Shown here: one piece after another, positions 1 through 50,589 of the stretch
Position numbering within the stretch: position 1 is the stretch's first letter
Layout of the letters: each line of letters starts with the position of its first letter
Source: a virus
IMG/VR virus record: IMGVR_UViG_3300033150_001454
Location: 1 to 50,589 of that record
Length of the DNA stretch: 50,589 nucleotides
Direction: 5' to 3' (one strand)
Made by a program: the position numbers and the translations under genes
The notes under the pieces: model-generated
Databases searched by the model: none
What the model saw: the letters and a program-made list of their open reading frames with translations, nothing else
What the model was told of the DNA's origin: nothing

Positions 1-114
1 CTAATACATAGAGCATGACTCGGGCTTCCTGTACAGCCTTTGAAGTTAGCCTCTCTTTGAATACTCTTAAAAGATTCACTATAGCTAAATCCTCGTCGAT
101 TAGACCCATATTGA
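1..114. repeat. Terminal direct repeat, left copy
   Basis: Bases 1-114 are identical to bases 50476-50589. This is what an assembler leaves when a circular or terminally redundant genome is linearised. One open reading frame continues smoothly from this end into the sequence before the right copy, which supports true circular continuity. Unit length is 50,475 bp. The sequence alone cannot tell a circular molecule from a circularly permuted packaged one. Confidence 0.95.
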
Positions 115-304
115 AGACGCTGGGGAGTATTCGAAATGGATATGTCTCACCTTCATCGTAGATTATGGCAATTTGACCAATCTTATGTTTCCAATCTTTC
201 CAGAAAAGCTTCAAAAGTTTGAAGAAATTGCGGATTGCCTCTTTTCTATCCTTGGCTTCGACTGTTATATCAAGATCTTTAGTTTCAACACGATACCGTT
301 TCAT
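1..304 (-). CDS. Hypothetical protein, 5' part (gene crosses the joint)
   Basis: ATG at 304-302 opens a frame that leaves the window at base 1 and resumes at 50475, ending in TGA at 50444. The joined product is about 111 residues, starting MKRYRVETKDLDITVEAKDR and ending EDKWMTED. I recognise no domain; it looks like a small alpha/beta protein with charged helices. It is flanked on both sides by tiny paralogous membrane peptides (308-382 and 50327-50437). A Shine-Dalgarno-like GGAGA lies just upstream of the ATG. It belongs to the leftward replication operon. Confidence 0.8.
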   Translation of the reverse strand, partial: MKRYRVETKDLDITVEAKDRKEAIRNFFKLLKLFWKDWKHKIGQIAIIYDEGETYPFRILPSVFNMGLIDEDLAIVNLLRVFKERLTSKAVQEARVMLYVL

Positions 305-307
305 TCT

Positions 308-382
308 TCAAGTCTCCTTCTCGTTAAATTTGTAATTAAGTAGCACTGCTATCAGAGTTATGAATAAAAGCAATACTGGCAT
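308..382 (-). CDS. Tiny single-span membrane peptide
   Basis: A 24-residue frame, MPVLLLFITLIAVLLNYKFN then EKET, lies in another frame over the 3' end of the 336-605 gene and stops 3 bases before the next ATG. It is almost all one hydrophobic span. The evidence that it is real is a second copy at 50327-50437 (start MRMPLLLLFLTLIVVLLNY) on the other side of the joint gene, with recognisable nucleotide similarity. Function is unknown; a small membrane modulator is possible. The alternative is that this copy is a decayed duplicate. Confidence 0.5.
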   Translation of the reverse strand: MPVLLLFITLIAVLLNYKFNEKET

Positions 383-605
383 CCTCTTCACCTAAGAGCA
401 TCTTGCAGAACCTTACTATAGCTTGACTCACTTCATCAGATGGATTAACTGTTAGAATCCGTTCGTAATAGACTTTGGTAAAAATAATGTCGAATACTAA
501 TTCATCAAGCATCTTATGTATTTTATGCCATAATTTCTGGTAGTCACTAGGAGGTCCAGCTTTACACATTTTATCTAACTCTTCACGAAATTTTCTAAGG
601 TTCAT
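336..605 (-). CDS. Hypothetical protein, 89 aa
   Basis: This is a small, mostly helical, mildly acidic protein starting MNLRKFREELDKMCKAGPPS. I recognise no motif. Its ATG overlaps the stop of the 602-892 gene, and the sequence GGAGGCTTCTGAATGA supplies both the ribosome binding site and the last codons of that gene, so translation is probably coupled. Its last 47 bases overlap a tiny membrane-peptide gene in another frame. It sits in the leftward replication operon. Confidence 0.75.
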   Translation of the reverse strand: MNLRKFREELDKMCKAGPPSDYQKLWHKIHKMLDELVFDIIFTKVYYERILTVNPSDEVSQAIVRFCKMLLGEEDASIAFIHNSDSSAT

Positions 606-892
606 TCAGAAGCCTCCTCTCCAAGAATCTCTTTTAAAACTTCATGTGGAGCAAGCAGATCGGGACAAATTCCTTCCCCATTCAGTCTAACTTCTAGACA
701 TTTTTCTTTCCATGCACATCCATTGCATAATGAAAATCTTCTTCGCAGTTCATCCTTCCACCTCTGAAAATCCTTAATGTATTTTTTGTAGTCGAACATC
801 ATAGATACAGCCCCATGTCTCTGTTTGCCTGACAGATCGGTTCTTATCAGTTGATACCAATATTTTGGATCTTCAGGATCAGGAACAGTCAT
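602..892 (-). CDS. Small four-cysteine protein
   Basis: The 96-residue protein has a cysteine cluster, C56-x2-C59-x5-C65 followed by C76, which could bind zinc or an iron-sulfur cluster. The spacing resembles the C-terminal cluster of the Cas4-like nuclease encoded nearby, but there are no nuclease motifs here. Its start overlaps the stop of the 889-1017 gene (ATGA) with a strong GGAGG upstream. The C-terminus EEASE is encoded by the ribosome binding site of the next gene. Function unknown. Confidence 0.78.
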   Translation of the reverse strand: MTVPDPEDPKYWYQLIRTDLSGKQRHGAVSMMFDYKKYIKDFQRWKDELRRRFSLCNGCAWKEKCLEVRLNGEGICPDLLAPHEVLKEILGEEASE

Positions 893-1017
893 TCAGAAGC
901 CTCCTTTAAATCACAGAATACCCGCTTGCAGTTGGGACAAGCTTTCAGCTTATAGCCTCCGACTGTAGATCCAATATCTTTTAGAATTGCTACCTTACAT
1001 TTAGGACAGAAGATCAT
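889..1017 (-). CDS. Mini zinc-ribbon protein, 42 aa
   Basis: A 42-residue frame beginning MIFCPKCKVAILKDIG has two CxxC knuckles (CPKC and CPNC) about 24 residues apart, the pattern of a rubredoxin-like zinc ribbon. A GGAGGTGA-type site lies just upstream of the ATG. Its TGA overlaps the start of the 602-892 gene. Very small zinc ribbons are common in archaeal viruses and often act as regulators or adaptors, but no specific role can be given. It is supported by cysteine spacing and tight packing. Confidence 0.72.
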   Translation of the reverse strand: MIFCPKCKVAILKDIGSTVGGYKLKACPNCKRVFCDLKEASE

Positions 1018-1037
1018 TTAGATTCACCTCCATCATT

Positions 1038-1117
1038 CCTGCCATGATAGGAGAAGCGTGGAAGCGAAGAGGTCCCGGGTTCGAATCCCAGCATTTTATT
1101 CCTATCATGGTTTCAGG
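1038..1117 (+). other. tRNA T-arm-like sequence inside a long inverted repeat
   Basis: The only gene-free gap between 893 and 1259 holds a perfect 10-bp inverted repeat (1042-1051 with 1101-1110), extended by CCTG/CAGG at 1038-1041 and 1114-1117 with a 3-base bulge. Inside the loop, 1070-1091 reads like the variable loop and T-arm of a tRNA: stem CCGGG, loop TTCGAAT, 3' strand CCCAG with one mismatch. No acceptor, D or anticodon arm is visible, so it is not an intact tRNA. Possibilities are an attachment-site relic of a host tRNA 3' end or a structured RNA. Confidence 0.5.
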
Positions 1118-1259
1118 CATTCTCTTTCAACTCCTCAACTGCTTGGAAATACGCTCTCACCATCTTCGCTACTATGTAGTTTATCTTATGTGGATTCGAA
1201 TGTCCTAGAGAATACAAGAGCCTTGAAAGCTCTCCATATAACGCAGTTTTCTTATTCAT
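1113..1259 (-). CDS. Small hypothetical protein, 48 aa
   Basis: I place the start at the ATG at 1259 (MNKKTALYGELSRLLYSLGH) rather than at 1316. It has an AGGTGATG site just upstream, and the longer version would overlap the Cas4-like gene with an unconvincing N-terminus. The product is short, helical and slightly basic, ending AVEELKENA. No function is recognised. It follows the Cas4-like nuclease gene directly and could be co-translated with it. Confidence 0.6.
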   Translation of the reverse strand: MNKKTALYGELSRLLYSLGHSNPHKINYIVAKMVRAYFQAVEELKENA

Positions 1260-1273
1260 ATCATCACCTCTTA

Positions 1274-1951
1274 TTAGAATCCGGAGCATATATGTCTGAA
1301 TGGACAGAATACACATTCAAAGCTTACGTGACAAGGCATTCTATGCCCCTTCTTTATCAACTCCAACATGCCTTTATGTTGTTCTAATGAATCCATGAAT
1401 AGTATAGTAGCTCTCTCAATCTCTTCAGGAGTTAATTCATACTCTCTATACGTCTTGCCTCCTAAGAATACATTCACAAGCTTAGGATCGTGTGCTACGT
1501 TATTGTGTTCAGCTAGTATCTTGTAAGCTGATAACTGCATTCTATTAGCTAGCGTATTCCTCTTCGTAGAAGTCTTGAAGTCTACTATAACCTCTGGAGT
1601 TACTAAATCAAGATGACCTTGTAGTATATAACCATCTTGCATATTCATCTCAAGCTCTAATTCAAGCTGAGCATTAGATAAGTCATATTCAGTATTCTCA
1701 ATCCAGTCTTGAAGATTCTTGATTAATGGTTCAACTTCTCTGGATAATTCTCTCTTCGCATCTGAAAGAATGCCAAAGTCAGGTTTTGGTTCTTCCCCTC
1801 TCAATATATCTTCGACGACAGCATGGACTATTTTGCCTTTAGCTTGCAGATAATGGATGGGTAACTCTTCGGCTCCTTTGTAAGCAAGCTCAATTCTACG
1901 AGGGCATTTTCCGACCGTAGTAACTCGTATGATATTAATGTTCCAGACCAT
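1274..1951 (-). CDS. Cas4-like PD-(D/E)XK exonuclease
   Basis: This 225-residue protein has the RecB/Cas4 nuclease hallmarks: GHLDLV, then VIVDFKTSTK (the D-x-K of the PD-(D/E)XK fold) and QLSAY (motif QxxxY). One N-terminal cysteine (C16) and a C-terminal C213-x2-C216-x5-C222 cluster match the [4Fe-4S] site of Cas4 proteins. Family members are DNA exonucleases or endonucleases. In archaeal viruses stand-alone copies are thought to act in replication or recombination, and there is no CRISPR locus here. Its start overlaps the end of the upstream RHH-like gene. The family call is firm; the exact role is inferred. Confidence 0.9.
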   Translation of the reverse strand: MVWNINIIRVTTVGKCPRRIELAYKGAEELPIHYLQAKGKIVHAVVEDILRGEEPKPDFGILSDAKRELSREVEPLIKNLQDWIENTEYDLSNAQLELELEMNMQDGYILQGHLDLVTPEVIVDFKTSTKRNTLANRMQLSAYKILAEHNNVAHDPKLVNVFLGGKTYREYELTPEEIERATILFMDSLEQHKGMLELIKKGHRMPCHVSFECVFCPFRHICSGF

Positions 1952-2378
1952 TTATCCTCATCTCATCCCATACGTCTTTAACCAATTTTCTCCACTCTTC
2001 CCAATCCATATCTTTACCCAACTCCCTTAAATCTCTTGCACACTCAAGCTCATCCCTATAAGGTATGTTCAGAATCGCAGTTGATATCCTTTCCCTTAAC
2101 TGCTTCATCCTCTCTCTTTCTTCAAATTCAGCCTGTTCGTACCTCAGCTTGGCTAATTTCTTCTGTGCAGCTTCCAAAGCTTCTTGAAGCTCTTTTATCT
2201 CCTTCTCGGTCTTCGCTATCTGCTCCTCATATCCAGACTCCTTCTCTATCTTCTCCTCCACGGATAGCCTGATGAATGTTGATATTTTGTATCCATGCTC
2301 CTGTATCCATTCCACACATCTGACTGGGAGATATACAGTGGTGAGAGTCATAGGTTCTTCAGGCTTAGGTCTAGGCAT
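1935..2378 (-). CDS. Ribbon-helix-helix-like protein with coiled coil
   Basis: The start is set at 2378 (MPRPKPEEPMTLTTVYLPVR); a start at 2387 would add only three residues. Residues 10-45 fit a ribbon-helix-helix DNA-binding unit: a short strand (TTVYLPV), then two helices with the turn GYKISTFIRLSVEEKI. A strongly charged coiled coil follows from about residue 50 to 100, then an acidic, tryptophan-rich tail. RHH proteins bind operator DNA as dimers. This is likely a viral regulator, or an accessory factor for the adjacent Cas4-like nuclease. The domain call rests on pattern alone. Confidence 0.75.
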   Translation of the reverse strand: MPRPKPEEPMTLTTVYLPVRCVEWIQEHGYKISTFIRLSVEEKIEKESGYEEQIAKTEKEIKELQEALEAAQKKLAKLRYEQAEFEERERMKQLRERISTAILNIPYRDELECARDLRELGKDMDWEEWRKLVKDVWDEMRINGLEH

Positions 2379-2547
2379 TCTTCTCAACTTCCTCCCATAT
2401 TTTAATTATCGAAGTGAATAATAATAGGAGACCTAATGCAAAGATAGACTCAAACATTAAATGAGGACAGAGGCAAGATGACATCATAAGAATTGATCCG
2501 GTGAAACAGCTGATAGACCATAAATGCTTCTTCAAGAACTTATACAA
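2371..2547 (-). CDS. Small two-span membrane protein, TTG start
   Basis: A 58-residue frame starts with TTG at 2547, 10 bases after a GGAGG that lies inside the end of the helicase gene. It has two hydrophobic stretches (around TGSILMMSSCLCPHL and FALGLLLLFTSII) and a charged tail EEVEKNA that overlaps the next gene. An ATG-started version (2457) would keep only the second span and lacks a ribosome binding site. It fills the only gap between two certain genes. Function unknown; small membrane proteins of this kind include holins. Confidence 0.5.
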   Translation of the reverse strand: MYKFLKKHLWSISCFTGSILMMSSCLCPHLMFESIFALGLLLLFTSIIKIWEEVEKNA

Positions 2548-4081
2548 CTGCGAGCTTGCCTCCTCTAGTCCACCTTATCTTCCTCAACCTCAACAGCTTG
2601 TCAATTATATAGCTTGATGATTCCCAATTGATTGAGTACTTCAAGAGCTCAGTCTGCAAGTCTTCCTTGCTCATGATGCCTCCTCTCCTCTTGAGTATCG
2701 TGATAACTTGTGATCCTTCAGGATCCGCTAATAGTTCATCTCTCCACTGCATTGCCTTCTTGATCAACATCTTAAGCCTAGCATCTAGTACTACTTCATA
2801 AGAAGGTGAAATAGGGTTAGTAAACAAATTATACCCTAATGCCATCTTTCTATAGATCAGATGCTCAAAATGAGGCCTACCGTTAAAGAAGTCGTACAGA
2901 TCCTTGGAGAAAGTGATTGCCCGTATCTGATCGAGTGCTTTCTGTAAGTTCATTAAGTCGTTTCTGTATTCTATAAGAGACTTCTTGTCTAATGGAATAT
3001 TAGCACCTTCCCTTACTGCATCTATCAGTGCCCTAAAGTCACGAGGAGATGGTACCCAGTAGATGTAGTTGAGTCTCCTACCTAGTCCTCCACTTATGTC
3101 AAACTTCGCTATCTGAGTACCAGCTATCAGTGTAACGTTAGTCTTGTAGCTGATGCTGCCTGATGCTAATCTCTTATGTACATCTCCTCCGAACAGCGCA
3201 GAATTGAGCTGAGCTTCGAAGGTAAGAGAGTGCTTCTGCTCTAATACCCTTGTAATCGCTGTGAATTCTTCAATTGCCACAATGCCATCTGAGTACTCTT
3301 CTGCAAGACCTATGCGCTTTATTGGTTTGCCCTTATTTTTCTCTATCGTTCCTACAAATCCAGCCTCAGTGCATGAGCCTTGAAATGTAGTCTTGATGCT
3401 TGGGGTGTTCAGAATCCCGAAGTCTTCTGAGAAGCATTGTTTCATGAAGAAGGACTTGGAATTATGCACCAGTACCCCATTAGCTATAAAATGATCTAGG
3501 GTCGTTTCGATATCAATGTATGGGATATTATATCTGTTGGGAAGGACCCTCAGATGTGATACTTCTCTGAATTTGCCTTCTCCTTCCTCATCGAAAAACA
3601 TCAGCTTGATCCTTGGTAAAAGTTTATATGCGGGTGTCCAGCCTGCTCTAGTCCAGAAGAGATGCAATGGACTTGCCCTGATTGTATTGGGCTTCTGCTT
3701 CCCTTTTAATCTTATCTCATAGATGAGTGGATGAATGGATCTCCAGATTGATTGGACTCGATTCTCCTCAATATTATCTAAAGTTAGGAAGTTGCAGGCT
3801 TCAAGTCTATCTCCCAGCTGAAGGTACTCAATTCGCTTCCACTCACCATTTTCAAGTCTCACTCGTGTATTGGGATCGAGACAGAAGCCTGGTGGAGCAA
3901 CGAACAGCAGATGCAATCTCATGTCAGGTATTCTTGAGTGTTCGTAATAAATACGCCTTCGCTTGTTCATAAGGTTGAAGATGTGGGATCCGTAGCTCAT
4001 GAAGAAGTATGGTATGAATCTTTCTGCAAAGACTATCTTGCGTCTGCTCAGGATCTTCAATCCTTCATCGAACAGGGTCAC
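2540..4081 (-). CDS. MCM-like AAA+ helicase with mini-intein in the P-loop
   Basis: The 513-residue precursor has extein residues 1-66 and 208-513. Splicing would join APPGF to SKSFF, giving an MCM-style Walker A (compare PGxAKS). Downstream are SCTEAGFVG (like the MCM TxAGL insert), Walker B IVAIEEF, a sensor-1 region (NVTLIAGTQ) and an arginine-finger candidate GGLGRR. A winged-helix-like C-terminus follows (about 455-513). The spliced enzyme, about 372 residues, is a minimal MCM-type motor, probably the replicative helicase. It lacks an obvious MCM N-terminal OB domain. Confidence is high for AAA+, moderate for MCM. Confidence 0.85.
   Translation of the reverse strand: MTLFDEGLKILSRRKIVFAERFIPYFFMSYGSHIFNLMNKRRRIYYEHSRIPDMRLHLLFVAPPGFCLDPNTRVRLENGEWKRIEYLQLGDRLEACNFLTLDNIEENRVQSIWRSIHPLIYEIRLKGKQKPNTIRASPLHLFWTRAGWTPAYKLLPRIKLMFFDEEGEGKFREVSHLRVLPNRYNIPYIDIETTLDHFIANGVLVHNSKSFFMKQCFSEDFGILNTPSIKTTFQGSCTEAGFVGTIEKNKGKPIKRIGLAEEYSDGIVAIEEFTAITRVLEQKHSLTFEAQLNSALFGGDVHKRLASGSISYKTNVTLIAGTQIAKFDISGGLGRRLNYIYWVPSPRDFRALIDAVREGANIPLDKKSLIEYRNDLMNLQKALDQIRAITFSKDLYDFFNGRPHFEHLIYRKMALGYNLFTNPISPSYEVVLDARLKMLIKKAMQWRDELLADPEGSQVITILKRRGGIMSKEDLQTELLKYSINWESSSYIIDKLLRLRKIRWTRGGKLAVV
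3461..3883 (-). other. Mini-intein (141 aa) inserted in the helicase P-loop
   Basis: Residues 67-207 of the helicase precursor form an intein. Block A begins at Cys1 (CLDPNTRVRLENGEW) and continues through YLQLGD. Block B contains IRASPLHLFWTRAGW, with a His in the TxxH-like position. Block F/G ends YIDIETTLDHFIANGVLVHN and is followed by Ser+1. No LAGLIDADG or HNH endonuclease region is present, so it is a splicing-only mini-intein. Insertion inside Walker A is a known intein hotspot in ATPases, including archaeal MCM. Unspliced protein should be inactive. Confidence 0.93.
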
Positions 4082-4087
4082 TTGTAC

Positions 4088-4243
4088 TTAGTCCTCCAGC
4101 TCAGAGAATATTAGTTTAACCTTGAGATCAGCTCGTATGAGCAATAGATCCTCTGATAGCCTGTCTGCCATCTTCTTCAGACTATCTAGGTTCTCCTTCA
4201 ATTCGGAGAGCGAGAATGCGGTAAGCTTTACATTCAGCTCCAT
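4088..4243 (-). CDS. Small hypothetical helical protein, 51 aa
   Basis: An ATG overlapping the previous stop (TAATG) opens a 51-residue frame, MELNVKLTAFSLSELKENLD through IFSELED. It is amphipathic and leucine-rich, compatible with a short coiled coil. It lies between two well-supported genes with a 6-base gap before the helicase start. No family is recognised. Support is position, coupling and coding-like composition. Confidence 0.6.
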   Translation of the reverse strand: MELNVKLTAFSLSELKENLDSLKKMADRLSEDLLLIRADLKVKLIFSELED

Positions 4244-4401
4244 TATGGGTCATTCTCCTTTATCGGTTTCTCTTGTCTAATTCGAAGGCTGAAATCTCTT
4301 AGTACTGTTACCTCAACATCGCAATCTGGGCTGAAGAAGTAGAACCTCCATCCATCCTCTGTTAATTCTATTTTGCACGCATAGATATTATCTACTCTCA
4401 T
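4243..4401 (-). CDS. Small hypothetical protein, 52 aa
   Basis: Both ends overlap the neighbouring genes by one base through TAATG junctions at 4401 and 4243, typical of tightly coupled viral operons. The product (MRVDNIYACKIELTEDGWRF and on) looks like a small beta-rich protein with alternating hydrophobic residues. No family recognised. Confidence 0.62.
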   Translation of the reverse strand: MRVDNIYACKIELTEDGWRFYFFSPDCDVEVTVLRDFSLRIRQEKPIKENDP

Positions 4402-4637
4402 TACTCATTCACCTTCACTGGTCTCTTAGGATTGGGAAATCCATGAGTGAGTATTGCGAATCCGGCTGCATTATCCACCTTAGTCATCTCTTCGAATGGC
4501 CACCAGTACATATTCTTAGATCTTAGATCAGTACCCAATGATCTATATAGCTTACAAGCCTCCTCATAGGATATGTCGTGTATGACAAGATAACCTTTGT
4601 GAGGCTTGAGGAATTTAAGAGATTCGTCTTTGCTCAT
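4401..4637 (-). CDS. Hypothetical protein, 78 aa
   Basis: A 78-residue protein starting MSKDESLKFLKPHKGYLVIH. Tryptophans (MYWWPFEEM) and a proline-rich tail suggest a small globular domain. It starts one base from the stop of the 4639-5106 gene and overlaps the next gene by TAATG. No recognised motif. It belongs to the replication operon by position. Confidence 0.7.
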   Translation of the reverse strand: MSKDESLKFLKPHKGYLVIHDISYEEACKLYRSLGTDLRSKNMYWWPFEEMTKVDNAAGFAILTHGFPNPKRPVKVNE

Positions 4638-4638
4638 A

Positions 4639-5106
4639 TCAATATCCCCTTATGAATTTTAAATATTCCTTCCAACTCATACCAGCAAACTCACGCATTA
4701 TCGCATAATAAGAATAAGATTCCTTAAAGTTCTCAGCGGGTTCAGTTGTAACATTCTGTCTGCCAGAGAGAAGCCTCTCCAAATCTCTGCATACCTTATA
4801 GATATCTGAGGTATAGATAGTTACCCACATTTCTTCTCCTTGCCACCAAATGTTTACCAACCATCCTTTGTAAGATGAGTCAAGCATCACTGGATGTTCT
4901 AAGTAGTAATCCTTCATATAATTGAGAATAGTCTTAATTGTTGATTCTGTTAAGTACAATCGCTTCTTCTTTTGAGTTATTAAGTAACCCGCTTCGTTGA
5001 TTACTACCTCTGTTTTTGTGCGTGGTTTGATACAAACGGAAGTATAGATATATTTTGGGGATATGGTTATCTCCACATCTAGATCAGATCTTTGCTCTTC
5101 AGCCAT
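4639..5106 (-). CDS. Hypothetical protein, 155 aa, MAEEQ start
   Basis: The product is 155 residues, mixed alpha/beta, with a conserved-looking beta region (ITISPKYIYTSVCIKPRTK) and a C-terminal helix (MSWKEYLKFIRGY). The first codons MAEEQ are encoded by a junction that also encodes EWLKSK at the end of the upstream gene, in another frame. The same junction occurs once more at about 5432-5465. It has a GGAGG site. No function is recognised. Confidence 0.75.
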   Translation of the reverse strand: MAEEQRSDLDVEITISPKYIYTSVCIKPRTKTEVVINEAGYLITQKKKRLYLTESTIKTILNYMKDYYLEHPVMLDSSYKGWLVNIWWQGEEMWVTIYTSDIYKVCRDLERLLSGRQNVTTEPAENFKESYSYYAIMREFAGMSWKEYLKFIRGY

Positions 5107-5459
5107 TCTCTTGCCTCCATCAATTCGCTTATGTGAGAAGGATGAATTATCAATAATGGTTCTTCAAGTTTCGGATCGTTTAGGATGAATACTTTTCCAT
5201 TTCTTAGTAATACTGATTCAGTTAGTGTTCCAGCATGAAAGAGCATATCTTCTATTACATCTAAGCGAACCTTATCAGCTACTGCTTTGACTGCTTTCTC
5301 CTTGATCAATCCTTTCATACTCTTTGACAGTTCAAATGTAAATGAAGATACGTGAATGATATGATAAGATGCTTTCAACAGAGTCTCAGTAGGAGATGAA
5401 CCTTTTGATTCAGTTACTTCTATCTTTTCCTTCAAAGGAGTCCCTTGCTCTTCAGCCAT
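5079..5459 (-). CDS. Hypothetical protein, 126 aa, MAEEQ start
   Basis: The 126-residue product has a hydrophobic core segment and ends MEAREWLKSKDLI, resembling the end of the Sak4-like ATPase (EAEEWLKSKGLL). Both ends lie on the duplicated overlapping junction. It follows the Sak4-like gene with a 28-base overlap and a GGAGG site. No domain is recognised; it may be a small partner of the annealing ATPase, by position only. Confidence 0.75.
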   Translation of the reverse strand: MAEEQGTPLKEKIEVTESKGSSPTETLLKASYHIIHVSSFTFELSKSMKGLIKEKAVKAVADKVRLDVIEDMLFHAGTLTESVLLRNGKVFILNDPKLEEPLLIIHPSHISELMEAREWLKSKDLI

Positions 5460-6253
5460 TCTTCTGCCTCCTTAATTATCTGCTCATTCACCTTGGACAG
5501 CTTCACCGGACCCCAAGGCTTCAACATCTCTTCGCATATCCCTTCAAATGATATATCGAAGATGTATGGCTTTTGATACGTGACTCCCTGCTTGACATCT
5601 ACTCCGAAGAAATTATTCTTTATTACTTTGCCAAACTTGTAGAATTTGAAGTACACCTTACCTGTCTTGGGATCAGTTATACCATTCTGTATCCAGATAG
5701 CCATACTGAGATCCCATGGGAACTTCTTATAGCCATCTCTTATTCTTCTACCTGTAGGCACATGAGCTACATACTCATCCTTAGTTCTGCAAGTGACTAC
5801 AAGGTATTTACCTGAATCCTTTATCTTACGCACTGTTGAATCTATTATTTCGTATACCTGAGACCATAGTACTGGTACTGCTTGACCGTCTATATATGCT
5901 ACTGGAGATTTCTTACCCGTCCTTCTCTTCCATTCTTCAAGTGCTAAGTCCCTTATGTCTCCACCCGAGTCGATGGCTATGGTCTTGATGTCTGGTTGAT
6001 GTAAAGCCCACTCAACTCCTGCTTCGATGTCCTTCCATGAGTTAACCCGCTTCCACACGTGCCCCTTCTCCGGCATCTTCTGTAAGACGATGTACGCTTT
6101 ATGTTCTGTGTCTAGGAATAAAGCTTTAGGGAATGTTGCGCTGAAGTGAGTCTTGCCTTGATCCGGCTCTCCTATAACTTCTATACTGAATATCTTCTCT
6201 TGTGGAATTGTATCTGGTACGAATGCTGATTTACTAACTGGTCTCCTGCTCAT
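5432..6253 (-). CDS. Sak4-like RecA-fold ATPase (single-strand annealing)
   Basis: Start chosen at 6253 (MSRRPVSKSAFVPDTIP) because GAGGTGAGG lies 3-9 bases upstream; a longer frame to 6307 begins with an unlikely Cys-rich stretch. The product is 273 residues. It has Walker A GEPDQGKT (28-35) and Walker B KTIAIDSGGD, followed by a RecA-like core with VVTCRTKDEYV. This matches the phage Sak4/AAA_24 group, minimal RecA-like ATPases that assist single-strand annealing recombination with SSB. The RPA-like gene lies upstream in the same operon. Good family match. Confidence 0.85.
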   Translation of the reverse strand: MSRRPVSKSAFVPDTIPQEKIFSIEVIGEPDQGKTHFSATFPKALFLDTEHKAYIVLQKMPEKGHVWKRVNSWKDIEAGVEWALHQPDIKTIAIDSGGDIRDLALEEWKRRTGKKSPVAYIDGQAVPVLWSQVYEIIDSTVRKIKDSGKYLVVTCRTKDEYVAHVPTGRRIRDGYKKFPWDLSMAIWIQNGITDPKTGKVYFKFYKFGKVIKNNFFGVDVKQGVTYQKPYIFDISFEGICEEMLKPWGPVKLSKVNEQIIKEAEEWLKSKGLL

Positions 6254-6617
6254 ATTCCTCACCTCTGTAATATTCATTAAGTGCATCCAACAAATGCATC
6301 TTAGCATTTATAATTGCGTTGAAATCGCTTTGTTTATTCGGGCATTCTAAATGCTCTTGTGCGTATTCGCAATCAGTACATGCGTCCACACCACATTCAT
6401 CGTATTTGTGCAATACGCAGAAGTAGCATGTCTTGTCAGAAAGTGGCATACTCTGTACCCAAGCCATCAAGATATCCTGCTTTAAAGACATGATGTCTTC
6501 TACAGTCTCAGAATTCTCGATCATTTTGATAGTGTCTTTCACGCTTTCGTTTAAATTTCTCAAGTCTCGCTTTAATGCTCTAACGATTTTAGCCCTTATT
6601 TTTGGATCTGCTTTCAT
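6234..6617 (-). CDS. Cys-rich zinc-binding-like protein (tandem paralogue A)
   Basis: Start chosen at the ATG at 6617 (MKADPKIRAKIVRALKRDLR), preceded by GGTGA; the paralogue upstream begins MKADKEI. An N-terminal helical region leads to CYFC, then DACTDCEYAQEHLEC, a CxxC...CxxC...H...C pattern likely to bind zinc. The C-terminal helix is acidic. It is clearly related to the 6589-6990 product along its whole length, so the pair arose by tandem duplication. Role unknown; possibly regulatory. Confidence 0.75.
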   Translation of the reverse strand: MKADPKIRAKIVRALKRDLRNLNESVKDTIKMIENSETVEDIMSLKQDILMAWVQSMPLSDKTCYFCVLHKYDECGVDACTDCEYAQEHLECPNKQSDFNAIINAKMHLLDALNEYYRGEEYEQETS

Positions 6618-6990
6618 ATCTTTCACCTTCTCTATAATACTCCTCATCTATTAGATCGTATAGCTTCCATCTTAAGTCATTGATCTTACACCACGAGGAA
6701 TCATTGATTCTCTCACAGACACCATGATGCTTAGCGTATGGACACCTCGTGCAGAATTCTTCCTCATCAGTCTCTCGTCTTCCTAATAAGCAGAAGTAGC
6801 ACTCATCATCGCTTAAGGGCATGAGAGCAACCCAAGCCAACAGAAGCCTCTTCTTTTCCTCCATCACTCGTTCAACTGAGCTTGCATTCAAGATCTGTCT
6901 CTTATGCAGAAGAACCCTATCAGTAAGATTACAGAGTTCACGCTCGATATTAGACGCCAGTTCTGCTAATATCTCTTTATCAGCCTTCAT
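6589..6990 (-). CDS. Cys-rich zinc-binding-like protein (tandem paralogue B)
   Basis: The 133-residue protein is the paralogue of the 6234-6617 product. Shared features are the MKAD start, the WVxxMPLSDxxCYFC block, and a second cluster EFCTRCPYAKHHGVC. The four to five cysteines plus histidine suggest one or two zinc sites. The overlap with its sister gene is 29 bases, indicating coupled translation. An SD-like GAGGC lies upstream. It sits between the RPA-like and Sak4-like genes, so a replication accessory role is possible but unproven. Confidence 0.78.
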   Translation of the reverse strand: MKADKEILAELASNIERELCNLTDRVLLHKRQILNASSVERVMEEKKRLLLAWVALMPLSDDECYFCLLGRRETDEEEFCTRCPYAKHHGVCERINDSSWCKINDLRWKLYDLIDEEYYREGERYESRSKNKG

Positions 6991-7029
6991 GTTTGTTGCC
7001 TCCTTAAATAAATTTGGGAAGAGTGGTGA

Positions 7030-7794
7030 TTAGAGCTTCACCACCCTTATCGCTCTAATGCTCACATTAGAGCCGGATAGATTCACGTAGCCGAAGACTC
7101 GTACCTCATCGCCTGGTTGCAGTGACAAGGCTAATTGTTTCTGTTCTGGAGTCATCCTTGAGTACTGACCTCCAAGCCACACCGTAATCGGAAGTGGAGA
7201 ATTCAAGTCACCAACTTCTACTCCAAGTACTTCGCCCGTATCTCGCCTCTGAATGAGCCTGCCCACCCATCCAGCTATCAAGTCATTGTTCCCTCCTGAG
7301 TCCACGAGTCTGTCTAATGGAGTGGGATCTATGTCGGTTATCTGTGGTATCGGTGCTGGTTCCTCCACAACTTGTATCTTGCCCAGTCTTGTTATCCTGC
7401 CGTCGTTTCTGAGTGTGCAGGAGAATGAATAACACTTGTCCTCTTCAAATGCGTCGTAGAACTTCTCGATCCTGTCGTCCCATAGTGGAGCTGGCCTAAA
7501 GATTATGTCGTGAGTCTCTGGATCTTCACATGCGAAGTGAATCGTAGCAACCTTATTTTGTCCTGCATCTCGTGCGGGCTCCTTAGCTATGACCCTGCCT
7601 ATCAACTCGACTTTACCCGCACCTAACTGAAAGCTGTTACGAGCTTTCCAGACTATCACCGCTACGAGTGGAGGTCTATTCTCCTTATTGATTATCTCCT
7701 GTATCTCTGCTAATACCCGTTCCTTAGGAAGCTCCGCAAGCTTAGCAAGTTTCTCAGCTTCGGCTTCGAGATCTATATCGTATAGATCAACCAT
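7030..7794 (-). CDS. RPA-like single-stranded DNA-binding protein, two OB folds
   Basis: The 254-residue protein has an N-terminal helix (1-45), then two beta-barrel-like segments. OB-1 spans roughly 55-150 (VELIGRVIAKEPARD, IHFACEDPE). OB-2 spans about 165-254 (IAGWVGRLIQRRDTGEV, LQPGDEVRVFGYVNLSG, SIRAIRVVKL). The spacing of GxV, PGDxVxV and terminal strands fits archaeal RPA-type SSBs. Such proteins coat single strands during replication and load annealing or helicase factors, matching its Sak4- and MCM-like neighbours. No zinc finger is seen. Confidence 0.75.
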   Translation of the reverse strand: MVDLYDIDLEAEAEKLAKLAELPKERVLAEIQEIINKENRPPLVAVIVWKARNSFQLGAGKVELIGRVIAKEPARDAGQNKVATIHFACEDPETHDIIFRPAPLWDDRIEKFYDAFEEDKCYSFSCTLRNDGRITRLGKIQVVEEPAPIPQITDIDPTPLDRLVDSGGNNDLIAGWVGRLIQRRDTGEVLGVEVGDLNSPLPITVWLGGQYSRMTPEQKQLALSLQPGDEVRVFGYVNLSGSNVSIRAIRVVKL

Positions 7795-7810
7795 TCTTCT
7801 CTCATTCCTC

Positions 7811-7933
7811 CTATAGTTTATTTCCCATTTGGCGCATGGGTGCGGTCTCGCCTCTTATGAGGCTTGACTGTGAAGCTTCTTGAGCAGCCTCATGGTAGAT
7901 GATGATAACTGCCCATATAGACAAATCTATCAT
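7811..7933 (-). CDS. Small hypothetical protein with hydrophobic N-terminus, 40 aa
   Basis: An ATG at 7933, preceded by GAGGTGA, opens a 40-residue frame beginning MIDLSIWAVIIIYHEAAQEA. The first 13 residues are hydrophobic enough for a short membrane or amphipathic anchor; the rest is polar. It fills the 143-base gap between the vWA and RPA-like genes. It may be real on the strength of the ribosome binding site, but nothing more can be said. Confidence 0.45.
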   Translation of the reverse strand: MIDLSIWAVIIIYHEAAQEASQSSLIRGETAPMRQMGNKL

Positions 7934-7937
7934 TAAT

Positions 7938-9527
7938 TCACCTCATATAATTGAGTAGTTTGAAGAATTGAGTTGGCAATTCGCATATGTTGTGGGTGAA
8001 GGTGAAAGAGTTAGGAATTCTGGTTAGGTACTCGATGAAGGGATTTTGAGCCTCGATCCTCACATCACTCAGTAATAAGACTCCAACCTTCTTGCCATCC
8101 TGCCTGATCCTCTCTATCATCTTGTATGCGTATTCAGGATCATTAGGCATGCCGTCAGTTATTATGATGAGCTTATCTATCCTTGAGAGGTAGTCGGATA
8201 TTCGATTGAGGACGAAGCCTAACGGTGTGCCTCCGTCTGGTATTAGTCCGGCAATTCTGCTCTTAGTCATGGAATCGAATGGCGTAGTAATGTCTTTGAT
8301 GGCTGAGATCTGACTGCCAGAGAAAGAGGTTAAGGCGAAGTCTATGCCTACATAATCCATGGCTGAAGTTATCACTGCGATCGCTGCCCTGTATAAGTCT
8401 GCATAATCACTGATCGAGGCTGACATGTCTATGAGGATCAAGAACTTGCCTCTCGGTACAAGCTGTCTCTCATCTATGAAGAATTTGGGCTTCTCATGCT
8501 TCTCATATACTCTCGAAATGAGGAAGGATTCTGGTTCTATATCGTCGCCTATATGGCTTATAGTTTCTATCCATCCAACTTGCCACTTCATCAAGTTGTT
8601 CTTCAGTATTTCAGCTTCCGTCTTTACCGGCTCGTATATGAGGCTCCAATCGCCTAATTGATCCTGTACTCTGCCTTTCATGCTTCCAGCCATCTTCTGC
8701 AGAACTAATAATACCTGCTTGTATTCCTCGATATCCTTCTTTATCTCTTCAAATTCGAGCACAATGCTTTCGGGTAGCTCAACTTCTTTAATTCCCTTAT
8801 TTACGAGTCCTTGGTTCATGATGAGGACTAGCAGATTAGCGAGTTCTGATTTATACTCAGGTTCTATCCATGCATCCCTCAGGATGTTATAAGATTTCAT
8901 AACCGCCTCTTTCAGATCATCCACGGTCTCTATCTCAGTCATTATCTCCTTAACTTTGTAGACTAAATCTCGCCATTCATTCCTCTCCTCAAATTCATAA
9001 TCGAATAGAAGGATGCCCATCATCTCGTTTAGCTGTAGGTGAGAATCGATGTCTGACGGATTTAGCTTAAGTTTTTCATTCATCACAGCTGGGTTTTCAA
9101 GAATGAGATTCATTCCCGCACGTCCGACTTCTTTCATGAATTCTTGTTCCTGAGAGTATTTATAGTCTCTTAGACCGAGCTTTTCAATCCTATAATCCTC
9201 AAAGATTTCGATGAGGTTCTTTATCAAAAGAAGTTTTGCATCCTTAAGAGTATGCATTTGATCATAGAACTCATCAAAAATTGCCTCTTTATCAAGTGAG
9301 AATCTGAGGTGTTGAGCTTCATGCCAAGTACAAAACCTGTAGAACCTCCATCTTTTAATATCAGTTAAGTCCAGCTCAACCTCGTATGGAATTTCCTGGT
9401 AATAGCTTGGGAGGACAACGTATCTATGCTTCACATCTGCTCCGAACCAGCTACCTCTATACACTATAGTTTCTTTATCTTCACTCCACGCTTTCACAAG
9501 GAAGGATAATACTTCATCTGGATTCAT
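7938..9527 (-). CDS. vWA-domain protein with N-terminal HExxH-like motif
   Basis: In this 529-residue protein, residues 360-529 form a von Willebrand A domain. Its metal-binding MIDAS is complete: D367-x-S-x-S371 (LIDMSAS), T434 (GGTPLG) and D458 (ITDG). The N-terminus carries WHEAQH (69-73), an HExxH pattern like zinc peptidases, and a long helical middle. It is encoded with a MoxR-type ATPase two small genes upstream, the classic MoxR-vWA pairing used to insert metals or remodel protein complexes. Here the pair may remodel a replication or host complex. Domain calls strong, role inferred. Confidence 0.85.
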   Translation of the reverse strand: MNPDEVLSFLVKAWSEDKETIVYRGSWFGADVKHRYVVLPSYYQEIPYEVELDLTDIKRWRFYRFCTWHEAQHLRFSLDKEAIFDEFYDQMHTLKDAKLLLIKNLIEIFEDYRIEKLGLRDYKYSQEQEFMKEVGRAGMNLILENPAVMNEKLKLNPSDIDSHLQLNEMMGILLFDYEFEERNEWRDLVYKVKEIMTEIETVDDLKEAVMKSYNILRDAWIEPEYKSELANLLVLIMNQGLVNKGIKEVELPESIVLEFEEIKKDIEEYKQVLLVLQKMAGSMKGRVQDQLGDWSLIYEPVKTEAEILKNNLMKWQVGWIETISHIGDDIEPESFLISRVYEKHEKPKFFIDERQLVPRGKFLILIDMSASISDYADLYRAAIAVITSAMDYVGIDFALTSFSGSQISAIKDITTPFDSMTKSRIAGLIPDGGTPLGFVLNRISDYLSRIDKLIIITDGMPNDPEYAYKMIERIRQDGKKVGVLLLSDVRIEAQNPFIEYLTRIPNSFTFTHNICELPTQFFKLLNYMR

Positions 9528-9531
9528 ATGA

Positions 9532-9777
9532 TCATCCTCGCCTTATTTTCAAAGGCTTCACGATCACGTAGTTAGGCTTGACTTTAATTATGACGCCTTC
9601 TACTACGTCGCCAGGCTTTATCTTGTAGGATAGAGGATCTGCATCAGCGAATAATACGATTTTGCCGTTTACGAGCCTGCTTATGGGCAACTTTCCCTTC
9701 TTCCCCTCCAGTGCTACTACGGTAACCTCTTCGTCCACATTCTCAGTAACCATATATGATTCTTCTAAGGCTTCCAA
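9532..9777 (-). CDS. Small beta-barrel protein (S1/TRAM-like)
   Basis: The TTG start at 9777 follows GGGAGG and nearly abuts the stop of the preceding gene. The 81-residue product has the repeated strand pattern of small beta-barrels: KLPISRLVNGKIVLFADA, then IKPGDVVEGVIIKVKPNYV, ending in basic residues. The PGDVVEGVIIKV stretch resembles S1/TRAM nucleic-acid-binding barrels. It sits between MoxR and vWA genes and may be part of that complex. Family call tentative. Confidence 0.68.
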   Translation of the reverse strand: MEALEESYMVTENVDEEVTVVALEGKKGKLPISRLVNGKIVLFADADPLSYKIKPGDVVEGVIIKVKPNYVIVKPLKIRRG

Positions 9778-9778
9778 A

Positions 9779-9973
9779 TCAGACTTCCTCCCTCACTTCA
9801 ATAATCGCTTCTACCGATTTAGCAAGGTAATTAGCTACGTAAAGTTTGGCTTCAGACTCATCAATGTCGAATGCGACCATTCTCTTTATTATCTCATCAA
9901 ATGTTTTTTGAAGATCTTTGGGTAAGACTCTCTCCTTGAATTCATCAGGAGTTAATAATATCAATACCTTCAA
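9779..9973 (-). CDS. Small hypothetical helical protein, 64 aa
   Basis: A TTG at 9973 overlaps the MoxR stop (TTGA), giving a 64-residue helical, acidic protein (start MKVLILLTPDEFKERVLPKD). It precedes the beta-barrel gene by 1-2 bases, so the four genes MoxR, this one, the barrel and vWA form one coupled block. No homology recognised; it could be an adaptor in the ATPase-vWA system. Confidence 0.68.
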   Translation of the reverse strand: MKVLILLTPDEFKERVLPKDLQKTFDEIIKRMVAFDIDESEAKLYVANYLAKSVEAIIEVREEV

Positions 9974-10983
9974 TTCAGACCACCTATCTTACTTTCTATT
10001 AGTTCTATGGCTTGTCGTTTTACTGTCTCTCCCCATTGTGCATATACTTCTACTAAGACCATATTTATTGCATCTTCGAGCTTGATGTCTGAGGATAGGA
10101 GTTTTGCTATCGCAATGCTCTCTCGAATGCTTGGTACGTAAGGTAATTCAGTTGCCCTTAAGAATTGTATCGTCTTGATTACGTCAAGCATTTCTTGGAA
10201 ATATTTTCTAATCTCTGGTACATGTAGCTTTACTATATTGTACTCTGTACTGAGATCAGGGTATGAGAGCTCTAACTTAACGGGAAATCTCGATATTATC
10301 TGTGCAGGTAACATCTTGGTGCCTAAATGGAGTCTGTCTAAGGGATTAATTGATGCCACACAAAACCATCCTTCTCTTGCTTTAAACGTTCTTCCTTCCA
10401 CATTTACTTCCTTCCTGTGATCAAGTGCCTCGTCGATTCGAACTAAGGTATCCGGTTCGGATGTATTGAGTTCATCCAGATATAATATGCCTCCTTCTTC
10501 CATGCTCAGAATTAACGGTCCCTTCTTGAAGTAGAGATTGCCCTTCTCATCCGTATCGAGACGGCCTATTATGTGATGCTCTCTAGTCCTCAAGCTACAG
10601 GGTATTATTCTTAGAGGTTTCTTCAATATTTCAGCTGCCTTGCGTATTGCCTCAGTCTTGCCTGTACCTGCCGGACCTATCAACAGCACATTAAGACCTA
10701 AATTATAACATTTTAAGAGTTTTGAAACTACGCCTTGCCAGTCATCATATATAACGTTCTTGGGTATTAGATAATCTTCCTCAAGCTCTTCTTCACTCTT
10801 ACCAGGTATGCTAACTGAGACCCATGTGTTTCTGCCTACTTTCTTGATTTGTCCCGTATTTCTGAGTATATTTAACTCTCTCAGGAGATCCTTAGGAGAT
10901 ACTGCAAGCTTGATTGTGAGATCGCTTACTGTCCAGTCTCCTTTCTCTCTAAAACACTCAATTATTTGTTCTCTTAAATTCAT
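9970..10983 (-). CDS. MoxR-type AAA+ ATPase with N-terminal winged helix
   Basis: The start is set at ATG 10983 (MNLREQIIECFREKGDWTV); a TTG at 10992 would add three residues. Residues 1-55 look like a winged helix. The AAA+ core has Walker A GPAGTGKT (near 103-110), GGILYLDELN as Walker B, and SINPLD and SRF as sensor and arginine-finger regions. This fits the MoxR/CobS/GvpN clade. These ATPases act as chaperones with vWA partners, and one is encoded just downstream. As the first gene after the promoter it may be expressed early. Family call strong. Confidence 0.9.
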   Translation of the reverse strand: MNLREQIIECFREKGDWTVSDLTIKLAVSPKDLLRELNILRNTGQIKKVGRNTWVSVSIPGKSEEELEEDYLIPKNVIYDDWQGVVSKLLKCYNLGLNVLLIGPAGTGKTEAIRKAAEILKKPLRIIPCSLRTREHHIIGRLDTDEKGNLYFKKGPLILSMEEGGILYLDELNTSEPDTLVRIDEALDHRKEVNVEGRTFKAREGWFCVASINPLDRLHLGTKMLPAQIISRFPVKLELSYPDLSTEYNIVKLHVPEIRKYFQEMLDVIKTIQFLRATELPYVPSIRESIAIAKLLSSDIKLEDAINMVLVEVYAQWGETVKRQAIELIESKIGGLN

Positions 10984-11025
10984 TCTTATCAACCCGTGAA
11001 CGTATCTAAGTCTCTCAAGAAATTA

Positions 11026-11034
11026 GTATATAAG
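11026..11034 (-). promoter_or_regulatory. TATA-box candidate for the leftward replication operon
   Basis: On the minus strand CTTATATAC lies about 35-45 bases upstream of the MoxR ATG. An archaeal TATA box at this place would start transcription roughly 10-20 bases before the gene. Two further AT-rich elements lie upstream (11058-11086 and 11103-11123), each repeated near another operon start. Confidence 0.6.
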
Positions 11035-11057
11035 TATTGCTTCTTATACAAGATATT

Positions 11058-11086
11058 ATATTAATTAATACAATATATTAAATAAT
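11058..11086. repeat. 29-bp AT-rich element, copy 1
   Basis: This element matches 34757-34785 at 27 of 29 positions, in the same orientation. Both copies lie in intergenic gaps upstream of leftward genes (MoxR operon here, portal operon there). A shared promoter or operator is the simplest reading. No binding protein can be named. Confidence 0.65.
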
Positions 11087-11102
11087 GGATGATAAAGCTA
11101 TA

Positions 11103-11123
11103 GGATAGATTATTTATAAATAT
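11103..11123. repeat. 21-bp element, inverted copy of 38042-38062
   Basis: The 21 bases are the exact reverse complement of 38042-38062. Relative to transcription the two copies point the same way: upstream of the leftward MoxR operon here and of the rightward tail operon there. The core TTTATAAAT could itself be a TATA box. AT-rich similarity extends beyond the 21 bases. Confidence 0.75.
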
Positions 11124-11152
11124 GTATTAATTTAATATATAATGTAGAAAGA

Positions 11153-11428
11153 TTATTTAGAGAAGAATTTAGAGAGCCATCTTCTCCAGATGAGTTTCTT
11201 GATGTACTCAGCCAAGGAGATTATACCTATGCTCGCCAAATAGTCGTATGCATCGTCGTAAGTCATACCAGCTACCTGAGCTACACCACCCACGAGACCA
11301 CCAATGACCAACGTTTGTACGAATTTTCTCAAGTCGAATTTCTCGTCTTTGCTCTTCATGAAGCCGAAGAATGCTGCTACGAGTCCTGAAAATATCCCTT
11401 GTGATACATTCCATAAAGCTTCAAACAT
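11153..11428 (-). CDS. Small glycine-rich membrane protein, holin candidate
   Basis: The 91-residue protein has two hydrophobic segments, about 10-25 (GIFSGLVAAFFGFM) and 37-55 (VQTLVIGGLVGGVAQVAG), separated by a charged loop, and a basic aromatic tail. This size and topology fit holins or other small viral membrane proteins, but no family signature is visible. It is the last gene of the leftward 17.0-11.15 kb cluster, and AT-rich DNA follows. Confidence 0.65.
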   Translation of the reverse strand: MFEALWNVSQGIFSGLVAAFFGFMKSKDEKFDLRKFVQTLVIGGLVGGVAQVAGMTYDDAYDYLASIGIISLAEYIKKLIWRRWLSKFFSK

Positions 11429-11471
11429 CTTGCATCGTAGATAGTAGATGAATGATGATTTATAAGGATTG

Positions 11472-11804
11472 CTAAATTATGGTAGCAAGCTCTGGATGCT
11501 TCTTGCGTATATCATCAAGAGCATCTGAGAGTGATGGTTTCTTCCAGATCTTGGTGAAGAGAAAATGTAAGTATTCATGGCATAGTCCTTGAGCTAACAT
11601 CTCTACAGTTGGCTCTTCATCATCACCAAGCACGATCTCATTGTTTTCCTCATCATACGCAAAGCCTCTTACTCCTCTCAATCTCTCGAAAAGAGGATCG
11701 TCCATCTGCTTGATCACTTCTTTCCTGAACCATCTCCAATCAGAGATGAAGCTGGATGGAATTACCGTGATCTTAGGCTCTTTGTATCTTCTAATAAAGT
11801 TCAT
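11472..11804 (-). CDS. Small HExxH protein, metallopeptidase-like
   Basis: The start is chosen at the ATG at 11804 (MNFIRRYKEPKITVIPSSF), which overlaps the previous gene's stop by 14 bases; the longer frame to 11843 would run deep into that gene. The product, about 110 residues, contains LCHEYLHFL, an HExxH zinc-binding motif of the SprT/minigluzincin type. The third ligand is not obvious, and the protein is near the minimal size for such peptidases. Two other proteins in this virus also have HExxH motifs (vWA and GHKL proteins). Activity is uncertain. Confidence 0.7.
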   Translation of the reverse strand: MNFIRRYKEPKITVIPSSFISDWRWFRKEVIKQMDDPLFERLRGVRGFAYDEENNEIVLGDDEEPTVEMLAQGLCHEYLHFLFTKIWKKPSLSDALDDIRKKHPELATII

Positions 11805-11934
11805 AGCCCATCTTCTCGATGTATTCTTGTATGATTGAAGCAAGCTGCCTGACTAAGTCAGCATCTCCATCCAGTGTTATCTTCACACTCTCCATTGCGT
11901 ATCGTGTAGGCTCCATAATAAACTCTATACGCAT
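11791..11934 (-). CDS. Small hypothetical protein, 47 aa
   Basis: The ATG at 11934 is 9 bases after GGAGG, better placed than the ATG at 11940. It opens a 47-residue frame, MRIEFIMEPTRYAMESVKIT through MGYELY. A short strand-helix arrangement is plausible. The stop overlaps the start of the HExxH gene, indicating coupling. No family recognised. Confidence 0.6.
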   Translation of the reverse strand: MRIEFIMEPTRYAMESVKITLDGDADLVRQLASIIQEYIEKMGYELY

Positions 11935-11936
11935 TA

Positions 11937-12170
11937 TCATTCACCTCCCTTGATTAAAAACATATCCATATCCAATTCCTTAATGACTTCTGTTATCTCT
12001 TCTTCAGTACAAGGTGGAATTTCGTGTATATCCGGGAAGTATATCTCTACCGTCTTAATGACTTTCTTCATTAACTCAGGATCCAGGATTATATCTCCAG
12101 TACTATCTAAAGATATGGGTATGCACATGCCCACGAACATCGCTATCTTAAGCTTCTTCTTCTCGTCCAT
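11937..12170 (-). CDS. Hypothetical protein, paralogue of the 12783-13043 product
   Basis: The 77-residue product starts MDEKKKLKIAMFVGMCIPIS and ends with TEEEITEVIKELDMDMF. It aligns along its length with the 12783-13043 product (LKLAFLMGHF..., PEEIAEVLRLLDLERF), so the two are diverged duplicates. The gene overlaps its upstream neighbour by 23 bases. No known domain; the C-terminal helix is amphipathic. Confidence 0.72.
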   Translation of the reverse strand: MDEKKKLKIAMFVGMCIPISLDSTGDIILDPELMKKVIKTVEIYFPDIHEIPPCTEEEITEVIKELDMDMFLIKGGE

Positions 12171-12336
12171 CCTCTTTCACTACTAAGTATTCTACTATAA
12201 AGCTCCTATGCTCTGAATCTCCAGCTAAGTAGCGAACGTTAAGGGTTACTGAAGTAATGTAGCATGGCTTTTCCAGTCCAAGCTTGTCTACTATTTCATC
12301 CTCAGTGAATTCCTTAATTCTCTTCTTCAATCTCAT
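12148..12336 (-). CDS. Hypothetical protein, 62 aa
   Basis: A small protein starting MRLKKRIKEFTEDEIVDKLG with a basic N-terminus, then a beta-rich middle (CYITSVTLNVRYLAG). It overlaps both neighbours by about 23 bases, which fits the compressed arrangement of this operon. No family is recognised and nothing suggests a specific function. Confidence 0.68.
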   Translation of the reverse strand: MRLKKRIKEFTEDEIVDKLGLEKPCYITSVTLNVRYLAGDSEHRSFIVEYLVVKEDGREEEA

Positions 12337-12571
12337 CTAACTCGCCTCTCAAGAACGCTTCAGCATCTTCCTCGTTATCGAATAATATAGCATGACATTC
12401 AGGACAGCTATAATCCATGATATCTCCAAAGCCTCCACAGGAATTCCAATTTGTATAATCTATAGTTCCATTCTTTCTTAGGCTGACTGTTGCAGTAACG
12501 TATTCTTCACCAGAAAATATTAAGTAATTTATCTCTTTACCACATTCTGGACATTTAGGCATATCTGTCAC
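12314..12571 (-). CDS. Zinc-ribbon protein (paralogue pair A)
   Basis: The 85-residue protein (or 82 from the internal ATG at 12562, MPKCPECGKEINYL) has knuckles CPEC near the N-terminus and CPEC again about 45 residues later (YSCPECHAIL), forming one zinc ribbon. It shares the pattern CPxCGxEIxYxxxxGxE with the next upstream gene product (12574-12786). A strongly acidic tail follows. It may be a nucleic-acid- or protein-binding adaptor. Confidence 0.78.
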   Translation of the reverse strand: MTDMPKCPECGKEINYLIFSGEEYVTATVSLRKNGTIDYTNWNSCGGFGDIMDYSCPECHAILFDNEEDAEAFLRGELDEIEEEN

Positions 12572-12573
12572 CT

Positions 12574-12786
12574 CTACTTAAATCTTATAAGCTCAAGATC
12601 TATTCTTCCACCACATTTAGGGCAAACTATTTGATCCATTTGGTAATCTACAGGTTCTGTATCTTCTGTGTAGCCATAACTGAATGAACCATCAGACATC
12701 TCTTGGAATACTTCTCTGATCCATACAAGCTCCTTGCCTTCTACAAAGATATAATCTATCTCTTCTCCACAGTTAGGGCATTTCAT
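12574..12786 (-). CDS. Zinc-ribbon protein (paralogue pair B)
   Basis: The 70-residue protein begins MKCPNCGEEIDYIFVEGKEL and carries a second knuckle CPKCG near the C-terminus, a complete four-cysteine zinc ribbon. It is paralogous to the 12314-12571 product. Start and stop nearly touch the neighbours (ATG overlapping the stop of 12783-13043). The role is unknown; duplication next to another duplicated gene suggests amplification of a small gene cassette. Confidence 0.78.
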   Translation of the reverse strand: MKCPNCGEEIDYIFVEGKELVWIREVFQEMSDGSFSYGYTEDTEPVDYQMDQIVCPKCGGRIDLELIRFK

Positions 12787-13043
12787 CTCGTATCAACTCC
12801 ACTAAATCTTTCAAGATCCAAGAGCCTGAGAACTTCAGCTATTTCTTCTGGAGTTACATTACCGATATTCCAAGGATCTCCTTCTTCTTCATTCGTCTTA
12901 TTGATTGAATAAGCTACCGCGTCAGGCATGAGCATTATTCTGGGTACTCCCAGCATAGCTTCCGTCGTCATAATTGATAGTGCACTGAAGTGACCCATGA
13001 GGAATGCGAGCTTGAGTTGTCTCTCAGTCACCAAATAAGCCAC
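12783..13043 (-). CDS. Hypothetical protein, paralogue of the 11937-12170 product
   Basis: The 86-residue frame starts with GTG at 13043. A GTG at 13031 (giving MTERQLKLAF) matches the paralogue's N-terminus better and has a GGTGG site at good spacing, so the true product may be four residues shorter. The C-terminal PEEIAEVLRLLDLERF aligns with the paralogue. No known function. Confidence 0.7.
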   Translation of the reverse strand: MAYLVTERQLKLAFLMGHFSALSIMTTEAMLGVPRIMLMPDAVAYSINKTNEEEGDPWNIGNVTPEEIAEVLRLLDLERFSGVDTR

Positions 13044-13046
13044 CTT

Positions 13047-13388
13047 CTATCCTATCATGCATTCTTTTAACTTAATGAACCTGTTGTACTCCTCCTTTAC
13101 CTCATCAGTTATCTCTTTGAAGTGCTCTCTTACATATTTATAGAAACCGCTTGAGTCATAGTCGCCTATCACCACGATGCTATCAAATGCCCATCTCCCT
13201 GCATTTGGATGCTCTTCAATGCCATTGATGTCTCCTCCTCCTGTTTGGTCGCTCTTCCTCAACAGATAAGCTAAGACTCCGATCTGATTGTTAGCACATA
13301 TCTCCCAAAGCTTGAGACCACAGCCTAGCTTATGTGGATGCAGATATTCTTGCTTCGTCTCATTCACTATTAAGAAGTATTGACCCAT
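13047..13388 (-). CDS. Conserved MGQYF-family hypothetical protein
   Basis: Start is set at 13388 so the product begins MGQYFLIVNETKQEYLHPHK. That N-terminus, followed by GLKLWE, GRWAFDSIVVIGDYD and a C-terminal KEITDEV, is a widespread phage and archaeal protein family of unknown function (about 115 residues). A GAGGT site lies 9 bases upstream of this ATG. The family is recognised from its conserved opening, but I know of no biochemical role. Confidence 0.8.
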   Translation of the reverse strand: MGQYFLIVNETKQEYLHPHKLGCGLKLWEICANNQIGVLAYLLRKSDQTGGGDINGIEEHPNAGRWAFDSIVVIGDYDSSGFYKYVREHFKEITDEVKEEYNRFIKLKECMIG

Positions 13389-13390
13389 AT

Positions 13391-13573
13391 TCATTCTACC
13401 TCGTATACGGCTATGTAGTCATCTCCTTCTGGACAAGGGAATGCTACGATGATTGGTGGGAATGTTGTAGGAGTCGATAGAACTACATCCACATCTTCGA
13501 ATCTCTTCGCTTCTCTATTGAATTTCACTAAGTCTGCTCTTCCATAGTATACAAGCTTTAATTTATAAGGCAT
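13391..13573 (-). CDS. Small hypothetical protein, 60 aa
   Basis: The start is set at the ATG at 13573, which overlaps the preceding stop (TAATG), giving MPYKLKLVYYGRADLVKFNR. It is a short beta-rich protein with an acidic end (DYIAVYEVE). Its stop overlaps the ATG region of the MGQYF-family gene. No family recognised. Confidence 0.68.
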   Translation of the reverse strand: MPYKLKLVYYGRADLVKFNREAKRFEDVDVVLSTPTTFPPIIVAFPCPEGDDYIAVYEVE

Positions 13574-13773
13574 TAGCAATCATCCTCCCATATTATCTTA
13601 GGAATTATGCCTTTCCGTTCAAGCTCTGATATGACCTCTGCACAAGTATCGCAGACGAGGAATGATTCGTCATTGTCCAATTCGACTATCTTGCCATCAC
13701 CGAGTTCATCAGTTCCACAGAATTCGCAGACTTCATCGGTTTCTCTATCCCTAATTCTCACTATTTTAGGCAT
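13573..13773 (-). CDS. Small zinc-finger protein, 66 aa
   Basis: The 66-residue product contains CEFC and, about 25 residues on, CDTC, a four-cysteine zinc ribbon or treble-clef-like unit, followed by a helix (AEVISELERKG). The N-terminus MPKIVRIRDRETDEV is basic. It is the third or fourth small zinc protein in this operon. It could be a transcription regulator or host-protein adaptor; no closer call is possible. Confidence 0.75.
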   Translation of the reverse strand: MPKIVRIRDRETDEVCEFCGTDELGDGKIVELDNDESFLVCDTCAEVISELERKGIIPKIIWEDDC

Positions 13774-13836
13774 GTTAATAGCCTCCGACCCGCCTCATCA
13801 CGAGGAAATAACGGGTTTCGACTCTCATGAGTCTCG

Positions 13837-13944
13837 TCAGGGAGGCAGTCGAGTCTGTAGGTTAACAGCTGAAGATAGACCAGTGAAATTTGACCATGCA
13901 GGGATTTCACTGATCTGCTGTGCTGTGAACCATCCTACCATCAT
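13837..13944 (-). CDS. Possible 35-aa peptide in a structured gap
   Basis: An ATG overlapping the stop of the 13941-14141 gene (ATGA) opens a 35-residue frame, MMVGWFTAQQISEIPAWSNF and on. The same stretch holds a perfect 9-bp stem (13881-13889 with 13904-13912, 14-base loop). More short complementary arms lie between 13774 and 13860, so it may act as RNA rather than code. Low confidence. Confidence 0.3.
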   Translation of the reverse strand: MMVGWFTAQQISEIPAWSNFTGLSSAVNLQTRLPP

Positions 13945-14141
13945 TCACGAAAAACTATCTCGGCTTTCCCTGCCTTCACATCTCTTGCGAGACCTATGAC
14001 TATTTGGGCTATCTCTTTAGGAGAGCCAGTACCAAAGAGCTCTACAACATCAGCCCATGCATCTGGATCCTCTATGGGGCCTATGTAGTGCCTCTTGCCT
14101 GCCGAGGAAGTCTTCTTCTGCACGTATCTACCGAAGTCCAT
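13941..14141 (-). CDS. Hypothetical protein, DFxRYxQK family
   Basis: Start set at 14141 (MDFGRYVQKKTSSAGKRHYI), preceded by GAGGTG at 9 bases; the 14159 ATG lacks such a site. The product is 66 residues. It shares DF-x-RY-x-QK at the start and SPxExxQIV...AE near the end with the rightward gene at 17776-18027, so two diverged copies exist on opposite strands. Short basic helical proteins of this kind may bind DNA, but no fold is recognised. Confidence 0.7.
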   Translation of the reverse strand: MDFGRYVQKKTSSAGKRHYIGPIEDPDAWADVVELFGTGSPKEIAQIVIGLARDVKAGKAEIVFRE

Positions 14142-14166
14142 CCTTCTATTCACCTCCATTAAATTG

Positions 14167-14433
14167 TTAATATGAATGCTCCCATTCCAGATTAAGGAGC
14201 AAGAGTGAGAGAACAGTTAGGAATATCACGCCTATAATGAATAGAAGAAGAATGGAAGCCATTAAGATCGGTTCCAATATTTCTAAAAGTGAAAAATTGA
14301 GTAATTCACGAATTGGTACTTCGAAAAGGTCAGTGTCAAAGGAAGACAGTTTTTGTATAAAGGAGATGAACATTATCCAAGCGCATATAGTCGAGACCCA
14401 GACTATCATTGATTCAATGCTCGGTCTTCTCAT
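14167..14433 (-). CDS. Two-span membrane protein, 88 aa
   Basis: Two clear hydrophobic helices, about residues 8-28 (MIVWVSTICAWIMFISFI) and 52-80 (LEILEPILMASILLLFIIG and on), are joined by an acidic loop. The ATG overlaps the previous stop (ATGA). There is no signal peptide and no family signature. A holin or superinfection-exclusion protein is conceivable; only the topology is supported. Confidence 0.72.
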   Translation of the reverse strand: MRRPSIESMIVWVSTICAWIMFISFIQKLSSFDTDLFEVPIRELLNFSLLEILEPILMASILLLFIIGVIFLTVLSLLLLNLEWEHSY

Positions 14434-14633
14434 CTTCCCAACCTCATTTGGATAAATTTCTTATATGGGTTCACCTCTTCTTGAGGCTCTGTAAATACCA
14501 ACTTCTTGCATGTGAATATAAAGTTTGGAGACTCTACAATGTATTCTTCATCAGTCTCCTTCAGTCTCCATCTTCTCGCTGCCATCATCAGCACGTCGTA
14601 CGGAAGTCTTATTTTCTCCTTCAAGGAAAACAC
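14430..14633 (-). CDS. Small hypothetical protein, 67 aa or shorter
   Basis: The frame opens at GTG 14633, overlapping the upstream gene by 83 bases. A pair of ATGs at about 14588 (MMAARRWRLKETDEEYIVES) gives a shorter product with less overlap. The body is basic with an aromatic beta segment (PNFIFTCKKLVF). Neither start has a strong ribosome binding site. No family recognised. Confidence 0.6.
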   Translation of the reverse strand: MFSLKEKIRLPYDVLMMAARRWRLKETDEEYIVESPNFIFTCKKLVFTEPQEEVNPYKKFIQMRLGR

Positions 14634-14955
14634 CTAATAATTGAGTATTAAGCATCCATTCATAATGCTTCCCAGGTTTTCTCTTAAAGATGAGTAAATG
14701 TTTATCTCCTAGTTGATGAAGTGCTTGAATAATATTCCTTGAGTTTATTCCATTTATGAAACTTATAAGAGATGAAGTTATTGGAAGTCCTAGTCTATGC
14801 AGGATTATGGCGTATTTCAACAGCCTGAATGACTTGTTAGTTGGAAGGAGGTATTTGATGTTCTTGGATCTTAAGAACCAATAGAGAGACCAGTCGTCTA
14901 TCTTCTGTGCCTCTTTAAGTACGTGCTCTCTCAGCTCTTGGAGATTCAACTCCAT
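14551..14955 (-). CDS. Winged-helix-like protein, 134 aa
   Basis: The 134-residue protein is helical with a likely winged-helix segment around residues 47-105. Helices (LLKYAIILHRLGLPI; SRNIIQALHQLGDKHLL) are followed by a hairpin-like KRKPGKHYEW. Such domains usually bind DNA, so this may be a transcription regulator of the virus. The C-terminus is polar and probably disordered. The fold call comes from pattern only. Confidence 0.65.
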   Translation of the reverse strand: MELNLQELREHVLKEAQKIDDWSLYWFLRSKNIKYLLPTNKSFRLLKYAIILHRLGLPITSSLISFINGINSRNIIQALHQLGDKHLLIFKRKPGKHYEWMLNTQLLGVFLEGENKTSVRRADDGSEKMETEGD

Positions 14956-15033
14956 CCTCGCCCATCCTATCCAAGATAAGACTCTAACTCGTTCTCTACT
15001 ATATAGAGAAAATCTCCTTCCATCCGCTATTGC

Positions 15034-16374
15034 TTATTGCTTAGCAAACTTCTGCTTGAATTTCTCGTATGCGTTCTTCGGCTTCTTAATTCTCACATCA
15101 CCAGGTATGTTGTAAATGTATGCGATGTCGGCTGCGCACTTTGATAGTGCGTGGATCATTTGGTATGTGCCATCTATAGCATTGTACCTTGCATGAGTTA
15201 GTTCGTGATGAAGGCTTGCGAATGCATCCCTGTAATTCAAGAGCCTATCAGCGGATATCGCAACTTCCTTGGAATTCTTGATCCACACCGCCGCTTCTTC
15301 AGGAGGCAAGAGGTATGCATTCACCTTGAAGTTTCCAAGCCTTGATGCGACCTTCCTCAGCTTCGTCAAGTTAACGAGCTGTGTCTCATTGAGATCCCAG
15401 TCCGCTATCCTTATCCTCTTCTGGTTGCTCTTGAAGAATACAAATTTCAGGTCAGTCATTATGCCCGACTTCACGAATCCTTCGTAGAAGTCTGGAGGCA
15501 AATCTATCATCTTGCCTCCTCTCCACTTAGCTTCAGTAGTCCACTGTTCAGAAGTCTTCAGGAATGCGTTGTCCCCAAAGACTTCGTAGAATGCATCCGC
15601 AAACTTCTTCTTGTGCTTGTGCTCGTAAGAGAAGTAGCAGTTATGGAATTCCCACTTCTTCTCCTTTATTGCTTCCATGAACTTGACTAATAGATTGTAG
15701 TCGTCCACGTTAGCCCATAGTCTTCCTATTTCCCACTTCAAATTCCATGGGTCAGCTATTCCCCTTGATTCTTCAAGCTTCACGTCCCATAAGTTATAGG
15801 AGAACTTTGCATCTGGCAAGTCCTGAACGTAGATGTCCTTGACGTAGAGCCTTGTGGGTTCTTCCAGGAATATCTCTGCCTTGTCTCCATAAATCGTCTT
15901 ACCTGACCAGGCTGGCTTCTTCTTGAGTGCGAATCTTCCCTCAAACGTGTCTCCATGATATCCATGAATTATAACTTCAGTGCCCCTAATGCTGTTATTG
16001 AGCTTGCGGTACAAGAGCTTGAGGCACTGCTCGTCCTCTATTTCATGTGTAGAAGTCTTAACTTCGAGACCGTTGGATCTTATTGTGATGTCGTATCCGA
16101 GGCGCTTGAAGACCACAAGTGCGATCTTCAGTCCTTCGCCGAATCTGCCCCTCGAATTCTTGCTCTTCTTCTCTGATACTCCGAATAACAAGTGCTTGAC
16201 CGCTAAGCCAGAGCCGTTATCCCTGATTATCGTGCCTCGTTCATCCTGTATTACTTCAAAGTCCTCAGTCTCGTCTAATGAATTCTGGATTATCTCTCTT
16301 ATGGCTTCCCATTCTCCCCAATGTTTACGATAGTTGAGAGAAATTGGATAGAGAATCTCTTGCCATTCAGTCAA
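15034..16374 (-). CDS. GHKL ATPase fused to a C-terminal HExxH domain
   Basis: The 446-residue protein starts with TTG at 16374 after GGTGAGCG. The N-terminal GHKL ATP-binding fold (Hsp90/histidine-kinase/MutL type) shows the N-box EIIQNSLDE with N31, G1 DNGSGL (52-57) and G2 GRFGEGLK (76-83). There is no kinase core, so it is likely an Hsp90- or MORC-like ATPase. Near the C-terminus, HHELTHARY (HELTH at 390-394) is a zinc-peptidase motif. The last residues NAYEKFKQKFAKQ resemble motifs in the adjacent 16493-16999 product. Role unknown; ATP-gated proteolysis is a possibility. Confidence 0.82.
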   Translation of the reverse strand: MTEWQEILYPISLNYRKHWGEWEAIREIIQNSLDETEDFEVIQDERGTIIRDNGSGLAVKHLLFGVSEKKSKNSRGRFGEGLKIALVVFKRLGYDITIRSNGLEVKTSTHEIEDEQCLKLLYRKLNNSIRGTEVIIHGYHGDTFEGRFALKKKPAWSGKTIYGDKAEIFLEEPTRLYVKDIYVQDLPDAKFSYNLWDVKLEESRGIADPWNLKWEIGRLWANVDDYNLLVKFMEAIKEKKWEFHNCYFSYEHKHKKKFADAFYEVFGDNAFLKTSEQWTTEAKWRGGKMIDLPPDFYEGFVKSGIMTDLKFVFFKSNQKRIRIADWDLNETQLVNLTKLRKVASRLGNFKVNAYLLPPEEAAVWIKNSKEVAISADRLLNYRDAFASLHHELTHARYNAIDGTYQMIHALSKCAADIAYIYNIPGDVRIKKPKNAYEKFKQKFAKQ

Positions 16375-16492
16375 TATCGCTCACCAACCAGTATATACCA
16401 TAAAGATTTGCAGAGCCGCCTTTCAGGACAACTTCGACACAATTTGCTATATAGTCGTCATAAGCTTTGAGAACCTCATCCTTCAAGCCCAT
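16367..16492 (-). CDS. Small hypothetical protein, 41 aa
   Basis: An ATG at 16492 follows the stop of the 16493-16999 gene and is preceded by GGAGGTGA within that gene's end. The 41-residue product (MGLKDEVLKAYDDYIANCVE and on) is a short helical protein. Its stop overlaps the TTG start of the GHKL gene, consistent with translational coupling. No family recognised. Confidence 0.6.
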   Translation of the reverse strand: MGLKDEVLKAYDDYIANCVEVVLKGGSANLYGIYWLVSDID

Positions 16493-16999
16493 TCACTCAC
16501 CTCCAACAAATCGCTTCCTGAATAGCTCGTAAGCGTTTTCTCGGGTTCGCTTACGAGAACGGTTTAATTTGTTTCGGCGTTTGTAGGCTCGAAGTATGGA
16601 GGGCCAAAATTCCTTCATGAAGCGCTCGTAACTGCAGAGTTGACCGGAGGGCCACAGCCTGAAGAACGTTCGATTGGGTGCGGGTCGAGCCATCGGAACT
16701 ATTGAGAGCTGTTGAGGTGAAGGTTCAAGGCGAGAGCGGCGTAACTCTTCGACTATGCGCTGATGTTCGAGATAGCGCTTATTGGCTCGCCTCATTCGCT
16801 TGACTTCTGTTGGAGTGAGCTGTCCCTTGTATGCTATGCCCATTCGCCTAAGGAAACGCTCATAAGACAAATTGGCTCGCTCAATGCGCCGGATAACGCG
16901 CTTTTCGTCATCAGTTAGTAAATCGTAGGGTAATTGCTGGATTTGCTGTATGTAATCGCTTGAAAACTCGTTTTTCGCTTCACTGGAACTTTTCATCAT
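16493..16999 (-). CDS. Arg-rich basic protein with repeated YExF motifs
   Basis: The 168-residue, strongly basic protein contains three similar short motifs: SYERFLRRMG, SYERFMKEFW and AYELFRKRFV. A related NAYEKFKQKF ends the neighbouring GHKL protein. Arginine is encoded mostly by CGN, unlike the AGA/AGG-dominated rest of the genome, which suggests a different origin. High charge implies nucleic-acid binding. A TATA box and an iterated 14-mer sit directly upstream (17020-17044), so this may be the first gene of the leftward cluster and may be autoregulated. No family recognised. Confidence 0.72.
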   Translation of the reverse strand: MMKSSSEAKNEFSSDYIQQIQQLPYDLLTDDEKRVIRRIERANLSYERFLRRMGIAYKGQLTPTEVKRMRRANKRYLEHQRIVEELRRSRLEPSPQQLSIVPMARPAPNRTFFRLWPSGQLCSYERFMKEFWPSILRAYKRRNKLNRSRKRTRENAYELFRKRFVGGE

Positions 17000-17019
17000 T
17001 TTACTTCACTTTGTGAGAA

Positions 17020-17638
17020 TGAATAAATGTTCATCGTATATAAGATTTCGTATACAGTTTTGTATACATTTTACGAAAATCGTAGAAAACACTGAACAAA
17101 TATTCATTTTTGAATATGAAAAATGAATGAGTATAACTGAGGAGCATAGCGGAAGGGGAGGGCAAACGTGGATAACGCAATATATACCGGAGAGGCGGAA
17201 TATATATTGTAGAAAGAACCGTATATACCACTCGCCCAAAATATATACTCGGCGACGTATCTATATACCATATCGTCCAATGTTGTGCTTGCATAAGCGC
17301 TTATGTTATTACTATATCAGTATACTAAGTTAGTAAATATATTGTTGAATCAACATGTTCAGTAAACAAGAAAACAGCTGAACAAGTATTCATTATACTT
17401 AAGATTTTTGATGAGTATATAAATAAAATGAGGATATGCAAAGAATTAAGTATATGTTGGATACAGATTGATATACAAGTTTTACGAAATTCGTGGATGT
17501 GTTACGAAATAAGTTATTTTATAACAGCGATATACTTACTGACCATGTTCACTAATTCAACAATATACAATATTCAGAATTATCAAGAAAGTCCGAACAT
17601 TTATTCATTGATTCATTGAGAAATTGAACACTTATTGA
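17020..17638. repeat. Dispersed 14-mer iterons (TGAACANNTATTCA type)
   Basis: Five copies of a 14-mer related to TGAACATTTATTCA lie at 17020-17033 (inverted), 17093-17106, 17379-17392, 17594-17607 and 17625-17638 (the last two with one or two changes). The half-sites TGAA/TTCA make each copy partly palindromic. Such iterons are typical of operators or of initiator-binding sites at replication origins. Confidence 0.65.
17035..17044 (-). promoter_or_regulatory. TATA-box candidate for the 16999-11153 operon
   Basis: On the minus strand CTTATATACG lies about 36-45 bases upstream of the ATG at 16999. The iterated 14-mer TGAACATTTATTCA (17020-17033) lies directly downstream, where a bound protein would block transcription initiation. 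This fits a repressed or switchable promoter. Confidence 0.65.
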
Positions 17639-17775
17639 ATATATATAGAATAAGCGAGTTTCAACATATATTATATTGATGATTAACTCAAGCTTTCACA
17701 TGTTGAGCTTGCGAGTTATGAAGTGTTGAATAAGAGAGAAAATCAACATGTGTAAAATCGTGAAGTGAACAAAGC
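17045..17775. other. AT-rich non-coding region, origin/control candidate
   Basis: About 730 bases contain no convincing gene. They hold many TATATA steps and four of the five iterons. A perfect 14-bp palindrome lies at 17292-17305 and a 12-bp inverted repeat pairs 17339-17350 with 17555-17566. Two GTATAC arms lie at 17050-17067, and a hairpin CACATGTTGA/TCAACATGTG lies near 17696-17755. TTTTACGAAA-type 13-mers recur near 17070 and 17480. The block sits where leftward and rightward transcription diverge. These are common marks of a replication origin or master control region; function is inferred. Confidence 0.6.
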
Positions 17776-18027
17776 ATGGGTAAGATTGACTTTCGTAGAT
17801 ACATACAAAAAGCAAACAAAAGAACAAGCAAAGAACGTGAAATGTGGCTATGTCTCGGCTTATACTCAAGCAGTACTGTTAGAACAATAACAAGTAAAAT
17901 AACTAATAGTCCAACTGAATTATCGCAAATAGTTGCTAATGTATTATGCAAGATAGCTAACAACGAAGCTGAGTATAAAGACCTGAAACCCGAGAAGATA
18001 TATACAGTTGAAAGAGCAAAGAAGTGA
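17776..18027 (+). CDS. Hypothetical DFxRYxQK-family protein, 83 aa
   Basis: This is the first rightward gene after the control region. The 83-residue basic protein begins MGKIDFRRYIQKANKRTSKE. It shares the DFxRYxQK opening and a SPTELSQIV...AE segment with the leftward gene at 13941-14141. A helix-turn-helix-like arrangement is conceivable but not provable. No strong ribosome binding site is seen, so a leaderless transcript is likely. Its position beside the iterons makes it a candidate regulator or initiator. Confidence 0.68.
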   Translation: MGKIDFRRYIQKANKRTSKEREMWLCLGLYSSSTVRTITSKITNSPTELSQIVANVLCKIANNEAEYKDLKPEKIYTVERAKK

Positions 18028-18033
18028 TAGAAC

Positions 18034-18195
18034 ATGAAAAGTATGAATTTCAATGAATTAAAAAACGCAACAAGAAAAGACTTAGAAAGAACAATAGAAC
18101 AGCTGAATGAATTAGTTAAAGATTTACATTATAGAATAACAATAATTGAAAGAGCAATAGAAAGACTAACAACAAATCAAAAAGACGATTATTAG
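18034..18195 (+). CDS. Small coiled-coil protein, 53 aa
   Basis: An ATG six bases after the preceding stop opens a 53-residue frame rich in Glu, Lys, Arg, Leu and Ile with heptad-like spacing (RKDLERTIEQLNELVKDLHY). This predicts a single coiled coil that would oligomerise. It forms a two-gene rightward unit with 17776-18027 and is followed by oligo-T tracts. No family recognised. Confidence 0.6.
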   Translation: MKSMNFNELKNATRKDLERTIEQLNELVKDLHYRITIIERAIERLTTNQKDDY

Positions 18196-18211
18196 AACAT
18201 CAATTCTCCTA

Positions 18212-18232
18212 TTTTTTATATTATTTTTTTTT
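18212..18232 (+). terminator. Oligo-T terminator after the rightward pair
   Basis: Two T tracts, 18212-18217 and 18224-18232, lie 17-37 bases after the stop codon of the rightward two-gene unit. Runs of T on the coding strand are the usual archaeal termination signal. The nearby gap 18233-18311 is short and shows no gene. Confidence 0.7.
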
Positions 18233-18311
18233 GCACGTCCAATTGTATAATTACTACAAAATTCTGTATATGACATACAAAAAAATTGAGTAAGAAGTAA
18301 CAGTTCCCCTC

Positions 18312-19118
18312 TCACACAATTCTCAATTTTTCATGTGCGATTAACGATTTTTGTCTCTTATAATAATTTAACCTTTCAAGCCAAGCCTCGAAGAATCTAA
18401 TCCGTTCTTCTTTGTTTCTACAGCTCCAATTCGCATTCAGCGCCCGGCTCACAGGTCTCGTCCACGCCATACTATCGAAACTATCAATAAGGGATTTTAC
18501 AATTGGAAAGACTCTGAGTTTCAACCCGAAAACATGCAGGCTTTTGTCTGGAAGCTCACGCCTTACTAAATGTATAGTCTGATGAATGATTTTCTCATTA
18601 AGTTCGATGCATAAGTTGCCAATAGCAAAATGTTTGAATTCCTCTAGAATTCCATGATCGCGATAAAGTTTGATGCTTCGTAAAACGCTTTTAGGCTGTT
18701 TATTCCATCCTTGAATGCTAATGAGCCAATTAACATAACTGAACTTCTCAGTATAATCTATAACATTCTGGAATGTCCTTTCAATATTCGTTACGTCATC
18801 ACTTAGCCAAAGACTCTTCGGATGATAATCATCGCAATAATCGGGGCATGTAGCCAAGATTTGAGCGTCTGGAAGAAACCGTTTCATTCGGTTATGGATC
18901 ATAATGATGCGATAAATCCAATAGCGAGGATAATCCTTAACTTTCGAATCACGGAAAATTTCAATTCCACTATCAATAATGACAGACTTAATACGCTTCC
19001 TAAACTTTCGGATATAACTTAAACCGTTCTGAGGATGATTCGCATTAATCAAAACAAAGGGATATGGTTTGGGAGGTAAAGTATAAAATATCGGTTTCAA
19101 ATAAATCAGCTCATCCAT
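18312..19118 (-). CDS. TGT/DpdA-like deazaguanine transglycosylase
   Basis: The 268-residue protein has the layout of tRNA-guanine transglycosylase barrels: VIIDSGIEIF (47-55), a metal- or substrate-proximal CPDY (91-94), LISIQGW (132-138), FAIGNLC (164-170), HVFGLKL (195-201) and SFDSMAWT (213-220), where the nucleophilic Asp is expected. It is shorter than archaeal tRNA enzymes and lacks PUA domains. That fits DpdA-type enzymes, which exchange guanine in DNA for a 7-deazaguanine and are used by phages to evade restriction. No preQ0 synthesis genes are visible, so host precursor would be needed. tRNA as substrate remains possible. Confidence 0.78.
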   Translation of the reverse strand: MDELIYLKPIFYTLPPKPYPFVLINANHPQNGLSYIRKFRKRIKSVIIDSGIEIFRDSKVKDYPRYWIYRIIMIHNRMKRFLPDAQILATCPDYCDDYHPKSLWLSDDVTNIERTFQNVIDYTEKFSYVNWLISIQGWNKQPKSVLRSIKLYRDHGILEEFKHFAIGNLCIELNEKIIHQTIHLVRRELPDKSLHVFGLKLRVFPIVKSLIDSFDSMAWTRPVSRALNANWSCRNKEERIRFFEAWLERLNYYKRQKSLIAHEKLRIV

Positions 19119-19193
19119 CGGTTCTTCTTCTTCCGCTTATCTATTAAACACTACGTAGCAGTCTCTTGTATAAGTTCTTGTCCGATATAGAGG

Positions 19194-19215
19194 CCAATTT
19201 TGGATGCAAAATTGG
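19194..19215. other. Perfect hairpin between protease and DpdA-like genes
   Basis: An 8-bp perfect inverted repeat (19194-19201 with 19208-19215, 6-base loop) sits in the 109-base gap upstream of the DpdA-like gene. On the minus strand TATA-like CTTATATTG lies next to it. It may be an operator, or a terminator for the upstream protease gene. Confidence 0.45.
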
Positions 19216-19227
19216 TCAATATAAGGG

Positions 19228-20055
19228 TCATTGCTTGCCGTACATTGCGAGGATGAGTTTCTCTCTCTCCTTCCTCTTCTTCTCTCGCTCTTTCTCACAC
19301 TTCTCAAACGTGAACTTAGGATCGTAGATGAACTGATAGCAGTTCTCGTCAAGGAACTTGTAGATTCGATTAATGGGTACGAAGAAGCCCATGTGCGTGA
19401 TAGCGTCTGCTGAGAAGCCGAACATCGCAACGGTCAGTCTTGCAGGCATGCCCAAGAACTCGAACCGTCCTCGTTCCTTAGACCACCTGAAGACTGCACC
19501 TCCCGAATTTCCAAATATGCTCTGTGCGGTGCTCATCCAGTATTCCTTGCCCTCAATTATCTCATCCATATAAGAAATAATCCCCTTAGTGGCGATTGGT
19601 TCGTGTCCCATAGCGGCTCCTACACAGTAGACTTCATCGAATACGTGTATATCATCCAGTTTCTCCTTAGGATATAAATTGGCTATGTATTCTATTGGGT
19701 TTTCATATCTTTCAAGCTCAAGCAAGGCGATATCTTCATCCTTCGAATACGCGACTATGTTGGCTCTATGCTCTCCTGAGCTTCCCTTACATCGGGAATA
19801 GTTCTCATAATAGAATATCTGAACAGATGGTTTCCCTAGGACTTCCATCTTTCTCTCCACTTTCGCTATCTCATCCCACTTTGTCTTTATCTCTATCAAA
19901 TCATCGACAACGTGTTCACATGTTAACACATAAGTCCTGAATTTTCCCTTATTGTCCTGTCCAGACCAAATTACTGTTCCAGAGCCTCCAGCCTTCTTAG
20001 CTCTCACTCGCACCGTAGTCCATAAAATCTGCTCATGCAAATCTTTTAAATCCAT
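19228..20055 (-). CDS. Trypsin-like serine protease
   Basis: The 275-residue protein shows the chymotrypsin/HtrA catalytic set: GSGTVIW then LTCEHVV (His48), DEDIALLELE (Asp108) and FGNSGGAVF (Ser184). The fold is complete in about 250 residues. There is no PDZ domain, no signal peptide, and a long charged C-terminal helix rich in Glu, Lys and Arg. It has its own TATA box (20085-20094). A secreted or membrane role is not supported by a leader. It may process virion or host proteins; the capsid module has a separate prohead protease. Confidence 0.88.
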   Translation of the reverse strand: MDLKDLHEQILWTTVRVRAKKAGGSGTVIWSGQDNKGKFRTYVLTCEHVVDDLIEIKTKWDEIAKVERKMEVLGKPSVQIFYYENYSRCKGSSGEHRANIVAYSKDEDIALLELERYENPIEYIANLYPKEKLDDIHVFDEVYCVGAAMGHEPIATKGIISYMDEIIEGKEYWMSTAQSIFGNSGGAVFRWSKERGRFEFLGMPARLTVAMFGFSADAITHMGFFVPINRIYKFLDENCYQFIYDPKFTFEKCEKEREKKRKEREKLILAMYGKQ

Positions 20056-20084
20056 ACAGATCCCAATAATTTCTTTTATTTCTT

Positions 20085-20094
20085 CCTTATAAGG
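20085..20094 (-). promoter_or_regulatory. TATA box for the serine protease gene
   Basis: The palindromic CCTTATAAGG lies 30-40 bases upstream of the protease ATG in the 45-base gap after the connector gene. The distance fits an archaeal TATA box with a very short leader. Confidence 0.6.
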
Positions 20095-20100
20095 TTAACC

Positions 20101-20850
20101 CTAAGACAGGATGGCGACTGCGAACTCGCTAGGGAAGTGTATGGCTTCTATCTCGGCTATCCTTTGCCTGAAGAGATTTATCCTGGTTTGATACTGTGTC
20201 GGGATGTAAGTGCCTAAGTCTCCACCTGCAAATTCGTTGAGTCCTTCTCCATCACTCGTGCCCATCTTCGCCTGCAACACCTTTATGGCAACCTTCAATG
20301 TGCAATACTCCTGTAAAATCTTCGAGTCTATGTTGTAGCCGTAAGTGTAAGTCATCTTCAGGCGCTTTGGACCAGCAAGAGGAAAGTTATCGTAGATCCA
20401 CAGCGCATAGCCATAAGTCTTACTTCCAGATGACACTTGTAGGAGCATGAAGTCAGAGCCGTCTCCTGGTCCCTCAGTCAGCTCTTCCCAATCTGGCGCA
20501 TCAGTAGGATCCTCATCATTCTTGTATAGTGAAGTGATGGAGATGATGGGACCTTTCACATTTTTCAGGGGCACGAGCACGCCTGCACCCATACTCGTCC
20601 CTATGAACAACTGCCCAGTCTTCGCCTTATACGTCGCAGAATAATACCCCACACTCTCCTCTATATTCGGTACATCTATGTAAACATCAGTGGCTGTATG
20701 AGATCCGAGTCTTCTCTCTATGACTTCCTTCTCTATCTCTTCTATCCACGTGAGTACCTCAGAAGAGCTAGGATTTGTAGAATCTGTAATATCTATTTGG
20801 GTGACGGCCTCAACTAAAGATTCTGAAGTATACTGCGGCGAATACGACAA
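20101..20850 (-). CDS. Putative head-tail connector protein
   Basis: The 249-residue protein starts with helices (SESLVEAVTQIDITD; EVLTWIEEIEKEVIERRLG), then a beta-rich insert containing PLKNVKGPIISITSL and KRLKMTYTYGYN, and a C-terminal helical part (LKVAIKVLQAKMG). This order, helical ends around a beta insert with a 'PI..I.SL' element, is typical of gp6/gp15-like head-tail adaptor proteins. It is separated from the main capsid block, which is unusual. Call rests on architecture only. Confidence 0.6.
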   Translation of the reverse strand: MSYSPQYTSESLVEAVTQIDITDSTNPSSSEVLTWIEEIEKEVIERRLGSHTATDVYIDVPNIEESVGYYSATYKAKTGQLFIGTSMGAGVLVPLKNVKGPIISITSLYKNDEDPTDAPDWEELTEGPGDGSDFMLLQVSSGSKTYGYALWIYDNFPLAGPKRLKMTYTYGYNIDSKILQEYCTLKVAIKVLQAKMGTSDGEGLNEFAGGDLGTYIPTQYQTRINLFRQRIAEIEAIHFPSEFAVAILS

Positions 20851-20851
20851 A

Positions 20852-21136
20852 TCAGATCACCTTAGTTATTATCTCACTAACTACGTACAAAATAAAGCTT
20901 ATGAACGTGGAAGAGATCATGAGCTTCCACTTCGTGTCTATCTCCTTCTTCATGCTTCTCTCATCCATAAGAAGCTTAACGGAGTGCGACAAGTCATTGA
21001 TACTTCGTGCATTCTTCATGATCTGGTCAACGAGTTTCTGCTGATTCTCTTCAAAACGGTCGAACCTAGCTGCTAGATTGCTGATCCTCTCTTCGAGTAC
21101 AGCCAAGCACTCTCTAGCAGTCAGCCGTCCCATCAC
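20852..21136 (-). CDS. XhlA-like coiled-coil membrane protein, holin accessory candidate
   Basis: In this 94-residue protein, residues 10-68 form an amphipathic coiled coil (LEERISNLAARFDRFEENQ and on), and residues 72-92 (LMISSTFISFILYVVSEII) form one transmembrane helix. This order matches XhlA-type haemolysin/holin-accessory proteins of tailed phages, about 90 residues with a C-terminal anchor. It overlaps the previous gene by 4 bases. It would act at the cell membrane during lysis; the analogy to archaeal lysis is an inference. Confidence 0.65.
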   Translation of the reverse strand: MMGRLTARECLAVLEERISNLAARFDRFEENQQKLVDQIMKNARSINDLSHSVKLLMDERSMKKEIDTKWKLMISSTFISFILYVVSEIITKVI

Positions 21137-21441
21137 CCTTTCCCAGCATACAGATATACGTTATAAGTTCCATCAGTCCTCGATGTGATGTTCGCCCTTA
21201 TCTTCGCATGTACCTCATTCTTCGATAAATAACTCGTCCCATTCGCCGTCACATTTATCGATCCTATAGTGTACCAATTGGTACCATCAGGAGAGCCTTC
21301 TAAGGCTATGGTTGCACCAGTCGACACATTAGTGGCAATGACCATCATCGTAATCTTCGATCTTCCATTCGTATCTAAGACCGGAGATGCCCCTGTGCTC
21401 GTAGCGTTCGTGAGGACTTTTACGGGTCCCAATTCTCTCAT
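21133..21441 (-). CDS. Small beta-sandwich structural protein
   Basis: The 102-residue protein is rich in Thr, Asn, Gly and Val, with alternating strands: KITMMVIATNVSTGATIALE, then GSPDGTNWYTIGSINVT and TYNVYLYAGKG. Phage decoration and fibre-associated proteins commonly have such short beta-sandwich domains. It is the first gene of the leftward group read from the promoter region near 21471-21480. The exact virion position is unknown. Confidence 0.62.
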   Translation of the reverse strand: MRELGPVKVLTNATSTGASPVLDTNGRSKITMMVIATNVSTGATIALEGSPDGTNWYTIGSINVTANGTSYLSKNEVHAKIRANITSRTDGTYNVYLYAGKG

Positions 21442-21470
21442 GGTTCATCAGTATAACTAAAACCATAATT

Positions 21471-21480
21471 GATATAAAGC
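21471..21480. promoter_or_regulatory. Bidirectional promoter region, TATA-like
   Basis: Between the diverging genes at 21441 (leftward) and 21501 (rightward) lies GATATAAAGC, which reads as GCTTTATATC on the other strand. It is about 30 bases from the leftward start and about 21 from the rightward start. The motif AAGCTTTCTACAT next to it recurs near 34745 and, inverted, near 11131. Confidence 0.55.
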
Positions 21481-21500
21481 TTTCTACATCATATTAAATC

Positions 21501-22019
21501 ATGAGCAAGCGCAAATTCTTTCCCAAGCTTTCAGAATTCGTACCGTTCAAAGACCCCCTCCACGTGATATTTCCTTCAGCGCCCAAGTGTCCAAGATGTG
21601 GCGACTTCTTAGAACTCAGGAGCATAAAGCCTCATTGGTTCCCTTACATTCACGTTGACGTAGCATTCGAATGCGTAGTCTGCATGGAGTACTATACGTT
21701 TGGTATTCCAATGAATAGACATGCAGGACTCTCGTTAATTATATGGGATTCAAATCCGCAGGAAGCACTCAAGAAATTTCTGAAGTTAGGCAAGCGATAC
21801 TGTCCTTACAAGCATGGAGAAATGCTGCCCACAAAGATATTCGGAGACTGGATACCAGATACTGAGCAAGTAGAATATCAATGGAAATGCCCTGTCTGCT
21901 TCCTAACTAAACACGAGAGTTACAAGAGGACGTTCCCTCATTTGAAGAGGTCTCCATTCACCAAAGAGGAAGAAGAGTCCATAAAGAAGAAGCTACAAGA
22001 ATTAGGCTATTTAGCCTGA
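21501..22019 (+). CDS. Multi-cysteine zinc-binding protein, 172 aa
   Basis: A single rightward gene within a leftward region. The protein has a knuckle CPRC (about 30-33), CVVC (about 58-61), then YCPYKHGE and CPVC, arranged as two zinc-ribbon-like units, and a Lys/Glu-rich C-terminal helix. It starts MSKRKFFPKLSEFVPFKDPL. No enzymatic motif. It may be a host-interaction or regulatory protein; its isolated orientation with its own promoter fits separate timing. It overlaps the sulfatase-like gene end to end by 13 bases. Confidence 0.75.
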   Translation: MSKRKFFPKLSEFVPFKDPLHVIFPSAPKCPRCGDFLELRSIKPHWFPYIHVDVAFECVVCMEYYTFGIPMNRHAGLSLIIWDSNPQEALKKFLKLGKRYCPYKHGEMLPTKIFGDWIPDTEQVEYQWKCPVCFLTKHESYKRTFPHLKRSPFTKEEEESIKKKLQELGYLA

Positions 22020-22777
22020 GGAAATATCAGCTTACACTGAAATGGTACTTCGAATTCTATGGGATGTGCATAGATACCGTGTCCAATCTTGTGGTCCTCA
22101 CCCATAGCTTCTCCATGATCAGCTAGTACTAGTACATAAGTAGGATGACTAAATATAGATCTAGATAGTACTTCATCACAGTACATGATCATTTCTTTCT
22201 GTTTTCTCCTTATCAATTCGAAGAACTCTGGCTTGTAGACATCTTTCCCCTGATTATATTGTTTAGTACTTCCGTATAGAGTTCCATCGTACCCTTTCAG
22301 TGAATAAGGCCAATGCGTCTCCCCAGTCCACAGCACGAAGAATATAGGAGCCTTCTCAACTGATTTCTGATTCCATAGCTCAACTCCCTCCTTGCACACA
22401 TTATGATCTTTCATGAAGTGGTACTCATTAAAAGCTTCAATGGCTGAACGCACTGATATCATTCCTTTCCACAGCATTGGCATCCCAGTTATAAGTATCT
22501 TGTACTCTTTCCGTTTCTTTATGAAGTTAACTTCTCCAGACGATGCGTATGGAAAATCATCAGGCAGAGGATGAGGAAAGTATCCGTGCCCGAAGATCTC
22601 TACAAATGAAGGAGCGGTTATATTCGCATTCGAATATGCTCTTGTTACATTACCCAATCTCTTGAAGAATTTAGTCTTGGGCAGTACTTCGCAGAACAGG
22701 TCATATCTGCACGAGTCAAGGACGATGATGAAGTGATTCACCAGAGGCGTATGCCTCGACCCTTCTCCCATCTCCAT
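22007..22777 (-). CDS. Sulfatase/alkaline-phosphatase-superfamily enzyme
   Basis: The 256-residue protein has the opening IIVLDSCRYDLF, the superfamily metal-binding Asp followed by a Cys where sulfatases carry the residue turned into formylglycine. The rest of the sulfatase CxPxR signature is absent. Later motifs are WTGETHWPYS and VLADHGEAMGED with GHG, the metal-binding DHG. Members hydrolyse or transfer sulfate or phosphate esters, including phosphoglycerol transferases that modify cell-surface glycans. It is coupled to a glycosyltransferase (40-base overlap), suggesting joint glycan modification. No membrane anchor is seen. Confidence 0.82.
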   Translation of the reverse strand: MEMGEGSRHTPLVNHFIIVLDSCRYDLFCEVLPKTKFFKRLGNVTRAYSNANITAPSFVEIFGHGYFPHPLPDDFPYASSGEVNFIKKRKEYKILITGMPMLWKGMISVRSAIEAFNEYHFMKDHNVCKEGVELWNQKSVEKAPIFFVLWTGETHWPYSLKGYDGTLYGSTKQYNQGKDVYKPEFFELIRRKQKEMIMYCDEVLSRSIFSHPTYVLVLADHGEAMGEDHKIGHGIYAHPIEFEVPFQCKLIFPQAK

Positions 22778-23796
22778 CCCTTCATCAATAATTCTTTATC
22801 AGTAAAGAATTCATGACCGTCCTTCCACTCACTCGCATTCTCCATCATCCACTCAGCTCGCTCCTCAGCTCGCTTCTTAGGATTATGAAATTCTCTAGCC
22901 CATTGCTGATGCCTTACCGCTAAATCATAATAGCCATCTTCATCACACAAGATCTCAAGCGTCTTCTTCAAATCATTCTTTAGATTCCTTGAAGTCACAT
23001 GAAGGAATGGAGGATCATCTGCATCAACCGGCAATAGCTTGTTCACTATCACAGGCTGCCCCATCCATGCACTTTCAACTGTACAGTTCCCATACCACTC
23101 TATATCTTCAGCTATCTGATCGAACAACACATGATGATTCTTAGCTCTATATTCAATACATTTGTACCACGGCGTAAAAGCTATTGGATCGAATGTTACG
23201 GAATATTCTCTCGCAAGCTCTCCCAATACCTTGATGAACATGAAGGTTCCCTTTCTTTGAGGATTTGTAGGGGAATGACCTATAATCAGAGGATTCGAAT
23301 ATGATCTCGTGATACGAGTGTCTAGAAATTCTTCATCCACGATAGTATTTGGTATCCAAATTTTCTTCCTTACTGATAAAATTGCATTCAAAAGATCAGG
23401 AGTTGACACAATTATTGCATCATCGTTCTCTCCGAAGAAGCTATTTGCAAGCTGTGAGTTATTTCTCAATTGATCTCCATTCTGTATATAGACGCATCGC
23501 TTACCTTTATAATAATCCTCAAACAGGATATCCCATCCATAGTACCTATCATAGACATCAAAGATGAGTACTTCAGAATCCTTTACCAGCTCTATAATAT
23601 CATCTCTAGAATAGAACTTGTTATCCAGCATCGAGTAGTGCCCATACTGAGCGCACAGGTCATAAGGATAGTGTATATAATTCGAGTTCATCTTCAAGAA
23701 CCTGGCAGAATACCTCGTATATCGATTAATAGCCCTAGTAAAGGCTATACACTGCCCACCAGTGTCAGCATTACTCAGAAATAAGAAATCAGGCAT
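22738..23796 (-). CDS. GT-B (GT4-like) glycosyltransferase
   Basis: The 352-residue protein has two Rossmann-like halves. The N-terminal half begins DFLFLSNADTGGQCIAFTRA, with a glycine-rich loop as in GT-B enzymes. The second half has LIIGHSPTNPQRKGT and, near the end, EDIEWYGNCTVESAWMGQPV, matching the GT4 sugar-nucleotide motif ExxxxGxxxxEAxxxGxPV. Likely substrates are nucleotide sugars; it may glycosylate virion proteins, host S-layer or modified DNA. It is transcribed with the sulfatase-like gene from its own TATA box at 23825-23835. Confidence 0.85.
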   Translation of the reverse strand: MPDFLFLSNADTGGQCIAFTRAINRYTRYSARFLKMNSNYIHYPYDLCAQYGHYSMLDNKFYSRDDIIELVKDSEVLIFDVYDRYYGWDILFEDYYKGKRCVYIQNGDQLRNNSQLANSFFGENDDAIIVSTPDLLNAILSVRKKIWIPNTIVDEEFLDTRITRSYSNPLIIGHSPTNPQRKGTFMFIKVLGELAREYSVTFDPIAFTPWYKCIEYRAKNHHVLFDQIAEDIEWYGNCTVESAWMGQPVIVNKLLPVDADDPPFLHVTSRNLKNDLKKTLEILCDEDGYYDLAVRHQQWAREFHNPKKRAEERAEWMMENASEWKDGHEFFTDKELLMKGWRWEKGRGIRLW

Positions 23797-23824
23797 ATTT
23801 CATCATTCATATAACAAACTCTAA

Positions 23825-23835
23825 CTTATTTAAAG
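23825..23835 (-). promoter_or_regulatory. TATA box for the glycosyltransferase gene
   Basis: On the minus strand CTTTAAATAAG lies 29-39 bases before the glycosyltransferase ATG, which predicts an almost leaderless transcript. Confidence 0.6.
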
Positions 23836-23845
23836 ATTGTTATAT

Positions 23846-23853
23846 AAAAAAAA
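23846..23853 (-). terminator. Oligo-T terminator after the capsid operon
   Basis: Eight consecutive T on the minus strand, in the gap downstream of the decoration-protein stop, form a typical archaeal terminator for the leftward head operon. It directly precedes the glycosyltransferase promoter. Confidence 0.7.
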
Positions 23854-23893
23854 GAGAGAGGGGAAATTGAGAGGGTTCTGGATGAGCCAGCAG

Positions 23894-24217
23894 CTAATAC
23901 CCTACGGCGATGAATGCGAAGCTCTGAGACGATAGGTCCGTTCCAGAGCTAACTTCCTCAAGCTGGATTACTCCAGACGAGGTGCTGTCAGCACGGTGCC
24001 CCAGTATCTTCACCTTCGAGTTGGAATGGTCGACTTCTGCGACGTATCCGCCTGAAGGGAAGACATAGAGCCGAGTCACGACAGAGAGGGCGAAGTCTCC
24101 TGCAGTGTAGCTCTCACCGCCAGTAGCGTAACTGCTGCTGGGGCTCAGCACTCCGTAGACGATTATTCGATCACCAAAGTAGGTGAGGTGATCCCGCGTT
24201 ACAGTTACGCTACCCAT
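23894..24217 (-). CDS. Putative capsid decoration protein
   Basis: The 107-residue protein is Ser/Thr/Gly/Val-rich and beta-strand-like throughout (MGSVTVTRDHLTYFGDRIIV; FPSGGYVAEVDHSNSKVKIL). It lies 12 bases downstream of the major capsid gene, where small decoration or stabilising proteins are usually encoded. There are no cysteines. It is followed by an oligo-T terminator. Assigned from position and composition; it could also be a head fibre. Confidence 0.65.
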   Translation of the reverse strand: MGSVTVTRDHLTYFGDRIIVYGVLSPSSSYATGGESYTAGDFALSVVTRLYVFPSGGYVAEVDHSNSKVKILGHRADSTSSGVIQLEEVSSGTDLSSQSFAFIAVGY

Positions 24218-24228
24218 CCTTCACCCTC

Positions 24229-25512
24229 CTATGTACTCTTGAGGTACTTGACAGCTCCGTTAGCCCTGAAGTTAGTGCATATCAATTGCGCGCCATACAA
24301 TAGCATGTGCCTCGTCTTGAGCATGTCGCCAGTCAACATGGCGTGTGGCGGAGTCTCAAGGTACGTTACGGGCACAGCAGTCCTTATCTCTATCGTGTCT
24401 AGGTCAATGATGTAAATGTTGCCTATGTCAGCATCAGTAATCGTCGCAGACCTGTTCGCAGATGTCTCGTTGGCTGCATGCCTCGTGGTGAAGAATGGTA
24501 TCTCAATTCCAGATGCAACGTAGGCTCCCACTGTGAAGCCTGCACGTGCACCTTTCCTCGTAGATACACCATTCATCGTCACTTGAACATCCACAGGAGT
24601 GTTCAGGAATCTCTGCTTAGGATCGATGAGCTTCTGCATCTCATTCAATGTCTTCGGACCAGTGATGCCGATGTACCGCTTATTCTTGCTGTAGGGCATG
24701 ATAGCCGCGACTACATCATCTATGTAGTCAAGCTTCAAGACCCTCGCAGCTGCCGATGAGGGCAAGGATAAGCCAGATCCAGCACCACAGCCGAATACAT
24801 CGTTAGAGTCAGCAGACCTATCGATCAATGCAGAAGATTTACCCCAGTAGATATCTGGGTCAGCAGCATCCGAGACGTAAGTCGTAGAAGCCTCTGCGCT
24901 TGCAGAGCAGATCCTGTCTATTGACTCAATGAATAGAGCACTTGATCCATCGTTGTTCACAGTATCGATGGTCTGACATAGCTTAGCGTCTATCTGGTGC
25001 GGGAACAGCTCAGCATGGTACTGCTTGATCCATTGAGGGTCAAGCTTTGGCTCAGTCTGCCACGTGCTCCTCGTCCTAGAGGGCAAGCTAGTCTCCCATG
25101 GGTCAACCATGTAAGCAGGCTCGAACTCCTCCAGAGTCGAGACGGTTGGTGCAGACTCAGCCGAACCAGATGCGAACGGTGTCGAAGATCCGCTTACGCC
25201 TTGAAGCCCAGCAAGGTCACTCGATACGTACTTGATCGAGTCTCCCTCTGCGAGGAACGTTGTCTTCCTCAATAGCTTCCAGACTTCAGTGGATCTTTCT
25301 ACCCACATCTGCACAGTTGCTGAGAACTTAGGCTCAAAGTAGTAGTTGTATGGAGACGCAGGAGCATCCCATGGACCTATAGCCTTCCTTATCGCATCGG
25401 ATACTGCTGAAGCCCCTCCAACGGAATCAAGTCCGAATAGAGTGGCTACCATCCCGCCCTTATTGTACCACCAGTCTAAATATTCCTTCCCGTATGGATA
25501 TCTAGGTATCAT
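24229..25512 (-). CDS. Major capsid protein, HK97-fold type
   Basis: The 427-residue protein follows the prohead protease/scaffold gene by 9 bases, the canonical place for the major capsid protein. It has a long N-terminal region with an E-loop-like stretch (PKFSATVQMWVERSTEVWKL), a mid domain (MVDPWETSLPS; TWQTEPKLDPQWIKQYHAEL) and a C-terminal A-domain-like part (RYIGITGPKTLNEMQKLID). No separate delta-domain is obvious; the N-terminal ~100 residues may be removed by the protease. Codon use is slightly more GC-rich, as expected for a highly expressed gene. Confidence 0.88.
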   Translation of the reverse strand: MIPRYPYGKEYLDWWYNKGGMVATLFGLDSVGGASAVSDAIRKAIGPWDAPASPYNYYFEPKFSATVQMWVERSTEVWKLLRKTTFLAEGDSIKYVSSDLAGLQGVSGSSTPFASGSAESAPTVSTLEEFEPAYMVDPWETSLPSRTRSTWQTEPKLDPQWIKQYHAELFPHQIDAKLCQTIDTVNNDGSSALFIESIDRICSASAEASTTYVSDAADPDIYWGKSSALIDRSADSNDVFGCGAGSGLSLPSSAAARVLKLDYIDDVVAAIMPYSKNKRYIGITGPKTLNEMQKLIDPKQRFLNTPVDVQVTMNGVSTRKGARAGFTVGAYVASGIEIPFFTTRHAANETSANRSATITDADIGNIYIIDLDTIEIRTAVPVTYLETPPHAMLTGDMLKTRHMLLYGAQLICTNFRANGAVKYLKST

Positions 25513-25520
25513 TCTCTATC

Positions 25521-26738
25521 TCACTCTCCTACCTCGTTCAATAGATCTTTGAAGGTCAATGCTTCGTCAGCCTTCTTCCTGATCTCATCAAGATTCACTG
25601 GTTCAAGCCCCTTATCCTTGGGCTGAACGCTCTTCTTGATGATCTCTTCGGCATTCTCAAGTCCGAGTTCCTTAATTATCTCGGCCTTCAGCTTATTGAA
25701 TTCTTCAACAGCCTTGTTGAATTCCTCTTCGCTCTCAAAGTCCTCCTTCTTCGGGTACTTGTAGTAGTAATAGTCTTTCTTCTTTTTCTTCTTGGCTTTT
25801 TCAGCTTCCTCTTCCTCTTCTTTAGGCTTAGGCTCTGCCTTGTTCTTCTTCTTCCATTCGAGAGCGCATTCTTTCATACTCTTCCCTGACTTCATGCAGT
25901 TCTTCATGAAGCTCTTGTAAGACTCCTTGTCAACAACGTCGAGAATTGCCGCAAAGTCCTCAATCTCTTTCTCTAGCTTCTTCTCTTCTTCGGCGCGCAC
26001 AATTACATCGTTGAGCTTGCTGGTAAGTTTCTTGACTTCCTCGATAAGCGCTGTAACTTCCGCTTTCTCGATTTTCTCTTCTTCTTCCTCCATTTTCGAT
26101 CGGTCTTCTTTTAATATGGACGTATTAATAAATGTTTCACCCAGATTTTCGTCCCAATCCTCATTAGCGTTATCTTCTTTTGAGAGGATGAATGCCTTAG
26201 CCTTCGGATTCTTCCCTTCCTCACACGAAGTTATCTCGTAAAGCTCAAGCTTTACTATCTCGGTCCAGCATTTATCATCATCACACCTGACTTCTCGACC
26301 GCCTGGAAGAACCCTCCCTCCTATGCTGAACGACATGAGCTCTCCTTTCTTCATTCTCCCAATGACTTCTCTTCCCGTAACAGTATCATCGAATACTTCT
26401 GCCACTACAAATAAGCCCTTATTATCAACTCCTGACTTCCACACTTTGCCATTCTTATCAACAAATTTAGGAAGCAGTTCTCCTATCTGTATATTCTGAT
26501 GATGAAGCATAAGGTTGCGTCTGGATTTCCTCTTCATCATCCTCTCGAATGCTTCTTTCAGAGCCTCAGGCCTGATCCTCTCATTGTCCTTATCCACAAC
26601 GTCTACTGAGGCATAACCAGCAATGATGAATCTGGACTTCTCACTCTTAAGGATAAAACATGGGGCTGAATAATATACTGCTTCCTGAAAAGCCAGTTCA
26701 GAAGCTTGATCCATGGGCACTAAGACGTACTCGCTCAT
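25521..26738 (-). CDS. Prohead protease with fused scaffold domain
   Basis: Start set at 26738 (MSEYVLVPMDQASELAFQEA), two bases after the preceding stop; an upstream start (26768) would overlap that gene. Residues 30-185 match HK97/S78-type prohead proteases: AGYASVDVVDKDNERI, a catalytic His region (MLHHQN), and Ser in ELMSFSIGG. After about 200, the protein becomes extremely charged (long Glu/Lys runs, coiled coil), a scaffolding domain. Such fusions guide capsid assembly and are self-cleaved. A tyrosine run near DYYYYKY is unusual. Strong call by motifs and position. Confidence 0.88.
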   Translation of the reverse strand: MSEYVLVPMDQASELAFQEAVYYSAPCFILKSEKSRFIIAGYASVDVVDKDNERIRPEALKEAFERMMKRKSRRNLMLHHQNIQIGELLPKFVDKNGKVWKSGVDNKGLFVVAEVFDDTVTGREVIGRMKKGELMSFSIGGRVLPGGREVRCDDDKCWTEIVKLELYEITSCEEGKNPKAKAFILSKEDNANEDWDENLGETFINTSILKEDRSKMEEEEEKIEKAEVTALIEEVKKLTSKLNDVIVRAEEEKKLEKEIEDFAAILDVVDKESYKSFMKNCMKSGKSMKECALEWKKKNKAEPKPKEEEEEAEKAKKKKKKDYYYYKYPKKEDFESEEEFNKAVEEFNKLKAEIIKELGLENAEEIIKKSVQPKDKGLEPVNLDEIRKKADEALTFKDLLNEVGE

Positions 26739-26740
26739 GC

Positions 26741-29002
26741 TCACCCTCTCACCTGCACTCCTTCCCATTCAATAAATGGTTTAAAGTCAAACTCTCTTTT
26801 AATCCTTTCTATATCCCACACCTTCTTGTCAAACTTAAGTGACTGTATCCTTGCTCCGTGTATCGTACCAGGCCTCGGATATAGACAGATATTAGCCTCA
26901 ACTCCTTCAGGCAGTTCTGGTATCTTATACCGCTTAGCTTTCTCCTCTCCTTCGCATCTCGTAAAGTCTCTTATATCGTGTAAGTGAACCCTGATGAACG
27001 TAGCTTTCTCTTCATATCTCAATTCCTTCTTCATTGATTTAGGCGCTTCTGCTTTGATGCCCAGCTCATTCAGGCGTCTTAATGCATTAGGACCGAACGA
27101 ACCAGCGACTACCTTAGTTACTCGGAATGATGCTATGAATTCAGCCGTTTTAGGGCCAGCAGGCGTCTCATCCTTATGAGGATTCTTGACGATTTTCTCA
27201 CCTATCTTGAAGTACGGTGCTCTCGCAAATACTCGTGATATACTCTCTTTATCCTCTTCTAATGCATAAGCGATCTTCTCCTCTTTCTTCATGCCTGGAA
27301 GTGCGGACTTTATAAATCTCCAAGTCTCACCATCAGACTTCAGCACATAATATCCTTTAAGTGAATCACCATAAAATACGAAGCTTCTAAACAGCTGAGA
27401 CTTCTCTATGAAATCAACCTTGCCTCTATCAAGAACGTAAACGTCAGTCCATACTCCTCCAACCTTTCTCCTGCCTTCAGCCTCCATCCATGTCTTATCA
27501 TAACACTTCTTCAATGTAACGACTTCAGACTCATCAATCTTATATTTCCTAGGATCCTTCTTGAGAGACCACTCGATCAGATAGTCTTCTCCTTCATCTA
27601 TTCTGATGTCGTAATGAGATCCTCCTTTCCACTCATGCTTGTGTAATACGAAGCTTCCCGATGCCTTCTTGATGTTAGACTTACTGAAGGAATAAAGATC
27701 AGAGCCTCTCTCCTCCTGCTCAAGCTTCCAGAACTTGCCCAGCTTGCCAGAGAACGAAAGTATTAATATCTCTTTGCCGTTTTTCCGCCTAGCGTCCACA
27801 TACACTGATCCCTTATCAAGTATCTTAACGTCCGCATTCAGCCTCTTACGAGGGTTGAATAACTCACCAGGTTTCAGCTTGCCTTCAAACTCAAACCATC
27901 TCTTAGGAGCCTGACCTATATACCCAACAACTGTAGGATGTACGTATAAAGGATTATACCACAACTCCCACGTCCTTATCTTATCTCCTTGCTTAATGTT
28001 CAAGAACCAATGCATCACGGGTACGTCTCTGACGACTTTCTGCCCTTTCCAGCTCATCTGCTGTAGAGTATACTGAGCCTCAGCTTTCAACAGCTCCTTA
28101 GTCTCGCCCCATTGCTCCTTAACCCATTCAAGCCATTCCTCAAATCTTTGCCTGTTCTTCTCTATCCACCACTTAGGTATCGGTATGAAGCCCTTAGGAG
28201 GCACCCATCCCGTCTTCTTACCTCTCTTAACTGCATACGGATCTTGATCACGAGGCACCCATCCTTCCCACATCAATTCAAACTTACCTGGCTTAGGCTT
28301 CTTAGTCTCAGGATCTATAACAGCTTGCTTAACTGCTCTCATGTTTATCCTTATCTTCTCAAATGTAAGTTTGTGTTTCTTCTTAGCAATTGAGTCTAAG
28401 AAATACTCGTGATACCAAGGCTTTTGAGCACCGAATGTAATGTACCCCTTATCAACTATCAAGAATCTACCTGGTTCAAATCTGGTCGCCCCTACAGTGC
28501 CAGGTTTAACTTCAAATGTCTCACCTGTATCCATCTTTATGATGAGCTTGTCTAAGTCTGCTTCAACTTCATATGAAGTGCCCACATCAAGTTTCCATAG
28601 TTGATCGAAATGAATGGCTGAGCACGGACCCCACTCTTCCTTCCAGAATAGCCATACTTTAGGTTGTCTAGCCTTAGTCTCACATCTACACTTCTTGTTG
28701 TTCATGCCAGGGACGGGTCTGAACGTCCAATCTAATTTCTCGATGAGAGAAGGAAGCTCATCTACTGTTGGGGCATGGTCTATCTTCGGATTGTCAAGGA
28801 TAGTCCAGCCTACCAAATGATTGTTTACCTCGCATCTAAAATCGAAGTGATGACTACGCCCGCGCCAATGCGATTGTAATACATACCTTACCTTGCCATT
28901 CTTCTCATTCGGAGGAAGCTCTAGGTAGATGGGCTTGCTCCATGGAATCTTAGGCTCTTCCTTCATCAGCAAATCCTGTGTGATTCTCATTCTTCTCGCC
29001 AC
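26741..29002 (-). CDS. Large protein with two LigD-type 3'-phosphoesterase-like domains
   Basis: The 753-residue protein has two segments resembling the phosphoesterase (PE) domain of bacterial LigD. The first is around residues 38-70 (RYVLQSHWRGRSHHFDFR, then VGWTILD). The second is around 450-490 (FVLHKHEWKGGSHYDIR, then IEWSLKKDP). Both match the LigD pattern FVVQxHxARxLHYDFR with its His and Asp residues; LigD-PE removes 3' phosphates and ribonucleotides before end ligation. Regions 240-380 and 560-753 are unassigned. It overlaps the ligase-bearing gene upstream by 16 bases and lies between portal and prohead protease, so it may be an internal virion protein. Confidence 0.75.
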   Translation of the reverse strand: MARRMRITQDLLMKEEPKIPWSKPIYLELPPNEKNGKVRYVLQSHWRGRSHHFDFRCEVNNHLVGWTILDNPKIDHAPTVDELPSLIEKLDWTFRPVPGMNNKKCRCETKARQPKVWLFWKEEWGPCSAIHFDQLWKLDVGTSYEVEADLDKLIIKMDTGETFEVKPGTVGATRFEPGRFLIVDKGYITFGAQKPWYHEYFLDSIAKKKHKLTFEKIRINMRAVKQAVIDPETKKPKPGKFELMWEGWVPRDQDPYAVKRGKKTGWVPPKGFIPIPKWWIEKNRQRFEEWLEWVKEQWGETKELLKAEAQYTLQQMSWKGQKVVRDVPVMHWFLNIKQGDKIRTWELWYNPLYVHPTVVGYIGQAPKRWFEFEGKLKPGELFNPRKRLNADVKILDKGSVYVDARRKNGKEILILSFSGKLGKFWKLEQEERGSDLYSFSKSNIKKASGSFVLHKHEWKGGSHYDIRIDEGEDYLIEWSLKKDPRKYKIDESEVVTLKKCYDKTWMEAEGRRKVGGVWTDVYVLDRGKVDFIEKSQLFRSFVFYGDSLKGYYVLKSDGETWRFIKSALPGMKKEEKIAYALEEDKESISRVFARAPYFKIGEKIVKNPHKDETPAGPKTAEFIASFRVTKVVAGSFGPNALRRLNELGIKAEAPKSMKKELRYEEKATFIRVHLHDIRDFTRCEGEEKAKRYKIPELPEGVEANICLYPRPGTIHGARIQSLKFDKKVWDIERIKREFDFKPFIEWEGVQVRG

Positions 29003-32000
29003 GTGTAATAATATGGTTTTACCCTTCTACACTTATAATAATTAGCCAGCTTACAATCTATTGGATACTTAAGCTCCTCAACTCTTAGCTTCACATCCTT
29101 TGACTTCCACACTCCGTTCACTAATATCTTGATCCGATCCATAAGCGGGCATATGTCTTTATTAAATGCATATTTTTCTGGACATAAAGGTAGTTTTATC
29201 TCAATTATCTCCTCGTCTGCTTTCTCAGTTCGCTCATAAGGTCTCGTCCCAAGCTTCGAAAGCTTCTCTACTACGTCTATAGGATCAGGATCTTTCTTCT
29301 CAGGTCTCCATAATCCTGCTTTCGGAAACATCCATGTGTAAAATATCTTACCGTTCTCTTCGCTTCTCTCTATTCGGATAGGCATGACTGTTAAGATATC
29401 ACCTTCATTCTTCTTGCCTTTTACATTATAAACTGTACCAATTCTTAGGTACTTTCTGCCTTCGAACTCCATAATATCTTGTTCTCTATACTTGTTCAAA
29501 TCCTTCTCAGGTATTGGTCCTACAACACCTTGCCACGTGAACACATCTCTAGTGCCTCTCACAAGATGAGGCTTAAGTACCATTACATCCAATTCCTTAA
29601 GGTTCTTAAGCTTAGCCCAATCCTTATTCCTTGCAGCTCTATCATACCTTATCTTATAGACTGAGTCAGTGGTTTTATATACTGCTCCTTCAGAATTTGG
29701 GAAGTATCTAGCCCACTTCGAGCATTTGAAGAATTCCCTCATGTCGTTTGCCGTCTTTGACTCAACTATATGGAAGTGTTTGCCTTCTTTTAATATCTCT
29801 TTAAGCTTATCATACCTCTCAATCGCAGGCTTCTGCGTAAAGTCTTCTCCATCTACATACAACAGATCATGCACATGAAATATTACTCGTTTATCGTCTA
29901 AGGAAGAAGGCTTAGCTGCGATCCACTTCACTAAGTCCTCTCTCGGTATTTGCCTGTATTTAGTCCATAACTTGTCATTTTCTGGATATTCTAATTTATC
30001 AGAATATTCCACTATCTCAGCCACTAAGATAGCATCCTTAGCTTTCAATAACTTGGGCAATTCCTTAACTGATTCCTTGAAGGCTTTAATCCTGTTTCTC
30101 AACTGATCTTCAGTGAAGAATCCTATTGGCTTACCATCCTTAACATGTATCTGAAAGCTCATTCCGTCATACTTAGGCTGAATCATTATGCCCCTATCTA
30201 TCCTAGAAGCCGCCCACTTAGTCCACGCATTCTCTACTTTCCAGAACTCATTCTTCTGCCATCCCGATTCAGGCTTTTGAGGCTGGGATGGCTTCCCTAT
30301 TCTCAGCGAGCTGTCTTTCTCAAGCTTGCCTTCTCTCGATATGTAGAGCGGAATTGACAGACCTATGCCGCCCCTCGTATCGAATATGAACTCAAGCTTC
30401 TCCCTCACGTCATTCCTCGTACACGCATGTATCAAGGCTCTCTTCACTTCTGGTAAAGGTTTCTCAGAAGCTACCCTGATATCTATGTCGTGATGTGTTA
30501 CCCATCCCCTATTAGCTATACCTCCTACGAGGTATATTGCTGGAACGTCAGCTGGCAGCTTAATAACGTCAGGGAATGAGTCTATGACTTCCTGTAGAGT
30601 GATCTTCTTCTCAGCCTTCTCCCATGGAGGGTACTCCTGTATCCAGAACCTAGCCTCTTGGCTCAGCTCGTCATTTATGTGCCTCTCAATCCCTCTCCTC
30701 TTCATCTCGTTCTCTACGAATATCTCAGCATTCAATAGAGGCTCAGTAACCTTCTTCTTCTCTTCATATATCTTATGCAGTTCTTCGTATAATTCCTTAA
30801 GCTCTTTGTCGCTAAGCTTTTCTACATAATGATCATCTATCTTATCTAGATCTATAGCTTTATGTACTAGTACTGTAGTACTATAATTATCATAAGCCAT
30901 TTCAGCCCCTAATTTAGTCAGCTCTTTATCCAATTTGTCCCCTAATTTGATAGGTTCAGATCCGAAATGAGTGAATATGATTCTCTTTACTCCAGCCTCC
31001 TTACACCACTCGATCTGCTTAGGAATGCCTGCATGACCGATAGCTTCGTCTCTCTTCTCATCCCACCTCACTAATCCATCTTCTCTAAGAGTGGATCCAT
31101 CACCTATGTACAAGTCACAACCAGACAAGAATTTCTTTCTGTGTTCTTCTCGTATACTCAGAACATCAGATGCATAACAGATTCTGTATCCTCCAACTGA
31201 GATGAATAATGCAACGTTAGGAGCTTTCGTAGAATGCAGAACTGGTACAGAAATAACTTCAATATCTCCAACTCTGAATGCACTCCTACGCTTGAACACC
31301 GTCTTATTGAACTTATAATCCTCTTCTTTGTAGTACTCAGAATGAGTTGAAGCATCAGTGATGAATACAGGCACGCCTACCTTCTTGTCTTTAAGACCGA
31401 ATAAGTGATCGGGGTGTGCATGAGTAATTATTATGGCATCACAATCTGGTAAAGCTCCATTCACATCTCCCCAATCAATCAACAGCCTCGTCTTGCCATC
31501 ATCTATCAGCAGAGAAGACCTCTTATTATGCTTCGCTGATTTCTCGTCTACATATCCACGAGTGCCAAGAAACGTCAAAACCACATCAGATTTGCTCAAT
31601 CTTGGTATCTTTATGGGATAATTAGCTATTAATAATTCTCTCTTAGTTGGATAATCGCTCCTTAGGGCTCTCCTCGTTAAGAAGCTCTTTACTTCGAAGC
31701 CTCCTTCCTTGAATAGTTTTCCGATTAATGGATCATCACTAAAACTAAGCAAAAACTTGCCTTTTATCTTCTTACAAGCCTCAAATAACCTCTTCTTGAA
31801 TCGCTCAGGCTCCTCATTCTTTATATCTTCATCCATGTACGGAGGGTCTAAATAGAAGAACGTATCTGAAGAGTCGTATTTCCTTAGGATTTTTTCAAAG
31901 TCTTCATTTTTAATAATAGTATTTTTTAAGCGCTCTCTATAATCCTCAGGTCTCGTCACGTATCCACACTTAGTTCTCTCATCCTTCCTATGTGCAAAGT

Positions 32001-33000
32001 TCTCCATATTCCCTCCATAAGAGTGCATGTTGAGGTATATGAGCTTGTAAGCTTTCTCCACATCTTCTCTAGGATCCAATTTCTTAAGCTTATCGAACTT
32101 CTCTTCGGATGGAGTATAATCCATGCTCTTAAGTTTCTTTAGCTGCTCATCGGATGCATCCCTCAGGAACTTTAATAGAAACACATATCTCTCGTCTATA
32201 TCGTTCAGTACTTCTTTGCTTACAGGTTCCTTCTTCCAGAATAACGAAGCTCCTCCAGCGAATGGTTCTACATAGACCTTATGAGGAGGAATATTCTCCA
32301 AGAAGATCTGCACTTGCCTATCCTTACCGAGAGGATGAGCGAAGGGCTTTTTCATCTTCTTTATCTGAACATCGTTAATCTTCACTTGTGCACCCTGAGG
32401 TCTCACGTATTCCTTAGGCTCTTCAAACTTCTTAAACTTAAACTTGTAGACGTAGTATCGAACCCTGTCACCCCACCAATCCCTCGCCTCCTTATCCGTT
32501 ACAAGATGGTATTTTCTCAAGTTCTGAAATCCATTTTCGTCTACTTCAGCCATCCCTGTAAGGGTGATTATCCCATATACCTTATCGCCGCACAGGTACA
32601 TGGGATGGTGTAGGAGGTTCTCGAACCTGCGAGCTTTGACTATGAGTGTCTTTATGCCTTTCCATATAAGCCGAGCATGAGGCTCTACGAGATAGAGACC
32701 GTCTAAAGCTTTTGAAAGATATATGCCCTTTCTGGACAGCCTTCTTGAAATTTTACGAAAAAGCTCCTTTCCATGCTCATTATACTTCTCAGGATGAAAC
32801 TCTATGCCTCGTTTATGTAATTCTTCAGCTATCTTAGTGGCTATATCTATTATCTCTTTGTATGAATGCTTAAGCCTTTTCCCTTGTTTCTTAGACGAGT
32901 ACCAAGCAAATGCTATCCTGTAGTCGTCCTGAAGTACCTTAGTACTGTACTTATTAGGATTGTACGTACTTATGTCTTGTATTTTAAGTAAGAGACTCAT
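28987..33000 (-). CDS. Giant multidomain protein: ASCH/PUA-like, Dam methylase, MBL, NTase, DNA ligase
   Basis: A 1,337-residue polyvalent protein. Order: helical 1-100. PUA/ASCH-like 105-205 (PHARLIWKGIKTLIVK). DNA adenine methylase 215-465 with FAGGASLFW (248-255) and DPPY (385-388). Metallo-beta-lactamase fold 470-715 with HAHPDH (527-532), His589, Asp612 and His678. Nucleotidyltransferase 795-895 (VGGIANRG...HHDIDI). ATP-dependent DNA ligase 920-1215 with KYDGMS (Lys943 nucleophile), AEIVEY and EGAVYK. A C-terminal cysteine cluster follows. All key residues look intact. The location between portal and prohead protease suggests a virion-packaged enzyme for DNA modification and end repair. 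Domain calls are strong, biology inferred. Confidence 0.88.
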   Translation of the reverse strand: MSLLLKIQDISTYNPNKYSTKVLQDDYRIAFAWYSSKKQGKRLKHSYKEIIDIATKIAEELHKRGIEFHPEKYNEHGKELFRKISRRLSRKGIYLSKALDGLYLVEPHARLIWKGIKTLIVKARRFENLLHHPMYLCGDKVYGIITLTGMAEVDENGFQNLRKYHLVTDKEARDWWGDRVRYYVYKFKFKKFEEPKEYVRPQGAQVKINDVQIKKMKKPFAHPLGKDRQVQIFLENIPPHKVYVEPFAGGASLFWKKEPVSKEVLNDIDERYVFLLKFLRDASDEQLKKLKSMDYTPSEEKFDKLKKLDPREDVEKAYKLIYLNMHSYGGNMENFAHRKDERTKCGYVTRPEDYRERLKNTIIKNEDFEKILRKYDSSDTFFYLDPPYMDEDIKNEEPERFKKRLFEACKKIKGKFLLSFSDDPLIGKLFKEGGFEVKSFLTRRALRSDYPTKRELLIANYPIKIPRLSKSDVVLTFLGTRGYVDEKSAKHNKRSSLLIDDGKTRLLIDWGDVNGALPDCDAIIITHAHPDHLFGLKDKKVGVPVFITDASTHSEYYKEEDYKFNKTVFKRRSAFRVGDIEVISVPVLHSTKAPNVALFISVGGYRICYASDVLSIREEHRKKFLSGCDLYIGDGSTLREDGLVRWDEKRDEAIGHAGIPKQIEWCKEAGVKRIIFTHFGSEPIKLGDKLDKELTKLGAEMAYDNYSTTVLVHKAIDLDKIDDHYVEKLSDKELKELYEELHKIYEEKKKVTEPLLNAEIFVENEMKRRGIERHINDELSQEARFWIQEYPPWEKAEKKITLQEVIDSFPDVIKLPADVPAIYLVGGIANRGWVTHHDIDIRVASEKPLPEVKRALIHACTRNDVREKLEFIFDTRGGIGLSIPLYISREGKLEKDSSLRIGKPSQPQKPESGWQKNEFWKVENAWTKWAASRIDRGIMIQPKYDGMSFQIHVKDGKPIGFFTEDQLRNRIKAFKESVKELPKLLKAKDAILVAEIVEYSDKLEYPENDKLWTKYRQIPREDLVKWIAAKPSSLDDKRVIFHVHDLLYVDGEDFTQKPAIERYDKLKEILKEGKHFHIVESKTANDMREFFKCSKWARYFPNSEGAVYKTTDSVYKIRYDRAARNKDWAKLKNLKELDVMVLKPHLVRGTRDVFTWQGVVGPIPEKDLNKYREQDIMEFEGRKYLRIGTVYNVKGKKNEGDILTVMPIRIERSEENGKIFYTWMFPKAGLWRPEKKDPDPIDVVEKLSKLGTRPYERTEKADEEIIEIKLPLCPEKYAFNKDICPLMDRIKILVNGVWKSKDVKLRVEELKYPIDCKLANYYKCRRVKPYYYTWREE

Positions 33001-34535
33001 TATTCAGGCTCACCACGCGTACCGTGAGGCCATCTTTCTACAGTCGTTCCAGCTATCACCTGCTCACTTGCATCACTAACCTTAGGCTTCTGCTTGGCTC
33101 TCCTCTTAGGTCTCTTCTTATCAGGAACTTCAGATAACGTAGGCTCTAAAGGAATAACAAGCTTACCATACTCATTGAATCTCACATCGAATCCCGCACT
33201 CCTCAAAGTCAATAGCGTATTAGCGTCTATCTGTCTTATCTGAGCTTCTCTAAGCGCATCCTTAGCCTCTATAGGATTGAATTTGAATAACCAATCAGTA
33301 ATGCCGAATCTAGGCAGTAAGAAGCTGTTAAACATTTCCTCTTTATCCCTCTGTATCTCCTTGATGGTCCTGTTCTGCACTTCGAGTTTGATGTAAGGTG
33401 CAACCGAAGAGCTTCTTGTGGCTTTCGTGGGCAATCCTAGGAATACTGTCTGCACGCCGAATACTGAGCATATTGACTGGATATAAGTCATGTAGAATTC
33501 GAGGGACTGCATCTCATCAAGTGCTGGCATTGCTCTGATGAACTGTATTGGCTGTTCAGATCCGAGCATAAGCGTCCTTATCGTCTTCTTCGTCCTCATG
33601 ACGCCGCTTACATCTTGCACTTCTCTCCTCTTCAAGTCAGCCTGTATTTCAGCCTGTAATGCTTTTATCTGATCCTTGTTATAGCCCGGAAAGTTGAGTA
33701 TGCCGCCCAATTTTCCTTCGCTGTAAGCATCTAAGTTGTATTCATCCATGACTTTAACAGTGTGTATCAGATCCCATACTGCTATGAGCTTGGGCCTGCC
33801 GTGTAATTCAGGCAGTACCCTTCCAGTAGAACCATGAACCATCCAGTCTTCAGAGGATCTAGCGGTTATATTACCATCTACGACTTGTACGTAAGCCGTT
33901 CGTTCAAGAGGCAATCCGCATTGAGGACAGTTTCCTGGCTTGTCATAGTATGTGTCTGGTGTGTAGCATACGGGACAATAATATTCGTCTATACCGAGTC
34001 TCCCATACTCATCAGCTATAGGTACCCAGTACCGAGAATCCTCTACACGAATTTCTGCTGGTCTTATCTGCAAGTCGCCGTCTTTATCTTTCATCTTGGC
34101 TGGCAGTATGGAGACGTACCAGTCATCGGCTATTACGTCGTGGTAGATCACGCTTCTTAACAAGTCGCCGAAAGAATAATCAGAGTTTGGGTGTTGGATG
34201 AGGCTATCGAAGAGCCTTGCCTGTGCTTGACTGGGTGGTCTCGTCTTACTGCCGCAGATGGGACATTCAGCGATGGATTCCTGAAACTCGGCTTGACACG
34301 CAGTGCACTTGGACTTGAATTTGGGCTCTCGCCTCCATCCAGGTCTCACTACTTCCTGAGTTATGACTCTTACAATAGCTTGGATGAGCCACGATTCCTC
34401 AGCCACTCTGTAGATCATGGGGTAATTCCATTTCGGTATCCTGAGCTGAGGCTCGGGACTGAGATGGTAGGACGGTATTACGGATCTCGTTGACTTCTCG
34501 ATGGCTGTCGGTGGCTTCTCAGTTACCCAAGGCAA
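33000..34535 (-). CDS. Portal protein with two inserted zinc ribbons
   Basis: The 511-residue portal is preceded by a GAGGTG site six bases before a TTG start. The N-terminal wing (YRVAEESWLIQAIVRVITQE) contains C77-x2-C80...C91-x2-C94, and a second zinc ribbon lies at C187-x2-C190...C203-x2-C206. The stem/clip part shows PALDEMQSLEFYMTYIQSIC, then VFLGLPTKATRSSSV as in SPP1/HK97-type portals. A basic C-terminal tail follows. Position next to the large terminase is classic. Zinc ribbons in portals occur in archaeal viruses and probably stabilise the dodecamer. Confidence 0.88.
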   Translation of the reverse strand: MPWVTEKPPTAIEKSTRSVIPSYHLSPEPQLRIPKWNYPMIYRVAEESWLIQAIVRVITQEVVRPGWRREPKFKSKCTACQAEFQESIAECPICGSKTRPPSQAQARLFDSLIQHPNSDYSFGDLLRSVIYHDVIADDWYVSILPAKMKDKDGDLQIRPAEIRVEDSRYWVPIADEYGRLGIDEYYCPVCYTPDTYYDKPGNCPQCGLPLERTAYVQVVDGNITARSSEDWMVHGSTGRVLPELHGRPKLIAVWDLIHTVKVMDEYNLDAYSEGKLGGILNFPGYNKDQIKALQAEIQADLKRREVQDVSGVMRTKKTIRTLMLGSEQPIQFIRAMPALDEMQSLEFYMTYIQSICSVFGVQTVFLGLPTKATRSSSVAPYIKLEVQNRTIKEIQRDKEEMFNSFLLPRFGITDWLFKFNPIEAKDALREAQIRQIDANTLLTLRSAGFDVRFNEYGKLVIPLEPTLSEVPDKKRPKRRAKQKPKVSDASEQVIAGTTVERWPHGTRGEPE

Positions 34536-34538
34536 TTA

Positions 34539-34709
34539 TTACACCTCTTCCTTCTTCTCCAGAATTATCTCCACTCTTTCTACTTCCAAGGTCTCTGTTA
34601 TATCGATTCCATTAATTAAGACTTTTATGTCTTCTGGTGCAGCATCTATCTTGATATCCAGCGCTTCTACGGTTCCATCTTTATCAGCATAGAATATCCG
34701 TTTTTTCAT
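34539..34709 (-). CDS. Small acidic protein between terminase and portal, 56 aa
   Basis: An ATG at 34709 opens a 56-residue frame, MKKRIFYADKDGTVEALDIK through EIILEKKEEV, acidic with a short strand-helix pattern. Its stop lies three bases before the portal TTG, and its last codons supply the portal's ribosome binding site, so the pair is coupled. No family recognised. It is the first gene downstream of the AT-rich repeat at 34757-34785. Confidence 0.62.
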   Translation of the reverse strand: MKKRIFYADKDGTVEALDIKIDAAPEDIKVLINGIDITETLEVERVEIILEKKEEV

Positions 34710-34756
34710 ACCTTTCCCTAAACAAAATAATACTTCGTAGATTAAAAGCTTTCTAC

Positions 34757-34785
34757 ATATTAATTAATACGATATATTAAATTAT
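34757..34785. repeat. 29-bp AT-rich element, copy 2 (promoter candidate)
   Basis: This copy matches 11058-11086 at 27 of 29 positions and lies in the gap downstream of the terminase gene and upstream of the 34709 start. It is probably part of a promoter for the portal-protease-capsid genes. On the minus strand TAATATGTAGAAAG follows it. Confidence 0.6.
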
Positions 34786-34787
34786 TA

Positions 34788-36023
34788 TTACCATTCCATG
34801 AATGCGAAGCCAGGTATAGTCGATCCCTTTCTCAAGCCCCACGCAGCCAGCGCTAATGCAATAACACAGTCATCATGGAACCCTTTAGGAGCATTATATT
34901 TATGCTTTCCACTAGACGTAGTCTCTACTCCAAATACTTCTATCTCGTTCAGGAGTTCTGGAATCTCAGGGAACGTTATTTCAGCTTGCTCCAGCATCAA
35001 TGCTAAGTTGTCTATCAGAGCTACCTTCTTTGTTGGACTCAAGTAGTAAGGCTTTACTCTTGGATATAATTGGAGTATAAAATCGTATATGGGATCTCCT
35101 AATCCCGTAGAATCGACGAATAGCTCTGCATTGTACTGAGATACGAGGTTGATGACCCGCTTAACTTGAAGGGGCCAATCAACGCTCTTGAATCTATCGA
35201 ATGCTACGAGATGACCGTGCTCATCCAGAATGATGACAACCGTGAAGTCAGTCCTTTTGCCGAAGTCTACGCCAGCCACGTAACTCTTGTCTGAGGATGG
35301 AGGCTCAAAGTCCCCTTTAATGTTCAGGACCTTATTAGTTGCAGGATTGCGCCTGAGTCTGAATACTGAACCCAGATCAGATAAGAACTCAGCGCCAAAT
35401 TCCTGTCTGAAGAGCCTCTCGGGCATGCCCTTCCTTGCAGACTCTATCTCCTTAGGATCGATGTACGGATTAGTCCAAGTGGGAAAATGAAAGCTCTCCC
35501 ACTCACTTCCCTCTATCTTGCCCATCATGTATACTTCATAGAACCAATTCAAGCCCTTAGGAGTGGAAATGAACAATGCCTTGCCGAATTTGTCGGGATC
35601 TGAAAGGCGCGGTCTGACACATTCAAACCACACTTCACGCCTCATTCTTGCACACTCATCCAAGACTACGAAGTCAAGACCCTGCGCTCTTAAGTGCTCG
35701 TAATCCTCAGTGCTCTTGAACCATATCCAGCTGTCATTCACCATCTTTATAGCCTTCTCAGAATGGTTTATCTTCGCTATCAGAGCTTTGGGCACCTCTT
35801 CTAAGAACATCCTCCACGCAACCAATACTTCAGACCAAGAGGGAGCTAACCACCATATCTTCGCTTTGGGTTTGCCCAAGTACCAGAGACACTCAAAGAT
35901 TCCCATCTTGGTCTTACCCCATCTGGCACCAGCTCTCACAACCCTGAATCGAGCCTTACTCCTATGCACTTGAGCTTGACCTGGATGCGGTCTATAGTCT
36001 ATCACTACTTGCTGGATCGACAT
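34788..36023 (-). CDS. terL: Terminase large subunit
   Basis: The 411-residue protein has an ATPase N-terminal half: Walker A RAGARWGKT (30-38), Walker B VVLDE (119-123) and coupling motif FISTP (151-155). The nuclease half has acidic residues in VAGVDFGKRTD (D253), LFVDSTGLGD (D304) and FHDDCVIAL (near 389). All expected RNase-H-fold metal ligands are present. It cuts and pumps viral DNA into proheads through the portal encoded two genes downstream. Length is at the short end for TerL. Very firm call. Confidence 0.96.
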   Translation of the reverse strand: MSIQQVVIDYRPHPGQAQVHRSKARFRVVRAGARWGKTKMGIFECLWYLGKPKAKIWWLAPSWSEVLVAWRMFLEEVPKALIAKINHSEKAIKMVNDSWIWFKSTEDYEHLRAQGLDFVVLDECARMRREVWFECVRPRLSDPDKFGKALFISTPKGLNWFYEVYMMGKIEGSEWESFHFPTWTNPYIDPKEIESARKGMPERLFRQEFGAEFLSDLGSVFRLRRNPATNKVLNIKGDFEPPSSDKSYVAGVDFGKRTDFTVVIILDEHGHLVAFDRFKSVDWPLQVKRVINLVSQYNAELFVDSTGLGDPIYDFILQLYPRVKPYYLSPTKKVALIDNLALMLEQAEITFPEIPELLNEIEVFGVETTSSGKHKYNAPKGFHDDCVIALALAAWGLRKGSTIPGFAFMEW

Positions 36024-36142
36024 TCTTCTACCCCAATTTCTGACTCAATGAAATCATAATGCGCTGATAACGATTTAAGTATCCTGTTTATCTTCAATAT
36101 CTTGCGCTCTTCCTTGAGCACTTGAAGTATTTCTTTATCCAT
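36005..36142 (-). CDS. Small coiled-coil protein before terminase, 45 aa
   Basis: An ATG overlapping the phosphoesterase stop (ATGGATAA) opens a 45-residue charged helix (MDKEILQVLKEERKILKINR and on) that overlaps the terminase start by 19 bases. The tight overlaps on both sides suggest a real, coupled gene. It may be a small terminase cofactor by position; no family recognised. Confidence 0.58.
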   Translation of the reverse strand: MDKEILQVLKEERKILKINRILKSLSAHYDFIESEIGVEECRSSK

Positions 36143-37001
36143 CTCTAAGATAATCAGATATCCTGGGAGGCTTAAATAGGTAATGGTGTATGAGTATCCT
36201 ATCCTGCTCGTCTATGAAGAGTATGACACCTCCAATGTGAGGCTGCATTTTACCATACAGCCTTATCGTGCCCCTATACGGAAACCATGCACACCATCCT
36301 GGTACTTGAAGTATGTGTTGGTTAGGTAAATGTATATGGATAAATCTATGCCAGTGCGCTCTAACCACTACATCAGGCAAGAATTCCAAATCTCCAAGAC
36401 CATAAGCTGCAGCTTCGAATAATGCTTCTCGATCCATCAATGTAGTTCTGTAGATGCTTGCTCCAGATACGCCGTGTGCTAGATTGAGTATTCGATTTGT
36501 GCCCTTAAGCCTGATATTAGCCATCAAACCGTGGAAGTGAGCTTCTTCTGCAACATCCTCAAGCTCCTTAGTCAGATCATAATGTATCCTCGTATCTATG
36601 GATTCATGATAAGGAGTACCAGATAAACAATGTACTATCTTATTAGTACATAGTTTGTACAATAAGAGATAAGCTGCATCCTTCTGTTCATCAAGATTCG
36701 TCGTTATCGTATCAATTCCTCTTCCTGCAGGATTGTTGCCCTGTATGATATCACCTAATAAGATGACAGTATCTATTCCCCAAGCATCGCATATTTCTTC
36801 CCACTTCTTCCAGTACTCGTAGAGAAGTACTTGCCCTGCATTTCTGGATGCGCTAAGATCATTTCCTTCTTTACTGATAACGTCAGGCGGAAATATTGCA
36901 TACCTAGATCCAACATGAGTATCAGCTACGAATGCTACTACTCGTTTGAACTTTTGAGTCAGTTCTCTAGGGCGAGCGGGAGGCGTCCACTTCTCGCTCA
37001 A
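36135..37001 (-). CDS. Calcineurin-like metallophosphoesterase
   Basis: The 288-residue protein has the family's metal motifs: FVADTHVGSRYA (DxH), VILLGDIIQGN (GD), a GNHD-equivalent SGTPYHES, NLAHGVSG, and AHWHRF (HxH). This places it with Mre11/YfcE-type phosphoesterases. It is a single-domain protein without Mre11 capping or Rad50 partner. Its position immediately upstream of TerL is seen in other archaeal head-tail viruses. Substrate unknown; it may act on DNA ends during packaging or on host nucleotides. Confidence 0.88.
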   Translation of the reverse strand: MSEKWTPPARPRELTQKFKRVVAFVADTHVGSRYAIFPPDVISKEGNDLSASRNAGQVLLYEYWKKWEEICDAWGIDTVILLGDIIQGNNPAGRGIDTITTNLDEQKDAAYLLLYKLCTNKIVHCLSGTPYHESIDTRIHYDLTKELEDVAEEAHFHGLMANIRLKGTNRILNLAHGVSGASIYRTTLMDREALFEAAAYGLGDLEFLPDVVVRAHWHRFIHIHLPNQHILQVPGWCAWFPYRGTIRLYGKMQPHIGGVILFIDEQDRILIHHYLFKPPRISDYLRDG

Positions 37002-37210
37002 CCTTCATAAATCTCCTCTAGCTTCTTAAGGAGTTCGTAGTCTATCATACTCCCTCTCGGAAATGCTAAGTTAAGTGTCCTTGCTTTTTGGTTTACAGCA
37101 TTCATTGATCTGCCCAGTACTCTTGCTAATTCTCGAGTTGGCATCTTGCCGTAATGCTTCTTAAGAATCTTCACCTCTTCCTCTGACCATCTTCTCGTTA
37201 ATTTAGTCAT
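36998..37210 (-). CDS. Small Myb/SANT-like helix-turn-helix protein
   Basis: The 70-residue protein starts MTKLTRRWSEEEVKILKKHY. The W...EE..LKKHY..M.TRELA..LGRS..AV..KAR pattern is that of Myb/SANT-type three-helix DNA-binding domains in phage proteins. It overlaps both neighbours by 4-8 bases. Adjacent to the small-terminase candidate, it may help recognise packaging DNA or act as a regulator. The fold call is fairly good. Confidence 0.75.
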   Translation of the reverse strand: MTKLTRRWSEEEVKILKKHYGKMPTRELARVLGRSMNAVNQKARTLNLAFPRGSMIDYELLKKLEEIYEG

Positions 37211-37649
37211 CTTCTTTCTTCTCCTTCTTAATTGGAATCGTGATCCTGAAGGCTTCTTCTTTCAGCTCCTCGTTCAGACCAGCTCCCCATACTATTTCAA
37301 TCCTTGGGGGCGATACTTCTTCTCCTAATAGCTTCGATCTATCCTCCAAGATCTTCAAGAATTCCTTAAGGGTCATTTGTTCAAAGAATTTATCTGGATT
37401 TTCACTGAAATATTTTAAGAATTGGTCGTAATACTCAAGCGTGGAGAGGATCTTCTTATCCGTCCCTATCTTCTTCATCTTCTTGAGCTGTCTTATCTCT
37501 GCCGCCAAATGATTCTTCTTATGCCTCTGTACTGAGTGATATGGCAAGTTAAATTTCTGAGCTACTACTCGAATGGGGACTCCTTTAAGCAATAAATCGT
37601 TTATCTCCACAACATCAGGATGCTCACATGTCTTGCATACTCGTACCAT
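37203..37649 (-). CDS. terS: Small terminase subunit candidate (HTH)
   Basis: The 148-residue protein opens with VCKTCEHPDVVEINDLLLKG and continues VPIRVVAQKFNLPYHSVQRHKKNH, a common phage pattern. In it, a CxxC-HP unit precedes an HTH that binds DNA, found in TerS-like and related proteins. A helical middle and a conserved-looking acidic C-terminus (PRIEIVWGAG) follow; the latter resembles the tail found in TerS proteins. It is three genes upstream of TerL. TerS recognises viral DNA to start packaging. Assigned from domain plus position. Confidence 0.7.
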   Translation of the reverse strand: MVRVCKTCEHPDVVEINDLLLKGVPIRVVAQKFNLPYHSVQRHKKNHLAAEIRQLKKMKKIGTDKKILSTLEYYDQFLKYFSENPDKFFEQMTLKEFLKILEDRSKLLGEEVSPPRIEIVWGAGLNEELKEEAFRITIPIKKEKKEDD

Positions 37650-37661
37650 TTCTAGATCCTC

Positions 37662-37973
37662 CTATGTAGATAATAGGACGACTCTATGCAGATGCACGGC
37701 GTCTTTAGCTTTCTCCATCCATTCTTCTGCATCTTGGTAGCCAGATTTCCGCACATAGTCCTCCAAGTCCTCTTTCCCAAAGATTCTGCCTAGATATTCC
37801 ACTCTGGCTGTCTTGCCTGTATTTGGAGGATTAAGTATGAGCCTGGATAGCACCACGTAAACGCCGCTCTTAATCGTCTTCCTGAGGGTGAATACCTCTC
37901 CATGTGTCATCAAGTAGTTAAATGACCTGGGATAATTGAACCAGATAACTCCTTCGACCAGTTCGATCACCAA
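37662..37973 (-). CDS. PUA/ASCH-like domain protein
   Basis: The product is 103 residues from a GTG start at 37973. Beta segments (HGEVFTLRKTIKSGVYVVLS; RVEYLGRIFGKE) are followed by a helical end YVRKSGYQDAEEWMEKAKDA, a layout like small archaeal ASCH/PUA-type proteins that end in SGF..EEW. These domains usually bind RNA or modified bases. It is the first gene of the leftward packaging operon. Family call moderate, function unknown. Confidence 0.65.
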   Translation of the reverse strand: MVIELVEGVIWFNYPRSFNYLMTHGEVFTLRKTIKSGVYVVLSRLILNPPNTGKTARVEYLGRIFGKEDLEDYVRKSGYQDAEEWMEKAKDAVHLHRVVLLST

Positions 37974-38041
37974 TCGCTAATAACACAAACTGCTATTTAA
38001 GTTCTACTATACAAGTTTAGAATAACATATTAATTTAATAT

Positions 38042-38062
38042 ATATTTATAAATAATCTATCC
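38042..38062. repeat. 21-bp element, inverted copy of 11103-11123
   Basis: This is the exact reverse complement of 11103-11123, placed just upstream of the TATA box of the tail operon. It may be an operator or upstream promoter element that co-regulates the tail operon with the leftward MoxR/replication operon. Confidence 0.75.
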
Positions 38063-38069
38063 AGCAAGT

Positions 38070-38080
38070 CTTATATATAC
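38070..38080 (+). promoter_or_regulatory. TATA box of the rightward tail operon
   Basis: CTTATATATAC ends 29 bases before the ATG at 38109. An archaeal start about 25 bases downstream would give an almost leaderless transcript. No other promoter-like gap of this strength occurs until the end of the tail operon near 48.3 kb. Confidence 0.7.
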
Positions 38081-38108
38081 ACGCTTATCTATGAATAATG
38101 GATGAACT

Positions 38109-38543
38109 ATGGGATATGCTGATACGCTTAAGGGAGTAAAGACTTCGCTTTTAGATATGATAAAGGCTACATCCTCATTCAGTGCATCCAATACTTTCGC
38201 TGATTATATTAAGGATTTAGAAGGGGTAAGCTATCCTGTGGCCTTCCTCAGGTTGAGAGAAGATAGACCTGAGATGAGCGGACCTTCTCACTCATACCAT
38301 CACTTCATCTGGCGCATAGAGATCCATCATAAGGGAACTGGTACAGAATCAGACTTAAACAGCATAATCGATCTTGTAGGAGAAATCATAGACCAGATGG
38401 AGAGTGATAGGACTTTAGGGAATTCTGATATTCAGACTACTGAAGAACTAAGGACTTCATATTCTTGGAGAAGAATAGCATCAGCCATTTTCTATTATGC
38501 ATTCATAGAGTTGGATACAAGAGTCATACGAGTGACTTCATAA
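38109..38543 (+). CDS. Tail terminator/completion-like protein
   Basis: The 144-residue protein has an N-terminal helix (MGYADTLKGVKTSLLDMIKA), a strand segment (SYPVAFLRLREDRPEM; HFIWRIEIHHKGTG), and a DRTLG-containing helix. This layout fits tail terminator (gpU/gp17-like) proteins. The product at 43062-43496 has the same general layout (SYPVVYLQI..., EDRTLG). As the first gene of the tail operon it probably caps the tail tube and joins it to the head. No sequence signature proves this. Confidence 0.65.
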   Translation: MGYADTLKGVKTSLLDMIKATSSFSASNTFADYIKDLEGVSYPVAFLRLREDRPEMSGPSHSYHHFIWRIEIHHKGTGTESDLNSIIDLVGEIIDQMESDRTLGNSDIQTTEELRTSYSWRRIASAIFYYAFIELDTRVIRVTS

Positions 38544-38622
38544 ATTAATCACCAAAATCCTTAAATAATTTCGAGCATCGATTACTTAATGAATGAATGA
38601 TGAGTGAGGATGGAGAAGGCAG

Positions 38623-39087
38623 TTGTCAGTATACGTAGAGTATTCTATAGACAGGAGTCTGGAAGAGCTACCAGAGCTTTTAAGAGATGACGAGAGATTT
38701 TGGCAGAGGCTTCTAGGAAGGGTCGGCAGAGAAGGAGAGAATATCATGCGTGAAGAGGCTCCCGTGAGAACAGGTGCTCTTCAATCACTTATACATTATG
38801 AAACTCGAATCATGGATAGAGAAGTTCATATAAAATGTGAAGCCGAGTATGCAGCTGCAGCTGAACGAGGAACTAGACCTCACGATATAATTCTTTCCAA
38901 GCCTCTTAGTTTGAAGGACAAGGCTATGAGAGAAGGCAAGAAAAATTTATTCTTTAGGGCTGGGACTGTACTGCATCATCCTGGCACTGAAGCAAATTCA
39001 TTTGGCAAGAGAACTAGAGATAGATTGTCCAAAAGAGTTGATGATATAACGGTTGAAGAAATAGGGAGGTGGCTTAAGATTCGCTGA
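38623..39087 (+). CDS. HK97 gp10-like tail completion protein
   Basis: The 154-residue protein uses a TTG start after GGAGAAGG. It contains REEAPVRTGALQSLI, then EYAAAAERGTRPH and LHHPGTEANSF, the hallmark motifs of the HK97-gp10/minor tail completion family. Those proteins join the head connector and tail terminator during morphogenesis. Position between a terminator-like protein and the tube protein agrees. Strong family call. Confidence 0.85.
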   Translation: MSVYVEYSIDRSLEELPELLRDDERFWQRLLGRVGREGENIMREEAPVRTGALQSLIHYETRIMDREVHIKCEAEYAAAAERGTRPHDIILSKPLSLKDKAMREGKKNLFFRAGTVLHHPGTEANSFGKRTRDRLSKRVDDITVEEIGRWLKIR

Positions 39088-39141
39088 AGCTATCTATATA
39101 TGAGATAGCTCAGTAGAGAATCATAGGAGGTAAAGAAAGAG

Positions 39142-40125
39142 ATGGTGAGATTCATAGGGATCGGAAAGGAATCGACCTACAGGACGGCCGTATCAGTAAC
39201 CGAATACATAGATGTAATAAGCGAAAGCATAGAGCCAAGCTGGGATCGAGTGAAGCTCGAACAAGCAGGATACAGATTCGCCACTGATAAGCTTCCAGGA
39301 GGTTTTAAGGAGACAGGCTCTATAGACCTCTACGTGGATGCACAGAGTATAAGCAAGTTCTTCGAAGGACTGCTCGGAAGTGTCTCCACATCAGACGACG
39401 GTCAATCCCCAGTAGTTGCATACAAGCACACGATAACTCCAGCCACATCACTGCCCTCATACACGCTTGAAGTGTTCCCTGAATCGCCTGCGACTTACTC
39501 CAGACAGATAGCTGGCACTGGAATACTCTCAATGAGGCTAGAAGCTGAAGCTGGATCTCCTATAACCGCATCAATAGGCATTCTTGGAGCAAAAGAAAGC
39601 TTGATAAGCCCCTCATCAACAAGCCCTACATTCGCTAATGTTTCTCCACTGCCATTCAACAATTCAAGCGTAGAGATGGAAGACTCTGCGATTGCGACGG
39701 TGGAAGCATTCAGACTCGATATATCCAATACGATACCAGACGATGCATTCGTGCTCAACGATATGTTTCTACCAGCGCTGAGGCTTGAAGGAGGAGAAGT
39801 AACTGGAGAGATGGACATAGCCTTTACAGCTTGGAGCTACTACCAGAGATTCTACGGATCAGCCAGTGCAACAGAACCGTCAGAAAGCCCTTCAACCGTG
39901 AAGATAGAGCTCATAGGTACTGGAGGTTCTACAGGATCTTCAGGCGCTGGATACGAGAACTACAGCTTGCATATAACACTGCCTAAATGCAGGCTCGATA
40001 CATCAAGGGCTAACTTCGATAGAAGGAGCAGGATAGTACAGAGGTTAGGATTCGAAGCCCTATACGATAGCTCGAGTGGCTATGCGATACAGGTGGAGAT
40101 AGTCAATACCAAGTCAGCTCCTTAG
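39142..40125 (+). CDS. Major tail tube protein
   Basis: The 327-residue protein follows GGAGG with ATG at 39142. It is beta-rich with alternating strands and Ser/Thr/Gly loops, starting FIGIGKESTYRTAVSVTEYI, a phrase common at the start of tube proteins of archaeal and bacterial siphoviruses. It contains two related domain-like halves (around GGFKETGSIDLYVDAQSIS and EGGEVTGEMDIAFTAWSYYQ). It lies immediately before the tail chaperone pair and tape measure, the standard place for the tube. High confidence. Confidence 0.85.
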   Translation: MVRFIGIGKESTYRTAVSVTEYIDVISESIEPSWDRVKLEQAGYRFATDKLPGGFKETGSIDLYVDAQSISKFFEGLLGSVSTSDDGQSPVVAYKHTITPATSLPSYTLEVFPESPATYSRQIAGTGILSMRLEAEAGSPITASIGILGAKESLISPSSTSPTFANVSPLPFNNSSVEMEDSAIATVEAFRLDISNTIPDDAFVLNDMFLPALRLEGGEVTGEMDIAFTAWSYYQRFYGSASATEPSESPSTVKIELIGTGGSTGSSGAGYENYSLHITLPKCRLDTSRANFDRRSRIVQRLGFEALYDSSSGYAIQVEIVNTKSAP

Positions 40126-40138
40126 GAGGTGAACTAAA

Positions 40139-40540
40139 CTGGTACAAAAGCCGATTTCTCCTAAGGAGTATAGGAAGAAGGCTCCATCCACAAAGCTGGT
40201 CGAATTGCCATCCGGCGCCGTATTCGAGATAAAGCAGATAGACATCCCTACGCTTAATGAACTTCAGAAGGTATTCGGGAAGATGCCGACTACACAATTG
40301 AGTTCTGAGAACATCGCTGAATATCTTCCTGAACTTACAAAGATATTGTTACCAAACGGAGTGGCACAGCCTGAGGTGACAATAGAACCAACTGAAAATT
40401 CGTTAGGCATAAACGAGATAAATATAGGCGACCAGATAACTCTCATATTCGAGATAATGGACTTCAGCGGGATAGGTGAGGCGGGACAGAGGCTTAGGCG
40501 CTCCTTTCGCAGACGGACCACTAGGAAGGCTAGTAGCTAA
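40139..40540 (+). CDS. Tail assembly chaperone, short form (gpG-like)
   Basis: The frame is open upstream of the TTG at 40205 as far as a CTG at 40139-40141, 9 bases after GGAGG. Starting there gives VQKPISPKEYRKKAPSTKLV then ELPSGAVFEIKQI, the LPSG motif typical of tail chaperones, so I take CTG as the likely start. The product is about 133 residues, with a helical C-terminus ending in an Arg-rich tail. It lies between tube and tape measure, and a longer form is probably made by frameshift into 40476-40712. Confidence 0.72.
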   Translation: MVQKPISPKEYRKKAPSTKLVELPSGAVFEIKQIDIPTLNELQKVFGKMPTTQLSSENIAEYLPELTKILLPNGVAQPEVTIEPTENSLGINEINIGDQITLIFEIMDFSGIGEAGQRLRRSFRRRTTRKASS

Positions 40541-40712
40541 CATGAGCGTAATGCTCCACATTCGACCTTCAGACTTAGTAGAGCTTGAAGGTGGAAGTGT
40601 GGAGAGGCTCCTATTTGATGCTGTCGTGCTCAGTAAGGCAGATGTGACTGAGCCTACCAGTACGAAAGAATTGATAAGGAGATCGAGGGCGAGGCTGGGA
40701 TTGTATGTCTGA
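40476..40712 (+). CDS. Tail chaperone frameshift extension (gpGT-like)
   Basis: The frame opens right after a TAG at 40473 and overlaps the chaperone gene by 65 bases, shifted by +1. In other siphoviruses this partner is translated only by ribosomal frameshifting to give a long chaperone that recruits the tape measure. The product contains GAPFADGPLGRLVANMSVML then HIRPSDLVELEGGSVERLLF. Independent initiation at ATG 40542, one base after the short form's stop, is the alternative. The heptamer CTTAGGC (40493-40499) is a likely slip site. Confidence 0.68.
   Translation: MRRDRGLGAPFADGPLGRLVANMSVMLHIRPSDLVELEGGSVERLLFDAVVLSKADVTEPTSTKELIRRSRARLGLYV
40493..40499 (+). other. CTT-AGG-C: candidate +1 frameshift heptamer
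   Basis: In the zero frame of the chaperone gene the codons are CTT AGG C, the same heptamer that drives +1 shifting in yeast Ty1. Skipping the A moves translation from CTT to GGC, fusing the short form to the 40476-40712 frame exactly inside the overlap window (40476-40540). AGG is not rare here, so the mechanism may differ. Confidence 0.5.
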
Positions 40713-42657
40713 GAGAAGAGTGGATGTAATAGTAAGATGGCTGGAAGAACATCCAGAAGTCAAGGAAAAGCTAGCGAAAAGCATCGATGAAATAAGAACG
40801 AGATTTCCAGCCCTTGCACAGGCTACCTCTGCTGTTATTTCTAAAATGAGGGAATTTGGCAAAACATTCCAGCAAATTAATTTTCGAACCGCAGAAGGTG
40901 CAACAAGTCTTGCAGAATTAAGTGATAGAATGCAACGAGCTTTAATTTCCGTCGGAAGTCTTGATGCACGATACGTTGATTTTGTAAAAACTGCACAGAT
41001 TGCTATGAGGGAACTGCGTAAATCTGGTCTTTCTACAGACGAATTACGAATCGCAATGTCAAGACTGAATGAGATCGCAAAGGAAGTAGCTCAGAGTATT
41101 GGTGAAAAAGAAGCACCAGCCCTTCTCCTTACCAATGAAATCTTGAATCGTCAATTACGGGGAATCCAATCTGTTTCACAAAGGATGGAAAGATGGTCCA
41201 GAAGAATTAATATTCTGGGATGGCGTCTTTCATGGATGGCTTATAGGCTCATGATGATGGGCAGGATCATAACGAGATGGATGCTCAGACCCGTAAACTT
41301 TGCCATAAATGCTCTGACAAGATGGGAGAGATCCCTTGATACAGTTGCTACTTCTATGGGTTTGTTGGCGGCTACAGGACAGCTTACGGGAGAAAGACAA
41401 GAATTCTTACAAAGGACGATGGATGCGTTAATAGAGGAAGGACCGAAGATACAAGGAGCTTTTCAATATGTTCAATCTGCTATGATAGGCTTAGTGACTC
41501 AAGCTGGTGAACCTCTTTCTCAATTTTTCTTTGCACTTGGTGATATGATAGCTTCTCTTGCTCCTATCATTGAATCAGCGGTCATCCCTGCTTTGACTGA
41601 GCTTGTTAAAATATTTATCCAGTGGTTGCCAACAATTAAAGAAATTATCGAGCTTGCTTTACCTCCATTCATTGAAGGCTTGAAGGAAATAGGACCGCTA
41701 CTTTTAGGCTTCTTAAATTGGATTAAGCCTCTCATCCCATTTCTTGCAAGATTAGCAGGTATGTTCGCACCATTCGCAATGCTTTTAACAGGTATAGGCA
41801 TGGCTCTCTATTTCATCACTCCGGCTCTTCAATTATTTTCTGGACTATTAGGCGGTTTGCCCAAAATCTTCAGTTTTGTTAAAGACCATATCGGGGCATT
41901 CAGGACTGCTTTAAGCTTCTTGAGGGGAGGCTTCGGTAAAGTAGTAGGCTTCATTACGGGTCCTCTTAAGTCTGCATTCGGCACTCTTGTTGGAGTATTT
42001 AGCAAAGTTGGAAGCTTTATCGGAAGTGTACTGACTAAGGCTATTTCAGGATTAGGCTCGATGTTCAGCTTCTTGGCTGCACACCCCATCGCATTAGTGA
42101 TTATTGCGATAGGTGCATTGATTGGTATTCTCATTTACCTTTATAATACGAATGAGGATTTCAGGAATGCTGTGGATAACGCATGGAACACCATCAGGAG
42201 CACTATTTTAAGTGCCATAGAAGCCATACAAGGAGCATTTAAGAGTTTCTTGGATTGGATTGATGGTCTAAGAAAAGGATTCACTGATTTTGTGTCTGGG
42301 ATTACGAGATTGTTTGGAGGCGTCACTCAGCAGACTGAAGAATTTAAGAAGAGTCAGGAAGAATTAGGAGAGACAATCGAAGATATGTATGGTCATTCGA
42401 TAGGCAGGGTAATTGCAAGAGATCTTTCCTATGCGATAGACAGCGTACAAGAAGCTCAAAGAGTCTTCAGTAGAGCTAATCTCGGTATCACTGGAGGTGT
42501 AGGAGTGGGAGTACCTGGTGCTACCACTGCTACTCAATACATCAATATCTCAGCTCCCATAACTATAGAGTCCATATCTAGTGAGTTAGATTTAGATACC
42601 GTAAGAGATGCAGTTACTGATGCGTTAAGCGATGCGATAAGGAGGGTAAGGCGATGA
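40705..42657 (+). CDS. Tape measure protein
   Basis: The 650-residue protein has a helical N-terminus (about 1-190) and hydrophobic segments around 330-400 (LLLGFLNWIKPLIPFLARL; PFAMLLTGIGMALYF). Another set lies near 455-480 (HPIALVIIAIGALIGILIYL), with an amphipathic C-terminus after that. Length of hydrophobic helices and place between chaperones and distal tail genes define it as tape measure. At about 1.5 angstrom per residue the tail would be near 100 nm. Codons between roughly 40.9 and 41.2 kb use CGN for Arg more than elsewhere, hinting at a mosaic origin. Confidence 0.88.
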   Translation: MSERRVDVIVRWLEEHPEVKEKLAKSIDEIRTRFPALAQATSAVISKMREFGKTFQQINFRTAEGATSLAELSDRMQRALISVGSLDARYVDFVKTAQIAMRELRKSGLSTDELRIAMSRLNEIAKEVAQSIGEKEAPALLLTNEILNRQLRGIQSVSQRMERWSRRINILGWRLSWMAYRLMMMGRIITRWMLRPVNFAINALTRWERSLDTVATSMGLLAATGQLTGERQEFLQRTMDALIEEGPKIQGAFQYVQSAMIGLVTQAGEPLSQFFFALGDMIASLAPIIESAVIPALTELVKIFIQWLPTIKEIIELALPPFIEGLKEIGPLLLGFLNWIKPLIPFLARLAGMFAPFAMLLTGIGMALYFITPALQLFSGLLGGLPKIFSFVKDHIGAFRTALSFLRGGFGKVVGFITGPLKSAFGTLVGVFSKVGSFIGSVLTKAISGLGSMFSFLAAHPIALVIIAIGALIGILIYLYNTNEDFRNAVDNAWNTIRSTILSAIEAIQGAFKSFLDWIDGLRKGFTDFVSGITRLFGGVTQQTEEFKKSQEELGETIEDMYGHSIGRVIARDLSYAIDSVQEAQRVFSRANLGITGGVGVGVPGATTATQYINISAPITIESISSELDLDTVRDAVTDALSDAIRRVRR

Positions 42658-43061
42658 CTTGGACTGTAGGACCCATAGATCTTGAGAGGAATCCCGAAAA
42701 GGTATCGAAGAAGGCTTCTCAAGCTCTGAAATCAGTGACCATCTTAGGTCAGAATCCATTCTTATATTCTCTAGGGTCGAAGCCTGCAGTCGTCTCATTT
42801 GAAGTATGGCTTTCAGATAATAATGCTATCTCTCTAGCGGAGATCGAGAGGAATACTGATATTCAGCCAATCAGACTCACAGGAGCTGATGAATACGATG
42901 GTTTCTATTACGTAAGCGGAGTGAATGAGGTGACGAAGGCTGGATTCGTTGGCTATAAGTTTATGAAAGTAGAGTTATATCTATATGGAGGATTAGGATC
43001 CTACATCCAAGGCTCTAAGATAACAAGTCTGAGTTCGGTTACTAATGATTGGGGAATCTAG
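42654..43061 (+). CDS. Distal tail protein A (paralogue of the 43493-43915 product)
   Basis: The 135-residue protein starts MTWTVGPIDLERNPEKVSKK and ends YLYGGLGSYIQGSKITSLSS then VTNDWGI. The ending matches the 43493-43915 product (TSLSTVTNDWNI), so the two share a common origin. It overlaps the tape-measure stop by 4 bases (ATGA). Small beta proteins here usually form the distal tail ring below the tube. Function assigned by position. Confidence 0.68.
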   Translation: MTWTVGPIDLERNPEKVSKKASQALKSVTILGQNPFLYSLGSKPAVVSFEVWLSDNNAISLAEIERNTDIQPIRLTGADEYDGFYYVSGVNEVTKAGFVGYKFMKVELYLYGGLGSYIQGSKITSLSSVTNDWGI

Positions 43062-43496
43062 ATGACTGAAGTATACGAGATAATAGACGATATGTATGAT
43101 GCGTTAAAGAGTAAGCTGGATGAGCTGGTTACTGATGGTACTCTACAAGAAGTTATAGAAGGATTCAGAGAAGAGTTACCCAGCTCGTATCCCGTAGTCT
43201 ACTTGCAGATTGCGGATCAGAGACTAGAAGAAGCTACGGTGAGCAAGGATACAGTCATTCTAGAGGCTGATGTGGTTGTAGAAAGCTTCTCCGCAAGTTC
43301 GCATGGCATAGGCATGAAGGAGGCTAGAGACTTGGGATGGAAGGTCTATTCGAAGCTTGTAGAGGATAGAACGCTAGGTGGAAATGTGGATTACAGTCGG
43401 ATTACCCAAGAAGAGATAGAGACCGAGATGTACCCTGATGGCTATCTCTTTCATGTAAATATATATGTAGAGTTGCATAAGTGGTATCTAGGATGA
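43062..43496 (+). CDS. Tail terminator-like protein (second copy)
   Basis: The 144-residue protein begins immediately after the previous stop. N-terminal helix (YEIIDDMYDALKSKLDELVT), strand (SSYPVVYLQIADQRLEE), and a helix with EDRTLGG parallel the product at 38109-38543 in length and order. A C-terminal strand (HVNIYVELHKWYLG) follows. It may be a second ring protein at the distal end. The resemblance is structural rather than close, so the paralogy is moderate in confidence. Confidence 0.6.
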   Translation: MTEVYEIIDDMYDALKSKLDELVTDGTLQEVIEGFREELPSSYPVVYLQIADQRLEEATVSKDTVILEADVVVESFSASSHGIGMKEARDLGWKVYSKLVEDRTLGGNVDYSRITQEEIETEMYPDGYLFHVNIYVELHKWYLG

Positions 43497-43915
43497 ATGT
43501 AGGACCAGTTGAGGATGTGAGGATAAGCGGAATCGCGTTCGGCAACCTTAGCCATAGCCCGCTTAGAGACAGCATAGGGAGGATCAACATTAGCTCTGAA
43601 TCTTATAGTATCCAGAGAGACATAGAAGTGGAAAGCTGGATCAAGACTGAGTCAGAATTCGACTCAATAAGCGCCTCATTAGTTGAGTTATCTTATAATA
43701 AATTAGTACAACCTGTATATGTAATAAGTACTGAATATAGTAATAAGATAAATGGATTCTATAAGCTGCAGAATGTAAGAAGAGAGAGCTTGAGTCCCAT
43801 AGCGTTCATAGAGTCTCTCAGATTTGAGTTGATATATGTTGGCAATACGGATACGCATATAAGAGGGTATGAGGTAACTTCTCTTAGCACAGTCACGAAT
43901 GATTGGAATATATGA
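43493..43915 (+). CDS. Distal tail protein B (paralogue of the 42654-43061 product)
   Basis: The ATG at 43493 overlaps the stop of the previous gene (ATGA), giving MNVGPVEDVRISGIAFGNLS. The end, RGYEVTSLSTVTNDWNI, matches the 42654-43061 product, and both carry NGFYxL/DGFYYV-type segments, so these are diverged duplicates. Beta-rich; likely a distal tail ring component. Confidence 0.65.
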   Translation: MNVGPVEDVRISGIAFGNLSHSPLRDSIGRINISSESYSIQRDIEVESWIKTESEFDSISASLVELSYNKLVQPVYVISTEYSNKINGFYKLQNVRRESLSPIAFIESLRFELIYVGNTDTHIRGYEVTSLSTVTNDWNI

Positions 43916-43925
43916 GGTGTCAAGT

Positions 43926-44069
43926 ATGGATAAATCGGCAGAATATGAACACATTGTAGTGAGAATAACAAAAGCTCAACTTGAAAGGCTAATCAAAGAA
44001 CTCAATCGAACAGGCATAGCTACAATAGAAGTGGATGATAGTCTCACTGTAACGATTAGGATGAGGTGA
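43926..44069 (+). CDS. Small hypothetical protein, 47 aa
   Basis: The ATG at 43926 is 10 bases after the previous stop. The frame gives 47 residues: MDKSAEYEHIVVRITKAQLE, then a helix and a hairpin of strands (IATIEVDDSLTVTIRMR). Start and stop are 4 bases from the next ATG, indicating operon packing. No family recognised; it may be a chaperone or small tail accessory. Confidence 0.6.
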   Translation: MDKSAEYEHIVVRITKAQLERLIKELNRTGIATIEVDDSLTVTIRMR

Positions 44070-44073
44070 TGAT

Positions 44074-44316
44074 ATGCTCAAGATAGTAGCCATAGGCAGT
44101 GAGGGAACGACTATAATCTTTGAGGTAGAATTCGACTTCAGAGATGAAGTGCATAGGATGACCATCAAGAAGACCATAGATGAGATGCTTCAGTTTGGGA
44201 GCAGAGAGGAATTCCTAGAATACATCAAGAAAGCTGTGACGCAGAAGAGATTAGCTCTGTTTGCTGACTATGCAGATGAACTAGTACCGCTTAACGAGGA
44301 TTTGGAGGCTGAGTGA
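44074..44316 (+). CDS. Hypothetical protein, 80 aa
   Basis: A small acidic protein with a strand-rich start (MLKIVAIGSEGTTIIFEVEF) and a C-terminal helical half. GAGGTGAT precedes the ATG. It directly precedes the tail fibre gene, with the next start overlapping its TGA. It could be a fibre-assembly chaperone by position; no family recognised. Confidence 0.66.
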   Translation: MLKIVAIGSEGTTIIFEVEFDFRDEVHRMTIKKTIDEMLQFGSREEFLEYIKKAVTQKRLALFADYADELVPLNEDLEAE

Positions 44317-44318
44317 GC

Positions 44319-46373
44319 ATGCCTAATTATGAGATAGCTTGTCCACCTGGCTCGTACAACATCAAGATAAAGAAGGGATCAGTAGAGGTACCTGTAGATT
44401 GGACTTTCACAAGGAGTGGCGAAGATGGAGATGAAATAATAATTCCACTGTTTGGTGGAGATGAATTTGTAGGCGAAGTGCTTGAAGGATTATGGCAGAA
44501 AGGCGATGATGGAAGCATACAGGGACCGTTTACAGCGAAGATAAGCAGTGGAGAGTTGCAACTTACAGGAAAGAGTGATGCGGCAGGGACTTGGCGAGCA
44601 GGATGGATATCATCAAAGTCGAAAATACCATTTCTTGATGATTTAGTAATTGATGTCCATCTGAAGTTACCAAGTCATTCTTCCGCAGATACGTTTCTTT
44701 TCGCATTGTATTTGTCTGATGATAACGATGGTGATCCTGATTCCGATTCCAACTGGTTACTATCTTATATTTACACGGACACCACGACTTATAAAATCCT
44801 CTTAAGAAAGAAAGTTAACGGAACAACGACCGATCTCTTATCATTAACTAATGTGACTAATGCCGAGGGGACTTTTAGGTTTAAGTTTGAAGAAAACAAG
44901 TCAGGTCATAATCACACACATATTTATTACCATGACGGAACTGGTTCAGTCGATGAGTCAACTGATGAAGTTACAGGGAGTCCGTTTTCATTAGATTTAG
45001 CTATAGATTCAGCATACCCTCATCTCTCCTTTAGAACTAACGAAACCACTAACCGCACCGTTTCATCCGACTTCGTCCGCGTAACTTATCCAGACGATAT
45101 ACAGGTGCGCTATGATCTTGACGATGACGATGTGAATAAGGGTGACGTGAAAGTATGGGATACTATGGGTTATGATTCAGATGAGACGCAGTGGAGACGG
45201 GTCTTATCTAAGGATCCATACTATGATTTTGTGGGAGACTGTGTAGTAGAGAATGGACTGATAAGATTGTGGATTGATGAAGGCGTAGGAGATGGCTTCA
45301 AACTTTATTACTGGGACGGCTCTAGTTGGATTCAAGGATGTTATTACTTTCCTTATGAAGTAACTAGCAACAAAAGTTTGACATATCCATTCCTGAAAAA
45401 CATAGTGAGCATCACATCAGACGCAGTCCAAGTGAATGTAAGGTTTGAAGATTCTTCAACACAAAACAGTGATTACTACCTTGATTGTACAGTGATATTG
45501 AACCGAGGTCAGTATTACGTTGAGATCACTTCCTTGAGTTCATACCCTTCACAACGGGTGCAGCATAAACTTATGGAATCTGTTGCTTTACGATGGGGTT
45601 ACACAGGAGATGCTGAAAATACTGGAATAGCTGATGATGACTTAAATCTTGATAGTTACAATACCACTTTATCTGATAACTTTATGATAGTTTTTGACGA
45701 TGCGAATAATGCGTATATCTTAGGCTTTGCATCAAACGAAAAACCTACTATTGGAAATAAACGGTTTGCAGTGATGAGTGGTTCAAGACTTGAATATCAA
45801 GGAACTGATGACACAACAGAATCTGGTTGCTCGTTTTATATCTTCATAAACCCCTTCAGCCAAGCTGCGAACTTGTTCAAGGAAGCCGAGGATATGACGC
45901 TTTTTGGAGGGGCGTCTACTGATACTTCACAAACAGACGACAGTGGAGACTCAGTGTTGTTGGATGCACAAAATGAATCATGTTGGTTAGATTTAACAGA
46001 CGTGCTCAACAAACTGCCCGAAGGAAGGTATTGGGCGTTTTGGCGAGTGAAAGATACAAATCAAGTAGCAAATGACTTTCGTCTCAGCGTTTACAATACC
46101 ACGGATTCGAGATATCTGAATGAAGAAAATGATGAAGTTTACAAGACATTAACTAGCAGTTTTGCATACTATGGTATAATATTTGACCTGACAAGCGACG
46201 ATTCAGGAGACACTGTAAGATTTGGCGTTGTCAAAGATACTACTACTACAAACTCGATTTACGTTGATTACCTCTTAATCGTGCCGATTGGAAACGGCGA
46301 AGACTGGCCACAAGACTGTGCACACAATGCTCTCAGGACTTATTCGAAGTATCATAAGGTCTACAAGAGATAG
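44319..46373 (+). CDS. Lectin-like tail fibre / receptor-binding protein
   Basis: Start set at ATG 44319 (MPNYEIACPPGSYNIKIKKG); a GTG at 44313 lies two codons upstream. The 684-residue protein is beta-rich with many Asp, Ser, Thr and Asn. Residues 60-260 look like a concanavalin/LamG-like jelly roll (WRAGWISSKSKIPFLDDLVI). Another beta domain near 300-500 contains RLWIDEGVGDGFKLYYWDGS. Clustered acidic residues suggest calcium binding. As the largest protein distal to the tape measure it is the best receptor-binding candidate. Codon use in the middle differs from the flanks. Confidence 0.75.
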   Translation: MPNYEIACPPGSYNIKIKKGSVEVPVDWTFTRSGEDGDEIIIPLFGGDEFVGEVLEGLWQKGDDGSIQGPFTAKISSGELQLTGKSDAAGTWRAGWISSKSKIPFLDDLVIDVHLKLPSHSSADTFLFALYLSDDNDGDPDSDSNWLLSYIYTDTTTYKILLRKKVNGTTTDLLSLTNVTNAEGTFRFKFEENKSGHNHTHIYYHDGTGSVDESTDEVTGSPFSLDLAIDSAYPHLSFRTNETTNRTVSSDFVRVTYPDDIQVRYDLDDDDVNKGDVKVWDTMGYDSDETQWRRVLSKDPYYDFVGDCVVENGLIRLWIDEGVGDGFKLYYWDGSSWIQGCYYFPYEVTSNKSLTYPFLKNIVSITSDAVQVNVRFEDSSTQNSDYYLDCTVILNRGQYYVEITSLSSYPSQRVQHKLMESVALRWGYTGDAENTGIADDDLNLDSYNTTLSDNFMIVFDDANNAYILGFASNEKPTIGNKRFAVMSGSRLEYQGTDDTTESGCSFYIFINPFSQAANLFKEAEDMTLFGGASTDTSQTDDSGDSVLLDAQNESCWLDLTDVLNKLPEGRYWAFWRVKDTNQVANDFRLSVYNTTDSRYLNEENDEVYKTLTSSFAYYGIIFDLTSDDSGDTVRFGVVKDTTTTNSIYVDYLLIVPIGNGEDWPQDCAHNALRTYSKYHKVYKR

Positions 46374-46394
46374 CGATGAGATGAGAGATGAGGA

Positions 46395-50589: not shown

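What the first reader, a model, noticed from the sequence alone, without database searches (positions are those of the whole stretch)
28987..33000. 1,337-residue polyvalent enzyme with methylase, MBL, nucleotidyltransferase and DNA ligase
Seen: a single frame with intact motifs for five enzymatic or binding modules (PUA/ASCH-like, FAGG/DPPY methylase, HAHPDH beta-lactamase fold, GG...HHDIDI nucleotidyltransferase, KYDG ligase) and a C-terminal Cys cluster. Known: polyvalent proteins with many domains are described in phages and conjugative elements and can be delivered with DNA. Inference: its place between portal and prohead protease suggests it is packaged in the head and acts on viral DNA on entry. 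I know of no described archaeal-virus protein with this exact order.
Basis: partly seen in the sequence, partly recalled or inferred. Interest (0 to 1): 0.9.

Follow-up and report, generated by a model that had tools for sequence, protein, structure and literature searches.

The report
Archaeal-virus LigD-like multi-enzyme head-gene protein
A tailed virus, probably of an archaeon, carries among its head-building genes a giant protein that joins a DNA methylase, a phosphodiesterase-type enzyme, a nucleotide-adding enzyme and a DNA ligase, next to a second protein with the end-trimming domain of bacterial DNA-break repair, which suggests that the virus brings its own kit for mending the ends of its DNA.

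Summary
The ORF is real: 28987-33000 (-), 1337 aa, one frame, same architecture in independent viral contigs, under strong purifying selection in every domain. Confirmed: D12 N6-adenine methylase, MBL (PhnP/YhfI/RNase Z branch) and archaeal-type ATP-dependent DNA ligase with OB fold. The Pol-beta-type nucleotidyltransferase rests on conserved motifs, the ASCH/PUA-like domain on a weak match; an invariant Cys4 cluster ends the protein. NTase, ligase and PE co-occur in permuted order in ANMV-1 virus, in a second viral contig of an Archaeoglobales MAG, and in a phage contig where the set is fused to an XkdF prohead protease; relatives carry inteins in the ligase and PE domains. Best explanation: a LigD-like DNA-end healing and sealing machine made with the head, perhaps carried in the virion, with methylase and MBL as accessories against host defence. 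Packaging and activity are unproven; no Ku was found. Partial precedents exist (polyvalent proteins, ANMV-1 ligase, PHROG enzyme-XkdF fusions), so it is a new variant of a known kind.

The parts
28987..33000 (-). 1337-aa multidomain protein (P0001)
   Evidence: homologues; purifying selection
32713..33000 (-). N-terminal helical region (aa 1-96), also present in permuted position in the Archaeoglobales-MAG homologue
32368..32712 (-). ASCH/PUA-like domain (aa 97-211), weak
   Evidence: profile A4 against 1wk2/2dp9, E=0.08 over the whole domain; 40% identical in permuted homologue
31603..32367 (-). D12-class N6-adenine DNA methyltransferase (aa 212-466; VEPFAGG, DPPY)
   Evidence: PF02086 7e-21; phrog_56 8e-45; type II MTase models
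30865..31593 (-). Metallo-beta-lactamase-fold domain, PhnP/YhfI/RNase Z-type (aa 470-712; HAHPDH, H589, D612, H678)
   Evidence: PF12706 5e-17; Foldseek YhfI 2.5e-11, PhnP 2.9e-10, RNase Z 5.9e-10, Apyc1 3.5e-8
30631..30852 (-). Helical hairpin (aa 717-790), shared with permuted homologue, L026/L027 and L009
30286..30609 (-). Pol-beta-type nucleotidyltransferase (aa 798-905; GG826/827, D838, D840, candidate third Asp D874)
   Evidence: motifs invariant in 6 sequences; only weak TdT match
29596..30261 (-). ATP-dependent DNA ligase adenylation domain (aa 914-1135; KYDG 943, E995, SEG 1103, KLK 1130)
   Evidence: PF01068 6e-21; profile A7 to archaeal DNA ligases 4eq5/3rr5, E~1e-19
29248..29595 (-). 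Ligase OB-fold domain (aa 1136-1251)
   Evidence: alignment to 4eq5/3rr5 runs through this region
28990..29247 (-). C-terminal Cys4 domain (C1273, C1284, C1316, C1324), metal or Fe-S site inferred
   Evidence: four Cys invariant down to 36% identity
26741..29002 (-). Partner protein P0002, 753 aa by the GTG start; the ATG at 28990 overlapping the upstream TGA (ATGA) gives 749 aa and is likelier
28361..28942 (-). PE1, LigD 3'-phosphoesterase-like (H45, H52, D54; GAQKPWYHEYF signature at 191-201)
   Evidence: PF13298 3e-5; TIGR02777 5e-8; alignment A5
27677..28087 (-). PE-like domain 2 (degenerate)
   Evidence: A6; in homologue P0014 PF13298 2e-6 at 404-444
27296..27673 (-). PE3, LigD 3'-phosphoesterase fold, metal-binding H/H/D kept
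   Evidence: profile to 3p4h E=5e-7; Foldseek 8e-6; VIA Z=14.7, rmsd 2.4, 116 aligned
27038..27262 (-). MTH1175/NifX-like domain inserted only in this copy
   Evidence: PF02579 7e-6; 1eo1 7e-8; absent in relatives
33000..34535 (-). Portal protein, stop/start overlap TAATG with P0001
   Evidence: PF04860 1e-12
25521..26768 (-). Prohead protease S78, overlaps P0002 by 28 nt
   Evidence: PF04586 6e-13
24229..25512 (-). Major head protein
   Evidence: phrog_24667 8e-10
34788..36023 (-). Terminase large subunit
   Evidence: phrog_2 7e-45
1..114 (.). Terminal direct repeat, identical to 50476-50589: the contig closes on itself and is probably complete

Best explanation
The 1337-aa protein and its coupled partner (26741-29002) form a LigD-like DNA-end healing and sealing machine made together with the head of a tailed, probably archaeal, virus. 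The PE-type domains would clean 3' ends, the Pol-beta-type nucleotidyltransferase would add or fill nucleotides, and the archaeal-type ATP-dependent ligase would seal nicks or join ends of the viral DNA. The Dam-type methylase and the PhnP/Apyc1-like MBL phosphodiesterase are swappable accessories, most likely for resisting restriction and nucleotide-signal defence. Co-production with portal, protease and capsid suggests that the machine is loaded into the prohead and enters with the DNA. Shown: the ligase, methylase, MBL and PE families, co-occurrence, purifying selection, gene overlap. Supported by motifs only: the NTase. Inferred: activity, substrate, packaging, time of action.
For: Ligase, MTase and MBL above Pfam cut-off; ligase closest in the PDB to archaeal DNA ligases. 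PE confirmed by profile, Foldseek and Z=14.7. NTase, ligase and PE co-occur in divergent contexts with different orders: window (NTase-Lig | PE-PE-PE), ANMV-1 (NTase-Lig-PE-PE in one gene), L027 (NTase-PE-PE-Lig-XkdF protease), and the second MAG contig. Such shuffling with retention argues that the three act together. Fusion to XkdF (8e-33) and PHROGs joining MTase or ligase with XkdF tie these enzymes to prohead assembly. Inteins in relatives sit at ligase motif V and in PE1; inteins usually choose active-site regions (general knowledge). dN/dS ~0.05. LigD precedent: PE processes ends, POL adds bases, LIG seals (PMC7719229).
Against: No Ku in the window, relatives, ANMV-1 or the MAG. PE3 seems to lack the His/Tyr pair that follows the metal triad in canonical LigD PE (alignments), so PE activity may be altered or lost. 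The NTase is motif-level only and has no significant structural match. A genome that closes on itself (114-bp terminal repeat) may circularise by recombination without end joining. The model of the large protein is poor (pLDDT 42). No proteomics; no packaging signal tested. The XkdF fusion rests on one contig; a near-identical contig has a 1-base difference that splits it.
Confidence: 0.45

Rival explanations
1. Late, non-packaged DNA-finishing enzyme: expressed with the head genes, it methylates and seals nicks or gaps in concatemeric genomes before or during packaging and stays in the dying cell.
For: Same operon data; ligase of replicative archaeal type; virion delivery has no direct evidence.
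Against: Fusion of the same set to the XkdF prohead protease in L027 and PHROG fusions point to the prohead; some relatives lack the methylase.
Confidence: 0.27
2. Classic polyvalent counter-defence effector: the enzymes act mainly on host defence (methylation against restriction, MBL against cyclic-nucleotide signalling, ligase/NTase/PE reversing nuclease damage) after injection.
For: Module swapping; MBL closest to PhnP/YhfI/RNase Z and also similar to Apyc1; MTase like type II MTases; polyvalent proteins described with portal-terminase phages (PMC5512222).
Against: The stable core across viruses is NTase-ligase-PE, not the anti-defence parts; ANMV-1 lacks MBL and MTase in this protein. None of the polyvalent-specific domains was identified.
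Confidence: 0.15
3. RNA repair: the NTase, ligase and MBL (RNase Z-like) repair tRNA or RNA damaged by host nucleases.
For: MBL resembles RNase Z; weak RNA_ligase match in relatives.
Against: Ligase profile matches DNA ligases at E~1e-19 with an OB domain; PE belongs to the LigD DNA-repair family; a DNA methylase is fused.
Confidence: 0.08

Closest known systems
ANMV-1 virus 'ATP-dependent DNA ligase' (AJP62006.1, KP703175)
   Same: NTase-ligase-OB-PE-PE in one 866-aa protein directly after a portal gene
   Different: No N-terminal region, ASCH, MTase, MBL or Cys4 domain; 25% identity; one gene instead of two
Bacterial LigD / archaeal NHEJ set (PE, Pol, Lig)
   Same: PE domain fold (Z up to 14.7) and ATP-dependent ligase, plus a nucleotidyl-transferring domain, in shuffled order
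   Different: Pol-beta-type NTase in place of the AEP-type LigD polymerase; ligase scores far below the LigD/NHEJ equivalog cut-offs; no Ku; several PE copies; lies in head genes
Polyvalent proteins (Iyer et al. 2017, PMC5512222)
   Same: Many enzymatic domains in one polypeptide, swapped between relatives, next to portal-terminase genes; Pol-beta NTases and MTases also occur there
   Different: A search of the paper's text finds no lactamase, ASCH or LigD, and it notes a paucity of such proteins in archaea; none of its hallmark domains (MPTase, ArdC-N, DdrB-ParB) was identified here
PHROG MTase-XkdF and ligase-XkdF families (phrog_13242, phrog_1530, phrog_14859)
   Same: D12 MTase or ligase-type enzyme joined to the XkdF prohead protease
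   Different: One enzyme only; the window's set is separate from its S78-family protease
Apyc1 / PhnP / YhfI MBL phosphodiesterases
   Same: Similar MBL fold and metal motifs
   Different: Embedded in a multi-enzyme chain; substrate unknown

Membership tests
LigD-type NHEJ machinery | LigD 3'-phosphoesterase domain | tested here: met
   PE3: 3p4h E=5e-7, Foldseek 8e-6, Z=14.7; PE1: TIGR02777 5e-8, below its curated cut-off
LigD-type NHEJ machinery | Ligase domain of LigD/NHEJ type | tested here: not met
   TIGR02779 56.8 bits against cut-off 227.75; TIGR02776 46.8 against 373.2; closest solved structures are replicative archaeal ligases
LigD-type NHEJ machinery | AEP/LigD-type polymerase domain | tested here: inconclusive
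   No such Pfam or NCBIfam hit in either protein; a Pol-beta-type NTase is present instead
LigD-type NHEJ machinery | Ku partner | tested here: not met
   PF02735 absent from the window, relatives, ANMV-1 and the MAG; control rings in Bacillus subtilis. Ku could come from the host: genus Archaeoglobus is reported to encode it (PMC7719229)
Polyvalent proteins | Several unrelated enzymatic domains in one chain, shuffled among relatives | tested here: met
Polyvalent proteins | Encoded with portal-terminase virion genes | tested here: met
Polyvalent proteins | Delivered into the host with the DNA | not testable with these tools
   Needs virion proteomics
D12 N6-adenine methyltransferase | Family profile plus FxGG and DPPY motifs | tested here: met
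   PF02086 75.5 bits against cut-off 22; motifs
Metallo-beta-lactamase superfamily | HxHxDH, later His, Asp and His metal ligands and fold | tested here: met
   PF12706 62.7 bits against 27; ligands invariant; Foldseek 2.5e-11
Apyc1 anti-Pycsar nuclease | Cleaves cyclic nucleotides | not testable with these tools
   Fold similarity only; sequence profile E=0.07
ATP-dependent DNA ligase | Adenylation-domain motifs and OB domain | tested here: met
   PF01068 75.5 bits against 26.2
Pol-beta-type nucleotidyltransferase | GG motif, DxD and third Asp | tested here: met
   Invariant in six sequences; third Asp position depends on the alignment
Pol-beta-type nucleotidyltransferase | Significant profile or fold match | tested here: inconclusive
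   TdT E~0.5; model of this segment under pLDDT 50
ASCH/PUA-like | Profile or fold match | tested here: inconclusive
   TTHA0113 E=0.08; no Pfam hit; model segment under pLDDT 50

The most novel reading that the evidence does not exclude
Tailed archaeal viruses package a Ku-independent, LigD-like end-joining machine (PE + Pol-beta NTase + ligase) in the head and use it at entry to heal and circularise headful genomes: a virion-borne end-joining system not described before.
Probability: 0.22. Interest if true: 0.88.

Novelty: new variant of a known kind. Interest (0 to 1): 0.64.

Why it matters
Archaea are reported to be poor in polyvalent proteins and in complete NHEJ. A conserved, shuffled NTase-ligase-PE set in the head genes of archaeal viruses would extend both ideas, bear on how viral genomes are repaired or circularised on entry, and offer a compact, probably thermophilic, end-processing enzyme set that can be tested in vitro.

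Tried and rejected
Chimeric assembly: rejected, same architecture in independent metagenome contigs and a MAG contig. Chance motifs: rejected for MTase, MBL, ligase and PE by significant profiles. AlphaFold of residues 1-1200 was poor outside the MBL and helical parts (pLDDT 42), so it does not decide ASCH or NTase; the last 137 residues were not modelled. PE1 was also poorly modelled. CRISPR-spacer link to relatives of the Archaeoglobales MAG: only 18 kb of the window against 80 genomes, no repeat array around the four hits inspected. Most genome-contig hits of the PE signature pattern had no tblastn support and look like chance. The search for related loci with the NTase/ligase alignment gave no new relatives. 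Searches of the open-access library found no paper describing this protein; by word count the ANMV-1 paper does not mention a ligase. VIA-align listed no PE structure against PE-like domain 2, which proves nothing. PADLOC gave only the methylase.
Full report
Observation. The frame 28987..33000 (-) is real and uninterrupted, 1337 aa. Pfam finds a D12 adenine methyltransferase, an MBL domain and an ATP-dependent DNA ligase, all far above cut-off. PHROGs and NCBIfam agree, PADLOC for the methylase. Motif positions are given. The nucleotidyltransferase and the ASCH/PUA-like domain have no significant library match; the first rests on residues invariant in six sequences, the second on a weak full-length match to TTHA0113. 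The C-terminal four cysteines are invariant down to 36% identity. Two further parts were missed: an OB fold after the ligase core and a helical hairpin before the NTase.

Surroundings. The protease is not the next gene. A 749-753 aa protein lies between, overlapping P0001 by ATGA, while P0001 starts in the portal's stop codon (TAATG). This partner carries LigD 3'-phosphoesterase-like domains: PE1 by TIGR02777 and LigD_N, both below curated cut-off, PE3 by profile, Foldseek and a Z of 14.7 to a LigD-superfamily PE of known structure, and a degenerate PE2 whose homologue in the MAG virus matches LigD_N. The copy in the window alone also holds a MTH1175/NifX-like domain. The window ends in a 114-bp direct repeat and a relative in a 104-bp one, so both genomes close on themselves.

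Relatives. Close relatives (82-84%) come from IMG/VR contigs and from contig QMZE01000003.1 of an Archaeoglobales MAG, isolate B35_G2. Every domain is under strong purifying selection, dN/dS about 0.05. L003 and the MAG copy carry an intein at ligase motif V, and L004 and the MAG copy one in PE1, with a LAGLIDADG domain. A second viral contig of the same MAG encodes MBL-ASCH-N-terminal region-helical-NTase-ligase-OB-Cys4 without methylase, followed by its own PE protein: the modules are permuted. ANMV-1 virus, the only hit for the ligase half in 50,697 phage records, has NTase-ligase-PE-PE in one gene after a portal. The phage contig L027 has helical-NTase-PE-PE-ligase-OB and, in frame, an XkdF prohead protease (8e-33); the near-identical L026 differs by one base at the junction, which splits the frame there, so the fusion needs confirmation. 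PHROGs independently join D12 methylase or ligase-type domains with XkdF.

Mechanism. NTase, ligase and PE stay together while their order changes, which argues that they work on one substrate. In LigD, PE processes ends, the polymerase adds bases and the ligase seals (PMC7719229). I therefore propose a LigD-like end-healing and sealing machine for viral DNA, made with the head and possibly packaged. The methylase and the MBL are accessory; the MBL belongs with PhnP/YhfI/RNase Z phosphodiesterases and also resembles the anti-Pycsar enzyme Apyc1. Shown are the families, co-occurrence, selection and gene overlap; activity, substrate, packaging and timing are inferred.

Limits. No Ku was found, the ligase is not of the LigD type by curated cut-offs, and PE3 seems to lack the second catalytic His/Tyr pair of canonical PE (my reading of the alignments; the residue roles are from memory). 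It resembles LigD in composition but is not filed as a member. The archaeal host is likely from the MAG and from ANMV-1, not proven: binning can err and no spacer link was found.

Known or new. Polyvalent proteins are described (PMC5512222), with a stated paucity in archaea; a word search of the text finds no lactamase, ASCH or LigD. I found no paper on this protein or on the ANMV-1 ligase. It is a new variant of a known kind.

Noticed in passing
L003 (P0003 aa 1125-1441); L004 (P0005 aa 77-398); L038 (P0016 and P0017): Inteins inserted at ligase motif V and inside the PE1 domain of close relatives; absent from the window copy. The MAG copy carries both.
   Followed up: partly
27038-27262: MTH1175/NifX (Dinitrogenase FeMo-Co) domain inserted in the PE protein of this virus only.
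   Followed up: partly
1-114 and 50476-50589: Exact 114-bp terminal direct repeat; the window closes on itself and is probably a complete genome.
   Followed up: yes
L006 1913-3193 (KP703175.1): ANMV-1 'MutT-like phage hydrolase' AJP62005.1 is a portal protein (PF06381, 3e-22): misannotation.
   Followed up: yes
L006 5868-9368: ANMV-1 1166-aa Cys-rich repeat protein whose last residues look like a MuF-type head protein end.
   Followed up: no
L045 2878-3927 and other Lactococcus/Pseudomonas phages: Head proteases that some records annotate 'DNA methyltransferase', apparently by transfer from PHROG families that fuse MTase and XkdF.
   Followed up: partly
2540-4081: 513-aa protein with a weak Hint-type match (E 0.02), possibly an intein or other Hint domain.
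   Followed up: no
36135-37001: Weak calcineurin-like phosphoesterase match upstream of the terminase; might be another nucleic-acid enzyme.
   Followed up: no
22007-22777 and 19228-20055: Sulfatase-like (3.5e-8) and trypsin-like peptidase (9e-13) genes near the head module of a virus.
   Followed up: no

What the first reader, a model, noticed from the sequence alone, without database searches (positions are those of the whole stretch)
40476..40540. Ty1-type CUU-AGG-C heptamer in the tail chaperone overlap
Seen: the short chaperone frame reads CTT AGG C at 40493-40499 within the 65-base overlap with a +1 frame that opens right after a TAG and continues to the tape measure. Known: tail assembly chaperones commonly use programmed frameshifts, mostly -1 and sometimes -2 or +1; CUUAGGC is the Ty1 +1 site. 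Inference: this virus may use +1 shifting, which would be unusual for an archaeal virus.
Basis: partly seen in the sequence, partly recalled or inferred. Interest (0 to 1): 0.75.

Follow-up and report, generated by a model that had tools for sequence, protein, structure and literature searches.

The report
UUU_CGC +1 frameshift, tail chaperone

Summary
It is absent from all four close relatives. It occurs 13 times in the window against 5.5 expected, and AGG is a common codon here. Nine bases downstream, TCC_TTT_CGC (40502-40510) is invariant in all five viruses. There the coding constraint switches from the 0 to the +1 frame, before the ATG at 40542. It is the UUU_CGN +1 site known from influenza PA-X and amalgaviruses (PMC3498833, PMC5052127), already proposed for HF1-like haloarchaeal viruses (PMC7230728). 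In-frame TTT_CGN lies in the overlap of 20 of 23 chaperone lineages (expected about 1), from Archaeoglobales-associated, haloarchaeal, actinobacterial and unassigned viruses. HHTV-1 and methanogen virus Drs3 have UUU_CCN. The codon before UUU is free, so a -2 slip, as GenBank annotates for haloviruses, is unlikely. Best reading: P-site tRNA-Phe slips UUU to UUC at a rare CGC codon, giving a G/GT chaperone pair, with fusion ...LRRSF|ADGPLGR.... No product was measured. The window is a new member of a known kind; the breadth is the more interesting part.

The parts
39142..40125 (+). tail tube protein gene upstream
   Evidence: Pfam Phage_tube_2 E 2e-23, PHROG tail protein
40139..40540 (+). short tail-assembly chaperone (G product, 133 aa), probable CTG start after GGAGGTGA
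   Evidence: relatives start with ATG at this position; AF2 fold matches tail chaperones
40473..40475 (+). TAG that closes the +1 frame upstream; the shift must lie after it
40493..40499 (+).
   Evidence: not conserved in 4 of 4 close relatives; 13 copies in the window
40502..40510 (+). proposed +1 shift site UCC_UUU_CGC; slip on UUU_C at 40505-40508
   Evidence: invariant in 5 of 5 close relatives, preceded by variable columns; TTT_CGN in 20 of 23 lineages
40509..40712 (+). T part read in the +1 frame after the slip (ADGPLGRLVANMSV..., 67 aa)
   Evidence: +1-frame purifying pattern from the site onward; fusion of 190 aa
40538..40540 (+). 0-frame stop TAA, 11 codons after UUU
40542..40544 (+). 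ATG that could allow independent initiation of the T part (rival)
   Evidence: conserved in the close clade only
40705..42657 (+). tape measure protein gene downstream
   Evidence: PHROG tape measure E 1.5e-21

Best explanation
This is a lambda G/GT-type tail-assembly chaperone pair whose long form is made by programmed +1 ribosomal frameshifting at UCC_UUU_CGC (40502-40510). Most ribosomes read on in frame for 10 more codons and stop at TAA 40538, giving G (133 aa). A minority pause with tRNA-Phe on UUU in the P site and CGC (the second rarest sense codon here) in the A site. tRNA-Phe then slips one base forward from UUU to UUC, which its GAA anticodon pairs perfectly. The next codon read is GCA at 40509, giving the 190-aa fusion ...QRLRRSF|ADGPLGRLVAN.... 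By analogy with lambda, the excess G part coats the tape measure and the T part recruits the tail tube. Shown here: conservation of the site, the switch of coding constraint at it, the gene order and the fold. Inferred: that the slip occurs, its efficiency, the tRNA mechanism and the role in assembly.
For: (1) TCC_TTT_CGC is invariant in the window and four relatives, while the columns just upstream vary. (2) Summed pairwise synonymous/non-synonymous codon differences, upstream of the site: 33/42 in the 0 frame, 12/68 in +1. Between the site and the 0-frame stop: 5/46 in the 0 frame, 37/12 in +1. In that stretch no variable column is a 0-frame third position and 8 of 10 are +1-frame third positions. 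This pins the junction and puts +1 translation upstream of ATG 40542. (3) In-frame TTT_CGN lies in the overlap of 20 of 23 lineages, with 1.04 expected from each locus's own codon pairs; TTT_C is the commonest in-frame tetramer, in 21 of 23. Among 15 lineages examined after the motif was noticed it is in 13, with 0.95 expected. (4) In L022 and L030 the open overlap is only 20 nt and holds the motif. (5) Of four chaperones picked by fold alone, three have UUU_C at the 0/+1 junction (Hawkeye CGC, HHTV-1 CCA, Drs3 CCT). (6) Gene order tube, chaperone, tape measure. Top fold hits are tail-assembly chaperones: Wollypog and Predator in BFVD at E about 1e-4, and HK97 2ob9 at Z 6.5.
Against: No protein or reporter data. 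ATG 40542 is kept in the close clade, so some T product could start independently. CGN is common in high-GC hosts (own knowledge), so A-site rarity cannot explain the motif everywhere. Three of 23 lineages lack TTT_CGN at the junction: L013 has TTT_TGT, L033 has TTT_CAA, Leopard has no TTT in its overlap. Lineages share ancestry, so the P values overstate independence. No conserved downstream RNA structure was found.
Confidence: 0.88

Rival explanations
1. The downstream frame is expressed only by independent initiation at ATG 40542, one base after the TAA, by termination-reinitiation.
For: ATG is conserved in the five close relatives, and TAAC-ATG spacing suits reinitiation.
Against: The +1 frame is under protein-level constraint upstream of the ATG (37 synonymous against 12 non-synonymous). 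L016, L022, HRTV-13 and HSTV-2 have no start codon within 16 codons after the slip, yet keep the T domain.
Confidence: 0.07
2. A Mu-like -2 slip leads to the same frame, as GenBank annotates for related haloarchaeal viruses.
For: Records MZ334510, MZ334494, MZ334514, MZ334521 and MZ334522 say putative -2 frameshift; the resulting frame is identical.
Against: A -2 slip needs tRNA-Phe to pair with N2-N3-U taken from the preceding codon. That codon is TCC, CCC, AAG, CAG, GAG, GAA, CGA, GAC, ACC, ACG, AAC or CGG, which never gives UUU or UUC. The conserved bases are UUU plus the C after it, as a +1 slip requires.
Confidence: 0.03
3. Ty1-type +1 shift at CUU_AGG_C, 40493-40499.
For: Heptamer present in frame inside the overlap.
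Against: Absent from all four close relatives with the same overlap. The +1 frame between it and UUU_C shows no protein-level constraint. AGG is common in this virus (19.5 per 1000). The heptamer is frequent by chance.
Confidence: 0.02

Closest known systems
HF1-group haloarchaeal viruses / HSTV-2 (Hafunaviridae) tail chaperone, TTT-CGC +1 proposal (PMC7230728)
   Same: Same gene position, frame and motif; HSTV-2 shares 12 identical bases, TCC TTT CGC AGA.
   Different: tblastn of the window fusion finds no match in the phage collection, so the proteins are far apart; the host here is probably a thermophilic Archaeoglobales archaeon, not a haloarchaeon.
Influenza A PA-X, UCC_UUU_CGU, and plant amalgavirus UUU_CGN +1 sites (PMC3498833, PMC5052127)
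   Same: Same P-site UUU_C, same CGN A-site codon, the same UCC before it as PA-X; direction +1 shown for PA-X by mass spectrometry.
   Different: Eukaryotic RNA viruses and unrelated genes; here a DNA virus translated by (probably) archaeal ribosomes, and nothing measured.
Phage lambda G/GT and its relatives (-1 frameshift tail chaperones)
   Same: Gene order, two overlapping frames, C-terminal extension by frameshifting.
   Different: Lambda-type sites slip -1 on X_XXY_YYZ-like heptamers.
Actinobacteriophage tail chaperones (Krampusvirus, Wollypogvirus, Lambovirus, Predator, Konstantine, Hawkeye)
   Same: TTT_CGC or TTT_CGT at the 0/+1 junction; same fold.
   Different: Bacterial high-GC hosts where CGN is not rare; some records annotate a joined product, several two separate proteins.

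Membership tests
UUU_CGN (PA-X-like) +1 frameshift site | in-frame UUU_C followed by CGN near the 0/+1 ORF junction | tested here: met
   TTT_CGC 40505-40510
UUU_CGN (PA-X-like) +1 frameshift site | site conserved and coding constraint switches frame there | tested here: met
   5 of 5 close relatives and 20 of 23 lineages
UUU_CGN (PA-X-like) +1 frameshift site | UCC as the codon before UUU | tested here: met
   UCC in the window clade, L011, L030 and HSTV-2; other codons in most other lineages
UUU_CGN (PA-X-like) +1 frameshift site | trans-frame product shown by mass spectrometry or reporter | not testable with these tools
   needs an experiment
lambda G/GT-type tail-assembly chaperone | two overlapping frames between tail tube and tape measure genes | tested here: met
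lambda G/GT-type tail-assembly chaperone | chaperone fold | tested here: met
   AF2 pLDDT 83; BFVD top hits tail-assembly chaperones at E about 1e-4; HK97 2ob9 Z 6.5, rmsd 5.2, 98 aligned, a middling Z
lambda G/GT-type tail-assembly chaperone | binding to tape measure (G) and tail tube (T) | not testable with these tools
   needs an experiment
Ty1-type +1 frameshift | conserved CUU_AGG_C | tested here: not met
   0 of 4 close relatives
Ty1-type +1 frameshift | rare AGG codon in the A site | tested here: not met
   AGG 19.5 per 1000 in the window; host tRNA levels unknown
Mu-type -2 frameshift | P-site tRNA can re-pair two bases upstream | tested here: not met
   preceding codon free, never giving UUU or UUC

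The most novel reading that the evidence does not exclude
UUU_C followed by CGN (less often CCN or CAN) is a general +1 recoding signal used across the three domains: by tail-assembly chaperones of archaeal viruses (Archaeoglobales-associated, haloarchaeal, methanogen) and bacterial phages, and by eukaryotic RNA viruses. It rests on an intrinsic property of tRNA-Phe on UUU_C and not only on rarity of the A-site codon. Many +1-type tail chaperones, now annotated as -2 or as two separate genes, would use it.
Probability: 0.7. Interest if true: 0.75.

Novelty: new member of a known kind. Interest (0 to 1): 0.58.

Why it matters
It places the shift in this virus to the base and corrects the proposed signal. 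It extends a motif known from eukaryotic RNA viruses, and proposed once for haloarchaeal viruses, to a further archaeal virus group and to many bacterial phages. It conflicts with the -2 label in GenBank haloarchaeal virus records and gives a simple annotation rule for +1-type tail chaperones. It raises a testable question: why CGN after UUU, even where CGN codons are not rare.

Tried and rejected
Ty1 heptamer as the site (not conserved). A -2 slip (no re-pairing possible). Independent initiation alone (constraint begins before the ATG; several relatives lack a nearby start codon). Downstream RNA stimulator: the window alone folds with z -3.0, but the four relatives have z -1.3 to +0.5 and RNAalifold gives little covariation, so it is dropped. 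Rfam: no match. tblastn of the window fusion and of L011, L016 and L030 fusions against the phage collection: no match. Pfam and PHROGs on the window chaperone: nothing significant; two relatives match DUF7391, best E 4e-6. ChaoS9, picked by fold, has TTT_CCA, but its +1 frame there does not look like a T domain; it is not counted as a +1 shifter. GBK1, GMA3 and L018 have their downstream frame at -1 and are outside the +1 set. Two papers reported to describe HSTV-2 (PMC3737338, PMC3592136) are not held.

Full report
Observation. The window is an IMG/VR virus record of 50,589 bases. The 0-frame chaperone ORF runs to TAA 40538-40540. The +1 frame opens after TAG 40473-40475 and runs to 40712. 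CTT_AGG_C is in frame at 40493-40499. Upstream lies a tail tube gene (Pfam Phage_tube_2), downstream the tape measure. The heptamer itself is not remarkable: 13 copies in the window against 5.5 expected in dinucleotide shuffles.

Relatives. Searches with the chaperone and the tail tube gave three IMG/VR relatives and one contig in an Archaeoglobales MAG (L023). All four keep an overlap of the same length, but none has CTTAGGC: the corresponding codons are TTA CCC CGT, CTG CCC AAG, CTA CCG AGA and CTC CCG AAG. All five viruses have TCC TTT CGC next.

Where the frame changes. Over the five aligned sequences, counts of synonymous/non-synonymous pairwise codon differences are 33/42 (0 frame) and 12/68 (+1 frame) upstream of the site; 5/46 and 37/12 between the site and the 0-frame stop; 11/279 and 212/93 after the stop. 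In the overlap after the site, variable columns fall on +1-frame third positions (8 of 10) and never on 0-frame third positions. The sequence is thus used as protein in the 0 frame up to the site and in the +1 frame after it, and +1 use begins before ATG 40542. The 0-frame tail beyond the site is also of low confidence in the model (pLDDT below 50 at residues 126-133).

Breadth. Searches with alignments found distant relatives of about 25-34% identity and one more through the tail tube (L022). Their 0/+1 junctions read TCC TTT CGC (L011), CCC TTT CGT (L012), CAG TTT CGC (L014), CCC TTT CGC (L015, L016), AAG TTT CGC TGA (L022) and TCC TTT CGA (L030); L034 reads CGG TTT CGC. A tblastn lead to Micrococcus phage Kurnik opened the actinobacteriophages: Kurnik AAC TTT CGT, Krampusvirus GAG TTT CGT, Wollypog CGA TTT CGC, Lambovirus GAC TTT CGC, Predator and Konstantine ACC/ACG TTT CGC. 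Haloarchaeal Hafunaviridae: HSTV-2 TCC TTT CGC AGA, HRTV-13, HRTV-19 and HSTV-3 AAG TTT CGC, HRTV-25 GAA TTT CGT, HRTV-27 AAG TTT CGC. Exceptions: L013 TTT_TGT, L033 TTT_CAA, and Leopard with no TTT in its overlap.

Statistics. Over 23 lineages, in-frame TTT_CGN lies in the overlap of 20, with 1.04 expected from each locus's own in-frame codon-pair frequency; nominal P 5e-30. The motif was noticed in the first eight lineages. The 15 lineages examined afterwards gave 13 with 0.95 expected (nominal P 3e-17). Lineages are not independent. Taking five deep groups of the later set (L030, L033, L034, actinophages, Hafunaviridae) as 4 of 5 leaves about 2e-7, a hand calculation from the per-lineage values. 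As a check not based on sequence similarity, four chaperones taken from the fold-search list were read: Hawkeye has TTT_CGC; HHTV-1 (Haloarcula) TTT_CCA; Drs3 (Methanobacterium) TTT_CCT in a 20-nt overlap; ChaoS9 does not look like a +1 shifter.

Direction. +1 and -2 lead to the same frame. A -2 slip would need tRNA-Phe to pair with a codon made of the last two bases of the preceding codon plus U. The preceding codon is free across lineages and never gives UUU or UUC, whereas the base after UUU is nearly always C, which lets tRNA-Phe (anticodon GAA) move from UUU to UUC. GenBank records of Hafunaviridae nevertheless say putative -2 frameshift.

Codon context. In the window CGC is the second rarest sense codon (2.4 per 1000) and AGG is common (19.5 per 1000). 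That suits a pause at CGC and argues against a Ty1-like pause at AGG. In high-GC actinobacteria CGC is not rare (own knowledge), so rarity cannot be the whole explanation; the amalgavirus paper raised the same doubt (PMC5052127). This remains unexplained.

Protein. AF2 on a 14-row alignment of the 0-frame product gave pLDDT 83. BFVD top matches are tail-assembly chaperones of Wollypog, Predator, Hawkeye and Onyinye at E about 1e-4. In the PDB the HK97 tail chaperone 2ob9 scores Z 6.5 and YqbN Z 6.8, both middling.

Literature. PA-X: UCC_UUU_CGU, +1, mass spectrometry (PMC3498833). Amalgaviruses: UUU_CGN (PMC5052127). Haloarchaeal HF1 group: TTT-CGC with +1 proposed (PMC7230728). HSTV-2 +1 very likely, and -1 in HVTV-1 and HCTV viruses (PMC5009743 and PMC8211752). 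PRFect (PMC10885494) treats three equal bases as a forward motif but does not name UUU_CGN in its main text. No paper in the held library was found that describes UUU_CGN in bacterial phages; subscription journals are mostly missing, so this is not proof of absence.

Verdict. The window is a new member of a known, so far untested kind. Direction: reader right. Site: reader wrong. What is established here is comparative; no translation product has been seen. The host is inferred only from one relative contig in an Archaeoglobales MAG.

Noticed in passing
window 40139-40141: The chaperone seems to start with CTG after a strong GGAGGTGA motif, where relatives have ATG; the first ATG/GTG/TTG in frame (40205) would remove conserved residues. 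Could be a true CUG start or a base error.
   Followed up: partly
window 28987-33000 and 26741-29002, - strand: Between portal and prohead protease genes lie two very long ORFs: 1337 aa with D12 adenine methyltransferase, metallo-beta-lactamase and ATP-dependent DNA ligase domains, and 753 aa with weak LigD_N and Nitro_FeMo-Co matches. Odd content for a head gene cluster.
   Followed up: partly
window 48297-49085, - strand: Papain-family cysteine protease (Pfam Peptidase_C1 E 3e-36) with a proline/glutamate-rich repeat tail, next to the tail genes.
   Followed up: no
window, 13 places (11 on + strand): CTTAGGC is about twice as frequent as expected and mostly on the + strand; cause unknown.
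   Followed up: no
L057-L061 (Hafunaviridae records): GenBank labels the tail chaperone a putative -2 frameshift although a UUU_CGN +1 site is present.
   Followed up: yes
L046, L048, L049, L052, L053, L054, L055, L064: Several actinophage records annotate the two chaperone frames as separate proteins, without the joined product, although TTT_CGN sits at the junction.
   Followed up: partly
L056 (Mycobacterium phage Leopard): A +1-type chaperone overlap without any TTT codon; junction near GTT_CTC. Its shift site is unexplained.
   Followed up: no
L018: A distant relative whose extension is in the -1 frame near ACAAAAAAG: one family seems to use both directions.
   Followed up: partly
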